Positions 1 to 64,000 of a stretch of DNA of 64,000 bases are shown here, piece after piece (positions within the stretch are counted from its first letter, which is position 1; each line of letters begins with the position of its first letter). The notes under the pieces were generated by a model. The model was not told the DNA's origin, searched no databases, and worked only from the letters and a program-made list of their open reading frames with translations. A program made the position numbers and the translations under genes. The DNA is from an uncultured Paracoccaceae bacterium. GTDB taxonomy: Bacteria; Pseudomonadota; Alphaproteobacteria; Rhodobacterales; Rhodobacteraceae. The DNA is taken from the NCBI GenBank assembly GCA_938049225.1, contig CALICM010000004.1, forward strand, positions 1-64,000. The letters are read 5' to 3'.

Positions 1-60
1 CATCGTGGTTTCCTTGTTTCGATGGTCTTGGTTTGCACCACCATCAAAACGGACAACCAT

Positions 61-114
61 CATCTCCTGCAAGAGATGTGCCGCTCCCAATCCAGTTCGC
101 TGGAATGGGAGCGG
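61..114. terminator. Two adjacent stem-loops downstream of parE
   Basis: Bases 61-66 pair with 73-78 (CATCTC/GAGATG). Bases 81-89 pair with 106-114 (CCGCTCCCA/TGGGAGCGG), and inside them 91-95 pair with 100-104 around a TTCG loop. The second hairpin is 14 bp long with a single A-A mismatch and should be very stable. It lies just past the parE stop codon, so a transcription end or mRNA-stabilising structure is plausible. There is no clear U-run after it, so classical intrinsic termination is not shown. Confidence 0.45.
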
Positions 115-121
115 TGTCAGA

Positions 122-427
122 TCACATCGAGACTAATTCACCTGACGTCACGTCCATGGCGGCATGTGGCACACCGATTATGGCGATCTCTTCCTCCGAC
201 ATCACCAGATAGAAGATCACGTGTTTGCCTTCCGGGAAGCTCCGATACCCATCGGCGACATCGTCGCGCGGGCGTGCAGTGGTAGGGTTGTCGGCCAACC
301 ACTGAAACCGATCCGCCAACTGCCTAAGATAATCTTCCGTCTGGTGCGGCCCCCAACGGTCCAGGGAGTAATCAGCGATTGCATCCAGATCGTTCAACGC
401 GCGCGGCGTCAGTCGGTACCTAGCCAC
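122..427 (-). CDS. parE: ParE-type toxin (RelE/ParE superfamily)
   Basis: This is a small basic protein of about 101 residues with the layout of ParE toxins. It has an N-terminal helix after YRLTPRALNDL, a conserved DRFQWLADNP segment, then YRSFPEGKHVIFYLV and a C-terminal strand ending in VPHAAMD. ParE proteins generally poison DNA gyrase. The GTG start chosen overlaps the parD stop (GTGGCTAG) and gives the family-like beginning (V/M)ARYRLTP. A TTG seven codons upstream, at 448, has a better AGAGG site and is an alternative. Family length is normal and nothing appears broken. The target is inferred from the family. Confidence 0.85.
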   Translation of the reverse strand: MARYRLTPRALNDLDAIADYSLDRWGPHQTEDYLRQLADRFQWLADNPTTARPRDDVADGYRSFPEGKHVIFYLVMSEEEIAIIGVPHAAMDVTSGELVSM

Positions 428-671
428 GTCGTGCGACGGCCCGCGCAACGATGTCCTCTGGCGACCACGCTTCCACGAACTCGCCAGCTCGAACCTGATC
501 GGCCCCGGGCCTCAAGTGATCGCGCAATGCCTCGAGCGCCTCGGATTTGGTTTCGAGCTCTCTAAGCGCAGCCCGGACAACCTCGCTGGCCGACGCGAAC
601 CGACCGCTTTTGATCTGCTCCTGAATAAAGCCTTCCCAGTGCTCGCCGAGCGTCATGCTGGTGGATGCCAT
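420..671 (-). CDS. parD: ParD-type antitoxin (ribbon-helix-helix)
   Basis: The 83-residue protein starts MASTSMTLGEHWEGFIQ and contains the ParD ribbon-helix-helix pattern SGRFASASEVVRAALRELE. Its acidic C-terminal tail would wrap the toxin. It is the first gene of the pair and overlaps the toxin gene, the usual ParDE order. A GGAGG ribosome site lies directly before the ATG. ParD proteins bind their own promoter. A perfect palindrome 13 bases upstream of the start is a good candidate operator, which implies autoregulation. Confidence 0.9.
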   Translation of the reverse strand: MASTSMTLGEHWEGFIQEQIKSGRFASASEVVRAALRELETKSEALEALRDHLRPGADQVRAGEFVEAWSPEDIVARAVARRG

Positions 672-683
672 GTCAAACCTCCG

Positions 684-700
684 ATATTCAAAATGAATAT
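684..700. promoter_or_regulatory. Palindromic operator upstream of parD
   Basis: The sequence is ATATTCA-AAA-TGAATAT, a perfect 7-bp inverted repeat with a 3-bp spacer, 13 bases before the parD start codon. Its position fits ParD autorepression. The role is inferred from position and symmetry. Confidence 0.6.
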
Positions 701-1072
701 ATCAGATTTTCGGCCAGTTTCAACCACTGCGCCTCAACCTGCGACATCAAATGCGATCCTGCGCAGTTGAATCAACACAAACGAATTCAGGGACCGAATA
801 CCTGATGCGGATCAGAGTGGCGCTATCGATCTTTAGAAACCAACCCACGACCTGTGATGGCAGTGAGATTATCGCGTGTTCGACGCGACAATTCGATGCC
901 ATCACCAGACATTGCCGCGTCCACAAACTCGGTCTTCTTCAAAACGCCACCATCGACCTCGACCCAGGTAGTGCTAGGGGGTCTCGATTTCATGCCGATT
1001 AACACGGAAGCCGTGGTACTAGAGGCGCGGCCGTAGCGGATCTTGGAGGACATTCGCCGCCGAAGGTCACGT
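701..1072. other. Stretch without a convincing gene
   Basis: About 370 bases lie between the parD promoter and the end of the HD-domain gene. A minus-strand frame at 823-1053 could code 76 residues, including LKKTEFVDAAMSGDG. This vaguely resembles the start of HU-type DNA-binding proteins, but it lacks the rest of that fold and has no clear ribosome site. It may be the relic of a lost gene. No repeat, RNA gene or IS end was recognised. Confidence 0.4.
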
Positions 1073-1717
1073 TCACTCGTCGAACGGCGCCAGTTTTACC
1101 AGATCGTAGAAGCCCGGACAGACATGCCCTTCGCAATGCTTGTTGGCGATATCGGCAGTGAACGACATCATCTGCAGCTGTGGCTTCGCTTGCGCATAGA
1201 CCGCGAGATGTTCTTCGAAGGCTTTGCGGAATCCCAGTCGGGGCGCCTCGTCCAATACTGCTTCGATCTGCTTGGGGGTCAGCATCTCGTGGCCGAAGCC
1301 GAACACGTCGATCCCTGCGCCCATCTGCACAATGGCGGCCTCAGGGCCCTTGCGGGGCGGGATGCCCAGAACGGTATGGAGCGCGATCGCGTCCCAGACC
1401 AGATCGACCTTCTCTTCACTCACGTTCTGCTTAAGCAGCCATGCTTTGGCAAAATCGGCGCCGTCGATTTCGAATTTCTCGGTGTCGGAGAAATGATCCG
1501 GTGCCAGTCCTACGTCATGCATCACGCTGGCGACGTAGGCCATCTCCAGATCGATCTTCTTCCAGATCGTCTGCGCGGCGAGCGCACCGAAGAGATAGGA
1601 CCGCAGGCCGTGATTGAACATCGTCCGTTCCTGCACCTCGATCGCGACCGTTGTGGCCGCTTTGGCCAGAGCCGAGTCGGGAATGCGAATTCCGTTGATT
1701 TCCTTGGGCATTTCCAT
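1073..1717 (-). CDS. HD-domain hydrolase, cyanamide-hydratase-like
   Basis: The protein has 214 residues with an HD metal-site pattern: a His in MFNHGLRS near residue 36, then MHDVG near 66-69, then IALHT further on. This arrangement matches the HD family that includes cyanamide hydratases and related small HD proteins. Substrate and reaction cannot be read from the sequence. The ATG chosen has a GGGGG ribosome site; an in-frame start ten codons earlier has none. A copy of the AT-rich site shared with the aromatic operons lies about 42 bases upstream. This hints that the protein serves the same catabolic response, perhaps on an amine- or nitrile-containing compound (speculative). Confidence 0.75.
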   Translation of the reverse strand: MEMPKEINGIRIPDSALAKAATTVAIEVQERTMFNHGLRSYLFGALAAQTIWKKIDLEMAYVASVMHDVGLAPDHFSDTEKFEIDGADFAKAWLLKQNVSEEKVDLVWDAIALHTVLGIPPRKGPEAAIVQMGAGIDVFGFGHEMLTPKQIEAVLDEAPRLGFRKAFEEHLAVYAQAKPQLQMMSFTADIANKHCEGHVCPGFYDLVKLAPFDE

Positions 1718-1758
1718 TGCGCACCCCCTGTTTGTGCTTTCCTTCAACCTATTTAATA

Positions 1759-1773
1759 TTAATTTTCATATAA
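1759..1773. promoter_or_regulatory. AT-rich repeated site, copy 1
   Basis: TTAATTTTCATATAA, one of five related 15-bp sites in this region. The clearest copy (2243-2257) is an inverted repeat TTATAT-TTC-ATATAA. This copy precedes the HD-domain gene. It probably binds the MarR-family protein encoded at 11192 (inference). Confidence 0.5.
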
Positions 1774-1858
1774 ATAAAGTAAATAATCACACCCGGCCAT
1801 TGTGGCCCCCAACCTTCTGTTGACGGGATGGGGGCCATCATGATCGACCGGCGCTTGG

Positions 1859-2191
1859 TCAAAGTCCGATCAGCGCCCCGATCACAGGGTCCGGTGGGCC
1901 TGCCTCGCCCACGATGTTCTTCTGATCGAACAGGTCATACCAGCCGTTCTCGGTCAGGATTGTGTTGAACTCGGCCACGGCATCGAGCGTCTCCGTCGTC
2001 CAGACCGCGAAGTAAGCTTCGCCTGCGGCATGGGGGAATGCTTTGTCGGCGACGCCCCAGCCCACAGGCTGAAACTTCGTTTCGATACCTGCCATCGCCG
2101 CCCCAATCTTCCCCATGAACGCCCCGCGTTCGTCGCCGCTCAGGCTCAACCAGGCGGGCTTTGCGTTCCAGATTTCGATGAAAACGTGCAT
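1859..2191 (-). CDS. DUF6616-like small protein
   Basis: A 110-residue protein beginning MHVFIEIWNAKPAWLSL and containing GWGVADKAFPHAAGEAYFAVW and a C-terminal FDQKNIVGEAG segment. It resembles short ferredoxin-like/antibiotic-monooxygenase-fold proteins annotated as DUF6616, whose function is not known to me. There is no signal peptide or membrane segment. It is monocistronic and divergent from malonyl-CoA decarboxylase. It is preceded by the most symmetrical copy of the repeated AT-rich site, so it is likely co-regulated with the aromatic degradation operons. Confidence 0.7.
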   Translation of the reverse strand: MHVFIEIWNAKPAWLSLSGDERGAFMGKIGAAMAGIETKFQPVGWGVADKAFPHAAGEAYFAVWTTETLDAVAEFNTILTENGWYDLFDQKNIVGEAGPPDPVIGALIGL

Positions 2192-2242
2192 CTGCTTCCC
2201 TTTCGATCAGTGCGCTCTTCAATGCTTACTTATTATATTATA

Positions 2243-2257
2243 TTATATTTCATATAA
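2243..2257. promoter_or_regulatory. AT-rich repeated site, copy 2 (best palindrome)
   Basis: TTATAT-TTC-ATATAA is a perfect 6-bp inverted repeat, in the divergent promoter between the DUF6616-like gene and malonyl-CoA decarboxylase. Four related copies precede other units in this region. A MarR-type dimer site is the likeliest reading. Confidence 0.55.
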
Positions 2258-2286
2258 TCAATCATGTTTCAAGACTCAACGTAAAG

Positions 2287-2312
2287 CGCATGCGATACAT
2301 GTATCGCATGCG
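2287..2312. promoter_or_regulatory. 26-bp perfect palindrome before malonyl-CoA decarboxylase
   Basis: The element is self-complementary over all 26 bases, with outer arms CGCATGCGATAC and central CATG-type symmetry. It lies 71 bases before the decarboxylase start. Symmetry of this length without a loop suggests a dimeric repressor operator, for example of GntR, LacI or TetR type, rather than a terminator. No matching regulator gene lies beside it. Confidence 0.6.
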
Positions 2313-2382
2313 GGCTCGGACAGGCTACGCCCATCTATCTGTCAAGGGCGCCCAAGCAGGACACAGCTGTGGCTGAGGTGAG

Positions 2383-3747
2383 ATGAGAACCGGCGCATTT
2401 CTTCACGACCTGGTCGGCTCGATCTTCGATCGCGCGGGAGTACAGGCAGACCGACCGCCCAGATCGTTAGCCGATCTCTGTCTCGAGCTGATCTCGAACC
2501 GGGATGAAACCGAGTCCTTGCAGATCGCAAAAGCGGTGCTCGACACGTATGAGGCCGCGCCCGATGCGGACCGGCTCGCCTTCTTCACCATGCTCGCGGC
2601 CGAGTGGGACCTTGACGCCCGTGCGGTCGAGGAGCTTTCGCGCCAGTATCGCCGCGACCCCTCGGCTGAGAATTTCGACCGGTTGACGAAGTCGGCCCAG
2701 TCGCAACGAGCCCGGCTTCTGCGCCTACTGATCCGGGCGCGCGATGCGACGCAGCGCATGGTTGGGATGCGCAACGACCTGCTGCGCATGTCTCGCGATC
2801 ATCCCGCGCTCGGCCCCGTTGACGCTGATTTTGTGCAGCTTTTCGGCATGTGGTTCGACCGGGCGCTGTTGGAGATGCGCCCGATCTCCTGGGACACATC
2901 CGCCGAGGTTCTGTCGAAGATCATCCGATACGAAGCGGTTCACAGCATTGAGGACTGGGACGACCTGCGCCGTCGGGTGCAACCGAGCGACAGGCGGTGC
3001 TTTGCCTTTTTCCACCCCACCATGCCGAACGAGCCCATCGTTTTCGTCGCGGTCGCGCTCTGCAACGGGGTACCGGGCTCCATTCAGGACATTCTGTCGG
3101 ACGATCGCAACCCGCAGACGGCCGAGGGCGCAGATACGGCGGCCTTCTACTCGATCTCGAACTGTCTGCCGGGTCTGCAGGGCATCCCCTTCGGCAACTC
3201 GCTGATCAAGCAGGTCGTGGTGGAGCTGTCGGCGGCGCACCCAAACCTCAAGTCTTTCGTGACTCTGTCGCCGCTTCCAAAGTTCGCCCACTACGTCGCG
3301 CGGATTGGGAACGAGGCGGAACGGCCCCTCGTCGACACCCTTCTCGAAGACAGCGCGCGAGCAGTCGAGACCGGTGATCTTCAGGCCCTGACGGCCCAAG
3401 CCGGGGACCTCACGGTCCTGGCCGCTCGCTATCTCGTTGAAGGCAAACGGGAGAACGGCCAGCCGCTGGACCCTGTTGCGCGGTTCCACCTTCGCAATGG
3501 CGCGTCGGTCGATGACTTGCATGCCCTGGCCGATACCTCGGAGAAGGGCCTGCAAAACGCACTCAACGTGATGGTGACCTACCGCTACGATACCGCAAGG
3601 CTGGAAGAAAACCGCCAGCGGTTCCTGAACCATGGTGTGGTGGCGCGGTCGAGCAGGATCGACGCCTTGCTCTCTCCCACCGCGCCCGGTGCGCAGCGGG
3701 GCCGGTCGGGCAGAACCCTTCGACTTATCTTCTCGAACAAGGAATAG
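2383..3747 (+). CDS. matA: Malonyl-CoA decarboxylase
   Basis: This 454-residue enzyme would convert malonyl-CoA to acetyl-CoA and CO2. The N-terminal helical domain (about residues 1-190) is followed by the acetyltransferase-like catalytic domain. Recognisable motifs are FFHPTMPNEP (209-218), FYSISNCLPGLQGIPFGNSL with the family serine, and DPVARFHLRNGA with the family histidine. GAGGTGAG before the ATG is a good ribosome site. The gene stands alone, without the malonate CoA-ligase and carrier genes (matB, matC) seen in malonate operons, so the source of malonyl-CoA is open. A long palindrome and one copy of the regional AT-rich site lie in its promoter, so dual control is possible. Confidence 0.9.
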   Translation: MRTGAFLHDLVGSIFDRAGVQADRPPRSLADLCLELISNRDETESLQIAKAVLDTYEAAPDADRLAFFTMLAAEWDLDARAVEELSRQYRRDPSAENFDRLTKSAQSQRARLLRLLIRARDATQRMVGMRNDLLRMSRDHPALGPVDADFVQLFGMWFDRALLEMRPISWDTSAEVLSKIIRYEAVHSIEDWDDLRRRVQPSDRRCFAFFHPTMPNEPIVFVAVALCNGVPGSIQDILSDDRNPQTAEGADTAAFYSISNCLPGLQGIPFGNSLIKQVVVELSAAHPNLKSFVTLSPLPKFAHYVARIGNEAERPLVDTLLEDSARAVETGDLQALTAQAGDLTVLAARYLVEGKRENGQPLDPVARFHLRNGASVDDLHALADTSEKGLQNALNVMVTYRYDTARLEENRQRFLNHGVVARSSRIDALLSPTAPGAQRGRSGRTLRLIFSNKE

Positions 3748-3776
3748 GCGCAGCGGCGTTCCAACCAAACGGCATT

Positions 3777-3806
3777 CGGCGGCTCTCCGAAAGAGGTGAG
3801 CCGCCG
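3777..3806. terminator. Bidirectional hairpin between convergent genes
   Basis: CGGCGGCTC (3777-3785) pairs perfectly with GAGCCGCCG (3798-3806) across a 12-base loop. It lies between the convergent ends of malonyl-CoA decarboxylase and the aldehyde dehydrogenase. No U-run follows, so efficiency is uncertain. Confidence 0.55.
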
Positions 3807-3855
3807 CGCCGCATTCACGCAAGTTACTCCCGCCGCGAACGGTGCCCGCCCCAGG

Positions 3856-5259
3856 TCAGGAGATCACCACCTGAATATCGGTGTACTCCTTCAGGCCCTC
3901 TTCCCCGAATTCGACGCCGATGCCCGACTTCTTCACGCCGCCAAAGGGCACATGGGGGTGGACACCGCCATGGCTGTTGATCCAGACGGTGCCGCATTCC
4001 AGCCGCGCCGCGATGGCCTTTGCGGCCTCGATGTCTTTTGACCAGACCGACCCGCCGAGACCGGTTTGGCTGTCGTTCGCCGCCGCAACCGCATCGTCGA
4101 TGTCAGAGTATTTGATGATCGGGATCGCCGGGCCGAACTGTTCCTCATCCACCAGCGGATCCCCGTTATTCAGATCCGCGATGATGGTGATCGGATAAAA
4201 TAGCCCCTCGCCCGGCGCACCGCCCAGCAGCACACGGCCATGATCCTTGCTCTCTTCGACCAAGCGCGCCACTTTGTCGAACTGCGCCTTGTTGTTGACC
4301 GGCCCCAGGATCGACTCCTCGTCCATGCCGTCGCCCATCGGGATGTTGCGGGCAAATGCGACCAGGGCCTCGCAGACGGCGTCATAGACATCCTCGTGCA
4401 CATAAAGCCGTTTCAACGCGGCGCAGGTCTGCCCCAGATTGATGAAGCAGCCCCAGAACAGCCCTTCGGCGATCTCTGCCGGGTCGACATCGGGCAAAAC
4501 GATGCCCGCGTCGTTGCCGCTCAGCTCCAGGGTAAGGCGCTTCATTGTTTCGGCACCCGACATCATCACCTTCTTGCCCGTGTCGATTGAGCCGGTGAAG
4601 ATGATCTTGCCGATGTCGGGATGCTCGGACATGGCCGCGCCCAGGTTCGACGTTATGTCATCACAAGAGATTACGTTCAGGACGCCCGCCGGCAGCACAT
4701 CGTTCAGGTGCCGCACCAGCCGCAGGGTCGACAGCGGCGTGTAGGGCGACGGCTTCAGCACCACTGTATTGCCTGTTCGCAAGGCAGGAATGATATGCCA
4801 GATCGCGATCAGCACCGGCCAGTTCCACGGCGTGATCGATCCAACGACACCGATGGGCTTGCGGTGCATCTCAACCTTCATCTCGTTGTCGTCCTGAAGA
4901 ACCTTCATCGGCAGCGACAGCGACGAGGTATAGGCGGCCCAGCCCGCGGCGCCCTGCATCTCGAAGCGCGAGCCGATGCCGTTCAGCGGCTTGCCCTGCT
5001 CTTGCGTCAGGATCGGTGCGATCTCGTCGCCGACCTCGCCGATCTTGGCCACCACAGCGTCGCAGTACCCTTTGCGCTCCTCATCCGACAGGGCGGACCA
5101 GGCCGGAAAGGCAGCCTTCGCCGCGGCAACGGCGGCGTCCAGGTGTTCGACCTCGCCGTTTGGGGCCTCTCCTGCGGGCATGCCGGTCGCGGGGTTGTTC
5201 ACCGTGAAGGTGAAGGCGGCGTGAACCTCCTTACCGTCGATCACCATGGGAAGTTGCAT
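3856..5259 (-). CDS. nbaE: Aldehyde dehydrogenase, probable 2-aminomuconate semialdehyde dehydrogenase
   Basis: A 467-residue NAD(P)-dependent aldehyde dehydrogenase. The oxyanion-hole region TPWNWPVL, the catalytic Glu in TLELSGND and the catalytic Cys in NLGQTCAALKR are all present, as is the C-terminal PFGGVKKSGIG. The start was placed at MQLPMVIDG because AGGAGG lies just before it; the upstream in-frame extension looks non-coding. It is the last gene of the 3-hydroxyanthranilate operon, 63 bases after the decarboxylase that makes 2-aminomuconate semialdehyde, so oxidation of that compound to 2-aminomuconate is the best guess. Sequence alone does not fix the substrate; other semialdehydes are possible. 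Confidence 0.75.
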   Translation of the reverse strand: MQLPMVIDGKEVHAAFTFTVNNPATGMPAGEAPNGEVEHLDAAVAAAKAAFPAWSALSDEERKGYCDAVVAKIGEVGDEIAPILTQEQGKPLNGIGSRFEMQGAAGWAAYTSSLSLPMKVLQDDNEMKVEMHRKPIGVVGSITPWNWPVLIAIWHIIPALRTGNTVVLKPSPYTPLSTLRLVRHLNDVLPAGVLNVISCDDITSNLGAAMSEHPDIGKIIFTGSIDTGKKVMMSGAETMKRLTLELSGNDAGIVLPDVDPAEIAEGLFWGCFINLGQTCAALKRLYVHEDVYDAVCEALVAFARNIPMGDGMDEESILGPVNNKAQFDKVARLVEESKDHGRVLLGGAPGEGLFYPITIIADLNNGDPLVDEEQFGPAIPIIKYSDIDDAVAAANDSQTGLGGSVWSKDIEAAKAIAARLECGTVWINSHGGVHPHVPFGGVKKSGIGVEFGEEGLKEYTDIQVVIS

Positions 5260-5322
5260 AGTTTCCTCCTGTTTTTCTGAGGTACTGGAACCGGCGCGCG
5301 GGCCACAAAGACCCACGCGCAG

Positions 5323-6318
5323 TCAGATGTCGAAGAACGCCTCCGTATTGGAGGACAGGATCGCCGCCTTAGTTTCGGGCGAAAGGTCAGGGTGGTTGCG
5401 AACACCGAGCGTCATCTCCTGCTCGGCCAAGGGGAAGGGATAATCCGATCCGTAAAGCACCCGATCCGGTCCCATCACATCTACCACCAATGCCAGTGCC
5501 GCGTCGCTGAAGACTGCGCAATCGACATGGAAACGATCCAGATAATGAGACGGTGGATGGGGGCAGTCAGGGCTGACGCGCGGATGGTGCCGCCAGCCGT
5601 TCTCGATCCGTCCCAGAAGATAGGGAAAACTGCCGCCGCCGTGGGCAAAGACGATTCGCAGATCGCGCAACAGCCGCTCAAAAGCGCCCGAGAGAATCAG
5701 CCGCGTGATCGACAGCTGTGTCTCGGCGGGCATGCCGACCAGCCAAGGCAGCATATAGCCCTGCATCCGCTCGGGCGCCATCATGTCCCAGGGATGCACC
5801 ATCACTGGCGCGCCGATCTCGGCGCAGTGGTTGAGAAAGCGGATCACCTCGTCATCGTCGATCTCGCGCTCGCCGATGTGATTGCCGATCTGAACACCGA
5901 TGTGCCCGGCGGCCATCGCGCGCTCAACTTCGCGGCAGGCGCGATCGGTGTCCTGAAGCGGCACCTGGCACAGGGTGCGCAGCCGTTCGGGCGCCGCGGC
6001 ACACATCTCGAGCGCGGCATCGTTGAACCGTTCTGCCGCCTCGGCAGCCTGTTCCGCAGGTTTGACATAGCCGAACATCACCGGTGTGGCGGACAGGATC
6101 TGCAGGTCGATCCCCTGCGCGTCCAATTCTGCGATGCGCGCGGGCACGTCCCAAAGCGGTCTGCGGACGGGACGAAAGGCGTCGCCTTCGATCATAACCG
6201 TTCCCAGGCCGTCCCCATCCTCGCGCAACCAGGGCCAGGAAGCTCCGATGCGGTCTGCCGCATCGCGGCTGAATCGGGGAAAGAAATGCCCATGCATGTC
6301 GATGGTACGTGCAGACAT
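5323..6318 (-). CDS. nbaD: 2-amino-3-carboxymuconate-6-semialdehyde decarboxylase
   Basis: This 331-residue amidohydrolase-superfamily enzyme closely follows bacterial ACMSD. It begins with the metal motif DMHGHFFP, continues with TPVMFGY, CQVPLQD, IGVQIGNHIG, MVHPWDMM, AHGGGSFPYLLGR and the final metal Asp in YGSDYPFP. It would decarboxylate the ring-cleavage product of 3-hydroxyanthranilate to 2-aminomuconate 6-semialdehyde and so prevent spontaneous quinolinate formation. It follows the dioxygenase gene by 29 bases, which fits consecutive steps. All zinc ligands expected in the family are visible. Confidence 0.92.
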   Translation of the reverse strand: MSARTIDMHGHFFPRFSRDAADRIGASWPWLREDGDGLGTVMIEGDAFRPVRRPLWDVPARIAELDAQGIDLQILSATPVMFGYVKPAEQAAEAAERFNDAALEMCAAAPERLRTLCQVPLQDTDRACREVERAMAAGHIGVQIGNHIGEREIDDDEVIRFLNHCAEIGAPVMVHPWDMMAPERMQGYMLPWLVGMPAETQLSITRLILSGAFERLLRDLRIVFAHGGGSFPYLLGRIENGWRHHPRVSPDCPHPPSHYLDRFHVDCAVFSDAALALVVDVMGPDRVLYGSDYPFPLAEQEMTLGVRNHPDLSPETKAAILSSNTEAFFDI

Positions 6319-6347
6319 GGCGTGTCCTCAGGTGGAAGGGGCGAACA

Positions 6348-6893
6348 TCACAGCACCACCCAGCCGTCCGGCACGTCCTTGCCCGGATGGACTGCCCCGC
6401 AGTTCGGGCAGGTCCGCGCTTCCATATCCGCATAGAAGGCATTGAAGAGCGGCGGGATCGCCTTCACGATATCCTTCACGCCGGTCTGCACGCGATGAAC
6501 GCTGTGGCCGCATTCGAAACAGAACCATTCAAACGCATCCTCGGCCCCGTCGCGCCGCTCCCCCTCCAGCACCAGTCCGATCGAGCCCTCCATGGGCCGC
6601 TGCGGCGAATGGTAGATATGTGCTGGCAGGTGGAACACCTCGCCCTCGCGGATGGGCACGTCGTAAAACTCGCCGTTTTCCATGAGTTTCAGGACCATGT
6701 CGCCCTTCACCTGGAAGAAGAACTCATCCACCGGATCGTCGTGATAATCCGTACGCTTGTTGGGTCCGCCAATGACCATGATCACCATGCCGCTGTCATT
6801 GTCGAAGAGCCGCCGGTTGCCGACAGGCGGTTTCAGATGATGGGCGTTTTCCTGGGTCCAGGCCTCGAAATTGAACGATTTCCGCAGTTGCAT
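6348..6893 (-). CDS. nbaC: 3-hydroxyanthranilate 3,4-dioxygenase
   Basis: A 181-residue cupin dioxygenase. The Fe(II) ligands expected for the bacterial enzyme are in place: His51 and Glu57 in YHDDPVDEFF and His95 in HIYHSP. Arg47 precedes them in NKRTDYHDD. A C-terminal rubredoxin-like metal site is formed by CFECGH and CPNCG, as in bacterial but not most mammalian homologues. It opens the ring of 3-hydroxyanthranilate to 2-amino-3-carboxymuconate semialdehyde. It lies 47 bases after the aldolase gene in the same operon. No kynureninase or kynurenine monooxygenase is nearby, so 3-hydroxyanthranilate must come from another route. Confidence 0.95.
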   Translation of the reverse strand: MQLRKSFNFEAWTQENAHHLKPPVGNRRLFDNDSGMVIMVIGGPNKRTDYHDDPVDEFFFQVKGDMVLKLMENGEFYDVPIREGEVFHLPAHIYHSPQRPMEGSIGLVLEGERRDGAEDAFEWFCFECGHSVHRVQTGVKDIVKAIPPLFNAFYADMEARTCPNCGAVHPGKDVPDGWVVL

Positions 6894-6940
6894 GATGTCC
6901 TCCGCTCCATCTGTTGTGGGTGTCGCACGGGCGATCCGAG

Positions 6941-7975
6941 TCAGGCCACGTGTTCGGCCATCCCGCGTTTCTTGATGTCCAGCGCGACGTCAACGATCAT
7001 GTCCTCCCGACCGCCGACCATCCCGCGTTTGCCCAGTTCGATCAGGATCTCGCGCACATCGACGCCGTGCCGCTCAGCGGCGCGTTCAGCATGCAACAGA
7101 AAACTTGAATAGACCCCGGCATAGCCCAGCAGGGCGGTTTGGCTGTCGACCCGGACGGGGCGCTGCTGCAAGGGCCGCACCAGTTCCTCGGCCGCGTCCA
7201 TCAGCGCAAACACATCGCAGCCATGCTGCCACCCGCGTTTGTTCGCGGCGGCGACAAAGACCTCCAGCGGCGTGTTGCCCGCCCCCGCGCCCATCCCGGC
7301 CAGTGAGGCATCGACCCGCACCGCGCCGTTCTCGACCCCGGCCATGGCATTCGCGACGCCGAAGGTCAGATTGTGATGCGCATGGATGCCGCGTTCTGTC
7401 TCGGGGCGCAGCACCTCGCCGAAGGCCTGCATCCGGTCGGCTACGTCCAGCGGGTCCAGCGCGCCACCGGAATCGACGACATAGACGCAGTTCGCGCCAT
7501 AGCCCTCCATAAGTTTCGCCTGCGCAGCCAGGCCCTCGGGCGTGCTCATATGGCTCATCATCAGAAAGCCGCTGACATCCATGCCGAGTGCGGCCGCCTC
7601 GCGGATGTGCTGCAGCGAAACATCGGCTTCGGTGCAATGGGTCGCGACCCGCACCGAGGTAACGCCCAGATCGCGCGCCCGGCGCAAATCCTCGAAAGTG
7701 CCGATCCCCGGGATCAGCAGCGTCGTCAGCCGCGCCCTGTCGATGACCGAAGCGGCGGCTTCGATCCACTCCCAATCCGACCGCGCGCCGAACCCGTAGT
7801 TGAACGAGGATCCCGCGAGCCCATCGCCATGGGCGACCTCGATGGCGTCGACCCCGGCGGCATCCAGCGCGCGGGCGATCTCGCGGACCTGATCGAGCGA
7901 ATAGCCGTGGCCGATCGCGTGCATCCCGTCGCGCAGCGTCACGTCCTGTATATAAAGTTTCGCCGGGCCGGTCAT
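6941..7975 (-). CDS. nbaI: 4-hydroxy-2-oxovalerate aldolase
   Basis: A 344-residue DRE-TIM aldolase with the signature [12 protein letters not shown] near residue 12, the metal-binding HAHHNL near 200 and a C-terminal communication domain ending [10 protein letters not shown]. It cleaves 4-hydroxy-2-oxovalerate to pyruvate and acetaldehyde, and normally forms a channelling complex with acetaldehyde dehydrogenase. That partner is encoded immediately upstream with a 4-base overlap. This is the lower meta-cleavage pathway (MhpE/DmpG/NbaI type). Confidence 0.95.
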
Positions 7976-8925
7976 GACGCTGCCCTTTGCGGTCGCGCGT
8001 GATGAGCAGCCAGCCGTTCCGCCGCCGCCAGCGCGGCCGAGGTCATGATGTCAAGGTTTCCGGCATAAGACGGCAGGTAGTCGCCCGCGCCCTCGACCTC
8101 CAAAAAGACCGAAACCCTCTTGGCGTCAGTCACGGGCGATCCGGCGATGCGGCTGGCTTCTGCCTCGTCTATCGCCTCGGTCAACACTTCCTGCTTCAAT
8201 CGATAGCCGGGCACATAGTCGGCGACGTCCCGCACCATTCGCGCGACCGAGGATCTGATCGCCGTCGCATCGCCGCCAACGGACAGCGCATAGATCGTGC
8301 AACGCATCAGCAATGGCGGATCCGCCGGGTTGAGGACGATGATCGCCTTGCCGCGCCCCGCTCCGCCAAGCACGCGCAGCGCGTTCGCGGTTGTATCGGT
8401 AAACTCGTCAATGTTCGCCCGGGTGCCCGGCCCAGCCGAGCGGGACGAGATCGACGAAACGACCTCGGCGTAAGGTAGTTCTTTCGACACGGCGCCAATG
8501 GCCCGAACGATGGGGATCGTCGCCTGCCCGCCGCAGGTCACCATATTGATGTTCGGCGCGTCGATATGCTGGTCCATGTTCACCACCGGCACCAGATACG
8601 GCCCGACCGCGGCAGGGGTGAGGTCGATCATCCGTTTGCCGTGCCGGGCGCAAAGATCCGCATGCTTAGCATGAGCGCCGGCGCTGGTCGCATCGAAGAC
8701 GATATCGATATCGGCCCAGACATCGCTTGCGATTAGCCCGTCGATCCCCTGATGGGTGGTGAAAACGCCCAGGTCCCGCGCCATGCCCAGCCCCTCGGAT
8801 GCCGGATCGACACCGACCATCGCCGAGAGCGCCAGCGAATTTGACCGATGGGTGATCTTCATCATCAGATCAGCGCCGATGTTGCCGGATCCGAGGATCG
8901 CGCAGCGCGCCGGGCGGCCGATCAT
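7972..8925 (-). CDS. nbaJ: Acetaldehyde dehydrogenase (acetylating)
   Basis: The 317-residue product has the nucleotide-binding start [14 protein letters not shown], the motif [13 protein letters not shown] containing the catalytic Cys, and [17 protein letters not shown], as in MhpF/DmpF. It converts acetaldehyde, NAD and CoA to acetyl-CoA. The ATG used overlaps the preceding hydratase stop by four bases (ATGA). Longer in-frame starts would run deep into the neighbour and lack the family start. It is the dedicated partner of the aldolase, so acetaldehyde is likely channelled. Confidence 0.94.
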
Positions 8926-9749
8926 TGTCCGTCCTCGCCCGTGAAGCTGCATCCCACCGGCGCGAACCCATCGACTGCCAGCACAAACCGGTGCCCGGCC
9001 GTAACGGGCACCATCGGCCCCAGGGCCCCGGACAGCACCACATCCCCGGCTTGCAGCGGCCGTCCGACCGCGGCCATCTTGCGCGCGAGCCAGCAGAGCG
9101 CCGTCAATGGATCGCCAAGGCAAGCTGCGCCTGACCCGGTCGAGACCTCCGCACCATTGGCCGAAAGCGTCATGCGGCAGGCAACCAGATCGACCTCGGA
9201 CAGCGCCACGCGATCGTCGCCAAGGACGTAGAGCCCCGACGAGGCGTTGTCGGCAATTGTGTCGGCAAGGCGAATGTCCCAGTCCCGGATCCGGCTGTCG
9301 ACAATCTCAAGTGCCGCAGTCGCATAGCCGACTGCGGCCGTCACCGCCTCGCGCGGCGCCTCCGGATTATCCACCCCGGCCGCCATAACGAAAGCGATCT
9401 CGCCTTCGATCTTTGGCTGGATCAGGGTCGAGATCGGAACCTTGCCACCATTCGGCACCGCCATATCGGCAAAAAGCATCCCATAGTCTGGCTGATCCAC
9501 GCCAAGCTGCGCCTGAACTGCCTTGGAGGTCAGCCCGATCTTCCGGCCGGTCAGTCGTTGCCCCTGTGCCAGCCGGAACGCCGTGTTTAACTCCTGCACC
9601 GCATAGGCCTCGTCGGCATCAGCGGCACCGATCAGATCACGCACGGGGGCAACTGGGCTGCGCGAAGCCAATGCTGCGCGCAGCTGCTGCGCCACTGCCT
9701 GGCGGGGGGATTGCCTGGCGGCGGGCGTAGTGTCGGCGGTCAGGCCCAT
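8922..9749 (-). CDS. mhpD: 2-oxopent-4-enoate (2-hydroxypentadienoate) hydratase
   Basis: A 275-residue member of the fumarylacetoacetate-hydrolase-like hydratase/decarboxylase family. It tracks MhpD well: [26 protein letters not shown], the metal ligands in [36 protein letters not shown] and [11 protein letters not shown]. It adds water to 2-hydroxypenta-2,4-dienoate, giving 4-hydroxy-2-oxovalerate. 4-oxalocrotonate decarboxylases belong to the same family, but motif order and spacing favour the hydratase. Only one family member is present, so a separate decarboxylase (NbaG) is missing from this window. Start MGLTAD lies 2 bases after the hydrolase stop. Confidence 0.85.
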
Positions 9750-9751
9750 AT

Positions 9752-10594
9752 TCAGATACCCCTCAGGAATGATTGGACAAGATGGCTGAACAGCTTGGGA
9801 TGCTCGATCATCGTCCAGTGGCCGCATTTGCCAATCACGTGCAGTTGCGCGTTGGGGATGAGCTGCGCCATGCGCCAAGACGCGTCGACAGGAATGATCC
9901 GATCGTCCCGCCCGTGGATCAGAAGCGCCTTATGGGGAAGCGACTTCAACGCCTCATCCCCAACGGCTAGCGCATCTAGCCACCGCTGGCGCGGCGCGGG
10001 GAACAGCGCGGCGTAGGCATCCTGGAACCCCGGCTGGTTCGACGCCTCGAACCGCAGATTCACCAGATCGTCTGTGATGAGTGCCGGGTCGTAGGCGAAA
10101 TTGAGAAGTACGTCGCGCATTGCTTTCGGCGAGGGCTCATAACCCCAGAGATCGTCCAGCGCCGGCGTCAACGGCATTTCGATCCCAGTGCTGCCCATCA
10201 GTACGAGCCGGTCGACGCGGTCCGGATAAGCCGTGGCGAACGAAAGCGCGACCGCCCCGCCAAAGGAGTTGCCGACGACGCTGACCCGCTTGATCCTCAA
10301 AGCGTCGAGAAGGCTCGCCACCTGATCGGTCCAGCTTTTCAGGAACTCGTACCGCCCGGCCCAGTCCGGTAGCTCAGTATAGCCGAAGCCCAACAGATCG
10401 GGCGCGATGACGCGAAAGCCGCCGCTCATCTGCGGGATAATCCCCCGCCAATTCGCCCAAGCGGTGACCCCCGGCCCCGAGCCATGCAGGAACAACACGC
10501 ACTCCGGACCTGCGCCCTCGTCGTGATAATGGGTCCGAAAATCCCCCGTCTGGATCAGAAATCCGTTGTTGTCGCTTTTCACCGGAGACCCCAT
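9752..10594 (-). CDS. Meta-cleavage C-C hydrolase (2-hydroxymuconate semialdehyde hydrolase type)
   Basis: A 280-residue alpha/beta hydrolase of MhpC/DmpD type. LFLHGSGPGVTAWANW holds the oxyanion hole. GNSFGG carries the nucleophile Ser, HGRDD the Asp and GKCGHWTMIEHP the His. Family enzymes cut 2-hydroxymuconate semialdehydes or dienediones to 2-hydroxypentadienoate and an acid. It is tied to ridA by a one-base overlap (TGATG) and followed by the hydratase after 2 bases, so it should act between deamination and hydration. The classical 2-aminomuconate pathway has no such hydrolase. Its presence suggests a hydrolytic, formate-releasing branch. A thioesterase role is an alternative. Confidence 0.85.
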   Translation of the reverse strand: MGSPVKSDNNGFLIQTGDFRTHYHDEGAGPECVLFLHGSGPGVTAWANWRGIIPQMSGGFRVIAPDLLGFGYTELPDWAGRYEFLKSWTDQVASLLDALRIKRVSVVGNSFGGAVALSFATAYPDRVDRLVLMGSTGIEMPLTPALDDLWGYEPSPKAMRDVLLNFAYDPALITDDLVNLRFEASNQPGFQDAYAALFPAPRQRWLDALAVGDEALKSLPHKALLIHGRDDRIIPVDASWRMAQLIPNAQLHVIGKCGHWTMIEHPKLFSHLVQSFLRGI

Positions 10595-11076
10595 CAGTTC
10601 TTAACCTGAACGATGAGTTCCGCCTCGACCGGAACGTCTACCGTCATCGTGTGGGAGTAGAGTGCGGCGCGCGCAGGCTTGCCGCGGTCAGGTCCAAAGA
10701 CCTCGACAAACAGGTCCGTGGTACCGTTCAGCACCCAGGGCGCCTCTTTGAAGTCGGGCGCGGAGTGCACATAGCCCACAAGCCGCACCATCCGAACGAC
10801 ATTATCCAGATCGCCGACCGCCTGCTTCATCTTGGCGATGAAGTTCAGCCCCATGTGCCGGGCCGATTTGTAGCCCTCCTCGACCGTCAAATCCTCGCCC
10901 AGCTTTCCCTTAATCGGGACGATGAACTCGCCGTCCGGTCCCGTGTCAAACCCGGCAGAGCCCGAGATGAAAAGAAGCTCGCGAACCTGTACATAGGGCG
11001 CGTAATTCGCCATCGGCACGGGCGGATTCGGCAGGGTAATCCCCAGCTCCTCCAAACGCCTCTCGGTCTCTCCCAT
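10594..11076 (-). CDS. nbaF: RidA/YjgF-family deaminase, probable 2-aminomuconate(-semialdehyde) deaminase
   Basis: A 160-residue RidA-family protein, with NYAPYVQVRELLFISGSAG near the N-terminus, the middle segment LDNVVRMVRLVGYV and the C-terminal PARAALYSHTMTVDVPVEAELIVQ. Known 2-aminomuconate deaminases belong to this family and hydrolyse enamine/imine groups. ATG at MGETERRLEEL follows AGGAAAG. It is the first gene of the minus-strand operon, divergent from marR. Because the next genes are a C-C hydrolase and a hydratase, it may deaminate the 6-semialdehyde itself to 2-hydroxymuconate semialdehyde (inference). Confidence 0.78.
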   Translation of the reverse strand: MGETERRLEELGITLPNPPVPMANYAPYVQVRELLFISGSAGFDTGPDGEFIVPIKGKLGEDLTVEEGYKSARHMGLNFIAKMKQAVGDLDNVVRMVRLVGYVHSAPDFKEAPWVLNGTTDLFVEVFGPDRGKPARAALYSHTMTVDVPVEAELIVQVKN

Positions 11077-11119
11077 GTCGACTTTCCTCGTCGTCCTATT
11101 TTTCATATTCTATTTTATA

Positions 11120-11134
11120 TTGTATTTCATATAA
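11120..11134. promoter_or_regulatory. AT-rich repeated site, copy 3
   Basis: TTGTATTTCATATAA lies in an AT-rich divergent promoter between ridA (start 11076) and marR (start 11192). Partial copies (TTTCATATT at 11101, ATTTTATAT beside it) abut it. The site is well placed to repress both directions, consistent with autoregulation by the adjacent MarR protein. Confidence 0.6.
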
Positions 11135-11191
11135 GTCAACATATGACATGGCGATTTTCGATTGCCGCCCCATACACGAGGAAGTAAGCTT

Positions 11192-11770
11192 ATGAATAAT
11201 TTGCGTCTGCTCTCGCGCTCTCCAGTCACATCGAAGAGTGAATCCCGGTCCGCATCTGGACGCCAACCATTTGAAGTAATGACTAAACCAATGCTCGAAA
11301 ACGCGCACGACGTCTATGACGACCAACCCCCTCCGGGAGATGAGTTCATCCAGAACTACCTCCCCTATCTTCTTGCGCGCGCAAGCAGCCGGATGTCGGC
11401 CGAGTTTCACGAGCGGGTCAAAAACGCCGGCTACAGCGTGCCCTTCTGGCGGGTCATGGGCGCGATTCCGCCCGAAGGCGGGCTGTCGGTCTCGGACCTC
11501 GTCAATCGGACGATGCTGGGCCAGCCGACATTGACCAAGATTATCATGCGGATGGAGGACGCGGGGCTGATCTACAAGCAGATCTCGACCCAGGACGCCC
11601 GCCGTACCGAGATCGCGCTGACCGACTTTGGCCGGCAGGAGGTCGACCGTTTGATCAAGGCGGCCAAACGTCATGAGAAGAAAGTGCTGATGGATATGGA
11701 CGAGGGCTCGGTCGAGAACCTCAAGGAAGCCATTCGATTTCTGATCGCGCGGCTTGAGCCGGAAATCTGA
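11192..11770 (+). CDS. MarR-family regulator of the aromatic catabolic region
   Basis: A 192-residue winged-helix regulator. After a variable N-terminus come FIQNYLPYLLARASSRMSAEF, the recognition region DLVNRTMLGQPTLTKIIMRME and the wing AGLIYKQISTQDARRTEIALT, typical of MarR proteins that sense aromatic acids or their CoA esters. The start has GAGGAAG before it; ATG at 11279 is an alternative, since the first 29 residues are not conserved-looking. It lies between the two catabolic operons and divergent from the first. The repeated site TTATATTTCATATAA near five promoters is the likely target. Confidence 0.88.
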   Translation: MNNLRLLSRSPVTSKSESRSASGRQPFEVMTKPMLENAHDVYDDQPPPGDEFIQNYLPYLLARASSRMSAEFHERVKNAGYSVPFWRVMGAIPPEGGLSVSDLVNRTMLGQPTLTKIIMRMEDAGLIYKQISTQDARRTEIALTDFGRQEVDRLIKAAKRHEKKVLMDMDEGSVENLKEAIRFLIARLEPEI

Positions 11771-11840
11771 CTCCAGAAGTGACTCTCGCGCCATTGACAG
11801 AGGTCTGAAATCTCGACCACTGGCATCACCCGAAGCGGTT

Positions 11841-13310
11841 TCAGAGTAGCGCCGCCAGGTCTGACTTCAGGATCTTGCCCATGCCGTTTCTCGGCAGCGC
11901 GTCCACAAAATGGATCTCCTTGGGCCATTTGATGCGTGAGAGCTTGCCGTCATAGCAGGCGATCAGGTCGTCCGCCGTCGCCGAGGCCGAGCTGTGCAGT
12001 TCGACAAACGCGACCGGCACTTCGCCCCAGCGCCTGTGCGATTTCCCGACCACCGCCACTGCCTTCACTGCGGCGTGGTTCTGCAGCACACCCTCGACTT
12101 CCGCCGAATAGATATTCTCGCCGCCGGAGATGATCAGACCCTTCTTCCGGTCGACAACCCAGAAATAGCCGTCCTCGTCCACGTATCCGACATCCCCGGT
12201 ACGAAACCACCCGTCGTGTAGCGCGTCGCGGGTCGCAGCCTCGTTGCGCCAATAGCCGGTCATCACATTGGGCCCACGCACAACGATCTCGCCCCGCTCG
12301 CCCACCGCACTGGGCTGCCCGTCAGCGTCAACGATCCGCACATCGCAATGCAGGACCGGCTTGCCGCAAGACCCGATCCGCTCGAACGCATCGCGCGGAT
12401 CGAGGCACAGCGAGGTCGGGCAGGTTTCGGTCGTGCCATACACCTGGCTGACCGGCACACCCCGGTCATGCAGTGCCTGGATCAGCGGCAGGGGCACGAT
12501 TGAGGATCCAGTGTTCACCAACCGTAGGCTGGACAGATCGCAGGCCGCCCAGCCCTCGGCCCCCGTCAAGGCCTGGATTTGCGCGGGCACAAGCGTGATC
12601 AGGCTCGGCCGTCGCGTTTCGATCCGCTCGAGTGTCCGCGCGACATCGAATTTCTCCTCAAGCACCACGCATCCGCCCTGATGCAGCGTGGGCAAGGTCA
12701 GCAGGTTCAGGCCACCCCCATGAAACAGCGGGATGGTGGTCAGCGTCACGTCCCGCGCTGTGACCCCATACATCGCGATACCGTTCAGGATGTTGATCCG
12801 AAGCGCCCCGTGGCTCAGCACCGCGCCCTTGGGCCGCCCGGTCGTGCCGGAGGTATAGACGATCAATAGCGGCGCGTCGTCGCTCAGGTCCACTGCCGCG
12901 TCGCCCTCACCCGACACCCCTTCAAGCGTCGACGCAGGCGTGACGGCGCATCCGTTGGGCGCGACCTCGGCCAGCATCTCGATGAACTTGTCGTCGGCAA
13001 AGCAAACCTTCGGATCGCTGTCCTCTAGCAGAAAGGCGTATTCCGCGGGCGCGAGCCGAGTGTTGAGCGGGGCAAAGATCGCACCAAGCCGGGCGCAGGC
13101 AAAGAGCAGCACCAGGATGCGCGGATTGTTCAACCCGACATAGGCGACGCGGTCGCCCCGCTTCACCCCATAATCCTCGCGCAGATGCCGGGCAATAGAT
13201 ACCGCCCAGCCGGCCATCTCGCCATACGTGATGGTGCGGTCGTCGAAAACAATCGCTGGATCAGGGCCGATCCTGTCGCCCTGCCTGGCCAGCCAGTCGA
13301 AAAAATTCAT
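11841..13310 (-). CDS. Acyl/aryl-CoA ligase (AMP-forming)
   Basis: A 489-residue class I adenylate-forming enzyme. The P-loop-like motif is IVYTSGTTGRPKGAVLSH, followed by VYGTTETCPT, then GWFRTGDVGYVDEDGYFWV with the hinge motif DRKKGLIISGGENIYS and the C-terminal catalytic Lys region PRNGMGKILKSDL. It would activate a carboxylic acid as a CoA thioester. Start MNFFDWLARQG follows GAGG; an upstream in-frame extension is low-complexity. It is last in the nicX-hydrolase-dehydrogenase operon, so the acid is presumably the initial aromatic or a pathway intermediate. An anthranilate-like substrate is attractive, but the sequence does not prove it. Confidence 0.88.
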   Translation of the reverse strand: MNFFDWLARQGDRIGPDPAIVFDDRTITYGEMAGWAVSIARHLREDYGVKRGDRVAYVGLNNPRILVLLFACARLGAIFAPLNTRLAPAEYAFLLEDSDPKVCFADDKFIEMLAEVAPNGCAVTPASTLEGVSGEGDAAVDLSDDAPLLIVYTSGTTGRPKGAVLSHGALRINILNGIAMYGVTARDVTLTTIPLFHGGGLNLLTLPTLHQGGCVVLEEKFDVARTLERIETRRPSLITLVPAQIQALTGAEGWAACDLSSLRLVNTGSSIVPLPLIQALHDRGVPVSQVYGTTETCPTSLCLDPRDAFERIGSCGKPVLHCDVRIVDADGQPSAVGERGEIVVRGPNVMTGYWRNEAATRDALHDGWFRTGDVGYVDEDGYFWVVDRKKGLIISGGENIYSAEVEGVLQNHAAVKAVAVVGKSHRRWGEVPVAFVELHSSASATADDLIACYDGKLSRIKWPKEIHFVDALPRNGMGKILKSDLAALL

Positions 13311-13439
13311 CTTTTTATCCTCGGCTCGGTGTCGCGGGCCAGCGGCCGAGCGGATTTCGGCTGGCCGGAGTTCGGCGCGGCTGGGGTCTGGTTGCGGGGG
13401 CGGACCAGCGCGACATGCGCACTGACCCACCCGATCTGA

Positions 13440-14765
13440 TCAATCCTTCTCGCCCGGCTCGTAGAGGCTCTCATGACCAAGCCGCCGCTCGATAATCTCG
13501 GCCGTCCAGGGCAACATCAGTGAACCGCAGCGGCTTTCGCGATAGATCCGCTCAAGCGGGAAGGATTTCAGCAACGTCCGTCCGCCGCAGGTGCGCAGCG
13601 CAAGCGAGGCGATCTCGTTGCAGTTCTCCATAATCGTGTATTGTGCCGCATAGCAGCTTAGCCGCTCGTCCTTGGTTGGATTCGGCTTGGCCTCGCGCGT
13701 CGTCTTCTCGAACATCGCGCGCGCGTTCTCCAGCAGCAGGCGCATCTTTGCGATCGCATACTGCTTCTCTGGCACTTTGCGCGACTTACCTAAAACGCCG
13801 GGCACCTCACCGCGCAGGTATTTTACCGTGAAATCGAACGCGCCCTGGGCAACCCCCATATAACTGGGTGACAAGCTGAAGAAGAGATGCGGCCAGTTCA
13901 GCGCCACCTTGTGGTAGACACCAACCGGCATCAGCTGCAACTGGTCGGGCACGAACACATTATCCAGCTTCAGGTTGCGCGAAACCGTGGCGCGCATCCC
14001 CATCGGATCCCAATCGCCAAAGATCTCGAACCCCTCGGTATCCCCCGGAACGGCCAGATAGACCGAATTGGTGACGCTCAAGTCCCCATCGCCCTCGTCC
14101 ACCGAGCAGACCATCGAGTAGAAGGTCGCCGCACCCGAAAGCGACGCGAAATGCTTCATGCCGCTGACCAGCCATCCCCCGTCAACCCGTTTCGCGGTCG
14201 TGCCGAAAGGCGCCTTGCCTGCAGCGGCGGCAGTATTGGGCTCCGAAAACGGCTGCGCAAAGATTACGCCATCATCCAACACTCGTTTGTAAACGAAGGC
14301 CCGGTTCGCGTGTTGCATCCGGCGCTCGTCATCCGGCAACTCGATGTCGTCCGACGCTTGGCCGATCCACAGCAACGTCGCGCAGTGCATGTTGAAGGTC
14401 AGCGCCGTGGCACCGCACCAGCGGCCGATCTCGGCAGAGATATGGCAATAGGTCTCGTAACTCGCGCCCACACCGCCGTATTCCTTCGGGATGACAAGGC
14501 CCAGAAACCCGGCATCCCGCAGGTCTTGGTAGTTCGCATGCGGGAAAGACGCCTCGGCGTCATACTGCGGTGCGCGATCGGCGAACCGGGTCTCGCCTAG
14601 CTCTCGAGCGATAGCGAGAAGCGCGTCACGGTCCATGTCACTGATGGCAACCGGGCCGGTCCAAGGCGACGGCGCGTCGCCGCTGTTTACAGAATCTGGG
14701 TCTGCGGACGCGTGCCCATTGAGCGGCGCGGCCTCGGCGAGCATAACTGACGATTGTTTGGACAC
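13440..14765 (-). CDS. Acyl-CoA-dehydrogenase-fold flavoprotein without the usual catalytic Glu
   Basis: A 441-residue protein with the acyl-CoA dehydrogenase fold. The N-terminal helical part contains LGLVIPKEYGGVGASYETYCHI, the middle FAQPFSEPNTAAAAG, then SGMKHFASLSGAATFYS and the C-terminal LRTCGGRTLLKSFPLERIYRE. Where true dehydrogenases have the catalytic Glu (IYEGT), this protein reads RCGSLMLPWTAEI, so it probably does not do alpha,beta-dehydrogenation. Family members with such changes act as two-component flavin monooxygenases, for example IacA- or DszC-like proteins. A flavin reductase is encoded nearby, divergent from this operon. Hydroxylation of an aryl-CoA made by the adjacent ligase is a reasonable hypothesis. 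Confidence 0.8.
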   Translation of the reverse strand: MSKQSSVMLAEAAPLNGHASADPDSVNSGDAPSPWTGPVAISDMDRDALLAIARELGETRFADRAPQYDAEASFPHANYQDLRDAGFLGLVIPKEYGGVGASYETYCHISAEIGRWCGATALTFNMHCATLLWIGQASDDIELPDDERRMQHANRAFVYKRVLDDGVIFAQPFSEPNTAAAAGKAPFGTTAKRVDGGWLVSGMKHFASLSGAATFYSMVCSVDEGDGDLSVTNSVYLAVPGDTEGFEIFGDWDPMGMRATVSRNLKLDNVFVPDQLQLMPVGVYHKVALNWPHLFFSLSPSYMGVAQGAFDFTVKYLRGEVPGVLGKSRKVPEKQYAIAKMRLLLENARAMFEKTTREAKPNPTKDERLSCYAAQYTIMENCNEIASLALRTCGGRTLLKSFPLERIYRESRCGSLMLPWTAEIIERRLGHESLYEPGEKD

Positions 14766-14775
14766 GTGCGTCTCC

Positions 14776-15555
14776 TTAGACTTTGGAAAGGAATTGTACG
14801 ACCACGTTGTTGAACGCGTCGGATGCTTCGAAGTTCGCCAAGTGCCCGATGCCCGGAAAGACGACGGTCTCGGAACCGGCGATCTTGCCTGCCATCTTCT
14901 CCATGACCGGTAGGGGCGCGTTCTTGTCCTGCTCGCCCGCGATCAGAAGCGTCGGGACCGCGATCTTGGGCAGGTTTTCCCGTCCCTCGAAGGTGACGAG
15001 GTTCCGCATCGCGGTCTTGTAGGTCCCTACGGGGACTCCGGCCATACAGCGGACCGCCTGGGCGACGCCCTCAGGGGCGGCGCTTTCACCCACCATCCCC
15101 GGCACGAATTTGGCCGCGAAATCCGGCATGGTCATGTTATGGGCGTCGAAGGGTTCGAACCGGTCGCGGATGAACGCCTTCTGCCAGTCGCCATCGGGCT
15201 TGCCGAATGCGGGGCTGGTGGCCGACAGCACCGCCGCCCTGACCCGCTCTGGCCGATGCGCCAGATAGCTCTGGGCGACCATCCCGCCCATCGAATGACC
15301 GACCAGCACGGCCCGCGCGACACCCAGAGTGTCCAGGGTGGCCGAGACCGCATCACGCAGATCGGCCCAGGTCAGCGCCGGGGGCGTCGGCGTGCCGCCA
15401 TAACCAGGACAGTCAATCGCGACAAAGCGCCATCCGGCCTCCACAACCGCCGCTTTTTGGAGATTCCAACTGCTGGCGTCACCCCCGACACCGTGGAGAA
15501 ACACCATCGTGTCCGGCCCGTCGCCGCAGGTCGTGAATGAATGTTGAAGGGTCAC
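14776..15555 (-). CDS. Alpha/beta hydrolase, NicD- or enol-lactonase-like
   Basis: A 259-residue alpha/beta hydrolase. The oxyanion segment is FLHGVGGDASSW, the nucleophile elbow GHSMGGMVAQSY, the Asp lies in LLIAGEQDKNAP and the His in FPGIGHLANFEA. This organisation is shared by 3-oxoadipate enol-lactonase and by N-formylmaleamate deformylase (NicD). Its gene overlaps the NicX-like dioxygenase by four bases. In the nicotinate pathway NicD directly follows NicX, so a deformylase acting on the ring-opened product is the favoured guess. A thioesterase is a second option, given the CoA ligase in the same operon. Confidence 0.75.
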   Translation of the reverse strand: MTLQHSFTTCGDGPDTMVFLHGVGGDASSWNLQKAAVVEAGWRFVAIDCPGYGGTPTPPALTWADLRDAVSATLDTLGVARAVLVGHSMGGMVAQSYLAHRPERVRAAVLSATSPAFGKPDGDWQKAFIRDRFEPFDAHNMTMPDFAAKFVPGMVGESAAPEGVAQAVRCMAGVPVGTYKTAMRNLVTFEGRENLPKIAVPTLLIAGEQDKNAPLPVMEKMAGKIAGSETVVFPGIGHLANFEASDAFNNVVVQFLSKV

Positions 15556-16599
15556 GCCAGTTCCCCCACCAACTGGCCCCGTTCGATCACATGGGTGTTG
15601 TCCACATAGAGTGTGCAGTCCTTCAGCGGCAGGTCGAAATGACCAAGCGTGTAGCGATCGACCACTTCATTCGCTCCGGTGGAATAGAGGAAATTGCCCG
15701 CGAAAACCCGCTGTTCGGTACAGTTCAAGTCCGCGCGGTCATACATCGCCATCGCGTCCCAGCGGGCCTCTTTGTTCATACCCCAACCGACATGCGAGAC
15801 GGCATAGGCCTCCCGGTCGCCCCAGGCGGCGAAATAGCTGCGCATGAGATCGGCATCGAGGCCCTTGCCCTCGATCTCTTTGATGAAGTCGTCCTTGATT
15901 TGCAGCGTGACCGGGCTCTCCAGAAACCGCTTGAAGGTCAGGTTCTGATCGCCGGCATTCAGTACCAACCGCCCATTGACGGCATCGCGGCGCGGGAAAC
16001 ACAGGTACAGCCCGCCGGGCCAGTGTGTGATCGTGCCGAGGGTCGAGGTGTAGCCCCAGCCCGAGCCCACAAGCGCCCCGTCGATGGTGATCTCCAGGTC
16101 GGTGCCCGCGTCCGAGGTTACACTCATCGTCTTACCGGACTTCATTATCTTTGTGCCGATCTTGACGCGGTCCTTGAGGTCGGCGTCCGAGGTCACCCGC
16201 TCAAGGATCTCGCGATGCTCGTTGGAAATCACCAGCACACGCGAACCCGCCTTCATGATCTCCGCCAGTTCCGGCGCATGGAGCATCGCCTCAACCGTCA
16301 GATCCGCGATGAACACGCCGCTGGTGAGCGCTTTCATCGCGGGCACTAGGCCGCAGATACTATCGGTCGCGCCGGTGGAGCGGATCGGCGCCGGCGCGCG
16401 TTGGGGCGGGGTCGGCACCACCACATGAACCGGATTGGCGCCAATGCGTAGCAGCGCCAGTTCGGCAAGCTGGACGTTCAATTGCCGCGACTGGGTTTCT
16501 GGAGAGAATTACGACCGGATCGCCCGGCTTCACGGCGCATTTCTCGAAAACATCGGCGAAGGCGTCGATCCACTTCCCTTCAATGCGATCGTTGTGCAT
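15552..16599 (-). pseudogene. NicX-like 2,5-dihydroxypyridine dioxygenase, frameshifted
   Basis: The main frame codes a protein close to NicX (2,5-dihydroxypyridine 5,6-dioxygenase), with VSHVGWGMNKEARWDAMAM, QRVFAGNFLYSTGANE and LGHFDLPLKDCTLYVDN. The N-terminal part, beginning MHNDRIEGKWIDAFADVFEK, is in another frame. The two join if a single A near 16500 is removed, giving VVILSETQSRQLNVQLAEL. As read, the gene is interrupted after about 33 codons. Start ATG at 16599 has GGAG before it; ATG at 16611 is an alternative. Either the gene is inactivated or the base is a sequencing error. The rest of the frame is clean, so any mutation is recent. Confidence 0.8.
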
Positions 16600-16615
16600 T
16601 ACCCACTCCATCTCA

Positions 16616-16630
16616 TCATATGAATAATTA
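16616..16630. promoter_or_regulatory. AT-rich repeated site, copy 4
   Basis: On the minus strand TAATTATTCATATGA, matching the core TTCATAT of the shared site. It lies just before the NicX-like gene start, where a bound repressor would block the second catabolic operon. It is more degenerate than copies 2 and 3. Confidence 0.4.
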
Positions 16631-16790
16631 TATAATAAATAAACTATGTCTGCAAGAGGAAGTTTGAGTCCCGTATGCGGAACCACACCGGTCCCGTCGA
16701 AGGGGGCAGCAGGCAGCACAAAAGTCGGCTTGGACCTGCACCCCACCGTCGCAGGTACGTATTCAACGCCCGCCCAAAGGCACAAGTGAT

Positions 16791-16805
16791 ATATATGAAA
16801 AAGAA
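16791..16805. promoter_or_regulatory. AT-rich repeated site, copy 5
   Basis: On the minus strand TTCTTTTTCATATAT, in the leader of the flavin reductase gene 47-61 bases before its start. It shares the TTTCATAT core with the other four copies. Confidence 0.4.
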
Positions 16806-16851
16806 TATTATTCATGTTATGGAGGGCAATCCGACAGCAGAGGTGAATGCA

Positions 16852-17331
16852 ATGCACAACTACCGCCGCGCGCTAGGACAGTTCGCCACCGGCATCACGA
16901 TCGTCACAGCCCTCGACGCGCAGGGCAAGCCGGTAGGGCTGACGGCAAATTCCTTCACATCCGTCTCTCTCAAACCTCGGCTGATCAGCTGGAGCCTTGG
17001 AAAGGAGTCAAAGAACGCACCCGCCTTCCTCGAGGCCGAAGGGTTCTGCGTCAACATCCTTACATCGCGCCAGCAAGTGCTGTCCGACCGTTTCGCCAAT
17101 GGCGGAATTGACAAATACGAAGGTGTAGACTGGGAGCCGTCTACCTGCGGCGCGCCAAAGCTGAAGGGCGTCGCCGCCAATTTTGAGTGTCGTCTTCACA
17201 GCGCCATCGAGGCTGGCGATCACTACATGTTCCTGGGTGAGGTCGTCGAATATAGTAGCCAGATCGTAGATCCATTGCTCTTCGTCGCGGGGTCATATGC
17301 ACGCGTAGAAAGAGCGTCTGCCGCTTCATGA
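16852..17331 (+). CDS. Flavin reductase (HpaC-like)
   Basis: A 159-residue flavin reductase domain protein. The start MHNYRRALGQFATGITIVTA is the usual family beginning, followed by LTANSFTSVSLKPRLISWSLGK, FCVNILTSRQQVLSDRFA and the C-terminal DHYMFLGEVVEY. It would supply reduced FMN or FAD to a partner oxygenase. The likely partner is the acyl-CoA-dehydrogenase-fold protein at 13440-14765. The chosen ATG has AGAGGTG before it; in-frame upstream ATGs at 16795 and 16819 lack good sites and would add unconserved residues. It is divergent from the NicX-like operon and has an IS element directly behind it. Confidence 0.88.
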   Translation: MHNYRRALGQFATGITIVTALDAQGKPVGLTANSFTSVSLKPRLISWSLGKESKNAPAFLEAEGFCVNILTSRQQVLSDRFANGGIDKYEGVDWEPSTCGAPKLKGVAANFECRLHSAIEAGDHYMFLGEVVEYSSQIVDPLLFVAGSYARVERASAAS

Positions 17332-17444
17332 CGAGCCATTGAGGTTGACCTGAGCCCCGAGTTCCCTCCAGCCGATCGGGGAGTCCTTCGGTTGCTGCGC
17401 TGCTCCCCAACCTTGGACCGCCGGAAGTTGGATTTTTCCGGTTT

Positions 17445-18305
17445 CTATCCCGATGGCGGGCTGGTGATCCCGTCGGGATAATGCACTGAGACCGGTACGT
17501 TGTATCCGATCGCGCTGTGGGGTCTGTCCTCGTTGTAGTGTGTTCGCCAAGCCTTCAACTTTTCGTGAGCGTCGGCAAGGCTCATGAACCAGTAGGCGTT
17601 CAGACATTCCGTCCTCAGCTTGCTGTTGAACGCCTCTATGAAGCCGTTATCCGTCGGTTTCCCTGGTCGGGAGAAGTCCAGCGTGACGTTATTGGCATAG
17701 GCCCAGAGATCCAGATCGCGGGAGATGAACTCGCTTCCATTGTTCACTCGGATCGTCTTCGGGTAGCCGACTGAGCCGCATACCCGTTCCAGCGTCTGTA
17801 AGACACCTTCGCCTCGATAACTGAAGCGCGGATCGGCCGCCGGGCACAGGCGGGAATGCGTGTCGACGATGGTCAGGATGCGCAGCTTCTTCCCCAGAGC
17901 GAGCTGATCATGGACGAAGTCCATCGCCCAGACGTCGTTCGGCCCAACGGCTTCCTGACGGTCCTCTCGAAGCTTGGCCTTCACCCGCCGCTTTGGGTGC
18001 TTGTTCCGAACCTGCAGGCCTAACTCATTGTAGATCCTACGGGTCTTCTTCATGTTGATCATCCACCCCTCACGCCGCAACAAGACATGAACGCGCCGAT
18101 AGCCATAGCGCACCCGCGTCTCAGCGATCTCCTTAATCCGTCTCTCAACGGCAGCCTGATCCGTCCGCCGGGATTTGTAGTGGTAGGTGGACGTGTCGAA
18201 GCGGATGACCCCACAGGCCTTCCGGATCGACACGCCCCAATCGACGCACATCCCGGTCACGATCTCACGTAAACGGTCCCGCTGCCCGGCAGCGCATGCT
18301 TGCAT
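17445..18305 (-). CDS. IS3-family transposase OrfB with DDE mutation
   Basis: A 286-residue integrase-core transposase very like IS407-group OrfB, with DTSTYHYKSRR, YGYRRVHVLLRREGW, NDVWAMDFVHDQL with the first Asp, then FSRPGKPTDNGFIEAFNSKLR with the Glu. The second catalytic Asp should sit in RVDNGSEF, but here the codon at 17742-17744 is AAC, giving RVNNGSEF. A D-to-N change at this position should abolish metal-dependent catalysis. The family usually makes OrfAB by frameshifting from orfA, so the start shown may not be used alone. Confidence 0.85.
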   Translation of the reverse strand: MQACAAGQRDRLREIVTGMCVDWGVSIRKACGVIRFDTSTYHYKSRRTDQAAVERRIKEIAETRVRYGYRRVHVLLRREGWMINMKKTRRIYNELGLQVRNKHPKRRVKAKLREDRQEAVGPNDVWAMDFVHDQLALGKKLRILTIVDTHSRLCPAADPRFSYRGEGVLQTLERVCGSVGYPKTIRVNNGSEFISRDLDLWAYANNVTLDFSRPGKPTDNGFIEAFNSKLRTECLNAYWFMSLADAHEKLKAWRTHYNEDRPHSAIGYNVPVSVHYPDGITSPPSG

Positions 18306-18586
18306 GCACGAGAGGGGGGCTTCAGAGCTTTCGCCGAATGACGTCCCGAAGCAAGTCTGTCCGGGGTCAGGTCCGCGACGATCTTCTTAAGCCGGGAATT
18401 CTCGTCTTCGAGCGCCTTCAGTCGACGCATCTCGTCCGGCAGCAAACCGCCATACTTCTTCTTCCAATTAAAGTACGTCGCCTGACTGATCCCAGCCTCT
18501 CGGCAAATCTCCGCCACCGGCACGCCTTCCTCGCCTTGCTTCAGAATGAACGCCTTCTGCGACTCCGTGAACTTCGATGCTTTCAT
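18257..18586 (-). pseudogene. IS3-family OrfA, 3' end frameshifted
   Basis: It begins MKASKFTESQKAFILKQGEE with the helix-turn-helix region VAEICREAGISQATYFNWKK and the leucine-zipper start LKALEDENSRLKKIVADL, as in IS407-group OrfA. After ADLTP the expected C-terminus (DLLRDVIRRKL, stop) is found in another frame ending near 18322, so an indel around 18355-18365 shifts the frame and adds a meaningless tail. This would also spoil the normal OrfA-OrfB programmed frameshift. Confidence 0.7.
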
Positions 18587-18757
18587 GCGTTTCCGCTCAT
18601 CTCCCAGCCCGGGAAAACTAACGGAAAACTCCAGCTTCAAACGATCCAGGTTTCAGGAGGCAGAGCACACAAAGCCAAAGGTTCGACTACCGCCGGGCGG
18701 GGCACGTGGGATTTGAATCAAACCGGTCCACCTAGCAGTTCAATCATCAATAGAAAT

Positions 18758-19090
18758 TGGTGCGGACGGCGGGACTTGAACCCGCACGATCATACGATCG
18801 AGAGATTTTCTTACCAACTACGGTTTTCACCGCCGACGACGAGTTCGTCGTTTGTGGTCTGGACTATCCCTTCGCCATTAGCACTCCCGTGCCGTTAGGC
18901 GCTGCCCGTCTAGTCTCTACACCTTCCGACCACAGCGCATTTCGCGGCCAGCTTGGCTCGGGATTGGCGTGGACCAACAACTTGGTCGTTAGCTTTCCCC
19001 GAATTTGAGCAGTTCTACACCCCTTGTTTCCAAGGGGGCACTCAAAACATGGCTTAAGTCTCTTGTGTCTACCGATTCCACCACGTCCGC
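18758..19090 (-). tRNA. tRNA-Leu(UAA), interrupted by a group I intron
   Basis: The 5' exon is 19056-19090 (GCGGACGTGG, then TGGAATCGGTAGACAC, AAGAGACTT). The 3' exon is 18758-18809 (AAAATCTCT, variable arm CGATC-GTAT-GATCG, T arm GCGGG-TTCAAGT-CCCGC, CGTCCGC, ACCA). Joined, they form a complete class II leucine tRNA: acceptor GCGGACG/CGTCCGC, anticodon stem AGAGA/TCTCT, loop CTTAAAA with anticodon TAA. CCA is encoded. The gene cannot fold without removal of the intervening 246 bases. The intron breaks the anticodon after its first base (U34), the known position of the cyanobacterial and plastid trnL intron. Confidence 0.93.
18810..19055 (-). ncRNA. Group I intron in tRNA-Leu(UAA)
   Basis: A 246-base intron. 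It follows a U and ends in G, as group I introns do. Conserved core pieces are visible on the minus strand: ATTCGGGGAAAGCT, then CCAATCCCGAGCCAAGC (18952-18968), then GGTGTAGAGACTAGACGG (18906-18923), and GGGATAGTCCAGACC (18856-18870), whose TAGTCC pairs with the GACTA strand in P7. These closely match the P5/P6 and P7 segments of cyanobacterial and plastid trnL introns. No homing endonuclease frame is present. Self-splicing is inferred. Confidence 0.9.
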
Positions 19091-19250
19091 ATTCTTTATC
19101 AGGTTTCACACACGCGGAGACCATTGGCTACCATTTCTCGGTAAGTCCTTCGCTCCCAGCTCCTGTGTGGTTCCCAGATCATTTGTTCAAATTCACTCCT
19201 CTTCGCAAGCTTCGTGACCACATTGAAATCACGAGGCAAATTTTTCGACC

Positions 19251-19282
19251 AAAACCCCAACTTTTGTAAACAAAGGGGTTTT
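19251..19282. terminator. Symmetric hairpin AAAACCCC/GGGGTTTT
   Basis: AAAACCCC at 19251-19258 pairs with GGGGTTTT at 19275-19282, with weaker inner pairing in the loop. On either strand a short T-run closes the stem, so it may terminate transcription towards or away from the tRNA gene. Confidence 0.45.
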
Positions 19283-19317
19283 TAAGTGCTATGCATCTAC
19301 CATTTCGCCGCGCCCGC
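19281..19317 (-). pseudogene. 5' half of a tRNA-Leu(UAA)-like sequence
   Basis: On the minus strand it reads GCGGGCG, CG, GCGAAATGGTAGATGC, ATAGCACTTAAAA, i.e. an acceptor 5' strand, a leucine-type D arm and an anticodon loop with TAA. No matching anticodon 3' strand, T arm or acceptor 3' strand (CGCCCGC) follows within the next 200 bases. It looks like a truncated tRNA-Leu duplicate about 190 bases upstream of the real gene. Chance resemblance is possible because only about 37 bases are involved. Confidence 0.4.
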
Positions 19318-19384
19318 AGCGGGGCGCCCGGATCCCTCCCTATACCGCCGGTGCGGCAAAAACAATTCGGACGATGCCAAAGCC

Positions 19385-20101
19385 TCAGATCAAGGCGCGC
19401 ACGGCATTCGTGGCAGCGTCCAGTTGATCGCGATCCACGCTGCGCAACACAATATTGGTACCATAGCGCCCATCGCGCTGAAAAGGGTAAGAGCCGATGG
19501 CAACATCGGGGTATTGACCCGCGATACCGCCCAGCGCCCCCGCGACATCGCTTTCGCCGCGGTCAATGCGCACCGCTTCGGAGAGCAGGGGCGCGCCGCC
19601 GACAAGTGTGGGCAGCACACTCTCGACCATCGCCGTAAAAACCGCCGGCACACCGGCCATCACATACACATTGCCCAAATTAAAGCCCGGCGCTTTGGAC
19701 ACTGGGTTGTCGATCAATGTCGCACCGTCGGGGATGCGCGCCATGCGCAAGCGGGCAGGGTTCAGCGCCGCCTCTCCCTCAGGGTAGTTGGTGGCCAAGA
19801 TCTTGCGCGCGTCGGCCCGCACATCGATACCCACACCAAAGGCGGCAGCCACGCAATCGGCTGTGATATCATCATGGGTCGGACCGATGCCACCGCTGGT
19901 GAACACACTGTCGTAAGCCCCACGCAGCGCGTTCAGCGCCGCGATGATCTGCTGCTGATCGTCGGCGACGATGCGCACCTCCCTGAGATCAACACCAATC
20001 TGGGCCAGCCGACCGGCCAAATGGTACATATTGGCATCGCGGGTGCGGCCAGACAGGATCTCGTCCCCGATGACCAGCATGGCGGCGGTTGGATTTGACA
20101 T
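19385..20101 (-). CDS. CinA-like molybdopterin-binding-domain protein
   Basis: A 238-residue protein consisting of the MoaB/MogA-like N-terminal domain of CinA. It shows AAMLVIGDEILSGRTRDANM, VRIVADDQQQIIAAL, the nucleotide-binding FTSGGIGPTHDDITADCVA, and VMAGVPAVFTAMVESVLPTL. In full-length CinA this domain acts as an ADP-ribose pyrophosphatase. The nicotinamide amidase domain is absent here, as in many alphaproteobacterial short forms. Start MSNPTAAML was chosen because upstream in-frame sequence overlaps divergent sfsA. The two genes share a 46-base promoter region. Confidence 0.88.
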   Translation of the reverse strand: MSNPTAAMLVIGDEILSGRTRDANMYHLAGRLAQIGVDLREVRIVADDQQQIIAALNALRGAYDSVFTSGGIGPTHDDITADCVAAAFGVGIDVRADARKILATNYPEGEAALNPARLRMARIPDGATLIDNPVSKAPGFNLGNVYVMAGVPAVFTAMVESVLPTLVGGAPLLSEAVRIDRGESDVAGALGGIAGQYPDVAIGSYPFQRDGRYGTNIVLRSVDRDQLDAATNAVRALI

Positions 20102-20147
20102 TAGCTTGGTCCTTGTCCTTGGTTGCCGACGCAGATAGCTCAGGGCT

Positions 20148-20858
20148 ATGCATTTTGACCGCCCCCTGATCCGCGCGACGCTGGTCCGCAGGTATAAACG
20201 GTTTCTGGCGGACGTCACGCTGGAAGACGGGCGCGCGGTAACTGCCCATTGTGCCAATCCAGGGGCAATGCTGGGGGTGGCAACGCCCGGGGCGACAGTC
20301 TGGCTGGAGCCAAATGATGATCCCAAGCGAAAACTGAAGTATTCGTGGAAGCTGATCGAACTGCCGGGCGGCCATATGGCCGGTATCGACACCAGCGTGC
20401 CGAACCGCGTGGTCGGCGAAGCGCTGCGCACTGGGGCGGTGGCAACAGTCGCGGCCTATTCCACCATACGGGCCGAGGTGAAATACGCCGAGCGCAGCCG
20501 TGTTGACTTTCATCTAAGCAAGACAGGCTTGCCGGACTGCTATCTTGAGGTCAAGAACGTGCATCTGCGCCGCCAGGGAGACTGGGCCGAGTTTCCCGAT
20601 TGTGTGACGGTCCGTGGTGCCAAGCACTTAGGGGATCTGAGCGCGATGGTGTCGCTGGGGCATCGTGCGGTGATGTTGTACCTGGTGCAGCGCACCGACT
20701 GTACCGCACTGCGCCTGGCGGCGGATCTGGACCCTGGCTATGCGCGGGCCGCGGCGGCGGCCAGTGCTGCGGGGGTCGAGATGCTGTGCTATACAACCCG
20801 GATATCCACCCAAGGCGTGTGGATGGATCGCGCACTGCCGCTGGATCTGGCGGCTTGA
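20148..20858 (+). CDS. sfsA: SfsA, sugar fermentation stimulation protein / putative nuclease
   Basis: A 236-residue SfsA-family protein. It has the OB-like N-terminal part YKRFLADVTLEDGRAVTAHC with ANPGAMLGVATPGATVWL, and the nuclease-like motif region SRVDFHLSKTGLPDCYLEVKNVHL. FPDCVTVRGAKHLGDLSAM is another family hallmark. The product is described as DNA-binding and suspected to be a nuclease; its physiological role is not established. Full length, with no oddities. Followed 82 bases later by methionine aminopeptidase. Confidence 0.93.
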   Translation: MHFDRPLIRATLVRRYKRFLADVTLEDGRAVTAHCANPGAMLGVATPGATVWLEPNDDPKRKLKYSWKLIELPGGHMAGIDTSVPNRVVGEALRTGAVATVAAYSTIRAEVKYAERSRVDFHLSKTGLPDCYLEVKNVHLRRQGDWAEFPDCVTVRGAKHLGDLSAMVSLGHRAVMLYLVQRTDCTALRLAADLDPGYARAAAAASAAGVEMLCYTTRISTQGVWMDRALPLDLAA

Positions 20859-20940
20859 AAACTGTATCTTTGCGGCCCACATTGGCGTCAACCCACCGGG
20901 CCCCGGCCCGAGCACGGTCAGGAGCACCATTTTGGAAGGC

Positions 20941-21759
20941 ATGAACTTTGGCCATTTGAACCGGGATGGCATTCGCATCCACGATCCCGCGCATTTTGCG
21001 GGCATGCATAGGGCTGGCCAACTGGCGGCGGAGATTTTGGACAGCATCCGTACCCATGTCGTGCCGGGCGTGCCAACCATCGAGTTGGACCGCATCATTC
21101 ACAAGCAAGTGGTGGCGGCGGGCGCGACCTCGGCCACCGTGGGCTATAAGGGGTACAAACACGCCAGCTGCATTTCAGCCAACCATGTGGTCTGTCACGG
21201 GATCCCGTCCGAGAAACGGCTGCGCGACGGGGACATCGTGAACATCGATGTGACGGTTGTCCTGGATGGTTGGTACGGCGACACCAGCCGGATGTATGTG
21301 GCCGGCAAGCTGCCGCGCAAGGCCGAGCGGTTGATCAACATTACCCACGAGGCGCTGATGCGGGGCATTTCGGCGGTCAAGCCCGGCAATACATTCGGCG
21401 ATATTGGTCACGCGATCCAAAGTTACGCCGAGGCACAGCGGACCTCGGTCGTGCGGGACTTTTGTGGACATGGGCTGGGGCGGGTGTTTCACGCGGCGCC
21501 GAATGTCCTGCACTATGGGCGGCCGGGCTCGGGGCCGACGTTGGAACCGGGGATGTTTTTCACCATCGAGCCGATGATCAACCTGGGCCGTCCCGAGACC
21601 AAGGTGCTGGCGGACGATTGGACGGCCGTGACCAAGGATAAGTCCTTGTCGGCACAGTTCGAACATTCTGTGGGGGTGACCGAAGACGGCTGCGAGGTTT
21701 TCACCCTGTCACCCAAAGGGTGGTTTCACACGCTTGACGGTGTGGCAGCCGGGGGCTGA
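20941..21759 (+). CDS. map: Methionine aminopeptidase, type I
   Basis: A 272-residue cytosolic enzyme that removes initiator Met. The core runs from GMHRAGQLAAEILD. The metal ligands are Asp in VNIDVTV and DTSRMY, His in FCGHGLGRVFHAAPNV, and Glu in FTIEPM and QFEHSVGVTEDGCEVFT. The start MNFGHLNRDGIRIHD has GGAAGG before it. Lies in the sfsA-map-radC run, same strand, probably independently or jointly transcribed. Confidence 0.96.
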   Translation: MNFGHLNRDGIRIHDPAHFAGMHRAGQLAAEILDSIRTHVVPGVPTIELDRIIHKQVVAAGATSATVGYKGYKHASCISANHVVCHGIPSEKRLRDGDIVNIDVTVVLDGWYGDTSRMYVAGKLPRKAERLINITHEALMRGISAVKPGNTFGDIGHAIQSYAEAQRTSVVRDFCGHGLGRVFHAAPNVLHYGRPGSGPTLEPGMFFTIEPMINLGRPETKVLADDWTAVTKDKSLSAQFEHSVGVTEDGCEVFTLSPKGWFHTLDGVAAGG

Positions 21760-21825
21760 CCGGCTTTTTCCAATGCGACGCGGGCTATTAGCGGCTTATT
21801 AACCGCGCTGTGGCGGGATACCCTC

Positions 21826-22596
21826 ATGGGACATAAGAAACCAGACTCGGCTTTCGCCGAAGCGCCTTTGCTGCCGTTCCCCCGGGCGACGATCCGCCCC
21901 GAGGCACCGCAGGTTCCGGCGCCGAAGGATCATCGTGCGCAGCACCGCAAGCGGCTGCGCGAGCGGTTCATGCGCGCGGGCACAGTGGCGGTGGCTGATT
22001 ACGAGTTGCTTGAGCTGGTCCTGTTTCGGGCCATCCCGCGGCAAGATGTGAAACCGCTGGCCAAGCGGCTTTTGGACATTTTCGGGGATTTCAACCATGT
22101 GATCTCGGCCACGCCAATGCGATTGGGCGAGGTGCCGGGCGTCGGCGAAGCGGTGATCCAAGAGCTCAAGATCGTCGAGGCCGCGGCACACAGGCTTGCC
22201 CAAGCACGGGTATTGGGGCGCGAGGTCCTCAGCTCGTGGGAGGCGCTGATGACCTATTGCAAAACCGCCATGGCACACCGCGAGACCGAGGAATTTCGGG
22301 TCCTCTTTCTGGATCGGAAGAACGTTCTGATCGCGGATGAAGCCCAAGCCAAGGGCACGATTGATCATGTGCCGGTGTATCCGCGCGAGGTGGTTAAGCG
22401 CGCGCTGGAATTGGGCGCCTCGGCCCTGATTTTGGTGCACAACCACCCTTCGGGTGACCCGGAACCCAGCGGCGCCGATATCACCATGACCCATCGTATT
22501 GCGGATGCGGCAGACGCTTTGGGGATAAAGCTGCACGATCATATCGTGATCGGCAAGGCGGAGGACGCGAGTTTTCGCAGCATGGGACTGCTGTAA
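21826..22596 (+). CDS. radC: RadC-family JAB-domain protein
   Basis: A 256-residue protein with an N-terminal helix-hairpin-helix-like part (HRKRLRERFM, YELLELVLFRAIPRQD, PGVGEAVIQELK) and a C-terminal JAB/MPN metalloprotease-like domain. The metal motif is HNHPSGDPEPSGADI. Despite the name, a direct repair function is doubtful in the literature. Preceded by map with a 66-base gap. The stop is followed by a GC-rich inverted repeat (ACCGCAG/CTGCGGT, 22597-22612). Confidence 0.93.
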   Translation: MGHKKPDSAFAEAPLLPFPRATIRPEAPQVPAPKDHRAQHRKRLRERFMRAGTVAVADYELLELVLFRAIPRQDVKPLAKRLLDIFGDFNHVISATPMRLGEVPGVGEAVIQELKIVEAAAHRLAQARVLGREVLSSWEALMTYCKTAMAHRETEEFRVLFLDRKNVLIADEAQAKGTIDHVPVYPREVVKRALELGASALILVHNHPSGDPEPSGADITMTHRIADAADALGIKLHDHIVIGKAEDASFRSMGLL

Positions 22597-22819
22597 ACCG
22601 CAGGACTGCGGTCCTTGGATTGTCGCTTTGGCCGGTTTCCCAGAGGGCGGCTATGCCTGTGCAGCGACGATAGGGAAGCCCCCCGCGCTGAAGTGACGGC
22701 GCCCGATCTCCATACGGCGAAGCTTAAGAAGCCCACAGGCGTTTTAGATGGTTGCAATGACCAAACGTCGACGCGCCAGATAAGCTTTCTTGCTGCAGAC
22801 CGTGCGGTCTGCAACGGAC
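22597..22819. terminator. Convergent intergenic region with two hairpins
   Basis: ACCGCAG-GA-CTGCGGT follows the radC stop codon immediately. GCAGACCG-TG-CGGTCTGC (22795-22812) lies just past the stop of the convergent 827-residue gene. Both stems are perfect but lack clear U-runs. They probably separate the two converging transcripts. No other feature was seen here. Confidence 0.4.
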
Positions 22820-25303
22820 TTATCGGGCGTCGGCGATCTGGATGTCTTGCAGGCCAAACTCCACACCCAAAACCTGGTCCGCTTCGCAACTGGCCAGATC
22901 AACCTGTAGGTCCGTATTGCGCACCAGCTCGGACTGCTCCGAACGCAGCACGCGGATCACCGGGGCAATCGCGCAGGCGGTTGCGTCCGCAACTTTCAAA
23001 TCGAAGTCCACGACACCGTTCTTTGTCCGAATCGTTTGAAAGATCGTATAGACCTCGGCCCGGACGCCCTCACCTTCAACCGGACCCAGCTGGGTCAGAT
23101 AACCGCCGCCGCTGCGACGGGCCAGGCGATAGTCGCGCGCATTTTCAGCCCAAATATAGTTCTCGCTATCGGGCTTGGCGTTGAATTCGCTGGTGTGCAG
23201 GTTCAGGTCGATCGTATCGGTCCAGACCACGCCGACACGGGTCATGTTCGACATGCCCTCGACGGTCTCGCGATCCACGGCCGAACCGCCATCCGGGAAA
23301 GAGACGCTGACGATCGCGTTGGTTGTAAGTGCGGGAACGACGAAGTTCGCAACGCCGTCCAAGTCTGTTTCCGCGGTGAAGACCAAACCTGCGTGTTCCA
23401 CCAGGAACTGCTGCTCGGGGCGGCAAGGCGACGACAATGATGCCACCAACTCAGCGCCCGCGCTTACTTGCAAGGACAGATCGATATTGCAAGACACGGC
23501 ACCTTCGCTGCCGGACGGGGCGAGCTGGGGCAGGTTCAAGCTGACGCGTGGTGCCTCGGCCAGGCCGGCATCGGGTGCTAGCGCGGCCACTTCGGTTTCG
23601 GGCTGCGCATCCTCGGCAGGGGCAGGGGCGTCGCCAGCTGCAACTGTTTCGCCTACAGGCGCTTCAACCTGGGCTGCTTCCGGCGCTTTGGCGGGCTGGG
23701 CCGGGGCAGTCCGCAGCACGAAACTATCAGTGCTGGTGTCAATCGAGGCCACGACCACTGGCGCGCTGGTCTGTACCCGGCTTGGCCCCCGGTCCCCTGA
23801 ACCGACTCCCAAGTCAACCGAGGTTTCCTCCGCAACCTCGGCAGCCAAACCTAACTCTGACACCAAAGCCGTTTCACGCGGGCGCGGGGCACTGGTGTTC
23901 GACGGGATCTGGGCAACCTCGGCTTGAGGCTCGGACGGGGCAAACAACGCTTTGGCCGCCGAAACAGTGGCGCCAAAAACCGTGTTGCTGCGGACCAGGC
24001 TGGCCAAGACGCCCGAATCGTTTGGCGCCGCGTTGATCGGCGCTTCAGCGGCGGTCGGCTCGATCACTTGCGCATCGGGGGCAACTTCCACCGTCTCGGG
24101 CTGCGCGGCAGGCTGCGGCGCGACCTGAGGCTGCGTCTGAACAGTAGGCTGTGCGTTAAAGCTGGGCTGCGTCTGCGGATTAGCGACCACCGGGGCTGAA
24201 GGCTGCAACGCGGAGAGTTGGAATGGCTGCTCTTGCTGAGGCTGCGGCGGCTCGATTCCCGCGACCACTGTCGGTGCTTCAACAGGCTGCGGTACTGCCA
24301 CAGGTGCCTCCGCGGGTGCCGTTCCAACGATGGGCAATTGGGTAATCCCGGTGATCGGGGCGCCCTGGTCGGGCGCTGCAGGGGCGGTCACGCCACCCGG
24401 CGCCTCAGCCAGCTGTGATGCGGGTGCGGCGGGGCGCGAAGAAGGTGACGGCGCGCTTGGCTGCGCGTTAGGCGCAGGCGCGGGCGCAAATCCTTGCTGC
24501 GGCAAGGGGGACAGTGTCGTCGGACGGCCGGGACGCGCCTGAGGTGTTGCGTCGGTGGCAGCAGCCATCGCGATGCCAGCATCCTGGCCACCCAAGTCAG
24601 GGGCAGACATGCTGGTACCAATGACAGATACCGACCCGCTGCGGGCGGAACCGCGCGAGACGTTAACCGAACTGTCGGTATTATTGGCATCCGCGACCGT
24701 AATAGACGTGCCCTCTTGACCGATTCGGCGCACCTCGGCGGTGGCCTCACTGGGGGTCAGCACCTCGGCGGTCGAGGGCAACGTCAAACGCAGCGGGCGT
24801 GCCATCGAGAATTGCGGGGACTGCTCTTCAGGCGACATGCCCTGCGCCACCGACACCACGATCGCAGGGGAGCCATCCTCGCCCGCGACCGCCAGACCGC
24901 CCTCAGCCGGAACGATGGTCAGGGTTATTGGCACAGTTTTGCAGTCCCCTTCCCAGGGCACGCAGTAGGACATCGCCACATCGCCCGAGCAGCTGGCACT
25001 TTCAGAGTATTGAATCGCCCCAGCGACGGGCGCGGCAAATCCACAGTTCGGCGCCTCGACAATCTTGAGTTCTGAGGCATCAATGGCGTCTGCATTCTTG
25101 TCGTTCAGGAGCACATCAAGCGATTGAACGCGCCCAGCGCGCAAAGCAAAGCTGTCCGGATTTCCAGAATAGCTGCCGTCGCCACCAAAAATCGACGCGC
25201 CATTCTCGCCCCGCTGGAGAATCGCACCGATTCCCACCAGCAGCAACAAAGCCGTAAACACTGTCATCATACGGTCGTCTAGTTTCACAACCGATGCCTC
25301 CAC
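22820..25303 (-). CDS. Large Ala/Pro-rich exported or membrane-anchored protein of unknown function
   Basis: An 827-residue protein that I cannot assign to a function. A hydrophobic helix (MMTVFTALLLLVGIGAIL) near residues 12-30 would anchor it or act as a signal. Residues 40-150 form a Cys-containing domain (NCGFAAPV, SCSGDVAMSYCVPWEGDC). Residues 230-580 are low-complexity Pro/Ala/Gln/Glu-rich linker. The last 230 residues look folded again, with SCNIDLSLQVSAGAELVASL and GVVWTDTIDLNLHTSEFNAK. Its position downstream of secA is familiar from Rhodobacterales genomes, where it is sometimes labelled translocase; nothing in the sequence supports a translocase. Confidence 0.8.
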   Translation of the reverse strand: MEASVVKLDDRMMTVFTALLLLVGIGAILQRGENGASIFGGDGSYSGNPDSFALRAGRVQSLDVLLNDKNADAIDASELKIVEAPNCGFAAPVAGAIQYSESASCSGDVAMSYCVPWEGDCKTVPITLTIVPAEGGLAVAGEDGSPAIVVSVAQGMSPEEQSPQFSMARPLRLTLPSTAEVLTPSEATAEVRRIGQEGTSITVADANNTDSSVNVSRGSARSGSVSVIGTSMSAPDLGGQDAGIAMAAATDATPQARPGRPTTLSPLPQQGFAPAPAPNAQPSAPSPSSRPAAPASQLAEAPGGVTAPAAPDQGAPITGITQLPIVGTAPAEAPVAVPQPVEAPTVVAGIEPPQPQQEQPFQLSALQPSAPVVANPQTQPSFNAQPTVQTQPQVAPQPAAQPETVEVAPDAQVIEPTAAEAPINAAPNDSGVLASLVRSNTVFGATVSAAKALFAPSEPQAEVAQIPSNTSAPRPRETALVSELGLAAEVAEETSVDLGVGSGDRGPSRVQTSAPVVVASIDTSTDSFVLRTAPAQPAKAPEAAQVEAPVGETVAAGDAPAPAEDAQPETEVAALAPDAGLAEAPRVSLNLPQLAPSGSEGAVSCNIDLSLQVSAGAELVASLSSPCRPEQQFLVEHAGLVFTAETDLDGVANFVVPALTTNAIVSVSFPDGGSAVDRETVEGMSNMTRVGVVWTDTIDLNLHTSEFNAKPDSENYIWAENARDYRLARRSGGGYLTQLGPVEGEGVRAEVYTIFQTIRTKNGVVDFDLKVADATACAIAPVIRVLRSEQSELVRNTDLQVDLASCEADQVLGVEFGLQDIQIADAR

Positions 25304-25672
25304 ATGGTCCTAATTCGTCTAGTCTGTAAGAGAATACTCTTTAACTCTAGACGCTTACGGCGCCATTCTCAACCACTGCGCTTTCTCTGCCACACCCCTG
25401 GCTAAGCGGCCTTCAACAAACTCTTAAAACGTCTAGCGCGCAAGTGCGGCAACAATAAGTCCGAACTGCCTTTTTTCTTAACATAGTAAGGCCCTTATGC
25501 CCAATATGGCATTCAGTTTCGGGGGCTTGGGCGGCCCGTCATCGGCGGTTTCAAGCCGTTCTCAGCGCGCCACGGCGTGTCGACTTAAGCGCGAATTTGG
25601 TGCGTTCTGCCTCTCGTATGCCCGAAATACACATTCTGACATACAGATACCCAGAAATGATGCTGCAACGCG
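25304..25672. other. Intergenic region between secA and the large unknown gene
   Basis: About 370 bases, AT-richer near 25440-25500 (TTTTTTCTTAACATAGTAAGG). It must hold the secA transcription end and the promoter of the downstream minus-strand gene. I see no open frame, tRNA, repeat or strong hairpin. Confidence 0.4.
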
Positions 25673-28366
25673 TTAAGCACGCCCGTGGCAATGTTTGAAC
25701 TTGCTGCCGGAACCACAGGGACAGGGTTCATTCCGCCCCGTCGACGCCCATTCCGCTGGCATTTCATCGTCCTCGCCAGTCGCAGCACCTGCCAAGGCGG
25801 TGGCCCCCTCAGCAACGGCCCCTGCCGCGGCCTGTGCCTGTTGCGCTTGCAACTGTTCGATCAGGGCCCGTTGCTCTTCTTCCGTCATCAACTTGATGTG
25901 CGCCAACTGACGCGTGACATCGATCCGTAAACGGTTCAGCAGGTTCTCGAAGAGCGTGAAACCTTCGGTTTTGTATTCGTTCAGTGGATCGCGTTGGGCG
26001 TAGCCCCGGAAGCCAACGACCGAGCGCAGGTGTTCCAGTGTCAGCAGATGGTCGCGCCAGTTTTGGTCGATGGTTTGCAGCAGGACCTGCTTTTCAACCT
26101 GGCGCATCGCATCCGGCCCATATTGCGCGACCTTCTTGGCCATCGCTTTATCCGCTTCCGACACCAAACGTTCGCGGAAGACCTCGTCATCGACACCTTC
26201 TTCCTCGGCCCAGGCGATGATCGGCAGATCCAGATCAAAAATGCGGATCACCTCGGCATACAGCGCCTCGGCGGTCCATTGGTCGGCATAGGCTTTGGCG
26301 GGGATATGCTCGGCCACCAGATCGTCGATCACCTGATCGCGCATGTCCTTGACGACCTCGGACAGGTCATTGTCCTCCATGATCTCGCGGCGCTGCTCGA
26401 AGATGGTCTTTCGCTGGTCGTTCATCACATCGTCGAACTTCAGCAGGTTCTTGCGGATATCGAAGTTGCGCGCCTCGACTTTTTTCTGAGCCTTCTCGAG
26501 CGCTTTGTTGATCCAAGGGTGGACGATTGCCTCCCCCTCTTCCATGCCCAGCCGCTTGAGCATACTGTCCAGGCGGTCCGAGCCAAAGATCCGCATCAGA
26601 TCGTCTTCCAAACTCACGTAGAACAACGTCTTGCCCGGATCGCCCTGACGGCCCGAGCGGCCCCGCAGCTGGTTGTCGATCCGGCGGCTTTCGTGGCGTT
26701 CGGTCGCCAAGACAAACAACCCACCGGCCTCGATCGCCTTTTGCTTGGCTTCGGCGATTTGCGCCTCGACCCGGGCACGAATGGCCACCGGGTCGGCGTC
26801 CTCGCCAGCGGCGTCGATTTGCTTTTGGATCTCGGCTTCCATATTGCCGCCCAATTGGATGTCAGTGCCGCGGCCCGCCATATTGGTGGCGATAGTGACA
26901 GCACCGGGCACCCCAGCCTGGGCAATGATCTCGGCTTCTTGCTCGTGGAAGCGGGCATTTAGAACCTGATGCGGCACATCCGCTTTTTTCAGCAATTCCG
27001 AGATATATTCAGATTTCTCGATCGAGATCGTGCCAACCAGGGTGGGTTGGTTCTTGTCATGCGCCTTTTTGATACGCTCCACCACCGCGTCATATTTTTC
27101 ACGCTGGGTGCGATAGACACGGTCGTCCATATCCTCGCGCATGATCGGCTTGTTGGTCGGGACCTCGACAACGCCCAGGCCATAGATCGTCTGGAATTCC
27201 TCAGCCTCGGTCTGGGCGGTCCCGGTCATCCCACCCAATTTCTCGTACAGCCGGAAGTAGTTCTGGAAGGTCACGCTGGCGAGGGTCACGTTCTCGGGCT
27301 TGATGCTGACACCTTCTTTGGCCTCAAGCGCCTGATGCAAGCCGTCGGACAGGCGGCGGCCCTCCATCATGCGGCCAGTGAATTCGTCGATCAGCATCAC
27401 TTCGTCATTGCGGACAATATAGTCCTTGTCGCGCGTGAAAAGCTTGTGCGCGCGCAGGCCCTGGGTCGCGTGGTGCACCAGCGTGGTGCTTTCGGGATCA
27501 TAGAGCGAGGCGTCTTGGTCCAGCAGACCCACCACGTGCAGCTGCTTCTCGAGAAACTCGTTACCCGCATCGGTCAGGGTCGTCTGACGCGTTTTTTCGT
27601 CCAACTCGAAATGCTCGTCGGTCAACTCGGGGATCAACTTGTCGATCTGGGTGTAAAGCTCGGTCCGGTCTTCGGTGGGGCCCGAGATGATCAGGGGCGT
27701 CCGCGCTTCGTCGATCAGGATGCTGTCCACCTCGTCGACAATCGCGAAATAGTGATCGCGCTGGAACAGATCGGCAATCTCGGACTTCATATTGTCGCGC
27801 AGGTAATCAAAACCGAACTCGTTGTTCGTGCCATAGACGACATCGCAGCGATAGGCGGCGATCTTGTCGGCGTTCTCCATGTTCGGCACAACGACGCCAC
27901 AGGTAATCCCAAGTGCTGCGTAAACCTTGTTCATCCACTCAGCATCACGACGAGCCAGATAGTCGTTGACGGTCACCACATGTACGCCGCGACCGGTCAG
28001 CGCGTTCAGATAAACGGGCAATGTCGCCATCAGCGTCTTGCCTTCGCCGGTTTTCATCTCGGAAATATCGCCTTGATGCAAAAAGATCCCGCCCATCAAC
28101 TGAACGTCATAGGGGCGCAAGCCAAGCGTTCGAAACGCAGCCTCGCGCGCATTGGCAAAGGCTTCGGGCAGCAGATCGTCCAGGCTTTCGCCCTTTTCCA
28201 GACGGTCGCGGAACTCTTGGGTCTTGGCGATGATTTGTTCGTCGCTCAGCGTTTGGAATTCCGGTTCCAGCGCGTTGATCCGCGCCACCTGCGGGCGCAC
28301 CGACTTGATCTTGCGGTCATTTGGGGTGCCCAGCACCGCCTTTTTGATCGTCCCAAGGCCGAGCAT
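25673..28366 (-). CDS. secA: Preprotein translocase ATPase SecA
   Basis: An 897-residue motor of the Sec pathway, working at the inner membrane with SecYEG. Walker A is [36 protein letters not shown] carries Walker [27 protein letters not shown] and [10 protein letters not shown] are helicase motifs IV-VI. The C-terminus ends in the zinc-binding SEC-C motif [17 protein letters not shown], after an Ala/Gln-rich linker. Length and domains are normal. It is divergent from a periplasmic parvulin-type isomerase gene, itself a Sec substrate. Confidence 0.98.
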
Positions 28367-28607
28367 AGACGTTCCGTTCCTGTTCCGGGGGTCGCGCCAG
28401 GCGGCTGCAACCCGTTCAATCCACAGGCGGCGCGACTGGTCTTGTTCGTCCAGTGCGATACGTCTACATGAACGGGACGGTCCGGCGCGCCAGCCTTTTT
28501 CCTAAGGTCGAAGCCCATGTAAGCGGCACGTAGGGACCTGTCAACGCCACCCCCCGCCTGGGGCCAGACAACCGCCGCGCTCTGCCGTGCTGACCAGAGA
28601 GATCTTT

Positions 28608-29510
28608 ATGAAACCTATCTTCGCCCTTAACACGCTGCTTGCAGTGTCGCTCAGTTTTGCCCTGCCCAGCCTGGCGCAGGAAACCACGACCGAAACCCAG
28701 ACGGAAACGACCGAAGCCGAGGCGCCGGCGGTCCCGGTCACAGTCGACACCGTGGTTGCCCGGATCGGCGATCACGAAATCACCATGGGTCACGTTATCG
28801 TCGTCCGCCAACAACTGCCCCAGCAGTATGCACAGCTGCCCGATGATGTTCTGTTCTCGGGCATCGTGGATCAATTGGTGGATCAGTATTTGCTGAGCAG
28901 CCAAGTGGACGAGGCGGACCTGGCCCTGCCCCTGGCACTGCGGATCGAAAACGAGCGGAGGGCGATCCTGGCAACCTCGGAAATCGGGCGCGTGATCGAG
29001 GCGGCTGTCACCGAGGAAGATATCCAAGCGGCCTATGACGAGGCCTATGGCGATGTCGAGCCGACACAAGAGTATAATGCCTCGCATATTCTGGTCGAAA
29101 CCGAAGAGGAAGCCGCCGAACTGGTAACCGAGTTAGAGGGCGGTGCGGATTTCGCGACGCTGGCGCAAGAGCGTTCGACTGGGCCCTCGGGGCCAAATGG
29201 CGGCGAGCTGGGATGGTTCGGCAAGGGCAGCATGGTGCCTGAGTTCGAGAACGAAGTGATCTCGCTTGAGGTTGGCACCGTATCCGCCCCGGTGAAAACC
29301 GACTTCGGCTGGCACGTCATCCGCCTGAACGAAACCCGCGACGTGCCCCCACCCGCCCTCGAGCAAGTGCAAGGCGAGTTGGTGGGCGAGTTAAACCAAA
29401 AGGCGATCGCGGATCGTATTGCAGCGCTGCGCGACGAGACCGGGACCGAAGTGCTGATCGAGGGTCTGCCCACGGACGCCTTTCGGGACGACAGCCTGCT
29501 TATCGAGTAG
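28608..29510 (+). CDS. Periplasmic parvulin-type peptidyl-prolyl isomerase
   Basis: A 300-residue secreted isomerase. The signal peptide MKPIFALNTLLAVSLSFALP ends near LAQE. An acidic linker and a SurA-like N-terminal helical domain follow. The parvulin domain runs from about 150 to 250: ASHILVETEEEAAEL, ERSTGPSGPNGGELGWFGKG, and FGWHVIRLNETRDV. It should assist folding of outer-membrane or periplasmic proteins. The start was put at MKPIF because AGAGAG lies before it; a start seven codons earlier is less likely. It is followed by argJ after only five bases. Confidence 0.92.
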   Translation: MKPIFALNTLLAVSLSFALPSLAQETTTETQTETTEAEAPAVPVTVDTVVARIGDHEITMGHVIVVRQQLPQQYAQLPDDVLFSGIVDQLVDQYLLSSQVDEADLALPLALRIENERRAILATSEIGRVIEAAVTEEDIQAAYDEAYGDVEPTQEYNASHILVETEEEAAELVTELEGGADFATLAQERSTGPSGPNGGELGWFGKGSMVPEFENEVISLEVGTVSAPVKTDFGWHVIRLNETRDVPPPALEQVQGELVGELNQKAIADRIAALRDETGTEVLIEGLPTDAFRDDSLLIE

Positions 29511-29515
29511 GCGCC

Positions 29516-30769
29516 ATGGTCGGCACGCTGCCCGTCTCGCCCCTGGCCCCAAAGGCGGGGTTTCCAAAGCTGCCTGTGATCGCGGGAGTGACCTTTGCCA
29601 GCCTGGCGGCGGGTGTGAAGTATCTTGACCGCGATGACGTGATGTTGGCGCGGATCGCACCCGGCAGCAGCATCGCGGGGGTCTTCACCCAGTCCGCCAC
29701 CCGGGCCGCCCCCGTGCTGTGGTGTCAGGCGTGTTTGTCCCAGGCGCCGCAGGCGGATCAGGGATTTGCGATCCTGGTGAATTCGGGCAACGCGAACGCC
29801 TTTACGGGGCAGCGTGGTTTAGAGGATTGCGAGACGATTGCCGCAGCGGTGGCCGATGTGCTGGACATTCCATCACAGCACGTCTTCATGGCCTCGACCG
29901 GGGTGATCGGCGAGCCGCTGCCTGCCAGCCGCATTACAGATGTGCTGTCGGCCCTTGTCGCTGGGCTGACGTCGCAGGGTGCGGCTGGGGCCGCGGCCGC
30001 GATCATGACGACCGACACTTTTCCCAAAGGCGCCGGGACCCAGGTTCAAATCGGCGAAAGGTCCGTGTCGATTGCAGGCTTTGCCAAGGGATCGGGGATG
30101 ATCGCGCCGGATATGGCGACGATGCTGGGCTATGTCTTTACAGATGCGAAGGTTTCGGCACGCGTTTTGCAGACCATTCTGGCCGATGTAACCCAGCGCA
30201 CGTTCAACGCAATCACAGTGGATAGCGACACCTCAACCTCGGACACGGTAATGCTGGTGGCGACGGGCCAGGCCCAGATGCCGGTGATTGACGACCACGA
30301 GAGTGTCGAGGCGCGGACGCTTTCCAGGGCGCTTGAATCGGTGATGCTGGATTTGGCCCATCAGATCGTGCGCGACGGCGAAGGCGCCACAAAATTCGTT
30401 GAAGTGACCGTACTTGGGGCAGAATCGGATGCCTCGGCTCGCGTGGTGGCCAAGGCGATCGGCAATTCTCCGCTGGTCAAAACGGCGATCGCGGGAGAGG
30501 ACCCGAATTGGGGCCGGATCGTGATGGCCATTGGAAAGGCCGGCGAACCCGCAGACCGGGACCGGATCGGTATTTGGTTTGGGGATATTCTGGTGGCAGA
30601 AAACGGCTGGGTCAGCCCAGGATATTCCGAAAACGACGGGGCTGCATACATGCAGAAACCTGAATTGCAAATCACGGTGGATTTGGGCATCGGCCCGGGC
30701 CAGGCCACGATTTGGACTTGCGATCTGACGCATCAATATATCACAATCAACGCTGACTATCGCTCGTGA
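29516..30769 (+). CDS. argJ: Bifunctional ornithine acetyltransferase / N-acetylglutamate synthase
   Basis: A 417-residue ArgJ of arginine biosynthesis that recycles the acetyl group between N-acetylornithine and glutamate. The self-cleavage site lies in MIAPDMATMLGYVFTDA (between Ala and Thr). Other markers are VNSGNANAFTG, TGVIGEPLP, TTDTFPKGA and EDPNWGRIVMAIGK. The cleaved alpha and beta chains form the active enzyme in the cytosol. It lies between the isomerase and mutT, sharing GTGA with mutT, so these are likely cotranscribed. Confidence 0.97.
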   Translation: MVGTLPVSPLAPKAGFPKLPVIAGVTFASLAAGVKYLDRDDVMLARIAPGSSIAGVFTQSATRAAPVLWCQACLSQAPQADQGFAILVNSGNANAFTGQRGLEDCETIAAAVADVLDIPSQHVFMASTGVIGEPLPASRITDVLSALVAGLTSQGAAGAAAAIMTTDTFPKGAGTQVQIGERSVSIAGFAKGSGMIAPDMATMLGYVFTDAKVSARVLQTILADVTQRTFNAITVDSDTSTSDTVMLVATGQAQMPVIDDHESVEARTLSRALESVMLDLAHQIVRDGEGATKFVEVTVLGAESDASARVVAKAIGNSPLVKTAIAGEDPNWGRIVMAIGKAGEPADRDRIGIWFGDILVAENGWVSPGYSENDGAAYMQKPELQITVDLGIGPGQATIWTCDLTHQYITINADYRS

Positions 30770-31167
30770 CCGACGTCGTTTTGGTGTCGGCCGTTGCCCT
30801 GATTGACGCGGACGGCCGCGTACTTTTGGCACAGCGCCCACCTGGTAAGTCCATGGAAGGGTTATGGGAATTCCCGGGCGGCAAGGTCGAGCGGGGCGAG
30901 ACACCCGAAGCTGCTTTGATCCGTGAACTGCACGAGGAACTGGGGATCGACACTTGGGAAAGTTGCCTGGCCCCCCTCACTTTCGCCTCACACAGCTATC
31001 CGGACTTCCATTTGCTGATGCCGCTGTTCGCCTGTCGGAAATGGCGCGGTACGCCACGACCGCGCGAAGGACAGGTGCTGCGCTGGGCCGCGCCTAAGCG
31101 GTTGAAAGATTTCCCCATGCCGCCCGCCGACATCCCGTTGATCCCGATTTTGCGCGACTGGCTTTAA
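30766..31167 (+). CDS. mutT: MutT-type Nudix hydrolase (8-oxo-dGTP diphosphatase)
   Basis: A 133-residue Nudix protein. The Nudix box is complete: GGKVERGETPEAALIRELHEELGI, where REL-HEEL carries the metal-binding glutamates. The N-terminal strand VSAVALIDADGRVLLAQRP is typical of MutT. It should remove oxidised guanine nucleotides from the pool. The GTG start overlaps the argJ stop by four bases. Confidence 0.93.
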   Translation: MTDVVLVSAVALIDADGRVLLAQRPPGKSMEGLWEFPGGKVERGETPEAALIRELHEELGIDTWESCLAPLTFASHSYPDFHLLMPLFACRKWRGTPRPREGQVLRWAAPKRLKDFPMPPADIPLIPILRDWL

Positions 31168-31312
31168 CTCGATTTTAGCCTTGACATGCCAAAACTGTGT
31201 GCTCACGGCCCCGGAACATCTATTTGAAGACAAGCGCACTTGTTTCGCGCTCGAAATGCGTCACATTTAACCCAGGCGCCGCAGAGTGCCGCCTTAGGTT
31301 GGGAGACCCGGA

Positions 31313-31477
31313 ATGTTGCAAACGATTATTACTGCCAGTCACATATCGGTTCAGGGTGAGTTCGTAAAACACATGTCAGATGGCCGCGTCATGGTGCGTG
31401 TCGGCCGAACGCAGTTCATCGGAAATCCTATTCGGACCATGAATCACAGCGCTGGATATATGAGCGTCGCAAGCTGA
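31313..31477 (+). CDS. Small conserved-looking protein, 54 residues
   Basis: A short frame of 54 codons with GGGAG six bases before the ATG. The product begins MLQTIITASHISVQGEFV, continues HMSDGRVMVRVGRTQFIGNP and ends SAGYMSVAS. It has no signal peptide and no domain I recognise. The ribosome site, the start position and a hairpin downstream support a real gene, but composition alone cannot prove it. It stands alone between mutT and hemH. Confidence 0.6.
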   Translation: MLQTIITASHISVQGEFVKHMSDGRVMVRVGRTQFIGNPIRTMNHSAGYMSVAS

Positions 31478-31497
31478 TCGCTATCTCGAAAAACTGA

Positions 31498-31536
31498 CAC
31501 CCACCGCTTGGCAGAAGTGGTGGTGTCGGAGCTTTT
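31498..31536 (+). terminator. Imperfect hairpin after the 54-residue gene
   Basis: GACACCCACCGCTT pairs imperfectly with AAGTGGTGGTGTC, and CTTTT follows shortly after. A plausible intrinsic terminator for the small gene. Confidence 0.45.
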
Positions 31537-31596
31537 GTGAAGAGCACTGGCGCACAGCGGTGACTTTGCCCGTTTAAGGTAATGGGCGCGCCTTTG

Positions 31597-32715
31597 CTAA
31601 AGGGCATCAGCCCGAACCCACCCAGACAATTCCTGGCCGATCACAGCCATCATCATGGCAATATGCGCATCATCATCGTTAAGGCAGGGGATATAGGTGA
31701 AGCTTTCGCCGCCGGCCTCCTCGAAGCTTTCTTTAATCTCTTCGTTGATCTCCTCCAGAGTCTCGACACAGTCCGAGCTGAAGGCAGGCGCCATGATCGC
31801 GATGCGTTTCTTTCCCCCTTCGGCCAAGCGGGCGACCTCCTCGACCGTATAGGGCTGCAGCCATTCCTCGGGGCCGAACTTCGATTGGAAGGTGGTCTTG
31901 ATCTGCGCGTCATCCCACCCCAGCCGCTCGCGCAGCAGGCGCGTGGTTTTCTGGCATTGGCAGTGGTACGGATCGCCTTCCAACAGATAGCGCCGCGGCA
32001 CGCCGTGGTACGAGGTCACAAGGATATCGGGACGGGTTTCCAACCCTGCATAGGTCCGCTCGACCGATTGCGCCAACGCCTCGATATACAGCGGACTGTC
32101 GTAATAGGCCGCGACCGTGCGGATCGACGGCTGCCAGTTCATCTTCATCAGCACACGGAACGCCTGGTCACAGGCCGTCGCCGTCGTGGGTGCGGAATAC
32201 TGCGGATAGAGCGGGAAAAATACGATCTTTTCACAGCCCTGATCCTTGAGCCGTTCGATCACGTCCTTGGTCGACGGATTGCCGTAGCGCATGCAGAAAT
32301 CGACGATCACATCATCGCCATAACGGGCTTGGACCTGCGCGGCCACTTTGGTCGCTTGGTTGCGGGTGATCGTCAGCAGCGGGCTTTCGTCGTCCTTAGT
32401 GTTCCAAATCCCGCGATACGCCTCGCCCGAGGAAAACGGGCGTTTGGTCAAAATGATCAGTTGCAACAGTGGCTGCCACAGCCAGGGCGAGTAGTCGATG
32501 ACGCGGCGGTCCGAGAGAAACTCGTTCAAATAGCGCCGCATGGACCAGTAGTCATGATTGTCGGGCGTGCCCAGGTTAGACAGGATCACCCCGATCTTGG
32601 CCTTGGGCACAGCAGGATGGTCGGCAGCGGCGTGGGTCAAACGCCCCTCGCCGGGGTGCACGGGGCAAAGCTTGTCGGTGTCAGGGTCCGTGGCGGTCAT
32701 CCGGGCGTCATACAT
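31597..32715 (-). CDS. hemH: Ferrochelatase
   Basis: A 372-residue ferrochelatase that inserts Fe(II) into protoporphyrin IX at the end of haem synthesis. Motifs are IGVILSNLGTPDNHDYWSM, FPLYPQYSAPTTAT, VTSYHGVPRRYLLEGDPYHC with the catalytic His, QSKFGPEEWLQPYT and MAPAFSSDCVETLEEI. AGGAGG lies five bases before the ATG chosen; a GTG two codons earlier is unnecessary. The N-terminus carries an extra 35-residue segment compared with compact ferrochelatases. Confidence 0.96.
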   Translation of the reverse strand: MYDARMTATDPDTDKLCPVHPGEGRLTHAAADHPAVPKAKIGVILSNLGTPDNHDYWSMRRYLNEFLSDRRVIDYSPWLWQPLLQLIILTKRPFSSGEAYRGIWNTKDDESPLLTITRNQATKVAAQVQARYGDDVIVDFCMRYGNPSTKDVIERLKDQGCEKIVFFPLYPQYSAPTTATACDQAFRVLMKMNWQPSIRTVAAYYDSPLYIEALAQSVERTYAGLETRPDILVTSYHGVPRRYLLEGDPYHCQCQKTTRLLRERLGWDDAQIKTTFQSKFGPEEWLQPYTVEEVARLAEGGKKRIAIMAPAFSSDCVETLEEINEEIKESFEEAGGESFTYIPCLNDDDAHIAMMMAVIGQELSGWVRADAL

Positions 32716-32769
32716 GATCACCTCCTGGCGTCAAATGTCCCTTTTAACCTAAGCCAGCGGGTAGAGGGG

Positions 32770-33642
32770 TCAATCGGTGTTGGGGGTGGCGCGACCCGTC
32801 GCCTCACCCGCGGGCCGCTCGGTGGTGCCCAGCGCGTCGGCCAACCGTTGCTGCGCCGAACCGGGGCGCAGGGGTTGTTGTTGAGTTTGGGCGGGCGCCC
32901 AGCCTGCCAGGAACACCAGCTCAGCCGTTGCTGCGATGCGCCCCGGGGTGTCCGCTGGGAAGCTTTCGGCATAGATCCTTGCCGCCGTGGAAAAAAAGTT
33001 CCGTGGCACAGGACGGCGGTCACGGGTTGTCATGACATTGGTTTCCCCCATAGCGCGCAGGTCGCGGATCAACGCAGGCAAGTCAGCATAGGTGATGTTC
33101 AGCGTCACACTGTCCGCCACGGGCAGCGCAAGGCCCGCGCGCTGCAACAGACTACCCAGTTCGCGCAACTCGCCCATCGGCGCCACCCGGGGGCTGAGGC
33201 CGCCACGCAAGGCCACTTCGGTCTGGGCCAGAACGGTGCGCAGTTCATGCAGCGACTGCCCGCCGAAAAAAACCGCCAACATCAGGCCGTCGGGGCGTAG
33301 CGCGCGGCGCATCTGCACCAACTGGCCCACCGGGTCATCAGCCCAATGCAGCGCCAATGCATGGATCACAAGATCCAAGCTGCCGGGGGCGAGGTCGAAA
33401 ACCGGGGCATCCTCGACCAGCGTCGCGGCACCCAAAGCGCCGGTTTGTTGCAGGACGTCGCGCCAAAAAACGGCCATCGGGCCGATGATGGCCGCATCCG
33501 TAAACGTCCTGTTAACCTCGATCAGCCTTTCTGAGATCTGATCGGCGGCCACCCGATGCAGAAAGTCCGCAGGCGCCTTGGCGGCACGCGCCCGACGCAG
33601 GGCCAAAGCGGCGCGGTCGAACAGAACGGGGGGTGCGGACAT
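32770..33642 (-). CDS. SAM-dependent methyltransferase, BioC/NDUFAF5-like
   Basis: A 290-residue class I methyltransferase-like protein. It has the start LFDRAALALRRARAAKAPADFLHR and the segment DLVIHALALHWADDPVGQLVQMRRALRPDGLMLAVFFGG, which align with the BioC/NDUFAF5 group. The glycine-rich SAM motif is weak (VFWRDVLQQTGALGAATLVED), so activity is uncertain. The C-terminus adds a Gln/Pro-rich tail. Start MSAPPVLF has GGAGG. It is divergent from comF, a neighbourhood common in Rhodobacterales. Confidence 0.78.
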   Translation of the reverse strand: MSAPPVLFDRAALALRRARAAKAPADFLHRVAADQISERLIEVNRTFTDAAIIGPMAVFWRDVLQQTGALGAATLVEDAPVFDLAPGSLDLVIHALALHWADDPVGQLVQMRRALRPDGLMLAVFFGGQSLHELRTVLAQTEVALRGGLSPRVAPMGELRELGSLLQRAGLALPVADSVTLNITYADLPALIRDLRAMGETNVMTTRDRRPVPRNFFSTAARIYAESFPADTPGRIAATAELVFLAGWAPAQTQQQPLRPGSAQQRLADALGTTERPAGEATGRATPNTD

Positions 33643-33697
33643 GACGCCTCCTTCACCCACGGGCATTTAGGGGGTGTGGCGCGGAAAGGAAAGCGGT

Positions 33698-34435
33698 GTG
33701 ACGGTACTGACCTCCTTTGTGGATCTGCTCTATCCGCCAGAATGCGCGGGCTGCCGCGAGATCACCAACGCCGCGCATGGCCTGTGCCCGACCTGCTGGG
33801 GCCAAACCGCCTTTATCACTGGGGCAAAATGCGATTGCTGCGGCATGCCGGTCGCCACCGCCCTGCCGGGCCAAGACATTCGCTGCGAGGGCTGCGCCAG
33901 CCATCCACCCGCCTGGGGCCGGGGTCGTGCGGCTGTTTTGTACGAAGGCGTGGCGCGCGACATCATCCTGCGCTTTAAGCACCGCGACCGGCTGGACCTG
34001 GCACCAGTGCTCACCCGATGGCTGACCCGCGCGGGCGGTGACTTGATCGAAAGCGCCGATATCATCGCCCCGGTGCCGCTGCATTGGACCCGGCTGCTGC
34101 GCCGCCGCGCCAATCAGGCCGCTGAATTGGTCCGCAGACCGGCCTTTCGCCGCCACGCACAGGTTATTCCCGATCTGGTCACGCGACGTCAGGCGACCGC
34201 GACGCTGCGCGGAAAAACCCGAACCGAGCGGCATCAGATCCTACGCGAGGCGATGGCTTTGGCCCCGCGCCATCGCCAAGCCATTCAAAATAAAACCATT
34301 TTGCTGGTCGATGACGTGATGACAACCGGCGCCACCCTGTCTGCCGCGGCCGAAGCATGCAAAAGCGCAGGCGCCGCCCAAGTCAATGTGTTGGTCGTCG
34401 CCCGCGTTGCGCGCGAGGGCTTCGGCCCTATATAA
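33698..34435 (+). CDS. comF: ComF-family phosphoribosyltransferase-like protein
   Basis: A 245-residue protein. An N-terminal zinc-ribbon-like section with repeated Cys pairs (PPECAGC, CPTCWG, CDCCGMP, CEGC) precedes a phosphoribosyltransferase domain with the PRPP motif LLVDDVMTTGATLSAAAEACK. ComF is involved in DNA uptake in competent bacteria, though its role here is unknown. The GTG chosen follows GGAAAGG; an upstream GTG at 33674 is an alternative. Followed by grxC after 29 bases. Confidence 0.88.
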   Translation: MTVLTSFVDLLYPPECAGCREITNAAHGLCPTCWGQTAFITGAKCDCCGMPVATALPGQDIRCEGCASHPPAWGRGRAAVLYEGVARDIILRFKHRDRLDLAPVLTRWLTRAGGDLIESADIIAPVPLHWTRLLRRRANQAAELVRRPAFRRHAQVIPDLVTRRQATATLRGKTRTERHQILREAMALAPRHRQAIQNKTILLVDDVMTTGATLSAAAEACKSAGAAQVNVLVVARVAREGFGPI

Positions 34436-34464
34436 CGCTTCTATCAGCTAATCGAGGCCCATCT

Positions 34465-34722
34465 ATGAAAACCGTTGAGCTTTATACCACTCCGATCTGC
34501 GGCTACTGCGCCGCCGCCAAACGCTTGCTAGGCGCCAAAGGCGTAAGTTTTACCGAGATCGACGTGATGCGCGATCCAGGCAAGAAGGCCGAGATGATGC
34601 AGCGCGCCAATGGCGGGCGCACAGTGCCACAAATCTTTATTGGCGATGCGCATGTGGGTGGGTTCGACGATATGAACGCGATGGAGCGGGCTGGGAAGCT
34701 TGACGCGCTGTTAGCGGGCTGA
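34465..34722 (+). CDS. grxC: Glutaredoxin 3
   Basis: An 85-residue glutaredoxin of the GrxC type. The redox motif is CGYCAAAKRLL near residue 12 (CGYC rather than the more common CPYC), with the cis-Pro region GRTVPQIFIGDAHVGGFDDM. It reduces disulphides with glutathione. The downstream nitrilase gene starts at its last base (TGATG), indicating one transcript. Confidence 0.94.
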   Translation: MKTVELYTTPICGYCAAAKRLLGAKGVSFTEIDVMRDPGKKAEMMQRANGGRTVPQIFIGDAHVGGFDDMNAMERAGKLDALLAG

Positions 34723-35564
34723 TGCGCGTCGGGCTGGTTCAATTGTCATCCAGCGACGATCCAGTCCGAAATCTTGAGAACACGACAGCCCTAATCCGCG
34801 AAGCTGCGGGCCAGGGCGCGGCATTCATTGCGACACCTGAGGTGACGAATTGCGTGTCCCTTTCGCGTGCACGTCAAGCGCAGGTCCTGACCCGTGAGGC
34901 CGACGACCCCACTTTAGCGGCCCTGCGCGCCCTTGCGGAAGAGCTTGGCGTAACGCTGCTGATTGGCTCACTCGCGCTGAAAACGGATGAGCCGCGCTTC
35001 GCCAATCGGTCGGTGCTGATCGGGCCCCAAAGGGCCGTGCTGGCGCGTTATGACAAGATCCATATGTTCGATGTGGATCTGGACGGTGGCGAGGCCTATC
35101 GCGAATCCGATGGGTATCGACCGGGAACCCAGGCAGTTGCGGTGGCGCTGCCCGATGGACCCACCCTTGGCATGACGATTTGCTACGACCTGCGGTTTCC
35201 CGGGCTTTACCGCAAGCTCGCCCAAGCCGGGGCGCAGATCCTGGCAATGCCATCGGCCTTTACCCGGCCCACGGGGGCGGCCCATTGGGAGGTGCTTTTG
35301 CGCGCCCGCGCGATCGAGACCGGGTGTTTCGTGCTTGCGCCCGCGCAAACCGGCACGCATGCGGCCCGCGAAGGGGATCGCCAGCGGCAAACCTGGGGGC
35401 ATTCGATGGTGGTCGACCCTTGGGGGGCGGTTTTGCTGGATATGGGCGCAGCCCCCGGCGTGGCCTGCGTCGATCTGGACCTCAACGCAGTCGCCAAGGC
35501 GCGACACCATATCCCCAGTTTGCGGCACGACCGCGCCTATCAGGACCCCGCCACAGATGTCTGA
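34722..35564 (+). CDS. Nitrilase-superfamily amidohydrolase
   Basis: A 280-residue carbon-nitrogen hydrolase. The Glu-Lys-Cys triad can be placed at ATPEVTN, YDKIHMFDVDL and MTICYDLRFPGLYRKLAQAG. The family pattern fits Nit1/deaminated-glutathione amidase enzymes, which repair glutathione damaged by transaminases. Pairing with grxC supports a glutathione-linked role (inference). It shares eight bases with the following marR gene. Confidence 0.88.
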   Translation: MRVGLVQLSSSDDPVRNLENTTALIREAAGQGAAFIATPEVTNCVSLSRARQAQVLTREADDPTLAALRALAEELGVTLLIGSLALKTDEPRFANRSVLIGPQRAVLARYDKIHMFDVDLDGGEAYRESDGYRPGTQAVAVALPDGPTLGMTICYDLRFPGLYRKLAQAGAQILAMPSAFTRPTGAAHWEVLLRARAIETGCFVLAPAQTGTHAAREGDRQRQTWGHSMVVDPWGAVLLDMGAAPGVACVDLDLNAVAKARHHIPSLRHDRAYQDPATDV

Positions 35565-36006
35565 GCGCACCACCCAAGATCCCCTGGCCATCGGTCTGTT
35601 CTCCGAGATCGCGACGGTGGATCAATTGATGCGCGCGCGCCTGGGCAAGGCGCTGCCGCGTGGGATGGAGCTGTCGCATTTCACCCTGCTCAACTACCTG
35701 ACCGGGGTGCGGGCCGAGCGCACACCAGCACAGCTTGCCCGGGTGTTTCATGTGACCAAAGCCGCGATGACGAACACCTTGGGCAAGCTCGAGCGCGCGG
35801 GCTATATCCACATTCGCCCCGACTGGGACGACGCCCGGCAGAAATTCGTGGTGATCAGCCCGGCCGGGGTCAGCGCCCGTGATGCGGCGGTGGCCGCCGT
35901 CGCGCCGGTGTTCGACCAAACGATGCGGGACCTCGGCCCCGAAAATGTCCGCACAGCACTGCCCGTGCTGCGGCGCCTGCGCACGTTGCTGTCCTCGGAC
36001 GTGTAG
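35557..36006 (+). CDS. MarR-family transcriptional regulator
   Basis: A 149-residue winged-helix protein. The helix-turn-helix lies in RTPAQLARVFHVTKAAMTNTLGKLERAGYI, with the wing HIRPDWDDARQKFVVISPAG. It starts inside the end of the nitrilase gene, so translation is probably coupled. Its ligand and targets are unknown; the operon with grxC and the amidase may hint at redox or thiol stress. Confidence 0.9.
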   Translation: MSERTTQDPLAIGLFSEIATVDQLMRARLGKALPRGMELSHFTLLNYLTGVRAERTPAQLARVFHVTKAAMTNTLGKLERAGYIHIRPDWDDARQKFVVISPAGVSARDAAVAAVAPVFDQTMRDLGPENVRTALPVLRRLRTLLSSDV

Positions 36007-36308
36007 GGCGAAATGAGCTGGCGCAGGACGGGATAGAGATAGCCAGAACTGGACCTCAGATTGCCAGAGTTAACCGCCGCCATATATTTGCTAACCGTCG
36101 CCTTGGCCTAAGGTTGGTCGCTGAGGAGCTAAAGTGCGATCTTCCTGCGCAAGGTTGCTTATCACGAATTGTCACACATGCGCCCACGCTCGAAATTCAC
36201 CGCCCTGGTTTGTTGACAAAACGCAAGTACAAGTTACGCTCCAGCCGCACCGCAAGCTTAAGGTATTTGAGCTGCCCGCTTTCTTAATTTTGCCATTTGG
36301 AACATACC
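36007..36308. other. Intergenic region before the lipoprotein group
   Basis: About 300 bases with no convincing frame or RNA gene. The AT-rich run TTAAGGTATTTGAGC at 36258-36272, and following bases, may carry the promoter for the three lipoprotein-like genes. Nothing else was recognised. Confidence 0.35.
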
Positions 36309-36914
36309 ATGACCAGCCGCCATTTTCCTCTGTTGTTACTCTTATTGCTTACAGCCTGCTCGGTTCCAGGTGAGATCCGTCAGCCCCTGACACCATCCAG
36401 TATCTCAGAAGCGGCGAAATTCAGCAGATTCTACTACATACCGGCAAACGCGCGACCAGATAGCCTCTTCGGGACAAAACAAGGACCGACGGAATGGATC
36501 TCGGTTAACATAAGAGGCTATGGTGCAGGCATAGTTAACAAGGGGTCGGGTCCCGGTTATCCATTTCAAGTTAAAATCTCCCATAGTCCGAGGTCGGCTG
36601 TGGGCTCCCGCGTAGAAGTTCTAGATATCGCGCTGGCTGCCGCGTCAGCGTTTGCTAGTGATGCAAACGACGCCTCCGCCGCCCGGTCGCTTGCCGATCA
36701 AGTTGCTCGTGCGACTTTCTGCAGAGGCGGCCGAGTTTCCGACAACAGGGACTTGGGCACCAGGTACAGCAATCCTGCAGACATCGGCCGGATAATCGCC
36801 CAGAACGGTCGGGTTCCCGCAGGCGTGCGCGGACGCGCCGTTCCAGCGGTGGACCGAGATCCGCTTGGAAACTGGGTTTTTAGCTTAAGGTGCAGCCTGT
36901 GGCAGCTGGACTAG
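36309..36914 (+). CDS. Putative lipoprotein, paralogue A
   Basis: A 201-residue protein with signal peptide FPLLLLLLLTAC ending in the lipobox LTAC, so it is probably lipid-anchored. No domain was recognised. Its second half, with ATFCRGGRVSDNRDLG and a C-terminal WVFSLRCSLWQ, matches the same part of the gene at 37354 (SYCLGGRVTPNN, WAVELQCSRW), so the two are duplicates. It ends inside the start of the next gene. Codon use is less GC-rich than the surrounding housekeeping genes. Confidence 0.75.
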   Translation: MTSRHFPLLLLLLLTACSVPGEIRQPLTPSSISEAAKFSRFYYIPANARPDSLFGTKQGPTEWISVNIRGYGAGIVNKGSGPGYPFQVKISHSPRSAVGSRVEVLDIALAAASAFASDANDASAARSLADQVARATFCRGGRVSDNRDLGTRYSNPADIGRIIAQNGRVPAGVRGRAVPAVDRDPLGNWVFSLRCSLWQLD

Positions 36915-37369
36915 AGCTGCGCCTTCTGTTTACGACTGCTGCGGTGGTTCACTTGGCCGCATGCAATGGAGACACCAAGGGATCGGCCGCGGTGCTTTTT
37001 CCGGCTTCGGATATGACCTACCTTTCCTATTCAGATCAGCATGGTGTTCAAATCGAGTATCTGGCGCCGTCTGGCAAAACCTATCTCTGGTATCCCGGAA
37101 ACCGTGCAGTCGTCGCCGGAGAATGGACCGAAGTGCTGGATCGCGTGTGCTATCGCTATGGGGCGGATACGTTCAATCCTGTCACGCGGCGGCAAGGTGG
37201 AGACTGGGAATGCCGTTTTACGGACATATTGGCAGAAGCAAACCTGGATGCGCTTGCTGGCGATCCGTTTGATCTCAGCACAACTGAGTTGGTACCTTCT
37301 GATTTAGGCAAATGCGAAGTCCCAAGCAAATTCGCTTTGGAAAGAATACCCACATGCTCCGCAAAGTAA
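36890..37369 (+). CDS. Putative small lipoprotein between two paralogues
   Basis: A 159-residue frame from a GTG that overlaps the previous gene by 25 bases. The N-terminus LRLLFTTAAVVHLAAC looks like a lipoprotein signal. The body contains YLAPSGKTYLWYPGNRAVVAGEWT and several Cys residues (DRVCYRYG, DWECRF). No family was recognised. It overlaps the next gene start by 16 bases, so the three are likely one operon. Start choice is uncertain (GTG at 36899 is possible). Confidence 0.6.
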   Translation: MQPVAAGLELRLLFTTAAVVHLAACNGDTKGSAAVLFPASDMTYLSYSDQHGVQIEYLAPSGKTYLWYPGNRAVVAGEWTEVLDRVCYRYGADTFNPVTRRQGGDWECRFTDILAEANLDALAGDPFDLSTTELVPSDLGKCEVPSKFALERIPTCSAK

Positions 37370-37932
37370 CGCTGGCGGCGATCACCTGTGTGGTGGTAGC
37401 AGCCTGTGCCAGCCGGGAAGACATCGCTAGTCTGCGTCCCTTCAGCCCCTCTGACATCCCTGCCTCAGCTGAGATTCGGCCGGTGACGAGTCCCGAATTA
37501 GTGGTGGGTCACTCGCAAGGTTTTTCTTCTGTTTCGGTCAGCACACAGAGAGACACGGCGGAACAGTATTCGACGAAAGGCAGGGGTGAACCGCTGCCTG
37601 TCACCGTGTTCATCGGTATGCCTCAAGGGTTGCGCGGGCTGGTGCGCAGCGCACACCGATCGGTTGAATTGGAACGAACCGTGCAATTCAGCGGGTTGCT
37701 TACCGATGAAGTCAACCGAACTTCCGCCTTAGCCCTCGCACAGGAGGCACTGGCCAGATCATACTGCCTGGGTGGGCGTGTGACCCCGAATAACAGCGCC
37801 GTCATATTCGACAACTCCGGAGCAAGACCCGTCGCGCGACGGGTGGACGTCATACGTGTATATCCCTTTGGGGGCCGTTTTGTCCCAGGCTGGGCCGTCG
37901 AACTACAGTGTTCGCGTTGGCGCAAAACTTAG
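37354..37932 (+). CDS. Putative lipoprotein, paralogue B
   Basis: A 192-residue protein with signal MLRKVTLAAITCVVVAAC and a lipobox VAAC. The C-terminal half resembles paralogue A at 36309, sharing a conserved Cys-x-GGRV motif and a terminal C-S-x-W pair, which may form disulphides outside the cytoplasm. Function unknown. Last gene of the small operon. Confidence 0.72.
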   Translation: MLRKVTLAAITCVVVAACASREDIASLRPFSPSDIPASAEIRPVTSPELVVGHSQGFSSVSVSTQRDTAEQYSTKGRGEPLPVTVFIGMPQGLRGLVRSAHRSVELERTVQFSGLLTDEVNRTSALALAQEALARSYCLGGRVTPNNSAVIFDNSGARPVARRVDVIRVYPFGGRFVPGWAVELQCSRWRKT

Positions 37933-38120
37933 GCAGATCACGCCATTGACTTGACCGGCCATCCTACTTCTTACGCCAACGTCGTTTCACGGCGCAGCGC
38001 AAGGCGACCGGCCAACCGATGCCTCGAACTGAGTATGGTCACAGAACGTCGCACCCGCCAAAGGGAAAGGGAGGCAACGGCGCTGTCCGGCCCGTCGGCT
38101 GTCCGCTGTTGTAGCCAAAC

Positions 38121-38876
38121 TTAACCAGCATCAGGCTTGGTGCTGGCCGTCACGTAATTCACGCTCAGGTCGCGGTCTGAGAGTGCCCAGGACCAAGAAA
38201 TCGGGTTGAAAACGAAACCTTTGCGATCGACCGGTTCCATCCCCGCCTTTCTCAACAGCTCGAACAGCTCGTCCGGAGTGATGAATTTCTGCCAGTCATG
38301 CGTCCCCTTGGGCAGCCAACGCATAACATGTTCGGCACCGATAATCGCCATGAGATAGCTTTGGGGATTGCGGTTCAGGGTCGAGCAGACCATCAACCCA
38401 CCGGGTTTCAGCAACCGCTGACAAGCCGTCAGATAGGTCAGGGGATCGGGGACATGCTCGACCACCTCCATATTCAGCACCACATCGAATTGCTCGCCGG
38501 TGGCCGCCACGTCCTCGGCCGTTGTGTGCCGGTAGTCGATGGTCAGGCCGGACTGTTTCGCATGGACTTGCGCTACGGGAATATTACGCTCGGCGGCGTC
38601 CGCGCCGACCACGGTCGCGCCCAAACGTGCCATGGGCTCGGACAGCAGCCCGCCACCGCAACCGATGTCAAAAATCCGCAGACCAGCAAAGGGCTTATCC
38701 ATCTTGGGATCGCGGCCGAACTCAGTGCAGATCTGGTCGATGATATAGTCCAACCGCGTCGGGTTCAGCATGTGCAGGGGCTTGAACTTCCCGTTCGGGT
38801 CCCACCACTCGGCGGCCATGGCTTCGAACTTGGCGACCTCGGCCGGGTCGATTGTCGTGTCATGCGTTGCGCTCAT
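38121..38876 (-). CDS. ubiG: Ubiquinone biosynthesis O-methyltransferase
   Basis: A 251-residue class I methyltransferase. [20 protein letters not shown] is the typical UbiG beginning, followed by the SAM motif [22 protein letters not shown] and the acidic [14 protein letters not shown]. It methylates catechol-type ubiquinone precursors on the cytosolic membrane face. Start MSATHDTT is preferred, as an upstream start would overlap the divergent pip gene. Full length. Confidence 0.95.
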
Positions 38877-38925
38877 CGGGCCAACCTGCGATTGTTGTAC
38901 ATTGGATAAACTAGAGCACGTAACC

Positions 38926-39936
38926 ATGCCGGAAACCCAGGATCAAAGCAGCGCGGCACCTCGGCGCAGTCTGTACCCCCCGCGCGAGCCGTTTCGCCAG
39001 CAGGTGATGGAAATGACCGGCGGCCACCGGGTCTATGTCGAGGAATGCGGGATCAAGAATGGCACCCCGGTGGTTGTGCTGCATGGTGGGCCCGGGGGCG
39101 GATGCTCGCCGGGGATGCGACGGTTTTTCGATCCACGGCATTACCGTGCGGTTTTGTTCGACCAGCGCGGCTGCGGCCGATCCAGCCCGCATGCGAGTGT
39201 CGAGAACAACACCACATGGGACCTGGTCGAGGATATCGAGCGGATCCGCGAGGCGTTGGGGATCGAGAAATGGACCGTCTTCGGCGGCTCGTGGGGGGCC
39301 ACGCTGGCGCTGATTTATGCCCAAACGCACCCCCAACGGGTCGAGGCATTGGTGCTGCGCGGGGTCTTCACGATGACCCAAGCCGAGTTGAATTGGTTCT
39401 ACGGCGGCGGCGCTGGTGCGTTCTGGCCAGATCAATGGCGAGCGTTCAGCCATATGGTCCCGGCAGCCGAGCGCGGCGATCTGATCGCCGCCTATCACAA
39501 GCGGCTGTTCGGGCCGGACGAGACCGAGCAGGTGCGCTTTGCCCGCGCCTGGGCGGGGTGGGAAAGCGCTTTGGCGGTGCTGAATTCTTCGGGCAACCGC
39601 GGGGCGCCCTCGGGCAATTACGCGCGGGCGTTCGCGCGGCTCGAGAACCACTATTTCACCCACGGCGGGTTTCTTGAGGTCGACGGGCAGATCCACCGCG
39701 ATATGCCCAAGTTGGCCGAGATCCCGGGGTATATTGTCCAAGGCCGCTACGACATGGTTTGCCCGCCAGTGACCGCCACCAAGATCCATGCGTCCTGGCC
39801 AGGGTCCGAGTTGCGGATGGTCACCGATGCCGGGCATGCTCTGTCCGAGCCAGGTATCTCCGAGGAATTGGTCCTGATCATGGATCAGTTGCGGGATAAG
39901 GCGCGGGTCCTGCGCCAACGCGTTCTGAACCCTTGA
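38926..39936 (+). CDS. pip: Proline iminopeptidase
   Basis: A 336-residue alpha/beta-hydrolase-fold peptidase (family S33) that removes N-terminal proline. The motifs are [50 protein letters not shown] with the Ser, the Asp in QGRYDMVCP and the His in [10 protein letters not shown]. The HGGPG and RGxGxS motifs are diagnostic. Divergent from ubiG, sharing a 49-base promoter gap. Confidence 0.95.
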
Positions 39937-40083
39937 AGCGTTACGGCTTTGACCTGAACCTTCTGTCGCTGCCTGAAATCCAGCGGTTTCAACGCAAAAG
40001 ACGATAACCGACAAACAGAAGAAGCTGCCGACGCCAGATCGCTTGCCGGACCATCGCGCCCATGGGCCCGCCGACCCAACCGA

Positions 40084-40845
40084 TCAAAAGGCGTCGCGAA
40101 GCGACCGGACGGCATCCGCCATAAGAACCAGATCGACCCCGACCGCTGTAAAACGTGACCCACTTTCGATAAATCCACGCGCGTCTGGGGGATCAAGGCT
40201 CATGATCCCGCCGGGAACTCCAAGCGCCTCAAGCCGCTCCAAAGCCGCGTCGATCGCCTCCCGCACGTTTGGATGGTCAGTTTCGCCGGGATACCCAAGA
40301 CTGGCGCTCAGATCAGCGGGCCCAATGAAGATACCGTCCACCCCTTCGGTGGTGGCGATAGCTTCCAGGTTGTTCAGGCCTTCTTCCGTCTCGACTTGCA
40401 GAATAAGGCACAGCTCATCCTCGGCGGTGGTGAAGTAGTCTTCAACCCGCCCATATCGTGTTGCCCGCGTCATCCCAGCCATGCCACGAATGCCGTTTGG
40501 GCCATAGCGCATGGCGCGCACCGCCGCTACGGCCTCGGCGGCGGTCTGTACATAGGGCACCAGAAGTGTTTGCGCGCCCATGTCCAAAAGGCGTTTGAAT
40601 AGGGTCGGATCATTGGCGGCCGGGCGTACAACGGCCGAGACCTGGTGGTGCTGGCCGATCGCCTGAAGGGCGGGTAAAACCTCGACCGCTTCGATGGCCG
40701 CATGCTCGCAATCCACCAGAACCCAATCAAACCCCGCCCCAGCCAGAAGCTCTGGCACGGTGTTCCCGCCTATCGTGTTCCAGATCCCCAATTGGTGCCG
40801 CCCTTCTTTTAGGGCAGCCTTGAAGTGATTTACGGGGTTTTGCAT
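40084..40845 (-). CDS. HpcH/HpaI-family class II aldolase
   Basis: A 253-residue pyruvate-type aldolase. It shows FDWVLVDCEHAAIEAVE with the catalytic His region, VRPAANDPTLFKRLLDMGAQ, QVETEEGLNNLEAIATTEGVD with the metal Glu, and FIGPADLSASLGYPG. Family enzymes split 4-hydroxy-2-oxo acids such as 4-hydroxy-2-oxoheptanedioate or 2-keto-3-deoxy sugar acids. It is the last gene of the TRAP operon, so it likely breaks down the imported acid. ATG at MQNPVNHF is family-like; the earlier in-frame start is unsupported. Confidence 0.88.
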   Translation of the reverse strand: MQNPVNHFKAALKEGRHQLGIWNTIGGNTVPELLAGAGFDWVLVDCEHAAIEAVEVLPALQAIGQHHQVSAVVRPAANDPTLFKRLLDMGAQTLLVPYVQTAAEAVAAVRAMRYGPNGIRGMAGMTRATRYGRVEDYFTTAEDELCLILQVETEEGLNNLEAIATTEGVDGIFIGPADLSASLGYPGETDHPNVREAIDAALERLEALGVPGGIMSLDPPDARGFIESGSRFTAVGVDLVLMADAVRSLRDAF

Positions 40846-40961
40846 GGGTGGGCCCTCGGGGGTGATAATGTGGCTTACCAACTTAATGGGTAAGTGGCTA
40901 TCCAGGATATGCCATTATCCTATCGTGGACGCGGCGTCGTTGAGCATCGCGACGACACCGG

Positions 40962-42032
40962 TCAAACCGCATGCGGCCGCAGGCGCTCAACCTCGGGCCG
41001 ATAGGGCATCGCGCCCGCTGGCAAGTCTGGGACGATTACCGCGTCTTCGTATTTGAGCTGTCTGACCAACACCGGCAGCAGTCGGCGGAATGCTGCAAGC
41101 ATCGATGGGTCCGGCGCGGGCAAGTCGTGTTTGATCAAAGCGCGCAATCGCGGCAAATGGTAGTAGGGCACCATCGTGAACATGTGATGCTCCAGATGGT
41201 AGTTCATGTTCAGATAGATGAAACGGCTGATCGGGTTCATCAGAACGGTGCGCGTGTTCAGGCGATGGTCCGTGACATTCTCGGCCAAACCAAGATGCTG
41301 CAAGACGCCCGTCATCACATGGTGCCAGGCCCCATAAAGTCGCGGCAGACCGACGATCATCAAGGGCAGGATGGACCCCATCCAAAACGCGGCACCGATG
41401 ACGCAGGCATGGATGGCCAGCCAAATGCGCGCGACACGAAAGACCTTGGCGTGATCGCTGGGGCGCAGATAAGTCGCCTCGCCCGCCGCGATGCGCCCTG
41501 AGGCATGCAAGAACATGCTCTTGAATGCACTGTAGAATTCCGGGATCCCGATAAGCTTCAGCGCCACTCCGGCCAAATCCGGCGGGCGCATGGCGACGAT
41601 CTCGGGGTCGCGGCCCACGATGATCGTATCGGTGTGATGCCTGACGTGGCTGGCGCGCCAGACGACGGGATTTCGCATGATCATGAAGCTTGCGATGTGA
41701 TAGACCACGGTGTTCATCCAAGGTGTCCGGAAGGCCGTGTTGTGACCACATTCATGCCAGCGGGAGTCCGACGCTGACCCGTAAAGCACGCCGTAAGCCA
41801 ACCAAAAGGGTGCGGACCACCAGGAGGGCCACAGCGCGATCCCGATGCCTGCCGTCAAAGCCATCGCACCCAGCCAAATCACCGTGTCGCGCAGCGCGAT
41901 GGCATCCGATTTTTCCATCAGATCGCGTATTGCCTCGGGATCGACCGAAGGCCGGAACCAAGCGGGATTGGCGATCCTGCTCTCGACGGCAACGCGCCCG
42001 GTTGGGCCGGTGAGAGAATAGTCCTTGTCCAT
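40962..42032 (-). CDS. Membrane fatty acid desaturase / hydroxylase-like protein
   Basis: A 356-residue di-iron membrane enzyme. The three His boxes are present: HECGHNTAF, HVRHHTDT and NYHLEHHMFTMVPYYHLP. Hydrophobic segments around IWLGAMALTAGIGIALW and IWLAIHACVIGAAFWMGSILPL give the usual four-helix layout. It could desaturate or hydroxylate a lipid or small molecule. Its place inside a TRAP uptake operon, before the aldolase gene, is unexpected and suggests a specific substrate oxidation. Start MDKDYSLTG fits homologues; an upstream start at about 42149 cannot be excluded. Confidence 0.82.
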   Translation of the reverse strand: MDKDYSLTGPTGRVAVESRIANPAWFRPSVDPEAIRDLMEKSDAIALRDTVIWLGAMALTAGIGIALWPSWWSAPFWLAYGVLYGSASDSRWHECGHNTAFRTPWMNTVVYHIASFMIMRNPVVWRASHVRHHTDTIIVGRDPEIVAMRPPDLAGVALKLIGIPEFYSAFKSMFLHASGRIAAGEATYLRPSDHAKVFRVARIWLAIHACVIGAAFWMGSILPLMIVGLPRLYGAWHHVMTGVLQHLGLAENVTDHRLNTRTVLMNPISRFIYLNMNYHLEHHMFTMVPYYHLPRLRALIKHDLPAPDPSMLAAFRRLLPVLVRQLKYEDAVIVPDLPAGAMPYRPEVERLRPHAV

Positions 42033-42251
42033 TTCTGCACTCTGACCCACGCAACTGGCTGAGGCGGTTCGCTCGGAAACATCGCTGTCGGGGGATTGGA
42101 TGTCTAGATTATTCCGATGCCCTGCCATGGATATGGTATTGCTGATCATCGGCATGCCCCGCACGGTTGCCCGGCGCCAGCCGTTTCGCCTTGAGCGTGC
42201 CGGTTCGAAAACGATCACCCGAAACGGAGGTCGTGGCGACCGTCCAACACG

Positions 42252-43547
42252 TCAGCCCTGATACCCAAAGACCCTGGGCAGCCAGAGGACCAAATCAGGC
42301 GTCAGGATCAGAAAAAGCAATGCCGCGATCAGCACCGCGAGGAAGGCCCAGATCTCGCCGATGATTTCCCTCAGCGGAATGCCCGTCACCGCGTTGATGA
42401 CGAACAGCAGTATCCCATAGGGCGGCGTGATCAGCCCGATCATCGAGTTGACGACGACCAGCACCCCGAAGTGGACCAGGTCGATCCCCAGCGCTTTGCA
42501 GGTCGGAACGAACAGCGGGACGATCACAAGGATGATCGTCGTGGCGTCCAGCACGCACCCCAGAAGCAATACCAGGACATTGACCGCCAGCAGGAAGACC
42601 AGCGGATGCACGTCGATGCCCGTGAGGAACGCAGACATCATGCCAGGTATATTCTCGGATATGACGACGAAATTCAGGATTAGCGCCCCGCCGATCACCA
42701 CGCCCACAGCGGCCGAGGAGCGTGCGCTGTCGACAAGGATCTCGTAAAGCGTCTTGATCGACAGCGCGCGGTAGAAGACCGCGGCCAGGATCAAGGCATA
42801 AAGGGCGGCGACGGCCGCAGCCTCGGTCGGGGTGGTGACGCCGCCGTAGATCCCATAAAGCAGGATCACCGGCATCAGCAGGGCCGGAAACGCCTTGCCG
42901 GTGACCCGGGGCAAGTCGCGCAGCGGCACGGGCTCTTCCATGGCGAAGCCGCGTCTGGCCGAGATGAGCGTGTTCATCCCCATCAGCACCCCGCCCATCA
43001 CCAGGCCCGGTAAAATCCCCGCCAGAAAAAGCGCCCCGATCGAGCTGTTCGAGACCAGCGCATACAGCACCATCGGGATCGACGGCGGTATGATCGGGCC
43101 TATGGTGGCCGTCGCGGCGGTGATTGCGGCGGCATAGCCGCGACTATAGCGCCCCTCTTTGGTCATCATGCCGATGATGATCTTGCCAATCCCCGCCGCA
43201 TCCGCCACGGCCGAGCCGGACATGCCCGAAAAGATCAACGAGGCCATGACGTTGACATGCCCCAAACCGCCCCGGAACCGACCCACCACCGCGATGCAGA
43301 AGTTCAGCAAGCGGTCCGAAATCGTCCCAGCGTTCATGATGTTCGCCGCTATGATAAACAGCGGTACGGCCAGCAGGATGAAGCTGTTGTAAAGGCCTTG
43401 CAGGATCTTTTCACCGGCCAATGCCGTGTCGAGCCCGGCCATACTCAGATAAACGACCGAGGCAAGGATGATCGCATAGCCAATCGGTGTCCCGATCCCA
43501 GCCAGACCGAAGAGCGTGACCAGACAAAGGGCCAGTTCTATGCTCAC
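42252..43547 (-). CDS. dctM: TRAP transporter large permease
   Basis: A 431-residue DctM-type protein with about 12 hydrophobic segments. The family stretches are GIGTPIGYAIILASVVYL, VNVMASLIFSGMSGSAVADAAGIGKIIIGMM, and AAAITAATATIGPIIPPSIPMVLYAL. It forms the sodium-driven channel with DctQ. The GTG start (GTGAGCATAGAA) overlaps the dctQ stop by four bases. Longer starts run into dctQ and are unlikely. Confidence 0.94.
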   Translation of the reverse strand: MSIELALCLVTLFGLAGIGTPIGYAIILASVVYLSMAGLDTALAGEKILQGLYNSFILLAVPLFIIAANIMNAGTISDRLLNFCIAVVGRFRGGLGHVNVMASLIFSGMSGSAVADAAGIGKIIIGMMTKEGRYSRGYAAAITAATATIGPIIPPSIPMVLYALVSNSSIGALFLAGILPGLVMGGVLMGMNTLISARRGFAMEEPVPLRDLPRVTGKAFPALLMPVILLYGIYGGVTTPTEAAAVAALYALILAAVFYRALSIKTLYEILVDSARSSAAVGVVIGGALILNFVVISENIPGMMSAFLTGIDVHPLVFLLAVNVLVLLLGCVLDATTIILVIVPLFVPTCKALGIDLVHFGVLVVVNSMIGLITPPYGILLFVINAVTGIPLREIIGEIWAFLAVLIAALLFLILTPDLVLWLPRVFGYQG

Positions 43548-44104
43548 ACAACGTCCTCGCCATGGCGGATGGCGTGCGGTTCGGGCTGATGCCCCGGGAT
43601 CTCGTGGTCCTCGTCGGGTGGGCCGTTCCGCAGCACTTCCACGAACTGCCAAGCATATCGCAGGATGAGGGCGACCATGAAGATCGCATAGATGGAAAAA
43701 ACCGTACGCATCGGGATTTTCGCGCCTGTGAGCGGGTTCTCCACTGTCATCGTCTTCCGGATCTTCATCCAGTCGATGTAGTCCCAGGTGGGCAACAGCG
43801 CCCAGCCCATGCCAATGACAATGGCCGCACAGGCGATCAGCGCCAGGATCTGCCGCAACCTGCGCGGCGCGGCCAGATACAAGATGTCAAAGGTGACGTG
43901 GTCCTTTTCGCGCACCAGAAAGGCGCAGCCGAAAAACACGATCCAGACCCAAAGGATCAGGCACAATTCCAGCGTCCAGCCGAAGGGTGTCAAAAGGACG
44001 TAGCGCGAGAAAATCTGCAAAAGAAAGGTGAAAAACATCGCCGCCAACAGTGTGGCGGCGATGAATTCTGCACCACGGGTGAACCATCTCTTGACGACGT
44101 TCAT
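43544..44104 (-). CDS. dctQ: TRAP transporter small permease
   Basis: A 186-residue DctQ-family membrane protein with four predicted helices (for example IAATLLAAMFFTFLLQIFS and LILWVWIVFFGCAFLVRE). The family signature FFGCAFLVREKDHVTFDIL is present. It partners DctM. Gap to the binding-protein gene is 30 bases. Confidence 0.93.
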   Translation of the reverse strand: MNVVKRWFTRGAEFIAATLLAAMFFTFLLQIFSRYVLLTPFGWTLELCLILWVWIVFFGCAFLVREKDHVTFDILYLAAPRRLRQILALIACAAIVIGMGWALLPTWDYIDWMKIRKTMTVENPLTGAKIPMRTVFSIYAIFMVALILRYAWQFVEVLRNGPPDEDHEIPGHQPEPHAIRHGEDVV

Positions 44105-44134
44105 GTCAGGTCCTCCCGCCGCTGTCGGTTCGGC

Positions 44135-45145
44135 TTAGTTGCCGAGTGCGTTGATTTTCTCCAACACTCCCTCGGGCCAGGTGGCGGCAAATTCGCTGCC
44201 GACATATTGGGCCTGCACATGCTCGCGGAACGCCTTCAGGTCGGGTTCATAGATTTCCACACCCTCACCACGGATGAAGTCCGCCAGGCTGTTTTCCTTT
44301 TGCAGCTGCTTCAGACGGCCATAAGCGGCGGCAGCATCAGCAGCACGTTGAACGGTCAACTGCTGATCTGATGTAAGCCCCTCCCAGACTTCCTTCGAGA
44401 AGGCGATATAGTTGAGGTCCACCAAATGCGAGGTCAGCGCGATCTGCTTTGTTACCTCGTAGAACTTGGCGTCCACCACGGTCGGCAGCGGGTTGTCCTG
44501 ACCGTCTACCGCACCGGTCGACAGGGCGGTGTAAACCTCGGTAAAGGCCATCGGCGTGGGCGAGGCGCCCAAGGCTGAGCCCAGGAATTGCCAGGCGTCC
44601 GTACCCGGCATTCGCAAGTTCACACCGGCCAGATCAGCGGGGGTCTGCACGTCAAGCTCGTCCCGCGATTGGCGCAGGTTCACGTGACGGCGGCCCAGAT
44701 ACATGACCGACAGAAGCTTGACACCCAACTCGTCTTCGACTTTCGCCTTGAACGGGTCCATCAATGGATCGTTGAAGACACGCACCTGATGCGCCGCGTC
44801 CTGATGCACATAGCCCGTGGCGAAAATCGAGAACTCGGGGAAGAATTGCGCCAACTCCTGCGCCGAGGCGATCGACATCTCGAGGTTGCCGCGGCTGATG
44901 GCCTCAAGTTCGGTGCCCTGTGCGAACAGCGTCCCGTTATATCCGGGCTGGTAGTCTGCGAATCCGGCGACCATAGGCGCGAAAACCTCGGCCATGGCGA
45001 CCGAGCGTTGGTCGGTTTCGGACCCGGCAGTGGCCAGGCGCAGGGTGATCTTGTCTTGGGCGGCAAGGGGTGCTGCAGCGCTTGCCGCAACCCCAAGCGC
45101 CATAAGCGATGCGATGGCCGTACGGCGCGTAATTGTTGTGATCAT
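44135..45145 (-). CDS. dctP: TRAP transporter solute-binding protein
   Basis: A 336-residue periplasmic binding protein. The signal peptide has a twin-arginine-like start (TRRTAIASLMALGV) and ends near LAAQ. The mature part has VMYLGRRHVNLRQSRDELD and LRMPGTDAWQFLGSALGASPTPMAFTEVYTALSTG, where Arg in NLRMPG is the usual carboxylate-binding residue. The ligand is therefore probably an organic acid. A GntR half-site-like sequence lies upstream at 45233, so it may have its own promoter. Confidence 0.93.
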   Translation of the reverse strand: MITTITRRTAIASLMALGVAASAAAPLAAQDKITLRLATAGSETDQRSVAMAEVFAPMVAGFADYQPGYNGTLFAQGTELEAISRGNLEMSIASAQELAQFFPEFSIFATGYVHQDAAHQVRVFNDPLMDPFKAKVEDELGVKLLSVMYLGRRHVNLRQSRDELDVQTPADLAGVNLRMPGTDAWQFLGSALGASPTPMAFTEVYTALSTGAVDGQDNPLPTVVDAKFYEVTKQIALTSHLVDLNYIAFSKEVWEGLTSDQQLTVQRAADAAAAYGRLKQLQKENSLADFIRGEGVEIYEPDLKAFREHVQAQYVGSEFAATWPEGVLEKINALGN

Positions 45146-45249
45146 GATTTTCCTCCCTAGGATTCAGACCGTCGCGATGAGGTCAGGACATTTATTGTTG
45201 GGTTTTCTCACCTTGCAAGATGTTTTGCAAAATGTCTGATATTTCAGCC

Positions 45250-46332
45250 TTATCTTTCGCCAAGAGCGCGCGCCGGTGTGTCCGCGTCGGCCGCTTTCAG
45301 CGCGACCGCGACACCGGCGTCGGCCGAGGTGGCGATCGCTTCGACGACTTCCAGCGAACGCGTACCCTCTATGCCGGACACCAGGGGTGCCTCTGCGCCC
45401 CGGATCACCCGTGCGAAATGCGCCATTTGTGCCACCAGCGGATCCTCGGTGTCACAGGTCAGCGAGGTCGCGGAAATGGGGGTCCACCAGTCCGGCGCGG
45501 CCGCGTGCCGCCAGATGCGCAAGTCGGGCAAGGACAGGCCCCCCTTAGAGCCGCCAATCAGATAGCAACTCTCATTGGTGGCCGGGTAAACGGGGTTCTC
45601 ACGCGATGTCAGCTCCCAACTCCAGGGTGCCACGACACTGTCCGAGACCGAGATTGTTGCGACGGTGCCGGACCGAAAGGTCAGGATCGCGGTCGCAAGA
45701 TCCTCGTTCTCGAACCCGCGGGCCGAGGGGACGGAAACGGCCTGAACTGTACTGACATCGCCGCAGAAATGGCGCAGCAAATCGACATCATGGACCAGAT
45801 TGACCGAGATCGGGCCCGCCCCTTTGCGGGTACGCCATGGGGCCGCCTGAAAATAATGGTCCGGCTTGTAGAACCAGCAGGTCGCCTGAACCGCCCGCAC
45901 GTCCCCGATCGCACCGCTTGCAATCGCCTCTTTCGCGGCTTTCACCATACCGTTGTGCCGCCGGTGATGCCCGACCAACAATGGCACGCCCGCCGCCATG
46001 GCCGCATCCGTCAGCACAAGCGCTTCGGCGGCCGTTACCGTGATCGGCTTTTCGACGAGCACAGGGCAGCGTCGCTCGATACACGCCATGCCTTGCGCGT
46101 GATGAAGCGGTGTGGGCGTCGCGAGGACCACACCGTCCGGGACCATCGCCGCGAACATGTCATCTAAATTGGCAAAAACCGGGGCATCCAACCGTGCCGC
46201 CGCAGTTTGGCTTTCGTCCCGTGGATCCACCACCGCCGCCAACGCCAGATCAGGGGATCGCCGCAACACCTCGGCATGGCGCTGACCGACCAGTCCAAAC
46301 CCGACCACCGCGATGCGTGGGATGTCCGACAT
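45250..46332 (-). CDS. Gfo/Idh/MocA-family oxidoreductase
   Basis: A 360-residue NAD(P)-dependent dehydrogenase with the Rossmann start RIAVVGFGLVGQRHAEVL, the conserved EKPITVTAAEA motif with Lys, and HHRRHNGMVKAAKEAIASG. C-terminal substrate domain contains LVHDVDLLRHFCGDV. Such enzymes act on sugars, inositols or sugar acids. It is first in the operon before dctPQM, divergent from the GntR regulator, so it probably oxidises the imported compound or a derivative. Confidence 0.9.
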   Translation of the reverse strand: MSDIPRIAVVGFGLVGQRHAEVLRRSPDLALAAVVDPRDESQTAAARLDAPVFANLDDMFAAMVPDGVVLATPTPLHHAQGMACIERRCPVLVEKPITVTAAEALVLTDAAMAAGVPLLVGHHRRHNGMVKAAKEAIASGAIGDVRAVQATCWFYKPDHYFQAAPWRTRKGAGPISVNLVHDVDLLRHFCGDVSTVQAVSVPSARGFENEDLATAILTFRSGTVATISVSDSVVAPWSWELTSRENPVYPATNESCYLIGGSKGGLSLPDLRIWRHAAAPDWWTPISATSLTCDTEDPLVAQMAHFARVIRGAEAPLVSGIEGTRSLEVVEAIATSADAGVAVALKAADADTPARALGER

Positions 46333-46405
46333 GGTCTGGGTCCTTCGCCTGCATGGATTGCGACAGAGCCGACTTTAGCAGGGGCCCAATGGTGCCATCA
46401 ATAAC

Positions 46406-46499
46406 ATCTGATATTTTTCCTATTGTCAGGCTTTATTTCGAATTGAGATGAAGGCACAAAGGACCTAGATTGCACGATATGGTCAAAAGTATCTGACAA
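46406..46499. promoter_or_regulatory. Repeated TCTGA(T/C)A elements in the divergent gntR promoter
   Basis: ATCTGATAT at 46406 and ATCTGACAA at 46491 lie between the dehydrogenase gene and the GntR gene. A third copy, TGTCTGATAT, lies at 45233 in front of dctP. Three related words at the two promoter regions of one operon suggest binding sites for the GntR protein. Spacing and symmetry are imperfect. Confidence 0.4.
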
Positions 46500-46505
46500 A
46501 ACACC

Positions 46506-47159
46506 ATGGCAAAGTCGCTCAATGTCGTTGGCGCCTCGACCTATCAACGCATCAAGCGCGACATCATTTTTGGTGACTTGGCGCCGTCCAGCAAGCTGAA
46601 ACTAAACGGGTTGCGCACGCGCTATTCGGCCAGCATGTCGACATTGCGCGAGACGCTGAACCGGCTGGCCAGCGAGGGTTTCGTCGCAGCCCAAGACCAG
46701 CGCGGGTTTTTCGTCACCCCGGTCTCGCGCGGGGATCTTATCGAGATTGCCAACCTCAGGGTTCTGCTTGAATGCCATGCCCTGCGCCTGTCAGTGGAAA
46801 ATGGCGACACCGACTGGGAGGGGAACCTTGTCGCCGCCCACCACAAGTTGCATCGGATGGAACAGCAAATGCTGGCCGGCGACGAGCGCGGCAAGGAAGA
46901 CTGGAAGCGCTATGATTCTGAATTCCATCAAGCGCTGATCGCGGCTTGCGGGTCGCGCAACCTGTTGTCGCTGCACGCGGTGCTCTTCGACAAATATCTG
47001 CGTTATCAGATGTTGGTGTTGACATATCGCGGCGAAGAGGCGGTCGACGAACATCAAAAAATGTTCGAAGCAGCCTTGGCACGCGATGTCGACTGCGCCG
47101 TCGAGACGCTGCGCGTTCACATTGAAAAAGGGCTTGAACACACGCTCCCTGCTTTCTGA
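46506..47159 (+). CDS. GntR-family (FCD) regulator
   Basis: A 217-residue regulator. The N-terminal winged helix has TYQRIKRDIIFGDLAPSSKLKLNGLRTRYSASMSTLRETLNRLASEGFV. The C-terminal FCD domain includes FHQALIAACGSRNLLSLHAVLFDKYLRY with metal-binding His residues. FCD regulators typically respond to organic acids. Divergent from the dehydrogenase-TRAP operon, which it most likely controls. Confidence 0.92.
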   Translation: MAKSLNVVGASTYQRIKRDIIFGDLAPSSKLKLNGLRTRYSASMSTLRETLNRLASEGFVAAQDQRGFFVTPVSRGDLIEIANLRVLLECHALRLSVENGDTDWEGNLVAAHHKLHRMEQQMLAGDERGKEDWKRYDSEFHQALIAACGSRNLLSLHAVLFDKYLRYQMLVLTYRGEEAVDEHQKMFEAALARDVDCAVETLRVHIEKGLEHTLPAF

Positions 47160-47181
47160 CCCCAAAGTGCCTCAAACGAGG

Positions 47182-47946
47182 CTAATCGGCGGTCCAACCG
47201 CCGTCGACGAGAAGCGATGTGCCCGTGATCATCGCAGCGGCATCCGAGGCCAGGAACACAATCGGGCCCATCAGATCCTCGACCTCGCCCACCCGGCCCA
47301 GTTTGATTTTGGACAGAATCCAGGCAACACGCTCGGGGTTCTCAAATGTCGGCGCCGTCAATGGTGTGCGGATGAATGTGGGCCCGATGGAGTTCACGCG
47401 GATCCCATGCGGGGCGTATTCGACGCTCATCGCTTTGGTCAGCCCTTCGATCCCATGTTTGGTCGCGCAATAGAGTGTCCGATCGATGCCGCCGACATGG
47501 CCCATTTGGGACGAGATGTTCAGGATCACACCGGGCCGCTGAGCCGCCACCAGATCTTGCGCCACTTGGCGCGCGATGAAATAAGCGCCGCGCAAATTGA
47601 CGTCCGTGACCGCATCGAAATCCTCGGGCGTGGTGTCGGCCATGGGCTTGTTGCGCGCGGCCCCTGCATTGTTGATCAGAATATCGAAGGGACCCGCGGT
47701 GGTGATGGCGGGCAGGGCTTGCTCCAGATCAGTTGCATCCAGGACAAGCGCCCGGGCCTGATGACCAGCCTCGCGCAGGGCGGCCGTCACCGCCTCAAGA
47801 CGCTGCGCGCTCCGGGCGGCCAGGGTGACCTTGGCGCCCGCCTGGGCCAAAGCCACGGCCGCGCCCAGTCCAATACCGCTCGATCCGCCGGTGACCAGGG
47901 CATGGCGGCCATCCAGCCGGAAACTTGGGGTTTGGGGCAGGTTCAT
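47182..47946 (-). CDS. Short-chain dehydrogenase/reductase
   Basis: A 254-residue classical SDR. It has the cofactor motif ALVTGGSSGIGLGAAVAL, NNAG in DILINNAGAARNKP, the catalytic Ser in ISSQMGHVGG and the pair YCATKHG (Tyr and Lys). The C-terminal GTSLLVDGGWTAD is family-typical. Gluconate-5-dehydrogenase-like proteins look similar; the substrate is unknown. Convergent with gntR, 22 bases apart, so it could serve the same sugar-acid pathway. ATG follows GGAGGCGC. Confidence 0.9.
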   Translation of the reverse strand: MNLPQTPSFRLDGRHALVTGGSSGIGLGAAVALAQAGAKVTLAARSAQRLEAVTAALREAGHQARALVLDATDLEQALPAITTAGPFDILINNAGAARNKPMADTTPEDFDAVTDVNLRGAYFIARQVAQDLVAAQRPGVILNISSQMGHVGGIDRTLYCATKHGIEGLTKAMSVEYAPHGIRVNSIGPTFIRTPLTAPTFENPERVAWILSKIKLGRVGEVEDLMGPIVFLASDAAAMITGTSLLVDGGWTAD

Positions 47947-48043
47947 TCTGCGCCTCCTTTTGCAGCCATCTTCCTGTCCCTGATTACACTTTCGTAACCC
48001 TGACACGATAGCCCTTGCGCCATCTGTCGGAGGAGAATCCCCC

Positions 48044-48790
48044 TTGATCCATATCCGCCCCTGGCGTTTGGCGATGCTGCTTGCCCTGCTGTGGCCCCTG
48101 CCCAGCCAGGCCACGCAGAACGTTGCGACGATTTGCGATGCGGCAGGGGCGGCTGCTGCGGCGCAGACCGGTGTGCCGCATGATGTGCTGCGCGCGATCA
48201 CACGGACCGAGACGGGGCGCGCCCGCGACGGCCAGCTACAACCCTGGCCCTGGACCGTGAATATGGAGGGTAAGGGCACTTGGTTCGACGATCGCCAGAC
48301 AGCGCTAGCATATGTTTTGCAGCACCACGAACGGGGCGCACGCAGCTATGATGTGGGCTGTTTTCAGATCAACTACCGCTGGCATGGCAATGCCTTTCCA
48401 TCGATCGAAGCGATGTTCGATCCCGCAACCAATGCGCTTTATGCCGCCCAATTCCTGAAGCGGCTGTATGCCGAGACCGGGTCCTGGCCCAAATCGGCGG
48501 CGGCTTATCATTCGCGTACGCCAAAGTTCGCCAACCGCTATCAAGCCCGGTTCGAGCGGATATTGGCGCGGCTGTCGGGTCAGGCAGTGCCCCCGCCGGT
48601 GCAGATGGCGGAACCGGGAAACATCCCCGATACACCCGCCACCACGGCGGTTTCCACCTTGCCGATCCTGGTCTCGGGGCCGCTGACCGTCAGCCCGCCC
48701 GCCGCTGGCCGCCGGGGCAGCGTCGCTGCGATCGACGCGCTGCCGCAAGGCGGCTCGCTGCTCAGACGCGCCCCGCGACCGTTGTTCTAA
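48044..48790 (+). CDS. Lytic transglycosylase SLT-domain protein, flagellar context
   Basis: A 248-residue exported protein. The signal peptide (LAMLLALLWPLPSQA) is followed by an SLT-like domain with VPHDVLRAITRTETGR (catalytic Glu), SYDVGCFQINYRWHG and AAYHSRTPKFANRYQARF. It would cut peptidoglycan, probably to let the flagellar rod or export apparatus through, since flhA starts one base after its stop. The start is TTG with GGAGGAG before it. The C-terminus is a Pro-rich tail. Confidence 0.87.
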   Translation: MIHIRPWRLAMLLALLWPLPSQATQNVATICDAAGAAAAAQTGVPHDVLRAITRTETGRARDGQLQPWPWTVNMEGKGTWFDDRQTALAYVLQHHERGARSYDVGCFQINYRWHGNAFPSIEAMFDPATNALYAAQFLKRLYAETGSWPKSAAAYHSRTPKFANRYQARFERILARLSGQAVPPPVQMAEPGNIPDTPATTAVSTLPILVSGPLTVSPPAAGRRGSVAAIDALPQGGSLLRRAPRPLF

Positions 48791-48791
48791 G

Positions 48792-50873
48792 ATGGAGCTG
48801 TTCACCGCCCAACGTCTGTTCCAACCCACGGTCTTGCTGGCCGTGGCGCTGATGGCAGTCATCGTGATGATGGTCTTGCCCATGCCGCCCATCGTCTTGG
48901 ACATGGGTCTGGCGGCGTCGTTTGGGTTGGCCATTCTGATCTTCACGATCACCCTCTTTATCGAGCGCCCCTTGGACTTCTCGGCCTTTCCGATGATCCT
49001 GCTCGCCTCGCTGATGCTGCGGCTTTCGCTGAACGTCAGTTCCACCAAACTGATCATTGGTGAGGGGCACAAGGGCACCTCGGCCGCTGGCGGCGTGATC
49101 GAGGGGTTCGCCATGTTCATCATGGGTGGCTCGCTGTTTCTGGGCCTTGTGGTGTTCGGCGTGCTGCTGATCGTGAACTTCATCGTCATCACCCGTGGCG
49201 CGGGCCGCATGGCCGAGGTTGGTGCCCGCTTCGCCCTGGACGGGATGCCGGGCAAACAGTTGGCCATCGACAGCGATCTTTCCTCGGGCGCGATCACCCA
49301 TTCAGAGGCGCGCGAGCGTCGTCGGATCGAACAGGAGGAGACGACCTTCTTCGGCTCGCTCGACGGTGCCTCGAAATTCGTCAAAGGGGACGCGGTGGCC
49401 GGGCTGTTGATCACGGTTTTGAACTTGTTGATGGGCCTGGCGATTGGGATCATTCAGCACGATATGCCTGCGGGCCAGGCGTTCGAGACCTATTCGATCC
49501 TCACCGTTGGCGATGGACTGGTAAACCAGATCCCGGCGGTGATTATCTCGATCGCCACCGCGCTGTTGCTCTCCAAAGGGGGTGCGGCGGGCTCGGCGGA
49601 TCGGGCGTTGATGCGGCAATTGGGGGCGTTTCCCACGGCGCTTTACACGGTGGCCAGCCTGATGGCGCTTTTCGCGCTGATCCCCGGTCTGCCACTGATC
49701 CCCTTCTTGGCCGGGGCGGCGATCCTGGCTGTTGGGGGCTATGCCGCCCAACGCGTGCTGGCCACCGAAAAGGCAAAGGCGATCACCGCCGCCCCGGTCG
49801 AGGCGGGGCCGACGCCAAAGAAACTGGGCGATATGCTGGACCTGGACGAAATCCATCTAGAGTTCTCGGCCGATCTGGTGGGAACGGTGATGGAGCAAGC
49901 CACGGGCCTGGACGCCCGGATCGTAAACATGCGGCATCATGTGGCACAGGAGTTTGGCTTTATCCTGCCCGAGATCCGCTTGACCGATAACCAGATCCTG
50001 CCGACCGGCACCTATGCGATCCGCATCCAAGGGGTCGAGGCCGCGCGCGGCCAGATCGAGCGGGACCGTGTGTTGATGCTGATGGCCGACGCCGCCCCCG
50101 CGCAGCCCGAGGGGCGCGATGTGGCCGAGCCGGTCTATGGCGCGCCGGCCCGCTGGATCGCGCCCAGCGCCCAAGAAGACGCGATGGTCGCGGGGTTCTC
50201 GGTCGTCAGTCCGACCGAGGTCGTCGCGACGCATCTGCTCGAGATCCTCAAGCAGAACTTCTCGCGGCTGTTCACCCGGCGCACCATGCGCCGCTTGCTG
50301 GATGAATTCATCACCCCCTCGGACCCGGACCGGGCCGCCGCGAACCGCAAGATCCTCGAGGAATATGTGCCCGACAAAGTGCCCTTGGACCAGTTGCAAT
50401 CGGTGCTGCGTCTGTTGTTGGCCGAACGTGTTTCGGTCCGCAACCTGCCGCTGATCCTCGAGGCCGTGGGCGAGGTCAATGCCTCCACCCAATCCCCCGA
50501 GGCGCTGTGCGAGCATGTGCGCCACCGCCTGGGCTATCAAATCACCGCGGATCTGCAGGAGGCCGACGGCGCGCTGCCGCTGATCCAACTGGGCCCCACC
50601 TGGGAGGACCTGTTCGCCAAATATCAGATCGAGGGGCCAGCCGGCACCGTCGACGTCGCCCTGCCGCCTGGCGAGTTCAACCGCCTGGCCGAGGCTGTCG
50701 CCAGCAAAATCGGCGACGCGGGGCGCGCGGGGCGTTATCCGGCGATTGTCACCTCGACCCGCCGACGGCGGTTCTTGCAAACGGTGCTTTCGGCCAAGGG
50801 CATCCGCAACCCGGTGCTGTCGTTTGACGAGATCGGGACCGACCGCAAACCCGCGATGCTGGCGGTGGCCTGA
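48792..50873 (+). CDS. flhA: Flagellar biosynthesis protein FlhA
   Basis: A 693-residue export-gate component. Eight N-terminal helices contain the FHIPEP-region signature PMILLASLMLRLSLNVSSTKLIIGEGHKGTSAAGGVIE, with RFALDGMPGKQLAIDSDLSSG in the cytoplasmic loop. The C-terminal cytoplasmic domain (from about 330) includes LRLLLAERVSVRNLPLILEAVGE. It forms the nonameric ring that receives chaperone-substrate complexes. Start is one base after the transglycosylase stop. Confidence 0.97.
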   Translation: MELFTAQRLFQPTVLLAVALMAVIVMMVLPMPPIVLDMGLAASFGLAILIFTITLFIERPLDFSAFPMILLASLMLRLSLNVSSTKLIIGEGHKGTSAAGGVIEGFAMFIMGGSLFLGLVVFGVLLIVNFIVITRGAGRMAEVGARFALDGMPGKQLAIDSDLSSGAITHSEARERRRIEQEETTFFGSLDGASKFVKGDAVAGLLITVLNLLMGLAIGIIQHDMPAGQAFETYSILTVGDGLVNQIPAVIISIATALLLSKGGAAGSADRALMRQLGAFPTALYTVASLMALFALIPGLPLIPFLAGAAILAVGGYAAQRVLATEKAKAITAAPVEAGPTPKKLGDMLDLDEIHLEFSADLVGTVMEQATGLDARIVNMRHHVAQEFGFILPEIRLTDNQILPTGTYAIRIQGVEAARGQIERDRVLMLMADAAPAQPEGRDVAEPVYGAPARWIAPSAQEDAMVAGFSVVSPTEVVATHLLEILKQNFSRLFTRRTMRRLLDEFITPSDPDRAAANRKILEEYVPDKVPLDQLQSVLRLLLAERVSVRNLPLILEAVGEVNASTQSPEALCEHVRHRLGYQITADLQEADGALPLIQLGPTWEDLFAKYQIEGPAGTVDVALPPGEFNRLAEAVASKIGDAGRAGRYPAIVTSTRRRRFLQTVLSAKGIRNPVLSFDEIGTDRKPAMLAVA

Positions 50874-50876
50874 GCG

Positions 50877-51659
50877 ATGTTCGACATCCTGCAGGCGCTG
50901 CTGGATCTGTCGGCCACCTATCTGTTGGCGGCTGCGCTGATCTTTGCGCGCATCGGGGCAGTGGTCGGCCTGCTGCCCGGATTTGGCGAGATGTTCCTGC
51001 CAGGTCGCTTGCGCCTGGGCATCGCATTGGCGCTGACCGCGATCCTGGTCCCGGTCATTGACCGCAGCGGGCTGCCCCAGGCCCTGCCGCCGATGATCTT
51101 TGCGCAATACCTGCTGACCGAGGCCGGGATCGGCGTACTGATCGGCCTCGCCACCCGGCTGATGGTCCATGCCTTGCAACTGGCCGGGACCATCGCCGCA
51201 CAATCCACAGCACTGGCCCAAATCGCGGGGGCGGGCGTGGCCCCAGACCCCATGCCCGCGATGGGTAACGCGCTGATGATCTCGGGGCTAACACTCGCCA
51301 TGGTGCTGGGATTGCACGTAAAAGTGGTGGTCGCGATCCTTGGCAGCTATTCCACACTGGGCTTTGGTGTGGCCCTTTCAGGTGCGGATATTGGGGCGTG
51401 GGGGCTGGACCAGGCGGTCGCGGCCTTTGCGCTGGGGTTCAGCCTGGCCGCGCCCTTCGTACTGGCGGCACTGCTTTATAATATCGCCTTGGGCGCTATC
51501 AACCGTGCGATGCCGCAATTGATGGTCGCCTTTGTCGGTGCCCCGGCGATCACCGCAGGCACGCTGTTCCTCTTCTTGCTCGCCGCACCCATCATCATCA
51601 TGGTCTGGAACGACCGGCTGGACGCGGTGCTGATGGCCCCCTTGGATTTCCGCCAATGA
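50877..51659 (+). CDS. fliR: Flagellar export gate protein FliR
   Basis: A 260-residue membrane protein with about six hydrophobic segments: LLAAALIFARIGAVVGLLPGFGE, LRLGIALALTAILVPVI, MISGLTLAMVLGLHVKVVVAIL. The family start FDILQALLDLSATYLLAAALIFARIGA fits FliR. It builds the export gate with FliP and FliQ. Overlaps flhB by four bases. Confidence 0.94.
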   Translation: MFDILQALLDLSATYLLAAALIFARIGAVVGLLPGFGEMFLPGRLRLGIALALTAILVPVIDRSGLPQALPPMIFAQYLLTEAGIGVLIGLATRLMVHALQLAGTIAAQSTALAQIAGAGVAPDPMPAMGNALMISGLTLAMVLGLHVKVVVAILGSYSTLGFGVALSGADIGAWGLDQAVAAFALGFSLAAPFVLAALLYNIALGAINRAMPQLMVAFVGAPAITAGTLFLFLLAAPIIIMVWNDRLDAVLMAPLDFRQ

Positions 51660-52756
51660 GTGGCGAGACCTCGGGCGGGGGCGAAAAAACCTTTGATCCG
51701 ACGCCAAAGCGGCTTGAAGATGCACGCCGCCGCGGCGATATCGCCAAATCCGACGAGATCACGGGGGCCGGCGTTTATCTGGGTCTGCTGCTGGCCACAT
51801 TGGCGGGGGCGGCCGCGCTGACGCACAGCACCGCGATCGGGCTGAGCGCCTTTCTTGGCCAAGCCGACTTGCTGACCGGGGTGGTCCTGGGCCCTGGCGG
51901 CGGGACGGTGATGTCCGGCATGCTTGCAAGCATTGGTTGGGGCTTGCTGCCTCTCTTTGCCCTGCCCGCGGTGGGGGCCTTATTGGCCCTATTCGCACAG
52001 CAGGGCATCGTCTTCGCGGGCTCGAAACTGCAACCCAAGCTGGACCGGCTTTCCCCCATCTCGCAGATCAAACAAAAATTCGGCCCCACCGGACTGGTGG
52101 AATTTCTCAAACGCGTGGTCAAGATGATCGCCGTCACCGTCGTCGTCTATCTGATCTTATGGGCGGAACTGGACACGGTTATCGGCACGGTCAGTGCGAC
52201 GCCCGGGGCGGTCACGGCCTTGTTGCTGGACATGGTGCTGAAGCTGCTGATCGGTGTGACGCTTCTGGCCTGCGCGGTTGCGGCCCTCGACTATTCTTGG
52301 GTGCAATTCGATCACAAGCGCAAACAAAAGATGAGCCTGCAAGAACTGCGGGACGAAGCGAAAGAGGCCGAGGGCGACCCGGCCCTCAAAGCCAAACGGC
52401 GTCAGCGCGCTACCGAGATCGCGACGAACAAAATGCTGGCCGATGTGCCCACAGCGGATGTGGTGGTGGTCAACCCAACCCATATCGCCATTGCACTAAA
52501 GTGGTCACGCAAGCCCGGCACCGCACCCGTATGCGTGGCCAAGGGGCAGGGCACCATCGCCGCCAAAATCCGCGAGTTGGCCGAGGGCGCGGGTGTCCCA
52601 GTGCATCGCGACGTGCCCACCGCCCGCGCGCTTTATGATTTGGTCGAGATCGGGCACGAAATCCCCCCTGATCACTACCGCCCTGTCGCGGCCGCGATCC
52701 GCTTTGCCGAGGATATGCGCCGCCGGATGCGCGAGCGCAACGGGCCCGGCACATGA
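51656..52756 (+). CDS. flhB: Flagellar export switch protein FlhB
   Basis: A 366-residue membrane protein. It begins with KTFDPTPKRLEDARRRGDIAKS, has four hydrophobic segments, and carries the autocleavage motif NPTH in VVVVNPTHIAIALKW. LSPISQIKQKFGPTGLVEFLKRVVK is the conserved cytoplasmic linker. Cleavage at NPTH switches export from rod/hook to filament substrates. It shares four bases with the next gene. Confidence 0.96.
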   Translation: MSGETSGGGEKTFDPTPKRLEDARRRGDIAKSDEITGAGVYLGLLLATLAGAAALTHSTAIGLSAFLGQADLLTGVVLGPGGGTVMSGMLASIGWGLLPLFALPAVGALLALFAQQGIVFAGSKLQPKLDRLSPISQIKQKFGPTGLVEFLKRVVKMIAVTVVVYLILWAELDTVIGTVSATPGAVTALLLDMVLKLLIGVTLLACAVAALDYSWVQFDHKRKQKMSLQELRDEAKEAEGDPALKAKRRQRATEIATNKMLADVPTADVVVVNPTHIAIALKWSRKPGTAPVCVAKGQGTIAAKIRELAEGAGVPVHRDVPTARALYDLVEIGHEIPPDHYRPVAAAIRFAEDMRRRMRERNGPGT

Positions 52757-53169
52757 CCCCAAAAGTTCTCCAAAAGCTGTCGCAACTCGCGGCGCTCAGG
52801 GCGGATTTGGCCGCGGCCGAACTCTATCGCGCCAAACAAGCGCTGGCCCAGATCGAGGCTGAAGCCCAAGCGCTGTCAACCGCCCGAGGGTTGGCGGGGC
52901 CCGCCGCAGGTGATTTTGACCCCTATCTGCTGCAATTGGCCGCGAAGCAGGACCAGCGCGAGGTTCAGGAACGTGCACGGCTGGCGCAAGCTTTCCAGGC
53001 GCAGCAAAGCGCCTTGGGCCCGAAGCACCAAGCCGCCGCAAGGGCGCGGGGGCAACTACAGATGCTCGAGGATATGCTGACCAAAGCCCGCAAAGCGCAG
53101 CAACAAGACGCTGATCGGCGCGCCGAAGCACCGCCAACATCCGCATCAGATGGAGTCAGGGCGCTGTAA
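52753..53169 (+). CDS. Small coiled-coil protein after flhB, FliJ-like
   Basis: A 138-residue, Ala/Gln-rich, helical protein. Heptad-like stretches LAALRADLAAAELYRAKQALAQIEAEAQAL and AARARGQLQMLEDMLTKARKAQQ predict a coiled coil. Position at the end of flhA-fliR-flhB and the length fit FliJ-type stalk proteins or other export-associated helpers. No diagnostic motif exists, so the name is by context. Confidence 0.65.
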   Translation: MTPKVLQKLSQLAALRADLAAAELYRAKQALAQIEAEAQALSTARGLAGPAAGDFDPYLLQLAAKQDQREVQERARLAQAFQAQQSALGPKHQAAARARGQLQMLEDMLTKARKAQQQDADRRAEAPPTSASDGVRAL

Positions 53170-53378
53170 GCCCAGAAAATCCAGGCATGTGCCCACTCGG
53201 CACCCAACCGAAACCCAAGTTGAGTGAATCCAGCCGGTTATGGTTCTCTGGTGTTGCAGCACCGGCAGAATGCGATGCCCTTGGCGGGCAAAGGATTGGG
53301 CAACATCCATCGCTTCCGCCGATGCCTGGGTTCCCACCGCGGTGAAGCGGGTATGAGACGGGATCGTTTGGTGTTTAG

Positions 53379-53398
53379 AGCTTATAGAAATATAAGCT
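53379..53398. promoter_or_regulatory. Inverted repeat before the toxin-antitoxin locus
   Basis: AGCTTATA-GAAA-TATAAGCT is a perfect 8-bp inverted repeat 34 bases before the toxin start. Toxin-antitoxin operators are often of this kind, so the XRE antitoxin is the probable ligand. The surrounding 53170-53432 otherwise shows no gene. Confidence 0.55.
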
Positions 53399-53432
53399 TG
53401 AACAGATATCAGTCACAGACGATATTCTCGCC

Positions 53433-53775
53433 ATGACGTGGTCGGTGTTAGAATACCCGGACTTCGTTGAAGAACGCGAAGCGTTGCCGGGAGACATACA
53501 AGATAAGCTTGACGCGGTGATCTTGTTTCTGGAGCAGTACGGTCCGCAATTGGGTCGGCCGCATGTCGATACGCTGGCTGGCTCCGGCCATGCGAACATG
53601 AAGGAAATCCGGGTGAAAGGGCAGGGGTCTGGCGAATTGCCTTCGCCTTCGATGAGGAACGCAATGCAGTCGTCCTGGTCGGGGGGACAAACAGGGAAAG
53701 AACCAGAAGCGGTTCTACAAGATGTTGATTGCGACTGCCGACCAACGTTTCGACGAATGGCTTGCGGCGGAGTAA
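53433..53775 (+). pseudogene. RelE/HigB-like toxin gene with two frameshifts
   Basis: The first frame gives MTWSVLEYPDFVEEREALPG and HANMKEIRVKG, the normal start of HigB/phage-derived toxins. It then loses the pattern. The continuation VWRIAFAFDEERNAVVLVGG is in a second frame, and KNQKRFYKMLIATADQRFDE in a third, ending at the TAA at 53773. The switches lie near GGGCAGGGG (about 53625) and GGGGGG (about 53680). Two one-base slips in G-runs would restore the full toxin. They are either inactivating mutations or sequence errors. The antitoxin gene follows 10 bases later and is intact. Confidence 0.8.
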
Positions 53776-53785
53776 GGAGAGAGAG

Positions 53786-54160
53786 ATGATGGGTAAGGTG
53801 GGTAAGTCTTCTTTTGCAAATGCAGGAGACCGGATTCGGGCGTTGCCGACGGACCGGCGGGCGCGCATCGAAGCGCTGGCCGACGAGATGGCGGCCGAAC
53901 TGCACCTTTCGGAAATTCGCAAGGCGCTGTCGATCACCCAGAAGGACCTGGCCGAGCGCACTGGTTTGGCGCAGGGCGAGGTCTCGTGCTTCGAGAATGC
54001 TGAACTGACGGGTGCGAAGATCGGCACGCTGGAGCGTTACGTCCAAGCATTGGGTGGTCGCCTACGGCTTGTGGCTGAGATGCCAAATGGGACTGTGGCT
54101 GACATCCCGCTGAAGCGTGGAAGACCGGTCAAATCGAAGGTCAGCGCAGCAAGAGGTTAA
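53786..54160 (+). CDS. XRE-family (HigA-like) antitoxin
   Basis: A 124-residue DNA-binding protein. The helix-turn-helix is in IRKALSITQKDLAERTGLAQGEVSCFENA, with MAAELHLSE before it. It has the layout of antitoxins encoded after RelE/HigB-like toxins. AGGAGAGAG lies before the start; ATG at 53789 is equally possible. It probably represses through the inverted repeat at 53379. With the toxin frameshifted, it may persist as an orphan regulator. Confidence 0.85.
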   Translation: MMGKVGKSSFANAGDRIRALPTDRRARIEALADEMAAELHLSEIRKALSITQKDLAERTGLAQGEVSCFENAELTGAKIGTLERYVQALGGRLRLVAEMPNGTVADIPLKRGRPVKSKVSAARG

Positions 54161-54237
54161 CGGTTAGAGCGTGTCAGTTATTGTCTGAATCGAATGGGTG
54201 TTCCCATGCGGGTTGATCTGTGATTCAGACTCCATAC

Positions 54238-54650
54238 GGCTTTGTTGCACAAATGGTTTGAGGGATTCACTATATGAATCCAGGATGATAGCTTTATGGC
54301 ATGAGCGTTGGTCCTCTACGACATACAAGACCAAGAATTGGCCTTCGTACAACAGCGCGCTGAAGCAGCGCGGTTCTCTGTCGATCTGGTTTGATCCTGA
54401 GAGGCCTTGGCGCGCGTCTCCGACAGGCAAGCGGGGCGGTCAGCGTGAATTCAGTGACGCAGCCATCCAGGTTTGCCTCACGATTAAGGTGCTTTTGGGA
54501 TGCTTCTCCGGCAGACGATAGGGTTCGTGGAGAGCCTGCTGCGGCTAGCGGGTCTCGACTGGAAAGTGCCGGATTTCAGCACACTGTGCCGTCGTCAAAT
54601 GACCTTGAATGTCTCCACCCCTTATCGCGGCGGCGCAGGCCCGTTGCATC
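54238..54650 (+). mobile_element. IS5-type insertion sequence remnant
   Basis: The left end GGCTTTGTTGCACAAA is typical of IS5-family (IS427-like) elements. It is followed by transposase coding sequence TYKTKNWPSYNSALKQRGSL and GKRGGQREFSDAAIQVCLT. A one-base loss near 54498 shifts the frame, which continues with LLRQTIGFVESLLRLAGLDW and VPDFSTLCRRQ. Homology stops abruptly after PYRGGAGPLHL. The catalytic domain and right end are missing, so this is an immobile fragment. Confidence 0.82.
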
Positions 54651-55124
54651 TGGGGCTATGTCATGGTGCTACCCGGGCTGCTTTTGGCCGGGCTGATGCT
54701 GGGGTCGCTGGGGCTGGTGCTGTCGAGCTTCATCCGCCAGTTGGAGAACTTCGCGGGCGTGATGAACTTCATCATCTTCCCGATGTTCTTCTTGTCCTCG
54801 GCCCTCTACCCGCTGTGGAAGATGGCCGAAAGCTCGCCCCTGCTGCACGACATCTGCGCGCTCAACCCCCTCACCCATGCGGTGGAGCTGATCCGCTTCC
54901 TGCTCTACCAGCAGCTCAACCCGCACGCGTTTGTCTGGGTGCTGGTCAGCACGCTGGTGCTGGCGGGCGCCGGCGTCTGGGGTTACGACCCCGCCCGCAG
55001 CATGGCGCGGCGGTACGGGCAGGCGCTCGACCTCTCGCACATTGCTTTGCAATGTGCTGTCGGCAGGCGATTGCATCGCAATCGCCGAGAGACCGGCGGC
55101 TTCGCCTTGATTCCGGTCGGGTAA
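54651..55124 (+). pseudogene. ABC-2 type permease, C-terminal half fused to IS remnant
   Basis: From WGYVMVLPGLLLAGLMLGSLG onward the frame codes the end of an ABC-2 permease, with SFIRQLENFAGVMNFIIFPMF, SALYPLWKMAE and LNPLTHAVELIRFLLY, like the permease found in PQQ-alcohol-oxidation clusters. The N-terminal half is missing, replaced by IS5 sequence. The last 35 residues after DPARSMARRYG do not look native. The gene was probably part of the neighbouring PQQ/C1 block, cut by an IS-mediated deletion. Confidence 0.8.
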
Positions 55125-55246
55125 AGCCCAGCCTTTCACGACGACATAGGCGCAGCCGACGTCCAGGGCCGCACACAAACCTCATCGTCAGAGCAGCCTC
55201 TGACGTTACCAGCAACCATCCACCGCAGGAGCGCCGCGCCCCGGCC

Positions 55247-55450
55247 TCAGGTCTTGTGATCGCCCACCTGCACCGCACGGCACCGCCAGCTGCGGATTTC
55301 ATGGTTGGGGTGGGTGTTCACCCATTTCGCAAGTTCAGGTTGCGCGCCCATCAAACAGGCCATCGGCGTGATGTCCGTGTAGAGCATGCTCCGCTCACGG
55401 CAGTCGTCGGGGGCAGTGGAAAGACAAGCGACAAACAACAGCTCGATCAT
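55247..55450 (-). CDS. Small Cys-containing exported protein
   Basis: A 67-residue protein. It starts MIELLFVACLSTAPDDCRER, continues with MLYTDITPMACLMGAQPEL and ends near WRCRAVQVG. The short hydrophobic start may be a signal or anchor, and four Cys residues could form disulphides. I recall similar small proteins in Rhodobacterales but no function. It lies at the edge of the PQQ/C1 block, convergent with the permease fragment. Confidence 0.65.
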   Translation of the reverse strand: MIELLFVACLSTAPDDCRERSMLYTDITPMACLMGAQPELAKWVNTHPNHEIRSWRCRAVQVGDHKT

Positions 55451-55603
55451 GATGTACCTCTGTCAATTTAATTTTTTGTCTGTACATCCCATACGATCAA
55501 CAAGGTGAACATCAGACTAACAGACGGCCATTTTTGGGCCTGCAGCCACGCGATGGCCGAAATTTCTTCAATCTTGCGGGCCGATGACCGAAGGTTCATC
55601 ACC

Positions 55604-57208
55604 ATGAAGCGCGCTGTTCCACAGATCCCGGTCACCCCCCTCTCGCTCAAGACGCGGCTGGCGTTGGGGGCGGTTCTGCTGGCCGCGGGCACCCTGCTGA
55701 CCGCCGGTATTCTGTACGTCGGCATGGCGCGGGTGGCTGACCGTCTGGACACCGCGCTGGCGTCCGAAACCCGCATGGCGCGCTATGCCACCCTGTCGAC
55801 CCAGGCCGCCACCTTCCTCGTCATCGCGGCGGAGACGATCCAGAGCGGGCCGCCACCCGATGTCCGGATTGACCGACTGACCCCGGTCAGCGACCGCCTG
55901 CGCACCACATTCGCGCAATTGCGCAAAGATGTGGGGCAGGCGGTGGCCGCCGCCGAGACGCTCGGCCTTGACGAGCAATCGCGCTACGGCACCCAGTCGC
56001 TGGGCCTCGCCCGGATGGAGGCGATGCTGGAGAGCACGCTGACCGGGCTGGCCACCGACACCACCGACACCGTGCGCCTGCGCGCTCATATCGACACTTT
56101 TGCCACCAGCTTCGATCCGCTGCTGAACCAGGCCGTGAACACCGAGGTGCTGTTCCGCAACGACATTCTCGCCGGCATCGATGAGCTGCGTCTGGGGCTG
56201 ACCCGCGTGGCCGCCGTGATCGCTGGGCTGACGGTGCTGCTGGTGTCCGGGTTCTACGTCGGCCTGATTCGCCCGCAGTTCCGGCGCCTTGACCGCCTGC
56301 GGGCCGCCGCGGCCCAGATCGGGCAGGAGGAGTTTGCCATCTCCCTGCCCGACACCAGCCGCGACGAGATCGGCCAGCTTTATGCCGAGACCAACCGCAT
56401 GGCCGCCGCGCTTCAGGCCCGCCGGGACGAGGTGCAGGCCGAGTGGGGCCGCCTCAACGACGTGATCGCTGCGCGCACCGCCGCGCTCACGGCCGCCAAC
56501 GCCCGGCTGGAGCAGACCGACGAGACCCGCCGCCGCCTGTTCGCCGACATCAGCCACGAGCTGCGCACACCGCTGACCGTGATCCTGATGGAGGCGCAGC
56601 TGGGCCGCAAGGCGGGCGCCGAGCCCGACCACGCCTTTCGCACCATCGAGACCCGCGCCACCCGCCTCAACCGCCGCATCGACGACCTGCTGCGCGTCGC
56701 CCGCTCCGACAGCGGCCAGCTTGCGCTTGATATCAAGCAGATAGACCTCGCCCGCCTCGCCCAGGAGGTGGTGGAGGAGGTGCAGGCAGAGCTTGACAGC
56801 GCGGGGCTGGAGCTTCTGCCCAGCGATATCCCCGCCCTGCCCGTCCACGCCGATCCGAATTGGGCACGCCAGACCCTTGTCAGCCTGATCCGCAACGCCA
56901 TCCGTCACGCCCGCGCTGGCGGGCTGATCCAGCTGGACCCGGTGCTGGGCGACACCCACGCCGGCCTCGCGGTGACCGACAACGGCCCCGGCATCGCCGA
57001 GAATGATCAGGCGACCCTGTTCGACCGCTTCACGCAAGGCGGCTCGAACGACGCACAGGGCTTCGGCCTCGGCTTGGCGCTGGCTGCCTGGGTGACCCAG
57101 GAACAGGGGGGGGAGATCACCCTGACAAGCCCCCTGCCCCGCGCCGAGGCGCTTGGCGATGCGCCTGGCACCAAAATCGCGGTTCGCCTGCCCCGCGTCC
57201 CCGCCTAG
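55604..57208 (+). CDS. Membrane sensor histidine kinase
   Basis: A 534-residue sensor kinase. Two membrane helices (LGAVLLAAGTLLTAGILYVG near 25-45 and VIAGLTVLLVSGFYVGLI near 205-225) bracket a periplasmic helical sensor region. A HAMP domain and coiled coil follow. The phospho-acceptor His is in FADISHELRTPLTVI near 325. The ATPase domain has NAIRHARAGG, DNGPGIAEND and GFGLGLALA. It probably signals to the response regulator encoded nine bases downstream. The adjacent pqq and formaldehyde genes suggest it controls alcohol or aldehyde oxidation (inference). Start at MKRAVPQ has AAGG. Confidence 0.9.
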   Translation: MKRAVPQIPVTPLSLKTRLALGAVLLAAGTLLTAGILYVGMARVADRLDTALASETRMARYATLSTQAATFLVIAAETIQSGPPPDVRIDRLTPVSDRLRTTFAQLRKDVGQAVAAAETLGLDEQSRYGTQSLGLARMEAMLESTLTGLATDTTDTVRLRAHIDTFATSFDPLLNQAVNTEVLFRNDILAGIDELRLGLTRVAAVIAGLTVLLVSGFYVGLIRPQFRRLDRLRAAAAQIGQEEFAISLPDTSRDEIGQLYAETNRMAAALQARRDEVQAEWGRLNDVIAARTAALTAANARLEQTDETRRRLFADISHELRTPLTVILMEAQLGRKAGAEPDHAFRTIETRATRLNRRIDDLLRVARSDSGQLALDIKQIDLARLAQEVVEEVQAELDSAGLELLPSDIPALPVHADPNWARQTLVSLIRNAIRHARAGGLIQLDPVLGDTHAGLAVTDNGPGIAENDQATLFDRFTQGGSNDAQGFGLGLALAAWVTQEQGGEITLTSPLPRAEALGDAPGTKIAVRLPRVPA

Positions 57209-57217
57209 ACTGAGCCC

Positions 57218-57895
57218 ATGACACCCCGACTCCTCATCGTCGACGACGACCCTGAGATCACCTCGGCGCTGGTGCGCGGCCTGAAGCTGCACGGCTATGA
57301 GGCGCTGCCCGAGAACCGCGCCGACCGGGCGTTGACCCAGCTGACGACCGAGGCCTTCTCAGGCGCGATCGTCGATGTGATGCTGGGCGCGGACAGCGGC
57401 ATTGACCTTGTCCGCGCGGTCCGCGCCGCCGGGGTCACCATGCCGATCCTCATGCTCTCCGCCCTGTCGGAGGTCGACCAGCGTGCCGCCGGGCTGGCCG
57501 CGGGCGCTGATGACTACGTGGTCAAACCCTTCCAGTTCGACGAACTGGTCGCCCGCCTGCGGGTGCAGGAACACCGGATCAAAGCCGCCCCCTCCGCCCG
57601 GCTGGATCCCACCGCCCGGACCCTATCGACCCCCGAAATCACCGTCACACTCACCGAACGCGAATACGCGCTTTTGGACCTGCTCGCCCGCCATGCGGGC
57701 ACCGCGCTCAGCCGCGGGCAGATCTTCGACACCCTCTGGGCGGGCGACGGCTCAAGTCATGAAAATGTGGTCAACGTCTACATCGGGTATTTGCGCAAGA
57801 AGCTCAGCGATCATGATTTCGGATTTGAAATCAAGACGTTGCGTAATCAGGGCTTCTGCCTGTCCGGACAACTGCCACAGGCAGGTATCGACTAA
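57218..57895 (+). CDS. OmpR-family response regulator
   Basis: A 225-residue regulator. The receiver domain has the acidic pair VDDDPEITSAL, the phosphorylated Asp in AIVDVMLGADSG, the Thr/Ser in PILMLSALSEVD and Lys in ADDYVVKPFQFDELVARL. The C-terminal winged helix has LTEREYALLDLLARHAG and SHENVVNVYIGYLRKKL. It pairs with the kinase upstream. Target promoters might include the pqq operon 90 bases downstream. Confidence 0.94.
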   Translation: MTPRLLIVDDDPEITSALVRGLKLHGYEALPENRADRALTQLTTEAFSGAIVDVMLGADSGIDLVRAVRAAGVTMPILMLSALSEVDQRAAGLAAGADDYVVKPFQFDELVARLRVQEHRIKAAPSARLDPTARTLSTPEITVTLTEREYALLDLLARHAGTALSRGQIFDTLWAGDGSSHENVVNVYIGYLRKKLSDHDFGFEIKTLRNQGFCLSGQLPQAGID

Positions 57896-57984
57896 AGTCT
57901 GTGCCGTTCTTACTTGATAAGAATCGCCCCACACCGCGTGGTCTGCCATCCTCGCATGGCAACTTTAGAGCGAAGGAGACCCCT

Positions 57985-58086
57985 ATGGCTTGGTCACGTC
58001 CCATCATCCGCGAAATCGAGTGCGGCATGGAGATCAACATGTACGGTCCGGATTCGGACGACAACGAAATTCCGGTCCTGTTCTGA
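57985..58086 (+). CDS. pqqA: PqqA, precursor peptide of pyrroloquinoline quinone
   Basis: A 33-residue peptide starting MAWSRPIIREIECGMEINMY. The Glu and Tyr that are cross-linked to form PQQ are Glu16 and Tyr20, spaced E-x-x-x-Y as required. AAGGAG precedes the ATG. It is directly followed by pqqB after 26 bases. The length and motif are exact for the family. Confidence 0.95.
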   Translation: MAWSRPIIREIECGMEINMYGPDSDDNEIPVLF

Positions 58087-58112
58087 CCCCACCCGCGCGC
58101 GGAGGGCTGTTG

Positions 58113-59009
58113 ATGGCATTCCGCGCGCGCATTCTCGGGGCCGCCGCCGGTGGGGGCCTGCCGCAATGGAACTGCGGCTGCACGAACTGCACCCTTGCCC
58201 GACAGGGCAAAATCCCCGCGCAATCGCAATCCTCGCTGGCCGTCACCGGCAATGGTATCGATTGGGCTGTCCTCAACGCCTCCCCCGATATCCGCACCCA
58301 GCTTATCGGTACCCCTGCCCTGCACCCCACAGGCCAGCGAGAGCTTCCGCTGGCCTCGGTCCTTGTCACCAACGGCGACATCGACCATGTGGCGGGCCTG
58401 CTCACCTTGCGCGAGATGCAGCCCTTCACGCTCTTCGCCACCGACGGCATCCATGATGTCCTGACGCGGAACCCGATCTTCGACGCGCTGAACGCCGATG
58501 TCGTCACCCGGCAAACCATCGCGCTCGACACGCCCTTCCCGCTTGCGCCCGACCTGACCGCCACGCTGTTCCCCGTCCCCGGCAAGGTGCCGCTCTACCT
58601 GGAGGGCGACACGGTGCAGACCGACCTGATGGGCGAGCAGACTGTGGGGGTCGAACTGCGCGCGGGTGGCACAAACGCGTTCTACATCCCCGGCTGCGCC
58701 CTTCTGCCGTCACAGCTTGCCGCGCGCCTCGATGGTGCCGACATCGTGTTTTTCGACGGCACCCTCTGGCGCGATGACGAGATGCAGACAACCGGCGTCG
58801 GCACCAAGACCGGTAAACGCATGGGCCATATGTCGATCAGCGGCACCGACGGCGCCGTGGAGGCCTTCAAGACACTGAAAATAAAACGGAAAATCTTCGT
58901 CCACATGAACAACACCAACCCAGTCCTGCGCCCTGACAGCGCCGAGCGCCAACTGGCCGAGGCCAGCGGCTGGACCATCGGACAGGATGGAATGGAGGTT
59001 CGCCCATGA
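58113..59009 (+). CDS. pqqB: PqqB, metallo-hydrolase of PQQ biosynthesis
   Basis: A 298-residue metallo-beta-lactamase-fold protein. It begins ILGAAAGGGLPQWNCGCTNC, a PqqB hallmark with Cys residues. It also has SSLAVTGNGIDWAVLNASPD, LVTNGDIDHVAGLLTLRE and MGHMSISGTDGAVEAFKTL. It is thought to hydroxylate the Tyr of the precursor. The usual HxHxDH motif is reduced to TNGDIDH, which is normal for PqqB. GGAGGG lies before ATG. Overlaps pqqC by four bases. Confidence 0.95.
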   Translation: MAFRARILGAAAGGGLPQWNCGCTNCTLARQGKIPAQSQSSLAVTGNGIDWAVLNASPDIRTQLIGTPALHPTGQRELPLASVLVTNGDIDHVAGLLTLREMQPFTLFATDGIHDVLTRNPIFDALNADVVTRQTIALDTPFPLAPDLTATLFPVPGKVPLYLEGDTVQTDLMGEQTVGVELRAGGTNAFYIPGCALLPSQLAARLDGADIVFFDGTLWRDDEMQTTGVGTKTGKRMGHMSISGTDGAVEAFKTLKIKRKIFVHMNNTNPVLRPDSAERQLAEASGWTIGQDGMEVRP

Positions 59010-59755
59010 TCCAGACCCGCAACGCGTTCGAGGCCCGCCTGCGCCAGATCGGGGCGGAGCGCTACCACGACCTGCACCCGTTTCACGACCTGTTGCACGG
59101 CGGCGGCTGCACCCCGGATCAGGTGCGCGCCTGGGTCATCAACCGCTATTACTACCAGCACTCGATCCCGATGAAGGATGCCGCGTTCATGTCGCGGGTG
59201 GAGGACCCGGCGCTGCGCCGCGCCTGGCGCTCCCGGATCGAGGATCACGACGGCACCGATGACAACGAGGGCGGCATCAAGCGCTGGCTGCGGTTGGCGG
59301 TGGCGGTGGGGCTGAATTCCGACTACGTGGCGTCTTGTCGGGGCGTGCTGCCCGCCACGCGCTTCGCGGTCGATGCCTACGTGCGGTTCGTGCGCGAGAA
59401 GTCCCTGCTGGAGGCCGTGGCCGCCTCCCTGACTGAGCTTTTCGCGCCCAAGATCCACGCCAACCGGATCGAGGGGCTGCTGAAGAACTACGATTTCGCC
59501 GACGACAGCGCGCTGTCCTACTTCCGCAACCGGCTGAAGGAAGCGCCGAAGGATGTCGCCTTCGGGCTGGCCTGGGTGCTCGACCACGCCGACACTGCCG
59601 AGAAGCAGGACGCCGCCGCCGCCGCGCTAACCTTCAAGACCGATGTCCTGTGGTCGCAACTCGACGCGCTCTCCGCCGCCTATGTGACGCCCGCGCGCGT
59701 TCCCCCCGGGGCCTGGCTCCCGGGTGAGGGGCTGGCGGCGCGGAAGGCCTCGTGA
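59006..59755 (+). CDS. pqqC: PqqC, pyrroloquinoline-quinone synthase
   Basis: A 249-residue cofactorless oxidase that makes the final ring closure and oxidation. Recognisable stretches are RYHDLHPFHDLLHGGGCTPDQVRAWVINRYYYQ, IPMKDAAFMSR, RIEDHDGTDDNEGGIKRWLRLA and YDFADDSALSYFRNRL. The helical TenA-like fold and length are typical. Overlaps pqqB and pqqD by four bases each. Confidence 0.96.
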   Translation: MIQTRNAFEARLRQIGAERYHDLHPFHDLLHGGGCTPDQVRAWVINRYYYQHSIPMKDAAFMSRVEDPALRRAWRSRIEDHDGTDDNEGGIKRWLRLAVAVGLNSDYVASCRGVLPATRFAVDAYVRFVREKSLLEAVAASLTELFAPKIHANRIEGLLKNYDFADDSALSYFRNRLKEAPKDVAFGLAWVLDHADTAEKQDAAAAALTFKTDVLWSQLDALSAAYVTPARVPPGAWLPGEGLAARKAS

Positions 59756-60030
59756 TGGAGGCGTCAGAGATCCCCGCGCTGCCCCGCGGCGTCCGCCTGC
59801 ACTTCGACAAGATCCGCGACACCTGGGTCCTGCTCGCGCCCGAACGTGCGGTCACGCTGGACGCGGTCGGCCTTGCGATTCTGTCTGAAGTCGATGGCAC
59901 CCGACCCTTTGGGGAGATCACCCGCACCCTGGCCGAGCGGTACAACGCGCCTGAGGATCAGATCGCCAAGGACAGTTCCGGCTTTCTCGACGCGCTGCGC
60001 GACCGGCGGTTTCTGGACATCCTACCATGA
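59752..60030 (+). CDS. pqqD: PqqD, peptide chaperone
   Basis: A 92-residue PqqD. It shows PALPRGVRLHFDKIRDTWVLLAPERAV, then LDAVGLAILSEVDGTRPFGEI. PqqD presents the PqqA peptide to the radical enzyme PqqE. The GTG at 59752 or the ATG directly after it may be used. It shares four bases with pqqE, fitting their complex. Confidence 0.93.
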   Translation: MMEASEIPALPRGVRLHFDKIRDTWVLLAPERAVTLDAVGLAILSEVDGTRPFGEITRTLAERYNAPEDQIAKDSSGFLDALRDRRFLDILP

Positions 60031-61142
60031 CCCTTGCTCCGCCCCCCATCGCCATGCTGGCGGAACTGACACACCGTTGCCCTCTGGCCTGCCCATATTG
60101 CTCCAACCCGGTGAAACTTGCACGTCAAGATACTGAATTAAATAAGGAAACATGGATTTCCGCGTTTCAGCAAGCGGCGGCGCTTGGTGTGTTGCAACTG
60201 CACCTCTCCGGCGGCGAACCGGCCTCCCGCCGGGACCTGACAGAGCTGGTCACCGCCGCCCGCGCGGCCGGGCTTTACACCAACCTCATCACCTCCGGCA
60301 TCGGCCTCAGCGAACGGCGGCTGGCCGATTTGAATCAGGCCGGCCTCGACCACATCCAGCTCTCGCTCCAGGGCACCGATGCCGCCATGGCGGACGAGAT
60401 CGGCGGCTATCGCGGCGGCTTCGAGCGCAAGATGCAGGTCGCCGCGTGGATCGCCGACATCGGTTTTCCCCTGACCCTGAACACCGTGTTGCACCGCCGG
60501 AACCTACACCAACTCCCCCGCGCGATCGAGATCGCCCAGGAGATGAGCGCCCGGCGGATCGAGGTGGCGACGGTGCAGTTCCACGGCTGGGCGCTTCGGA
60601 ACCGCGACGCCCTGATGCCGACCCGCGAGCAAGCGGCGGAGACCACCCGCGTCGTGACCGAAGCCCGGGCCCGCCTGCGCGGGAAACTGGTCATCGACTA
60701 CGTGCCTGCCGACTACCACGAGGAGTTCCCCAAACGCTGCATGGGCGGCTGGGGCACAACCGGGCTGAACATCGCCCCGGATGGGCAGGTGCTGCCCTGC
60801 CACGCGGCCCAGACGATCCCACATCTGACCTTCGACCGGATCCAGGACAAACCGCTGGCCGAGATCTGGCACCGCAGCGACGCCTTCAATGCGTACCGTG
60901 GCACCGACTGGATGGCCGAGCCCTGCAAAAGCTGCGACCGGAAGACGGTCGACTTCGGCGGCTGCCGGTGCCAGGCTCTCGCCCTCACCGGCGATGCCTC
61001 CGCCACCGACCCGGCGTGCAGCAAATCACCCCACCACGCCTCGATGCAGGCGCAGGCCGCTGACCATGCGGCGCAAGTGAACGCCGCGCTGACGTATCGG
61101 ATCGCCCCCGGCAAACCGGTCCCCGCCCAAGGGAAACGTTGA
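60027..61142 (+). CDS. pqqE: PqqE, radical SAM enzyme of PQQ biosynthesis
   Basis: A 371-residue radical SAM protein. The cluster motif is CPLACPYCSNP (CxxxCxxC) near residues 14-22. LHLSGGEPASRRDL carries the SAM-binding GGE. The C-terminal SPASM domain supplies more Cys: KRCMGGWG, VLPCHAAQ and EPCKSCDRKTVDFGGCRCQA. It links Glu and Tyr of PqqA. It is the last pqq gene. No pqqF protease is visible in the window. Confidence 0.96.
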   Translation: MTLAPPPIAMLAELTHRCPLACPYCSNPVKLARQDTELNKETWISAFQQAAALGVLQLHLSGGEPASRRDLTELVTAARAAGLYTNLITSGIGLSERRLADLNQAGLDHIQLSLQGTDAAMADEIGGYRGGFERKMQVAAWIADIGFPLTLNTVLHRRNLHQLPRAIEIAQEMSARRIEVATVQFHGWALRNRDALMPTREQAAETTRVVTEARARLRGKLVIDYVPADYHEEFPKRCMGGWGTTGLNIAPDGQVLPCHAAQTIPHLTFDRIQDKPLAEIWHRSDAFNAYRGTDWMAEPCKSCDRKTVDFGGCRCQALALTGDASATDPACSKSPHHASMQAQAADHAAQVNAALTYRIAPGKPVPAQGKR

Positions 61143-61540
61143 CAGCTGTCAACATCCTCACGCCGCCGCCTTCGCATGGCGGTTCAGGCAGGCCATCACC
61201 ATCGGCCCCGGGGGGGAACGCCCTTGCCCCCGCCTTCGCCGTCAAGGCCCGCAGATGCCCCAAAAGGCCGCCCGAGCGCTGCACAGGTCGCGGAAAGCCG
61301 TAGCAAACGTCGGTTATCACAAACCACTACATCGCTGGCGTAGGATTCCACCCTCTCCCGCAAGCGACCCATGATCGGCAGCGCGTCAGGGTTAAAGCGT
61401 TTGCGTTTGATCTGATGCGTTTTGCAACGCGAACGTAAAAAGCTGTTGTGGCGTTCGGTCCTATCGCTTGTGTTGGCGTCACAAATCTGCATTCCAGATT
61501 TTCAGTCCGACGGGGCAGAGGGCCCGACGGTAGAACGGAT
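61143..61540. other. Intergenic region after pqqE
   Basis: About 400 bases. A minus-strand frame at 61196-61492 contains RHNSFLRSRCKTHQIKRKRF, which is basic and might be a transposase relic, but it has no start signal or recognised family. No hairpin with U-run or RNA gene was seen. Confidence 0.35.
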
Positions 61541-62167
61541 CTATCCGTCCTCGCGCACCACAGCCTGCAGCATCTGCGCGATGCCGAACAGACGACGTTC
61601 AAGAAGCACCGGGGTTTCGCACAGGTAGGTGATCGACCGCTGGCGGTCGGAGTAGATGACCTGATCCCAGTCCAGTTGCTCTTCCAGCACATCGACCTTG
61701 TCGAAATCCGGGCTGTCGGCGGCCATCAGGCGGTCCATCTCGGCCCGGGTTGCGTCGATCTTTTCGGCCAGGGCGATCTGGCCCAGCGAAAACTCTCCGA
61801 TGCCGCGGATGATCCGCGCGCGGCGGGTGGAGAGCCGGTCGAACACGGTCGTGAACACCTGACCCAGATGCGCCGGGTTGCCCGCGTGGGCCGCCGCGAA
61901 GGCCTCCACCTGCGGTGTGGCGTCCTCCAGTGCAACGCGGCGCAGTGCCAGAGTTTCGCCCAGATCGCGGATGTCGCGCTGGAGCGCGTCGTCAAGCTCC
62001 GCCTCCGCCTCCGCCTCGATGGGGTAGGGCCACATCAGACCGGGCGACAGTTGCTCGACCTTGCGCTGGACGCAGGGCCATGTGGGGTCCGAGAAATCGG
62101 CGGACGTGGCGGGCCCGGCCACGGCAAGACCGATCAGAGCAACGGCAATCGAGTTGGCACGCATCAT
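61541..62167 (-). CDS. Exported protein of unknown function in the C1 block
   Basis: A 208-residue protein. The signal peptide MRANSIAVALIGLAVAGPATSA is clear. The mature part is helical and acidic: DPTWPCVQRKVEQLSPGLMWP, ALQRDIRDLGETLALRRVAL and LAEKIDATRAEMDRL. Two Cys residues are far apart (WPC near the start and TYLCET near the end). No domain was recognised. Its place between pqqE and the formaldehyde dehydrogenase suggests a periplasmic role with a PQQ-dependent alcohol dehydrogenase, but that enzyme is not in the window. The start follows AAAGGGG. Confidence 0.75.
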   Translation of the reverse strand: MMRANSIAVALIGLAVAGPATSADFSDPTWPCVQRKVEQLSPGLMWPYPIEAEAEAELDDALQRDIRDLGETLALRRVALEDATPQVEAFAAAHAGNPAHLGQVFTTVFDRLSTRRARIIRGIGEFSLGQIALAEKIDATRAEMDRLMAADSPDFDKVDVLEEQLDWDQVIYSDRQRSITYLCETPVLLERRLFGIAQMLQAVVREDG

Positions 62168-62336
62168 CGAACCCCTTTGGTAAATCAGCCTAGACCTTGT
62201 GTCCGGCGACTGTCCACGCCCAAGGCCACCGCCCCAATACAAACTATGGTCTTAATTCTCGAACCCGGCTGCAGGGGTCATACTCACAGATAAAAGCGGC
62301 CCGGACAACGCGGCCGGATGTGGGGAGGGAAAGACC

Positions 62337-63449
<1,113 letters not shown>

Positions 63450-63456
63450 GCAGGGG

Positions 63457-64000
63457 ATGGAACTGGTTTTCGAAAATCGGAGCTTCGGCGGCACGCAGGC
63501 GATCTATCGCCACGCCTCGGCGGTGTGCAATTGCGACATGACCTTCGCGGCGTTTCTGCCACCGCAGGCCCGGCACCGGCCGGTTCCCGCGCTTTGGTAT
63601 CTTTCCGGCCTCACCTGCACCCACGAAAACGCCATGACCAAGGGCGGGTTTCAGGAACATGCGGCCCAGGCCGGGCTGGCGGTGATCTTCCCCGACACCT
63701 CCCCGAGAGGGGACGCGGTCAGCGACGACGATGCCTATGACCTGGGGCAGGGGGCCGGGTTCTATCTGAACGCCACCCGCGACCCGTGGAGGCCGCACTA
63801 CCAGATGTACGACTACATCACCACCGAACTGCGTAAGCTGGTGTCCGAAACGCTGCCCGTCTGCAGCCGCCACGGGATCACCGGGCACTCGATGGGCGGC
63901 CATGGCGCGCTGACTATCGCGATGCGCAACTCGCACCTCTACGAGTCGCTTTCGGCCTTTGCGCCGATTGCCAACCCGACCCGGTCCGACTGGGGCCGCA
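63457..64000 (+). CDS. fghA: S-formylglutathione hydrolase, 5' part (runs off the window)
   Basis: The first 181 codons of an esterase-D-type hydrolase. Visible are SFGGTQAIYRHAS, PALWYLSGLTCTHENAMTKGGFQ, VIFPDTSPRGDAVSDD, GAGFYLNATRDPW and the nucleophile elbow GHSMGGHGALTIAMRN. It releases formate and glutathione from S-formylglutathione. GGGG lies just before the ATG, 7 bases after the dehydrogenase stop, so both are cotranscribed. The C-terminal third, with Asp and His of the triad, lies beyond the window. Confidence 0.94.
   Translation, partial: MELVFENRSFGGTQAIYRHASAVCNCDMTFAAFLPPQARHRPVPALWYLSGLTCTHENAMTKGGFQEHAAQAGLAVIFPDTSPRGDAVSDDDAYDLGQGAGFYLNATRDPWRPHYQMYDYITTELRKLVSETLPVCSRHGITGHSMGGHGALTIAMRNSHLYESLSAFAPIANPTRSDWGR

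Follow-up and report, generated by a model that had tools for sequence, protein, structure and literature searches.

The operon at positions 3856 to 11076 of the window (the whole stretch of DNA analysed, 64,000 nucleotides of contig CALICM010000004.1 from an uncultured Paracoccaceae bacterium) probably encodes a hydrolytic, formate-releasing variant of the 3-hydroxyanthranilate meta-cleavage pathway, which is the best-supported reading of its sequence. We lean, a little less firmly, towards a previously undescribed branch in which Rid1-type deamination of 2-aminomuconate 6-semialdehyde would be followed by hydrolysis to formate and 2-hydroxypentadienoate, bypassing 2-aminomuconate semialdehyde dehydrogenase (AMSDH), 2-aminomuconate deaminase and 4-oxalocrotonate decarboxylase. 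The following genes were recognised:

10594 to 11076, minus strand: RidA-family protein, Rid1-like, 160 aa (PF14588/PF01042, YjgF_endoribonc); first gene of the operon, proposed imine/enamine deaminase
9752 to 10594, minus strand: meta-cleavage C-C hydrolase, XylF/CumD type (Abhydrolase_1; best PDB match E=2e-91), proposed to release formate
8922 to 9749, minus strand: 2-hydroxypentadienoate (2-oxopent-4-enoate) hydratase, FAH family (PRK11342 310 bits, dmpE 265, dmpH 183)
7972 to 8925, minus strand: acylating acetaldehyde dehydrogenase (TIGR03215, 426 bits against a cut-off of 282)
6941 to 7975, minus strand: 4-hydroxy-2-oxovalerate aldolase (TIGR03217, 544 bits against a cut-off of 286)
6348 to 6893, minus strand: 3-hydroxyanthranilate 3,4-dioxygenase (3HAO; TIGR03037, 230 bits against a curated cut-off of 146)
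5323 to 6318, minus strand: 2-amino-3-carboxymuconate 6-semialdehyde decarboxylase (ACMSD; solved ACMSD structures, best E=1.5e-121)
3856 to 5259, minus strand: aldehyde dehydrogenase (ALDH), not of the AMSDH or 2-hydroxymuconate semialdehyde dehydrogenase (HMSDH) type (TIGR03216, about 274.5 bits against a cut-off of 693)
11162 to 11770, plus strand: MarR-family regulator, transcribed divergently from the operon (HpaR is the best model, with a score under its cut-off)

The initial annotation had placed the hydrolase tightly between ridA and the hydratase gene, and the coordinates bear out this order and spacing, with a 1-base overlap between the RidA and hydrolase genes and the hydratase gene beginning 2 bases past the hydrolase gene. 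Overlaps of 4 bases join the hydratase to the acetaldehyde dehydrogenase gene and the latter to the aldolase gene, and gaps of 47, 29 and 63 bases precede the 3HAO, ACMSD and ALDH genes, respectively. The ALDH start at 5259 is the start codon that we chose, with a ribosome-binding-like AGGAGG upstream; the longest ORF starts at 5316. The eight recognised genes follow one another coherently, and chance does not account for such an arrangement of ORFs. Since the G+C content of the operon genes (60-66%) is near that of positions 20148 to 64000 of the window (62%), composition gives no sign of foreign origin. The source assembly comprises 101 contigs (4.0 Mb) and is 99.1% complete, so that a gene may have been missed.

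The two ring-cleavage enzymes required by the nba/onb pathway are both encoded in the operon and were assigned firmly by homology. The 3HAO gene is the only one in the whole genome to pass the TIGR03037 cut-off, and its product matched the solved structure 1yfu (E=4e-61), with alignment of the residues that we take to form the active site and the second metal site. In ACMSD, what are presumably the metal ligands and substrate arginines align with those of the solved structures. The dioxygenase would open 3-hydroxyanthranilate to 2-amino-3-carboxymuconate 6-semialdehyde, which ACMSD would convert to 2-aminomuconate 6-semialdehyde.

The hydrolase is homologous overall to meta-cleavage C-C hydrolases, and its Ser-Asp-His triad is intact by alignment (Ser110/Asp231/His259), taking as reference what we presume to be the catalytic triad of CumD. 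Its best PDB match is 2-hydroxy-6-oxo-7-methylocta-2,4-dienoate hydrolase (2d0d, E=2e-91), compared with E=3e-36 for 1u2e; we take these structures to be of CumD and MhpC type, with XylF and DmpD named on the same presumption. Of the MhpC/DmpD type proposed initially, the DmpD/XylF/CumD side is retained and MhpC is not. The protein is 53% identical to its counterpart in the catechol meta operon of pWW53. It is predicted to cut the C5-C6 bond of 2-hydroxymuconate semialdehyde, giving formate and 2-hydroxypenta-2,4-dienoate, from which the hydratase, aldolase and acetaldehyde dehydrogenase would produce pyruvate and acetyl-CoA.

The main competing explanation, which we consider unlikely, concerns the substrate. 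A ring-substituted 3-hydroxyanthranilate (for example, a 4-alkyl compound) would yield a ketone, which no dehydrogenase can oxidise, and the hydrolase would free a longer acid such as acetate, with the rest of the scheme being the same. The best solved-structure match of the hydrolase is named for an isopropyl-ketone compound, and in hydrolase-only meta operons the cleavage product is usually a ketone and not an aldehyde; moreover, the cluster itself contains no recognised gene for 3-hydroxyanthranilate synthesis. However, a kynureninase gene above its model cut-off is present elsewhere in the genome, the neighbourhood of the operon shows no recognisable gene for the synthesis of a substituted substrate, and 3HAO and ACMSD keep their usual active-site residues and are close to enzymes acting on unsubstituted 3-hydroxyanthranilate.

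The operon RidA resembles Rid1 imine deaminases, a placement made by similarity alone. A PDB search returned 4 matches, the top two being uncharacterised proteins, followed by the Rid1 proteins PA0814 (E=8e-12) and ACIAD3089 (E=2e-8). The equivalent of Arg105, which is held to predict imine deaminase activity, is present as Arg136, aligned with the arginine of PA0814 and of NbaF-type proteins. Identity was 47-50% to two RidAs of other contexts, 45% to the product of a second gene of the same genome, unlinked to the operon (L092), and 17-23% to five RidAs from four nba-type plasmid clusters. No NbaF/AmnD-type 2-aminomuconate deaminase was found among the genome's 7 RidA-family matches, the best of which match an NbaF protein with 35% identity over 91 residues and 30% over 125.

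In the favoured order, the Rid1-like protein would take the amino group off 2-aminomuconate 6-semialdehyde to give 2-hydroxymuconate semialdehyde before the hydrolase acts. It is less likely again than a substituted substrate that the hydrolase comes first, releasing formate and 2-aminopenta-2,4-dienoate from 2-aminomuconate semialdehyde, and that the Rid1-like protein then hydrolyses the 2-imino acid. Known substrates of meta-cleavage hydrolases are 2-hydroxy (keto-tautomer) compounds, and we know of no such hydrolase acting on a 2-amino analogue. What such an order has to offer is a more typical Rid substrate, Rid1 proteins being described as deaminating the 2-imino acids formed from several amino acids (PMC5619798), and an AMSDH-bound 2-aminomuconate semialdehyde that has been proposed to be the imine tautomer, which could be an electron sink (PMC4286809). 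The semialdehyde, however, is reported to be short-lived, decaying to picolinate (half-life about 9 s, pH 7.5, 37 °C; PMC4286809), which favours quick deamination first.

The least likely of the alternatives is the ordinary oxidative route, in which the ALDH at 3856-5259 would form 2-aminomuconate, RidA would deaminate it, a decarboxylase elsewhere would have escaped recognition, and the hydrolase would be a passenger from a catechol operon. The ALDH gene does lie just downstream on the same strand, and several 3HAO/ACMSD loci have no NbaG match within the stretch of DNA compared, so parts of the pathway can sit elsewhere. Nevertheless, the operon ALDH carries Gln and Val at the columns of Arg120 and Arg464, two residues reported as strictly conserved in the AMSDH/HMSDH family (PMC4286809). 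Its relatives with 67-71% identity occur in other contexts, two of the three examined adjoining a tyramine oxidase gene, and the identification of the ALDH as AMSDH was rejected on its TIGR03216 score, the two arginines and these contexts together. None of the 11 places in the genome matching TIGR03216 passes the cut-off for 2-hydroxymuconate/2-aminomuconate semialdehyde dehydrogenases, and none of the six best matches, the operon ALDH included, has both substrate arginines, one (L085) having the second and lacking the first. The RidA is likewise unlike NbaF.

Nor did the FAH family supply a decarboxylase candidate. The operon's single member fits a hydratase model best (PRK11342), although it reaches no model's own cut-off, and is nearer to 2-oxopent-4-enoate hydratases (MhpD/DmpE) than to 4-oxalocrotonate decarboxylase, matching 2-keto-4-pentenoate hydratase at E=3e-74 (253 bits) and the NahK decarboxylase at E=3e-39 (139 bits) among solved structures. 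A PF01557 profile search of the 4.0 Mb assembly gave 4 matches, this gene included. The best models for the other three were didehydro-deoxyrhamnonate hydrolase and PRK10691, neither reaching its cut-off, and fumarylacetoacetase, which passed it; the dmpH model was absent from their hits. The lack of an NbaG-like decarboxylase, first remarked for the cluster, thus extends to the assembly, where the search for a second hydratase/decarboxylase gene yielded three further FAH genes, none recognisable as 4-oxalocrotonate decarboxylase.

With no decarboxylase, no AMSDH-type ALDH and a RidA that is not NbaF-like, the whole NbaE-F-G segment is lacking; the cluster encodes no equivalent of its three enzymes and the searches of the assembly did not find any, in agreement with the bypass of NbaE and NbaG suggested in the initial annotation. 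Judged by sequence, a Rid1-like protein and a triad-intact hydrolase stand where this segment would be. The retained RidA arginine, the intact triad and the ALDH type are consistent with the interpretation given at that stage. In this reading the two proteins would do the work of NbaE, NbaF and NbaG. A formate dehydrogenase gene above its model cut-off is present elsewhere in the genome, and its product could make good the NADH lost with the NbaE step.

The proposed pathway combines parts of known systems. With the nba/onb 3-hydroxyanthranilate pathway of 2-nitrobenzoate or tryptophan degradation, as described in PMC5817917, the operon shares 3HAO, ACMSD, hydratase, aldolase and acetaldehyde dehydrogenase, the ring-cleavage pair being homologous. 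Unlike nba/onb, it has a C-C hydrolase and a Rid1-like protein, and lacks AMSDH (NbaE/OnbE), an NbaF-type deaminase and a recognisable 4-oxalocrotonate decarboxylase. The hydrolytic branch of the catechol meta pathway (xyl/dmp; cum) has in common with it the presumed substrate, 2-hydroxymuconate semialdehyde, and the gene order hydrolase-hydratase-acetaldehyde dehydrogenase-aldolase, which is that of pWW53, whereas here 3HAO, ACMSD and RidA take the place of catechol 2,3-dioxygenase upstream, and no HMSDH-type dehydrogenase or decarboxylase lies alongside. The p-cumate (cmt) pathway has a similar succession, in which a dioxygenase and a decarboxylase are followed by C-C hydrolase, hydratase, aldolase and dehydrogenase, but involves neither an amino group nor a deaminase. 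The proposal is not without precedent, since Bordetella sp. 10d has been described as deaminating at the semialdehyde stage, to 2-hydroxymuconate semialdehyde, when it degrades 4-amino-3-hydroxybenzoate (PMC4539516), and a hydrolytic branch is described as part of catechol degradation (PMC10470539). The Bordetella pathway, likened here by its steps and not by deaminase sequence, differs in its starting compound and in that oxidation followed by decarboxylation of the product takes the place of hydrolysis (PMC4539516). Among the titles and abstract openings searched, mostly of non-subscription literature, no description of a hydrolytic route from 2-aminomuconate semialdehyde was found.

The exact gene combination was found only in its own genome among the genome, contig and plasmid sets searched, the genome sets overlapping one another. 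ACMSD searches found the own genome alone in 390 genomes of the order, 5 others in 385 of the class and 9 others in 398 of the phylum, as well as 56 loci in the genome contig collection. At 18 other loci whose ACMSD shows 49% identity or more, an operon-type RidA was present at none and such a hydrolase at one, beside a complete nba set. This second hydrolase-bearing 3HAO/ACMSD locus belongs to a different family, its hydrolase is 50% identical, and because NbaE, NbaF and NbaG are all present, the hydrolase there would be at most a side branch. Three of 149 family genomes had a hydrolase match, the own genome included; in one of the others (G049) it lies in a meta-pathway operon that also encodes a dehydrogenase and a decarboxylase, and in the other (G061) there are two loci with an ACMSD-like gene. 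The RidA search found 2 others in the 385 class genomes (45-46% identical), whose short loci matched neither 3HAO nor ACMSD. When 72,556 plasmid records were searched with RidA and hydrolase joined as one query, none of the 796 matching records covered 80% of it in one place; 36 plasmid records had an ACMSD match, of which 6 were examined.

The kynurenine pathway branches at 2-aminomuconate semialdehyde, which is described as unstable (PMC4286809), and disposal of this compound without a dehydrogenase would, if the proposal is true, be a new answer to a known chemical problem. It would also assign a specific physiological substrate, in a dedicated catabolic role, to one protein of the little-studied Rid1 subfamily, show a lower catechol operon joined to an amino-aromatic ring-cleavage pair, and correct a naive annotation of the operon as an incomplete nba pathway. 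The operon would then represent a variant of a known pathway, a hydrolytic branch that had not been described for 3-hydroxyanthranilate (tryptophan) catabolism.

An eight-gene operon lies divergent from a regulator gene, and the coordinates, overlap and gap reported for it in the initial annotation were exact:

11076 to 3856, minus strand, eight co-directional genes, families assigned with Pfam and NCBIfam models
11162-11770, divergent from the operon, MarR-type regulator

The genes encode, in order, a RidA-family protein, an alpha/beta hydrolase, an FAH-family hydratase, an acylating acetaldehyde dehydrogenase, 4-hydroxy-2-oxovalerate aldolase, 3-hydroxyanthranilate dioxygenase (3HAO), 2-amino-3-carboxymuconate semialdehyde decarboxylase (ACMSD) and an aldehyde dehydrogenase (ALDH). 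The leading five are close-packed, with overlaps of 1, 4 and 4 bases and a single 2-base gap, and 3HAO, ACMSD and ALDH are spaced by gaps of 47, 29 and 63 bases.

Ring cleavage and decarboxylation could be assigned by homology. The operon 3HAO exceeded both curated cut-offs, and an alignment to the solved structure of a bacterial 3HAO (1yfu) showed that it keeps the iron ligands, the substrate residues and the second metal site; it was the sole copy above the cut-off in the genome, with one other weak match below it. ACMSD matched solved bacterial ACMSDs with E values down to 1.5e-121 and retained the metal ligands and substrate arginines. 2-Aminomuconate 6-semialdehyde is therefore the expected intermediate. 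A kynureninase gene above its cut-off was found elsewhere in the genome. At the other end, the hydratase, aldolase and acetaldehyde dehydrogenase functions were also assigned by homology, the FAH-family product scoring 253 bits against solved hydratases versus 139 bits against the 4-oxalocrotonate decarboxylase NahK; together these enzymes would convert 2-hydroxypentadienoate to pyruvate and acetyl-CoA.

In the onb cluster, as outlined in PMC5817917, the semialdehyde is oxidised, deaminated and later decarboxylated. Homology searches indicated that recognisable versions of these three usual middle enzymes (NbaE, NbaF and NbaG) are absent here. The 2-hydroxymuconate semialdehyde dehydrogenase model matched 11 genomic places, none above the cut-off. 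According to Huo et al. (PMC4286809), Arg120 and Arg464 bind substrate in the semialdehyde dehydrogenase family, where they are strictly conserved, and are not found in other aldehyde dehydrogenases. The operon ALDH has Gln and Val in these columns, and none of five further genome ALDHs, which with it form the best six of the 11 places, carried both arginines; one genome ALDH, L085, has the second only. Relatives 67-71% identical to the operon ALDH occur in other contexts, two of the three examined adjoining a tyramine oxidase gene. The operon RidA is 17-23% identical to five RidA proteins from four nba-type plasmid clusters and 47-50% identical to two from other contexts. Its four PDB matches were two uncharacterised proteins and PA0814 and ACIAD3089, both placed in the Rid1 subfamily in PMC5619798. 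Seven places in the genome matched the RidA family; when these were set against an NbaF protein, the best reached 35% over 91 residues and 30% over 125 residues. The earlier remark that no NbaG-like decarboxylase is seen extends to the assembly, where none of the four FAH-family matches was recognisable as a 4-oxalocrotonate decarboxylase, the three outside the operon being of other types.

The gap is occupied by RidA and the hydrolase. The latter shares 53% identity with its counterpart in the pWW53 catechol meta operon, has an aligned triad of Ser110, Asp231 and His259, and best matched, among solved structures, 2-hydroxy-6-oxo-7-methylocta-2,4-dienoate hydrolase (CumD). Both operons share the order hydrolase, hydratase, acetaldehyde dehydrogenase, aldolase; the plasmid block is flanked by a dehydrogenase and a decarboxylase, and neither an HMSDH-type dehydrogenase nor a decarboxylase lies beside the block in the operon studied here. 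The operon therefore looks like a catechol hydrolytic lower block joined to a 3HAO/ACMSD pair with a Rid1-like gene leading, on a comparison of gene order rather than a tree.

We compared 73 other locus pieces and five more, and the operon RidA had no match in any of them. Loci with an ACMSD at least 49% identical comprised 18 distinct loci besides our own (L014, L015, L017, L019, L021, L023-L027, L078, L117/L128, L118, L120, L126/L127, L137, L138 and L140; L136 and L139, whose contigs match those of L015 and L026 in length, were taken as repeats of these and counted once), several of them short or ended by contig edges (L023, L024, L025, L138, L140). An NbaF-type gene occurred in 14 and an NbaE-type gene in 11 of the 18. 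A hydrolase more than 40% identical was present in one, from genome G1119, and L117/L128 gave a 26% match only:

L126:5999-6829, meta-cleavage hydrolase of G1119, 50% identical to the operon hydrolase, with an NbaF gene following after about 1.2 kb

This nba-type locus has a complete NbaE-F-G set, with TRAP and MFS transporter genes. Thus two genomes have a hydrolase of this kind close to a 3HAO/ACMSD pair, and it is the sole recognised route only in the genome studied here. Of 390 genomes from the order, a single one, the operon's own, contained ACMSD, and the compared loci and genome searches yielded no second copy of the exact arrangement. The operon is rare.

Other 3HAO or ACMSD contexts were also observed. 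The 3HAO/ACMSD pairs at L078:6931-11023, L025:6931-11023 and L140:5687-10059 had no NbaE, NbaF or NbaG matches nearby (L025 and L140 end at contig edges) and adjoin an 800-residue transketolase/pyruvate dehydrogenase E1-like gene (Pfam applied to L078 and L140); these pairs may belong to a further downstream route not yet described. Another recurring context is 3HAO near dihydrodipicolinate-synthase-family and aspartate dehydrogenase genes on Ruegeria, Paroceanicella and Ensifer plasmids (L010, L011, L013), with no ACMSD named in the annotation of these stretches. In genome G061, contigs L079 and L080 both carry a meta-cleavage hydrolase alongside an ACMSD-like gene (~33%) and contain no 3HAO match, perhaps representing a decarboxylase-hydrolase route for a catechol-carboxylate.

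Two further features lie beyond the regulator:

11841-16857, minus strand, second operon behind the MarR gene
17326-18640, minus strand, transposase genes (HTH_Tnp_1 and rve domains), presumably IS3-like, just upstream of the second operon

The second operon encodes an AMP-ligase, an acyl-CoA dehydrogenase-like protein, a PcaD-like hydrolase and a protein related to 2,5-dihydroxypyridine 5,6-dioxygenase (E=1e-52), a content that suggests hydroxypyridine degradation. Picolinate forms spontaneously from 2-aminomuconate semialdehyde, and because other bacteria degrade it through 2,5-dihydroxypyridine, the two operons might be connected.

For the main operon we consider it somewhat probable that the Rid1-like protein would first deaminate the semialdehyde and the hydrolase would then cleave the C-C bond, releasing formate, both steps and their order being our reading of the gene content. 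Its RidA has, at Arg136, the arginine regarded as predictive of imine deaminase activity, and Rid1 proteins are described in PMC5619798 and PMC4433059 as acting on a range of imino acids, which they deaminate. In the strongest rival reading, the true substrate is instead a 3-hydroxyanthranilate substituted at position 4, and its cleavage would yield a ketone. In another, the hydrolase acts ahead of RidA. C-C hydrolysis and semialdehyde-stage deamination each have precedent in a related pathway: in Bordetella sp. 10d deamination precedes oxidation (PMC4539516), and the hydrolase branch is part of the catechol pathway as summarised in PMC10470539. Searching titles and abstract openings, in a literature largely without subscription papers, we found no description of a hydrolytic route on 3-hydroxyanthranilate and no precedent for both steps combined on that substrate. 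The genome encodes a formate dehydrogenase above its cut-off, and deamination followed by hydrolysis, together with this enzyme, would match the oxidative route's CO2 and NADH in overall balance, and would remove a semialdehyde that cyclises within seconds.
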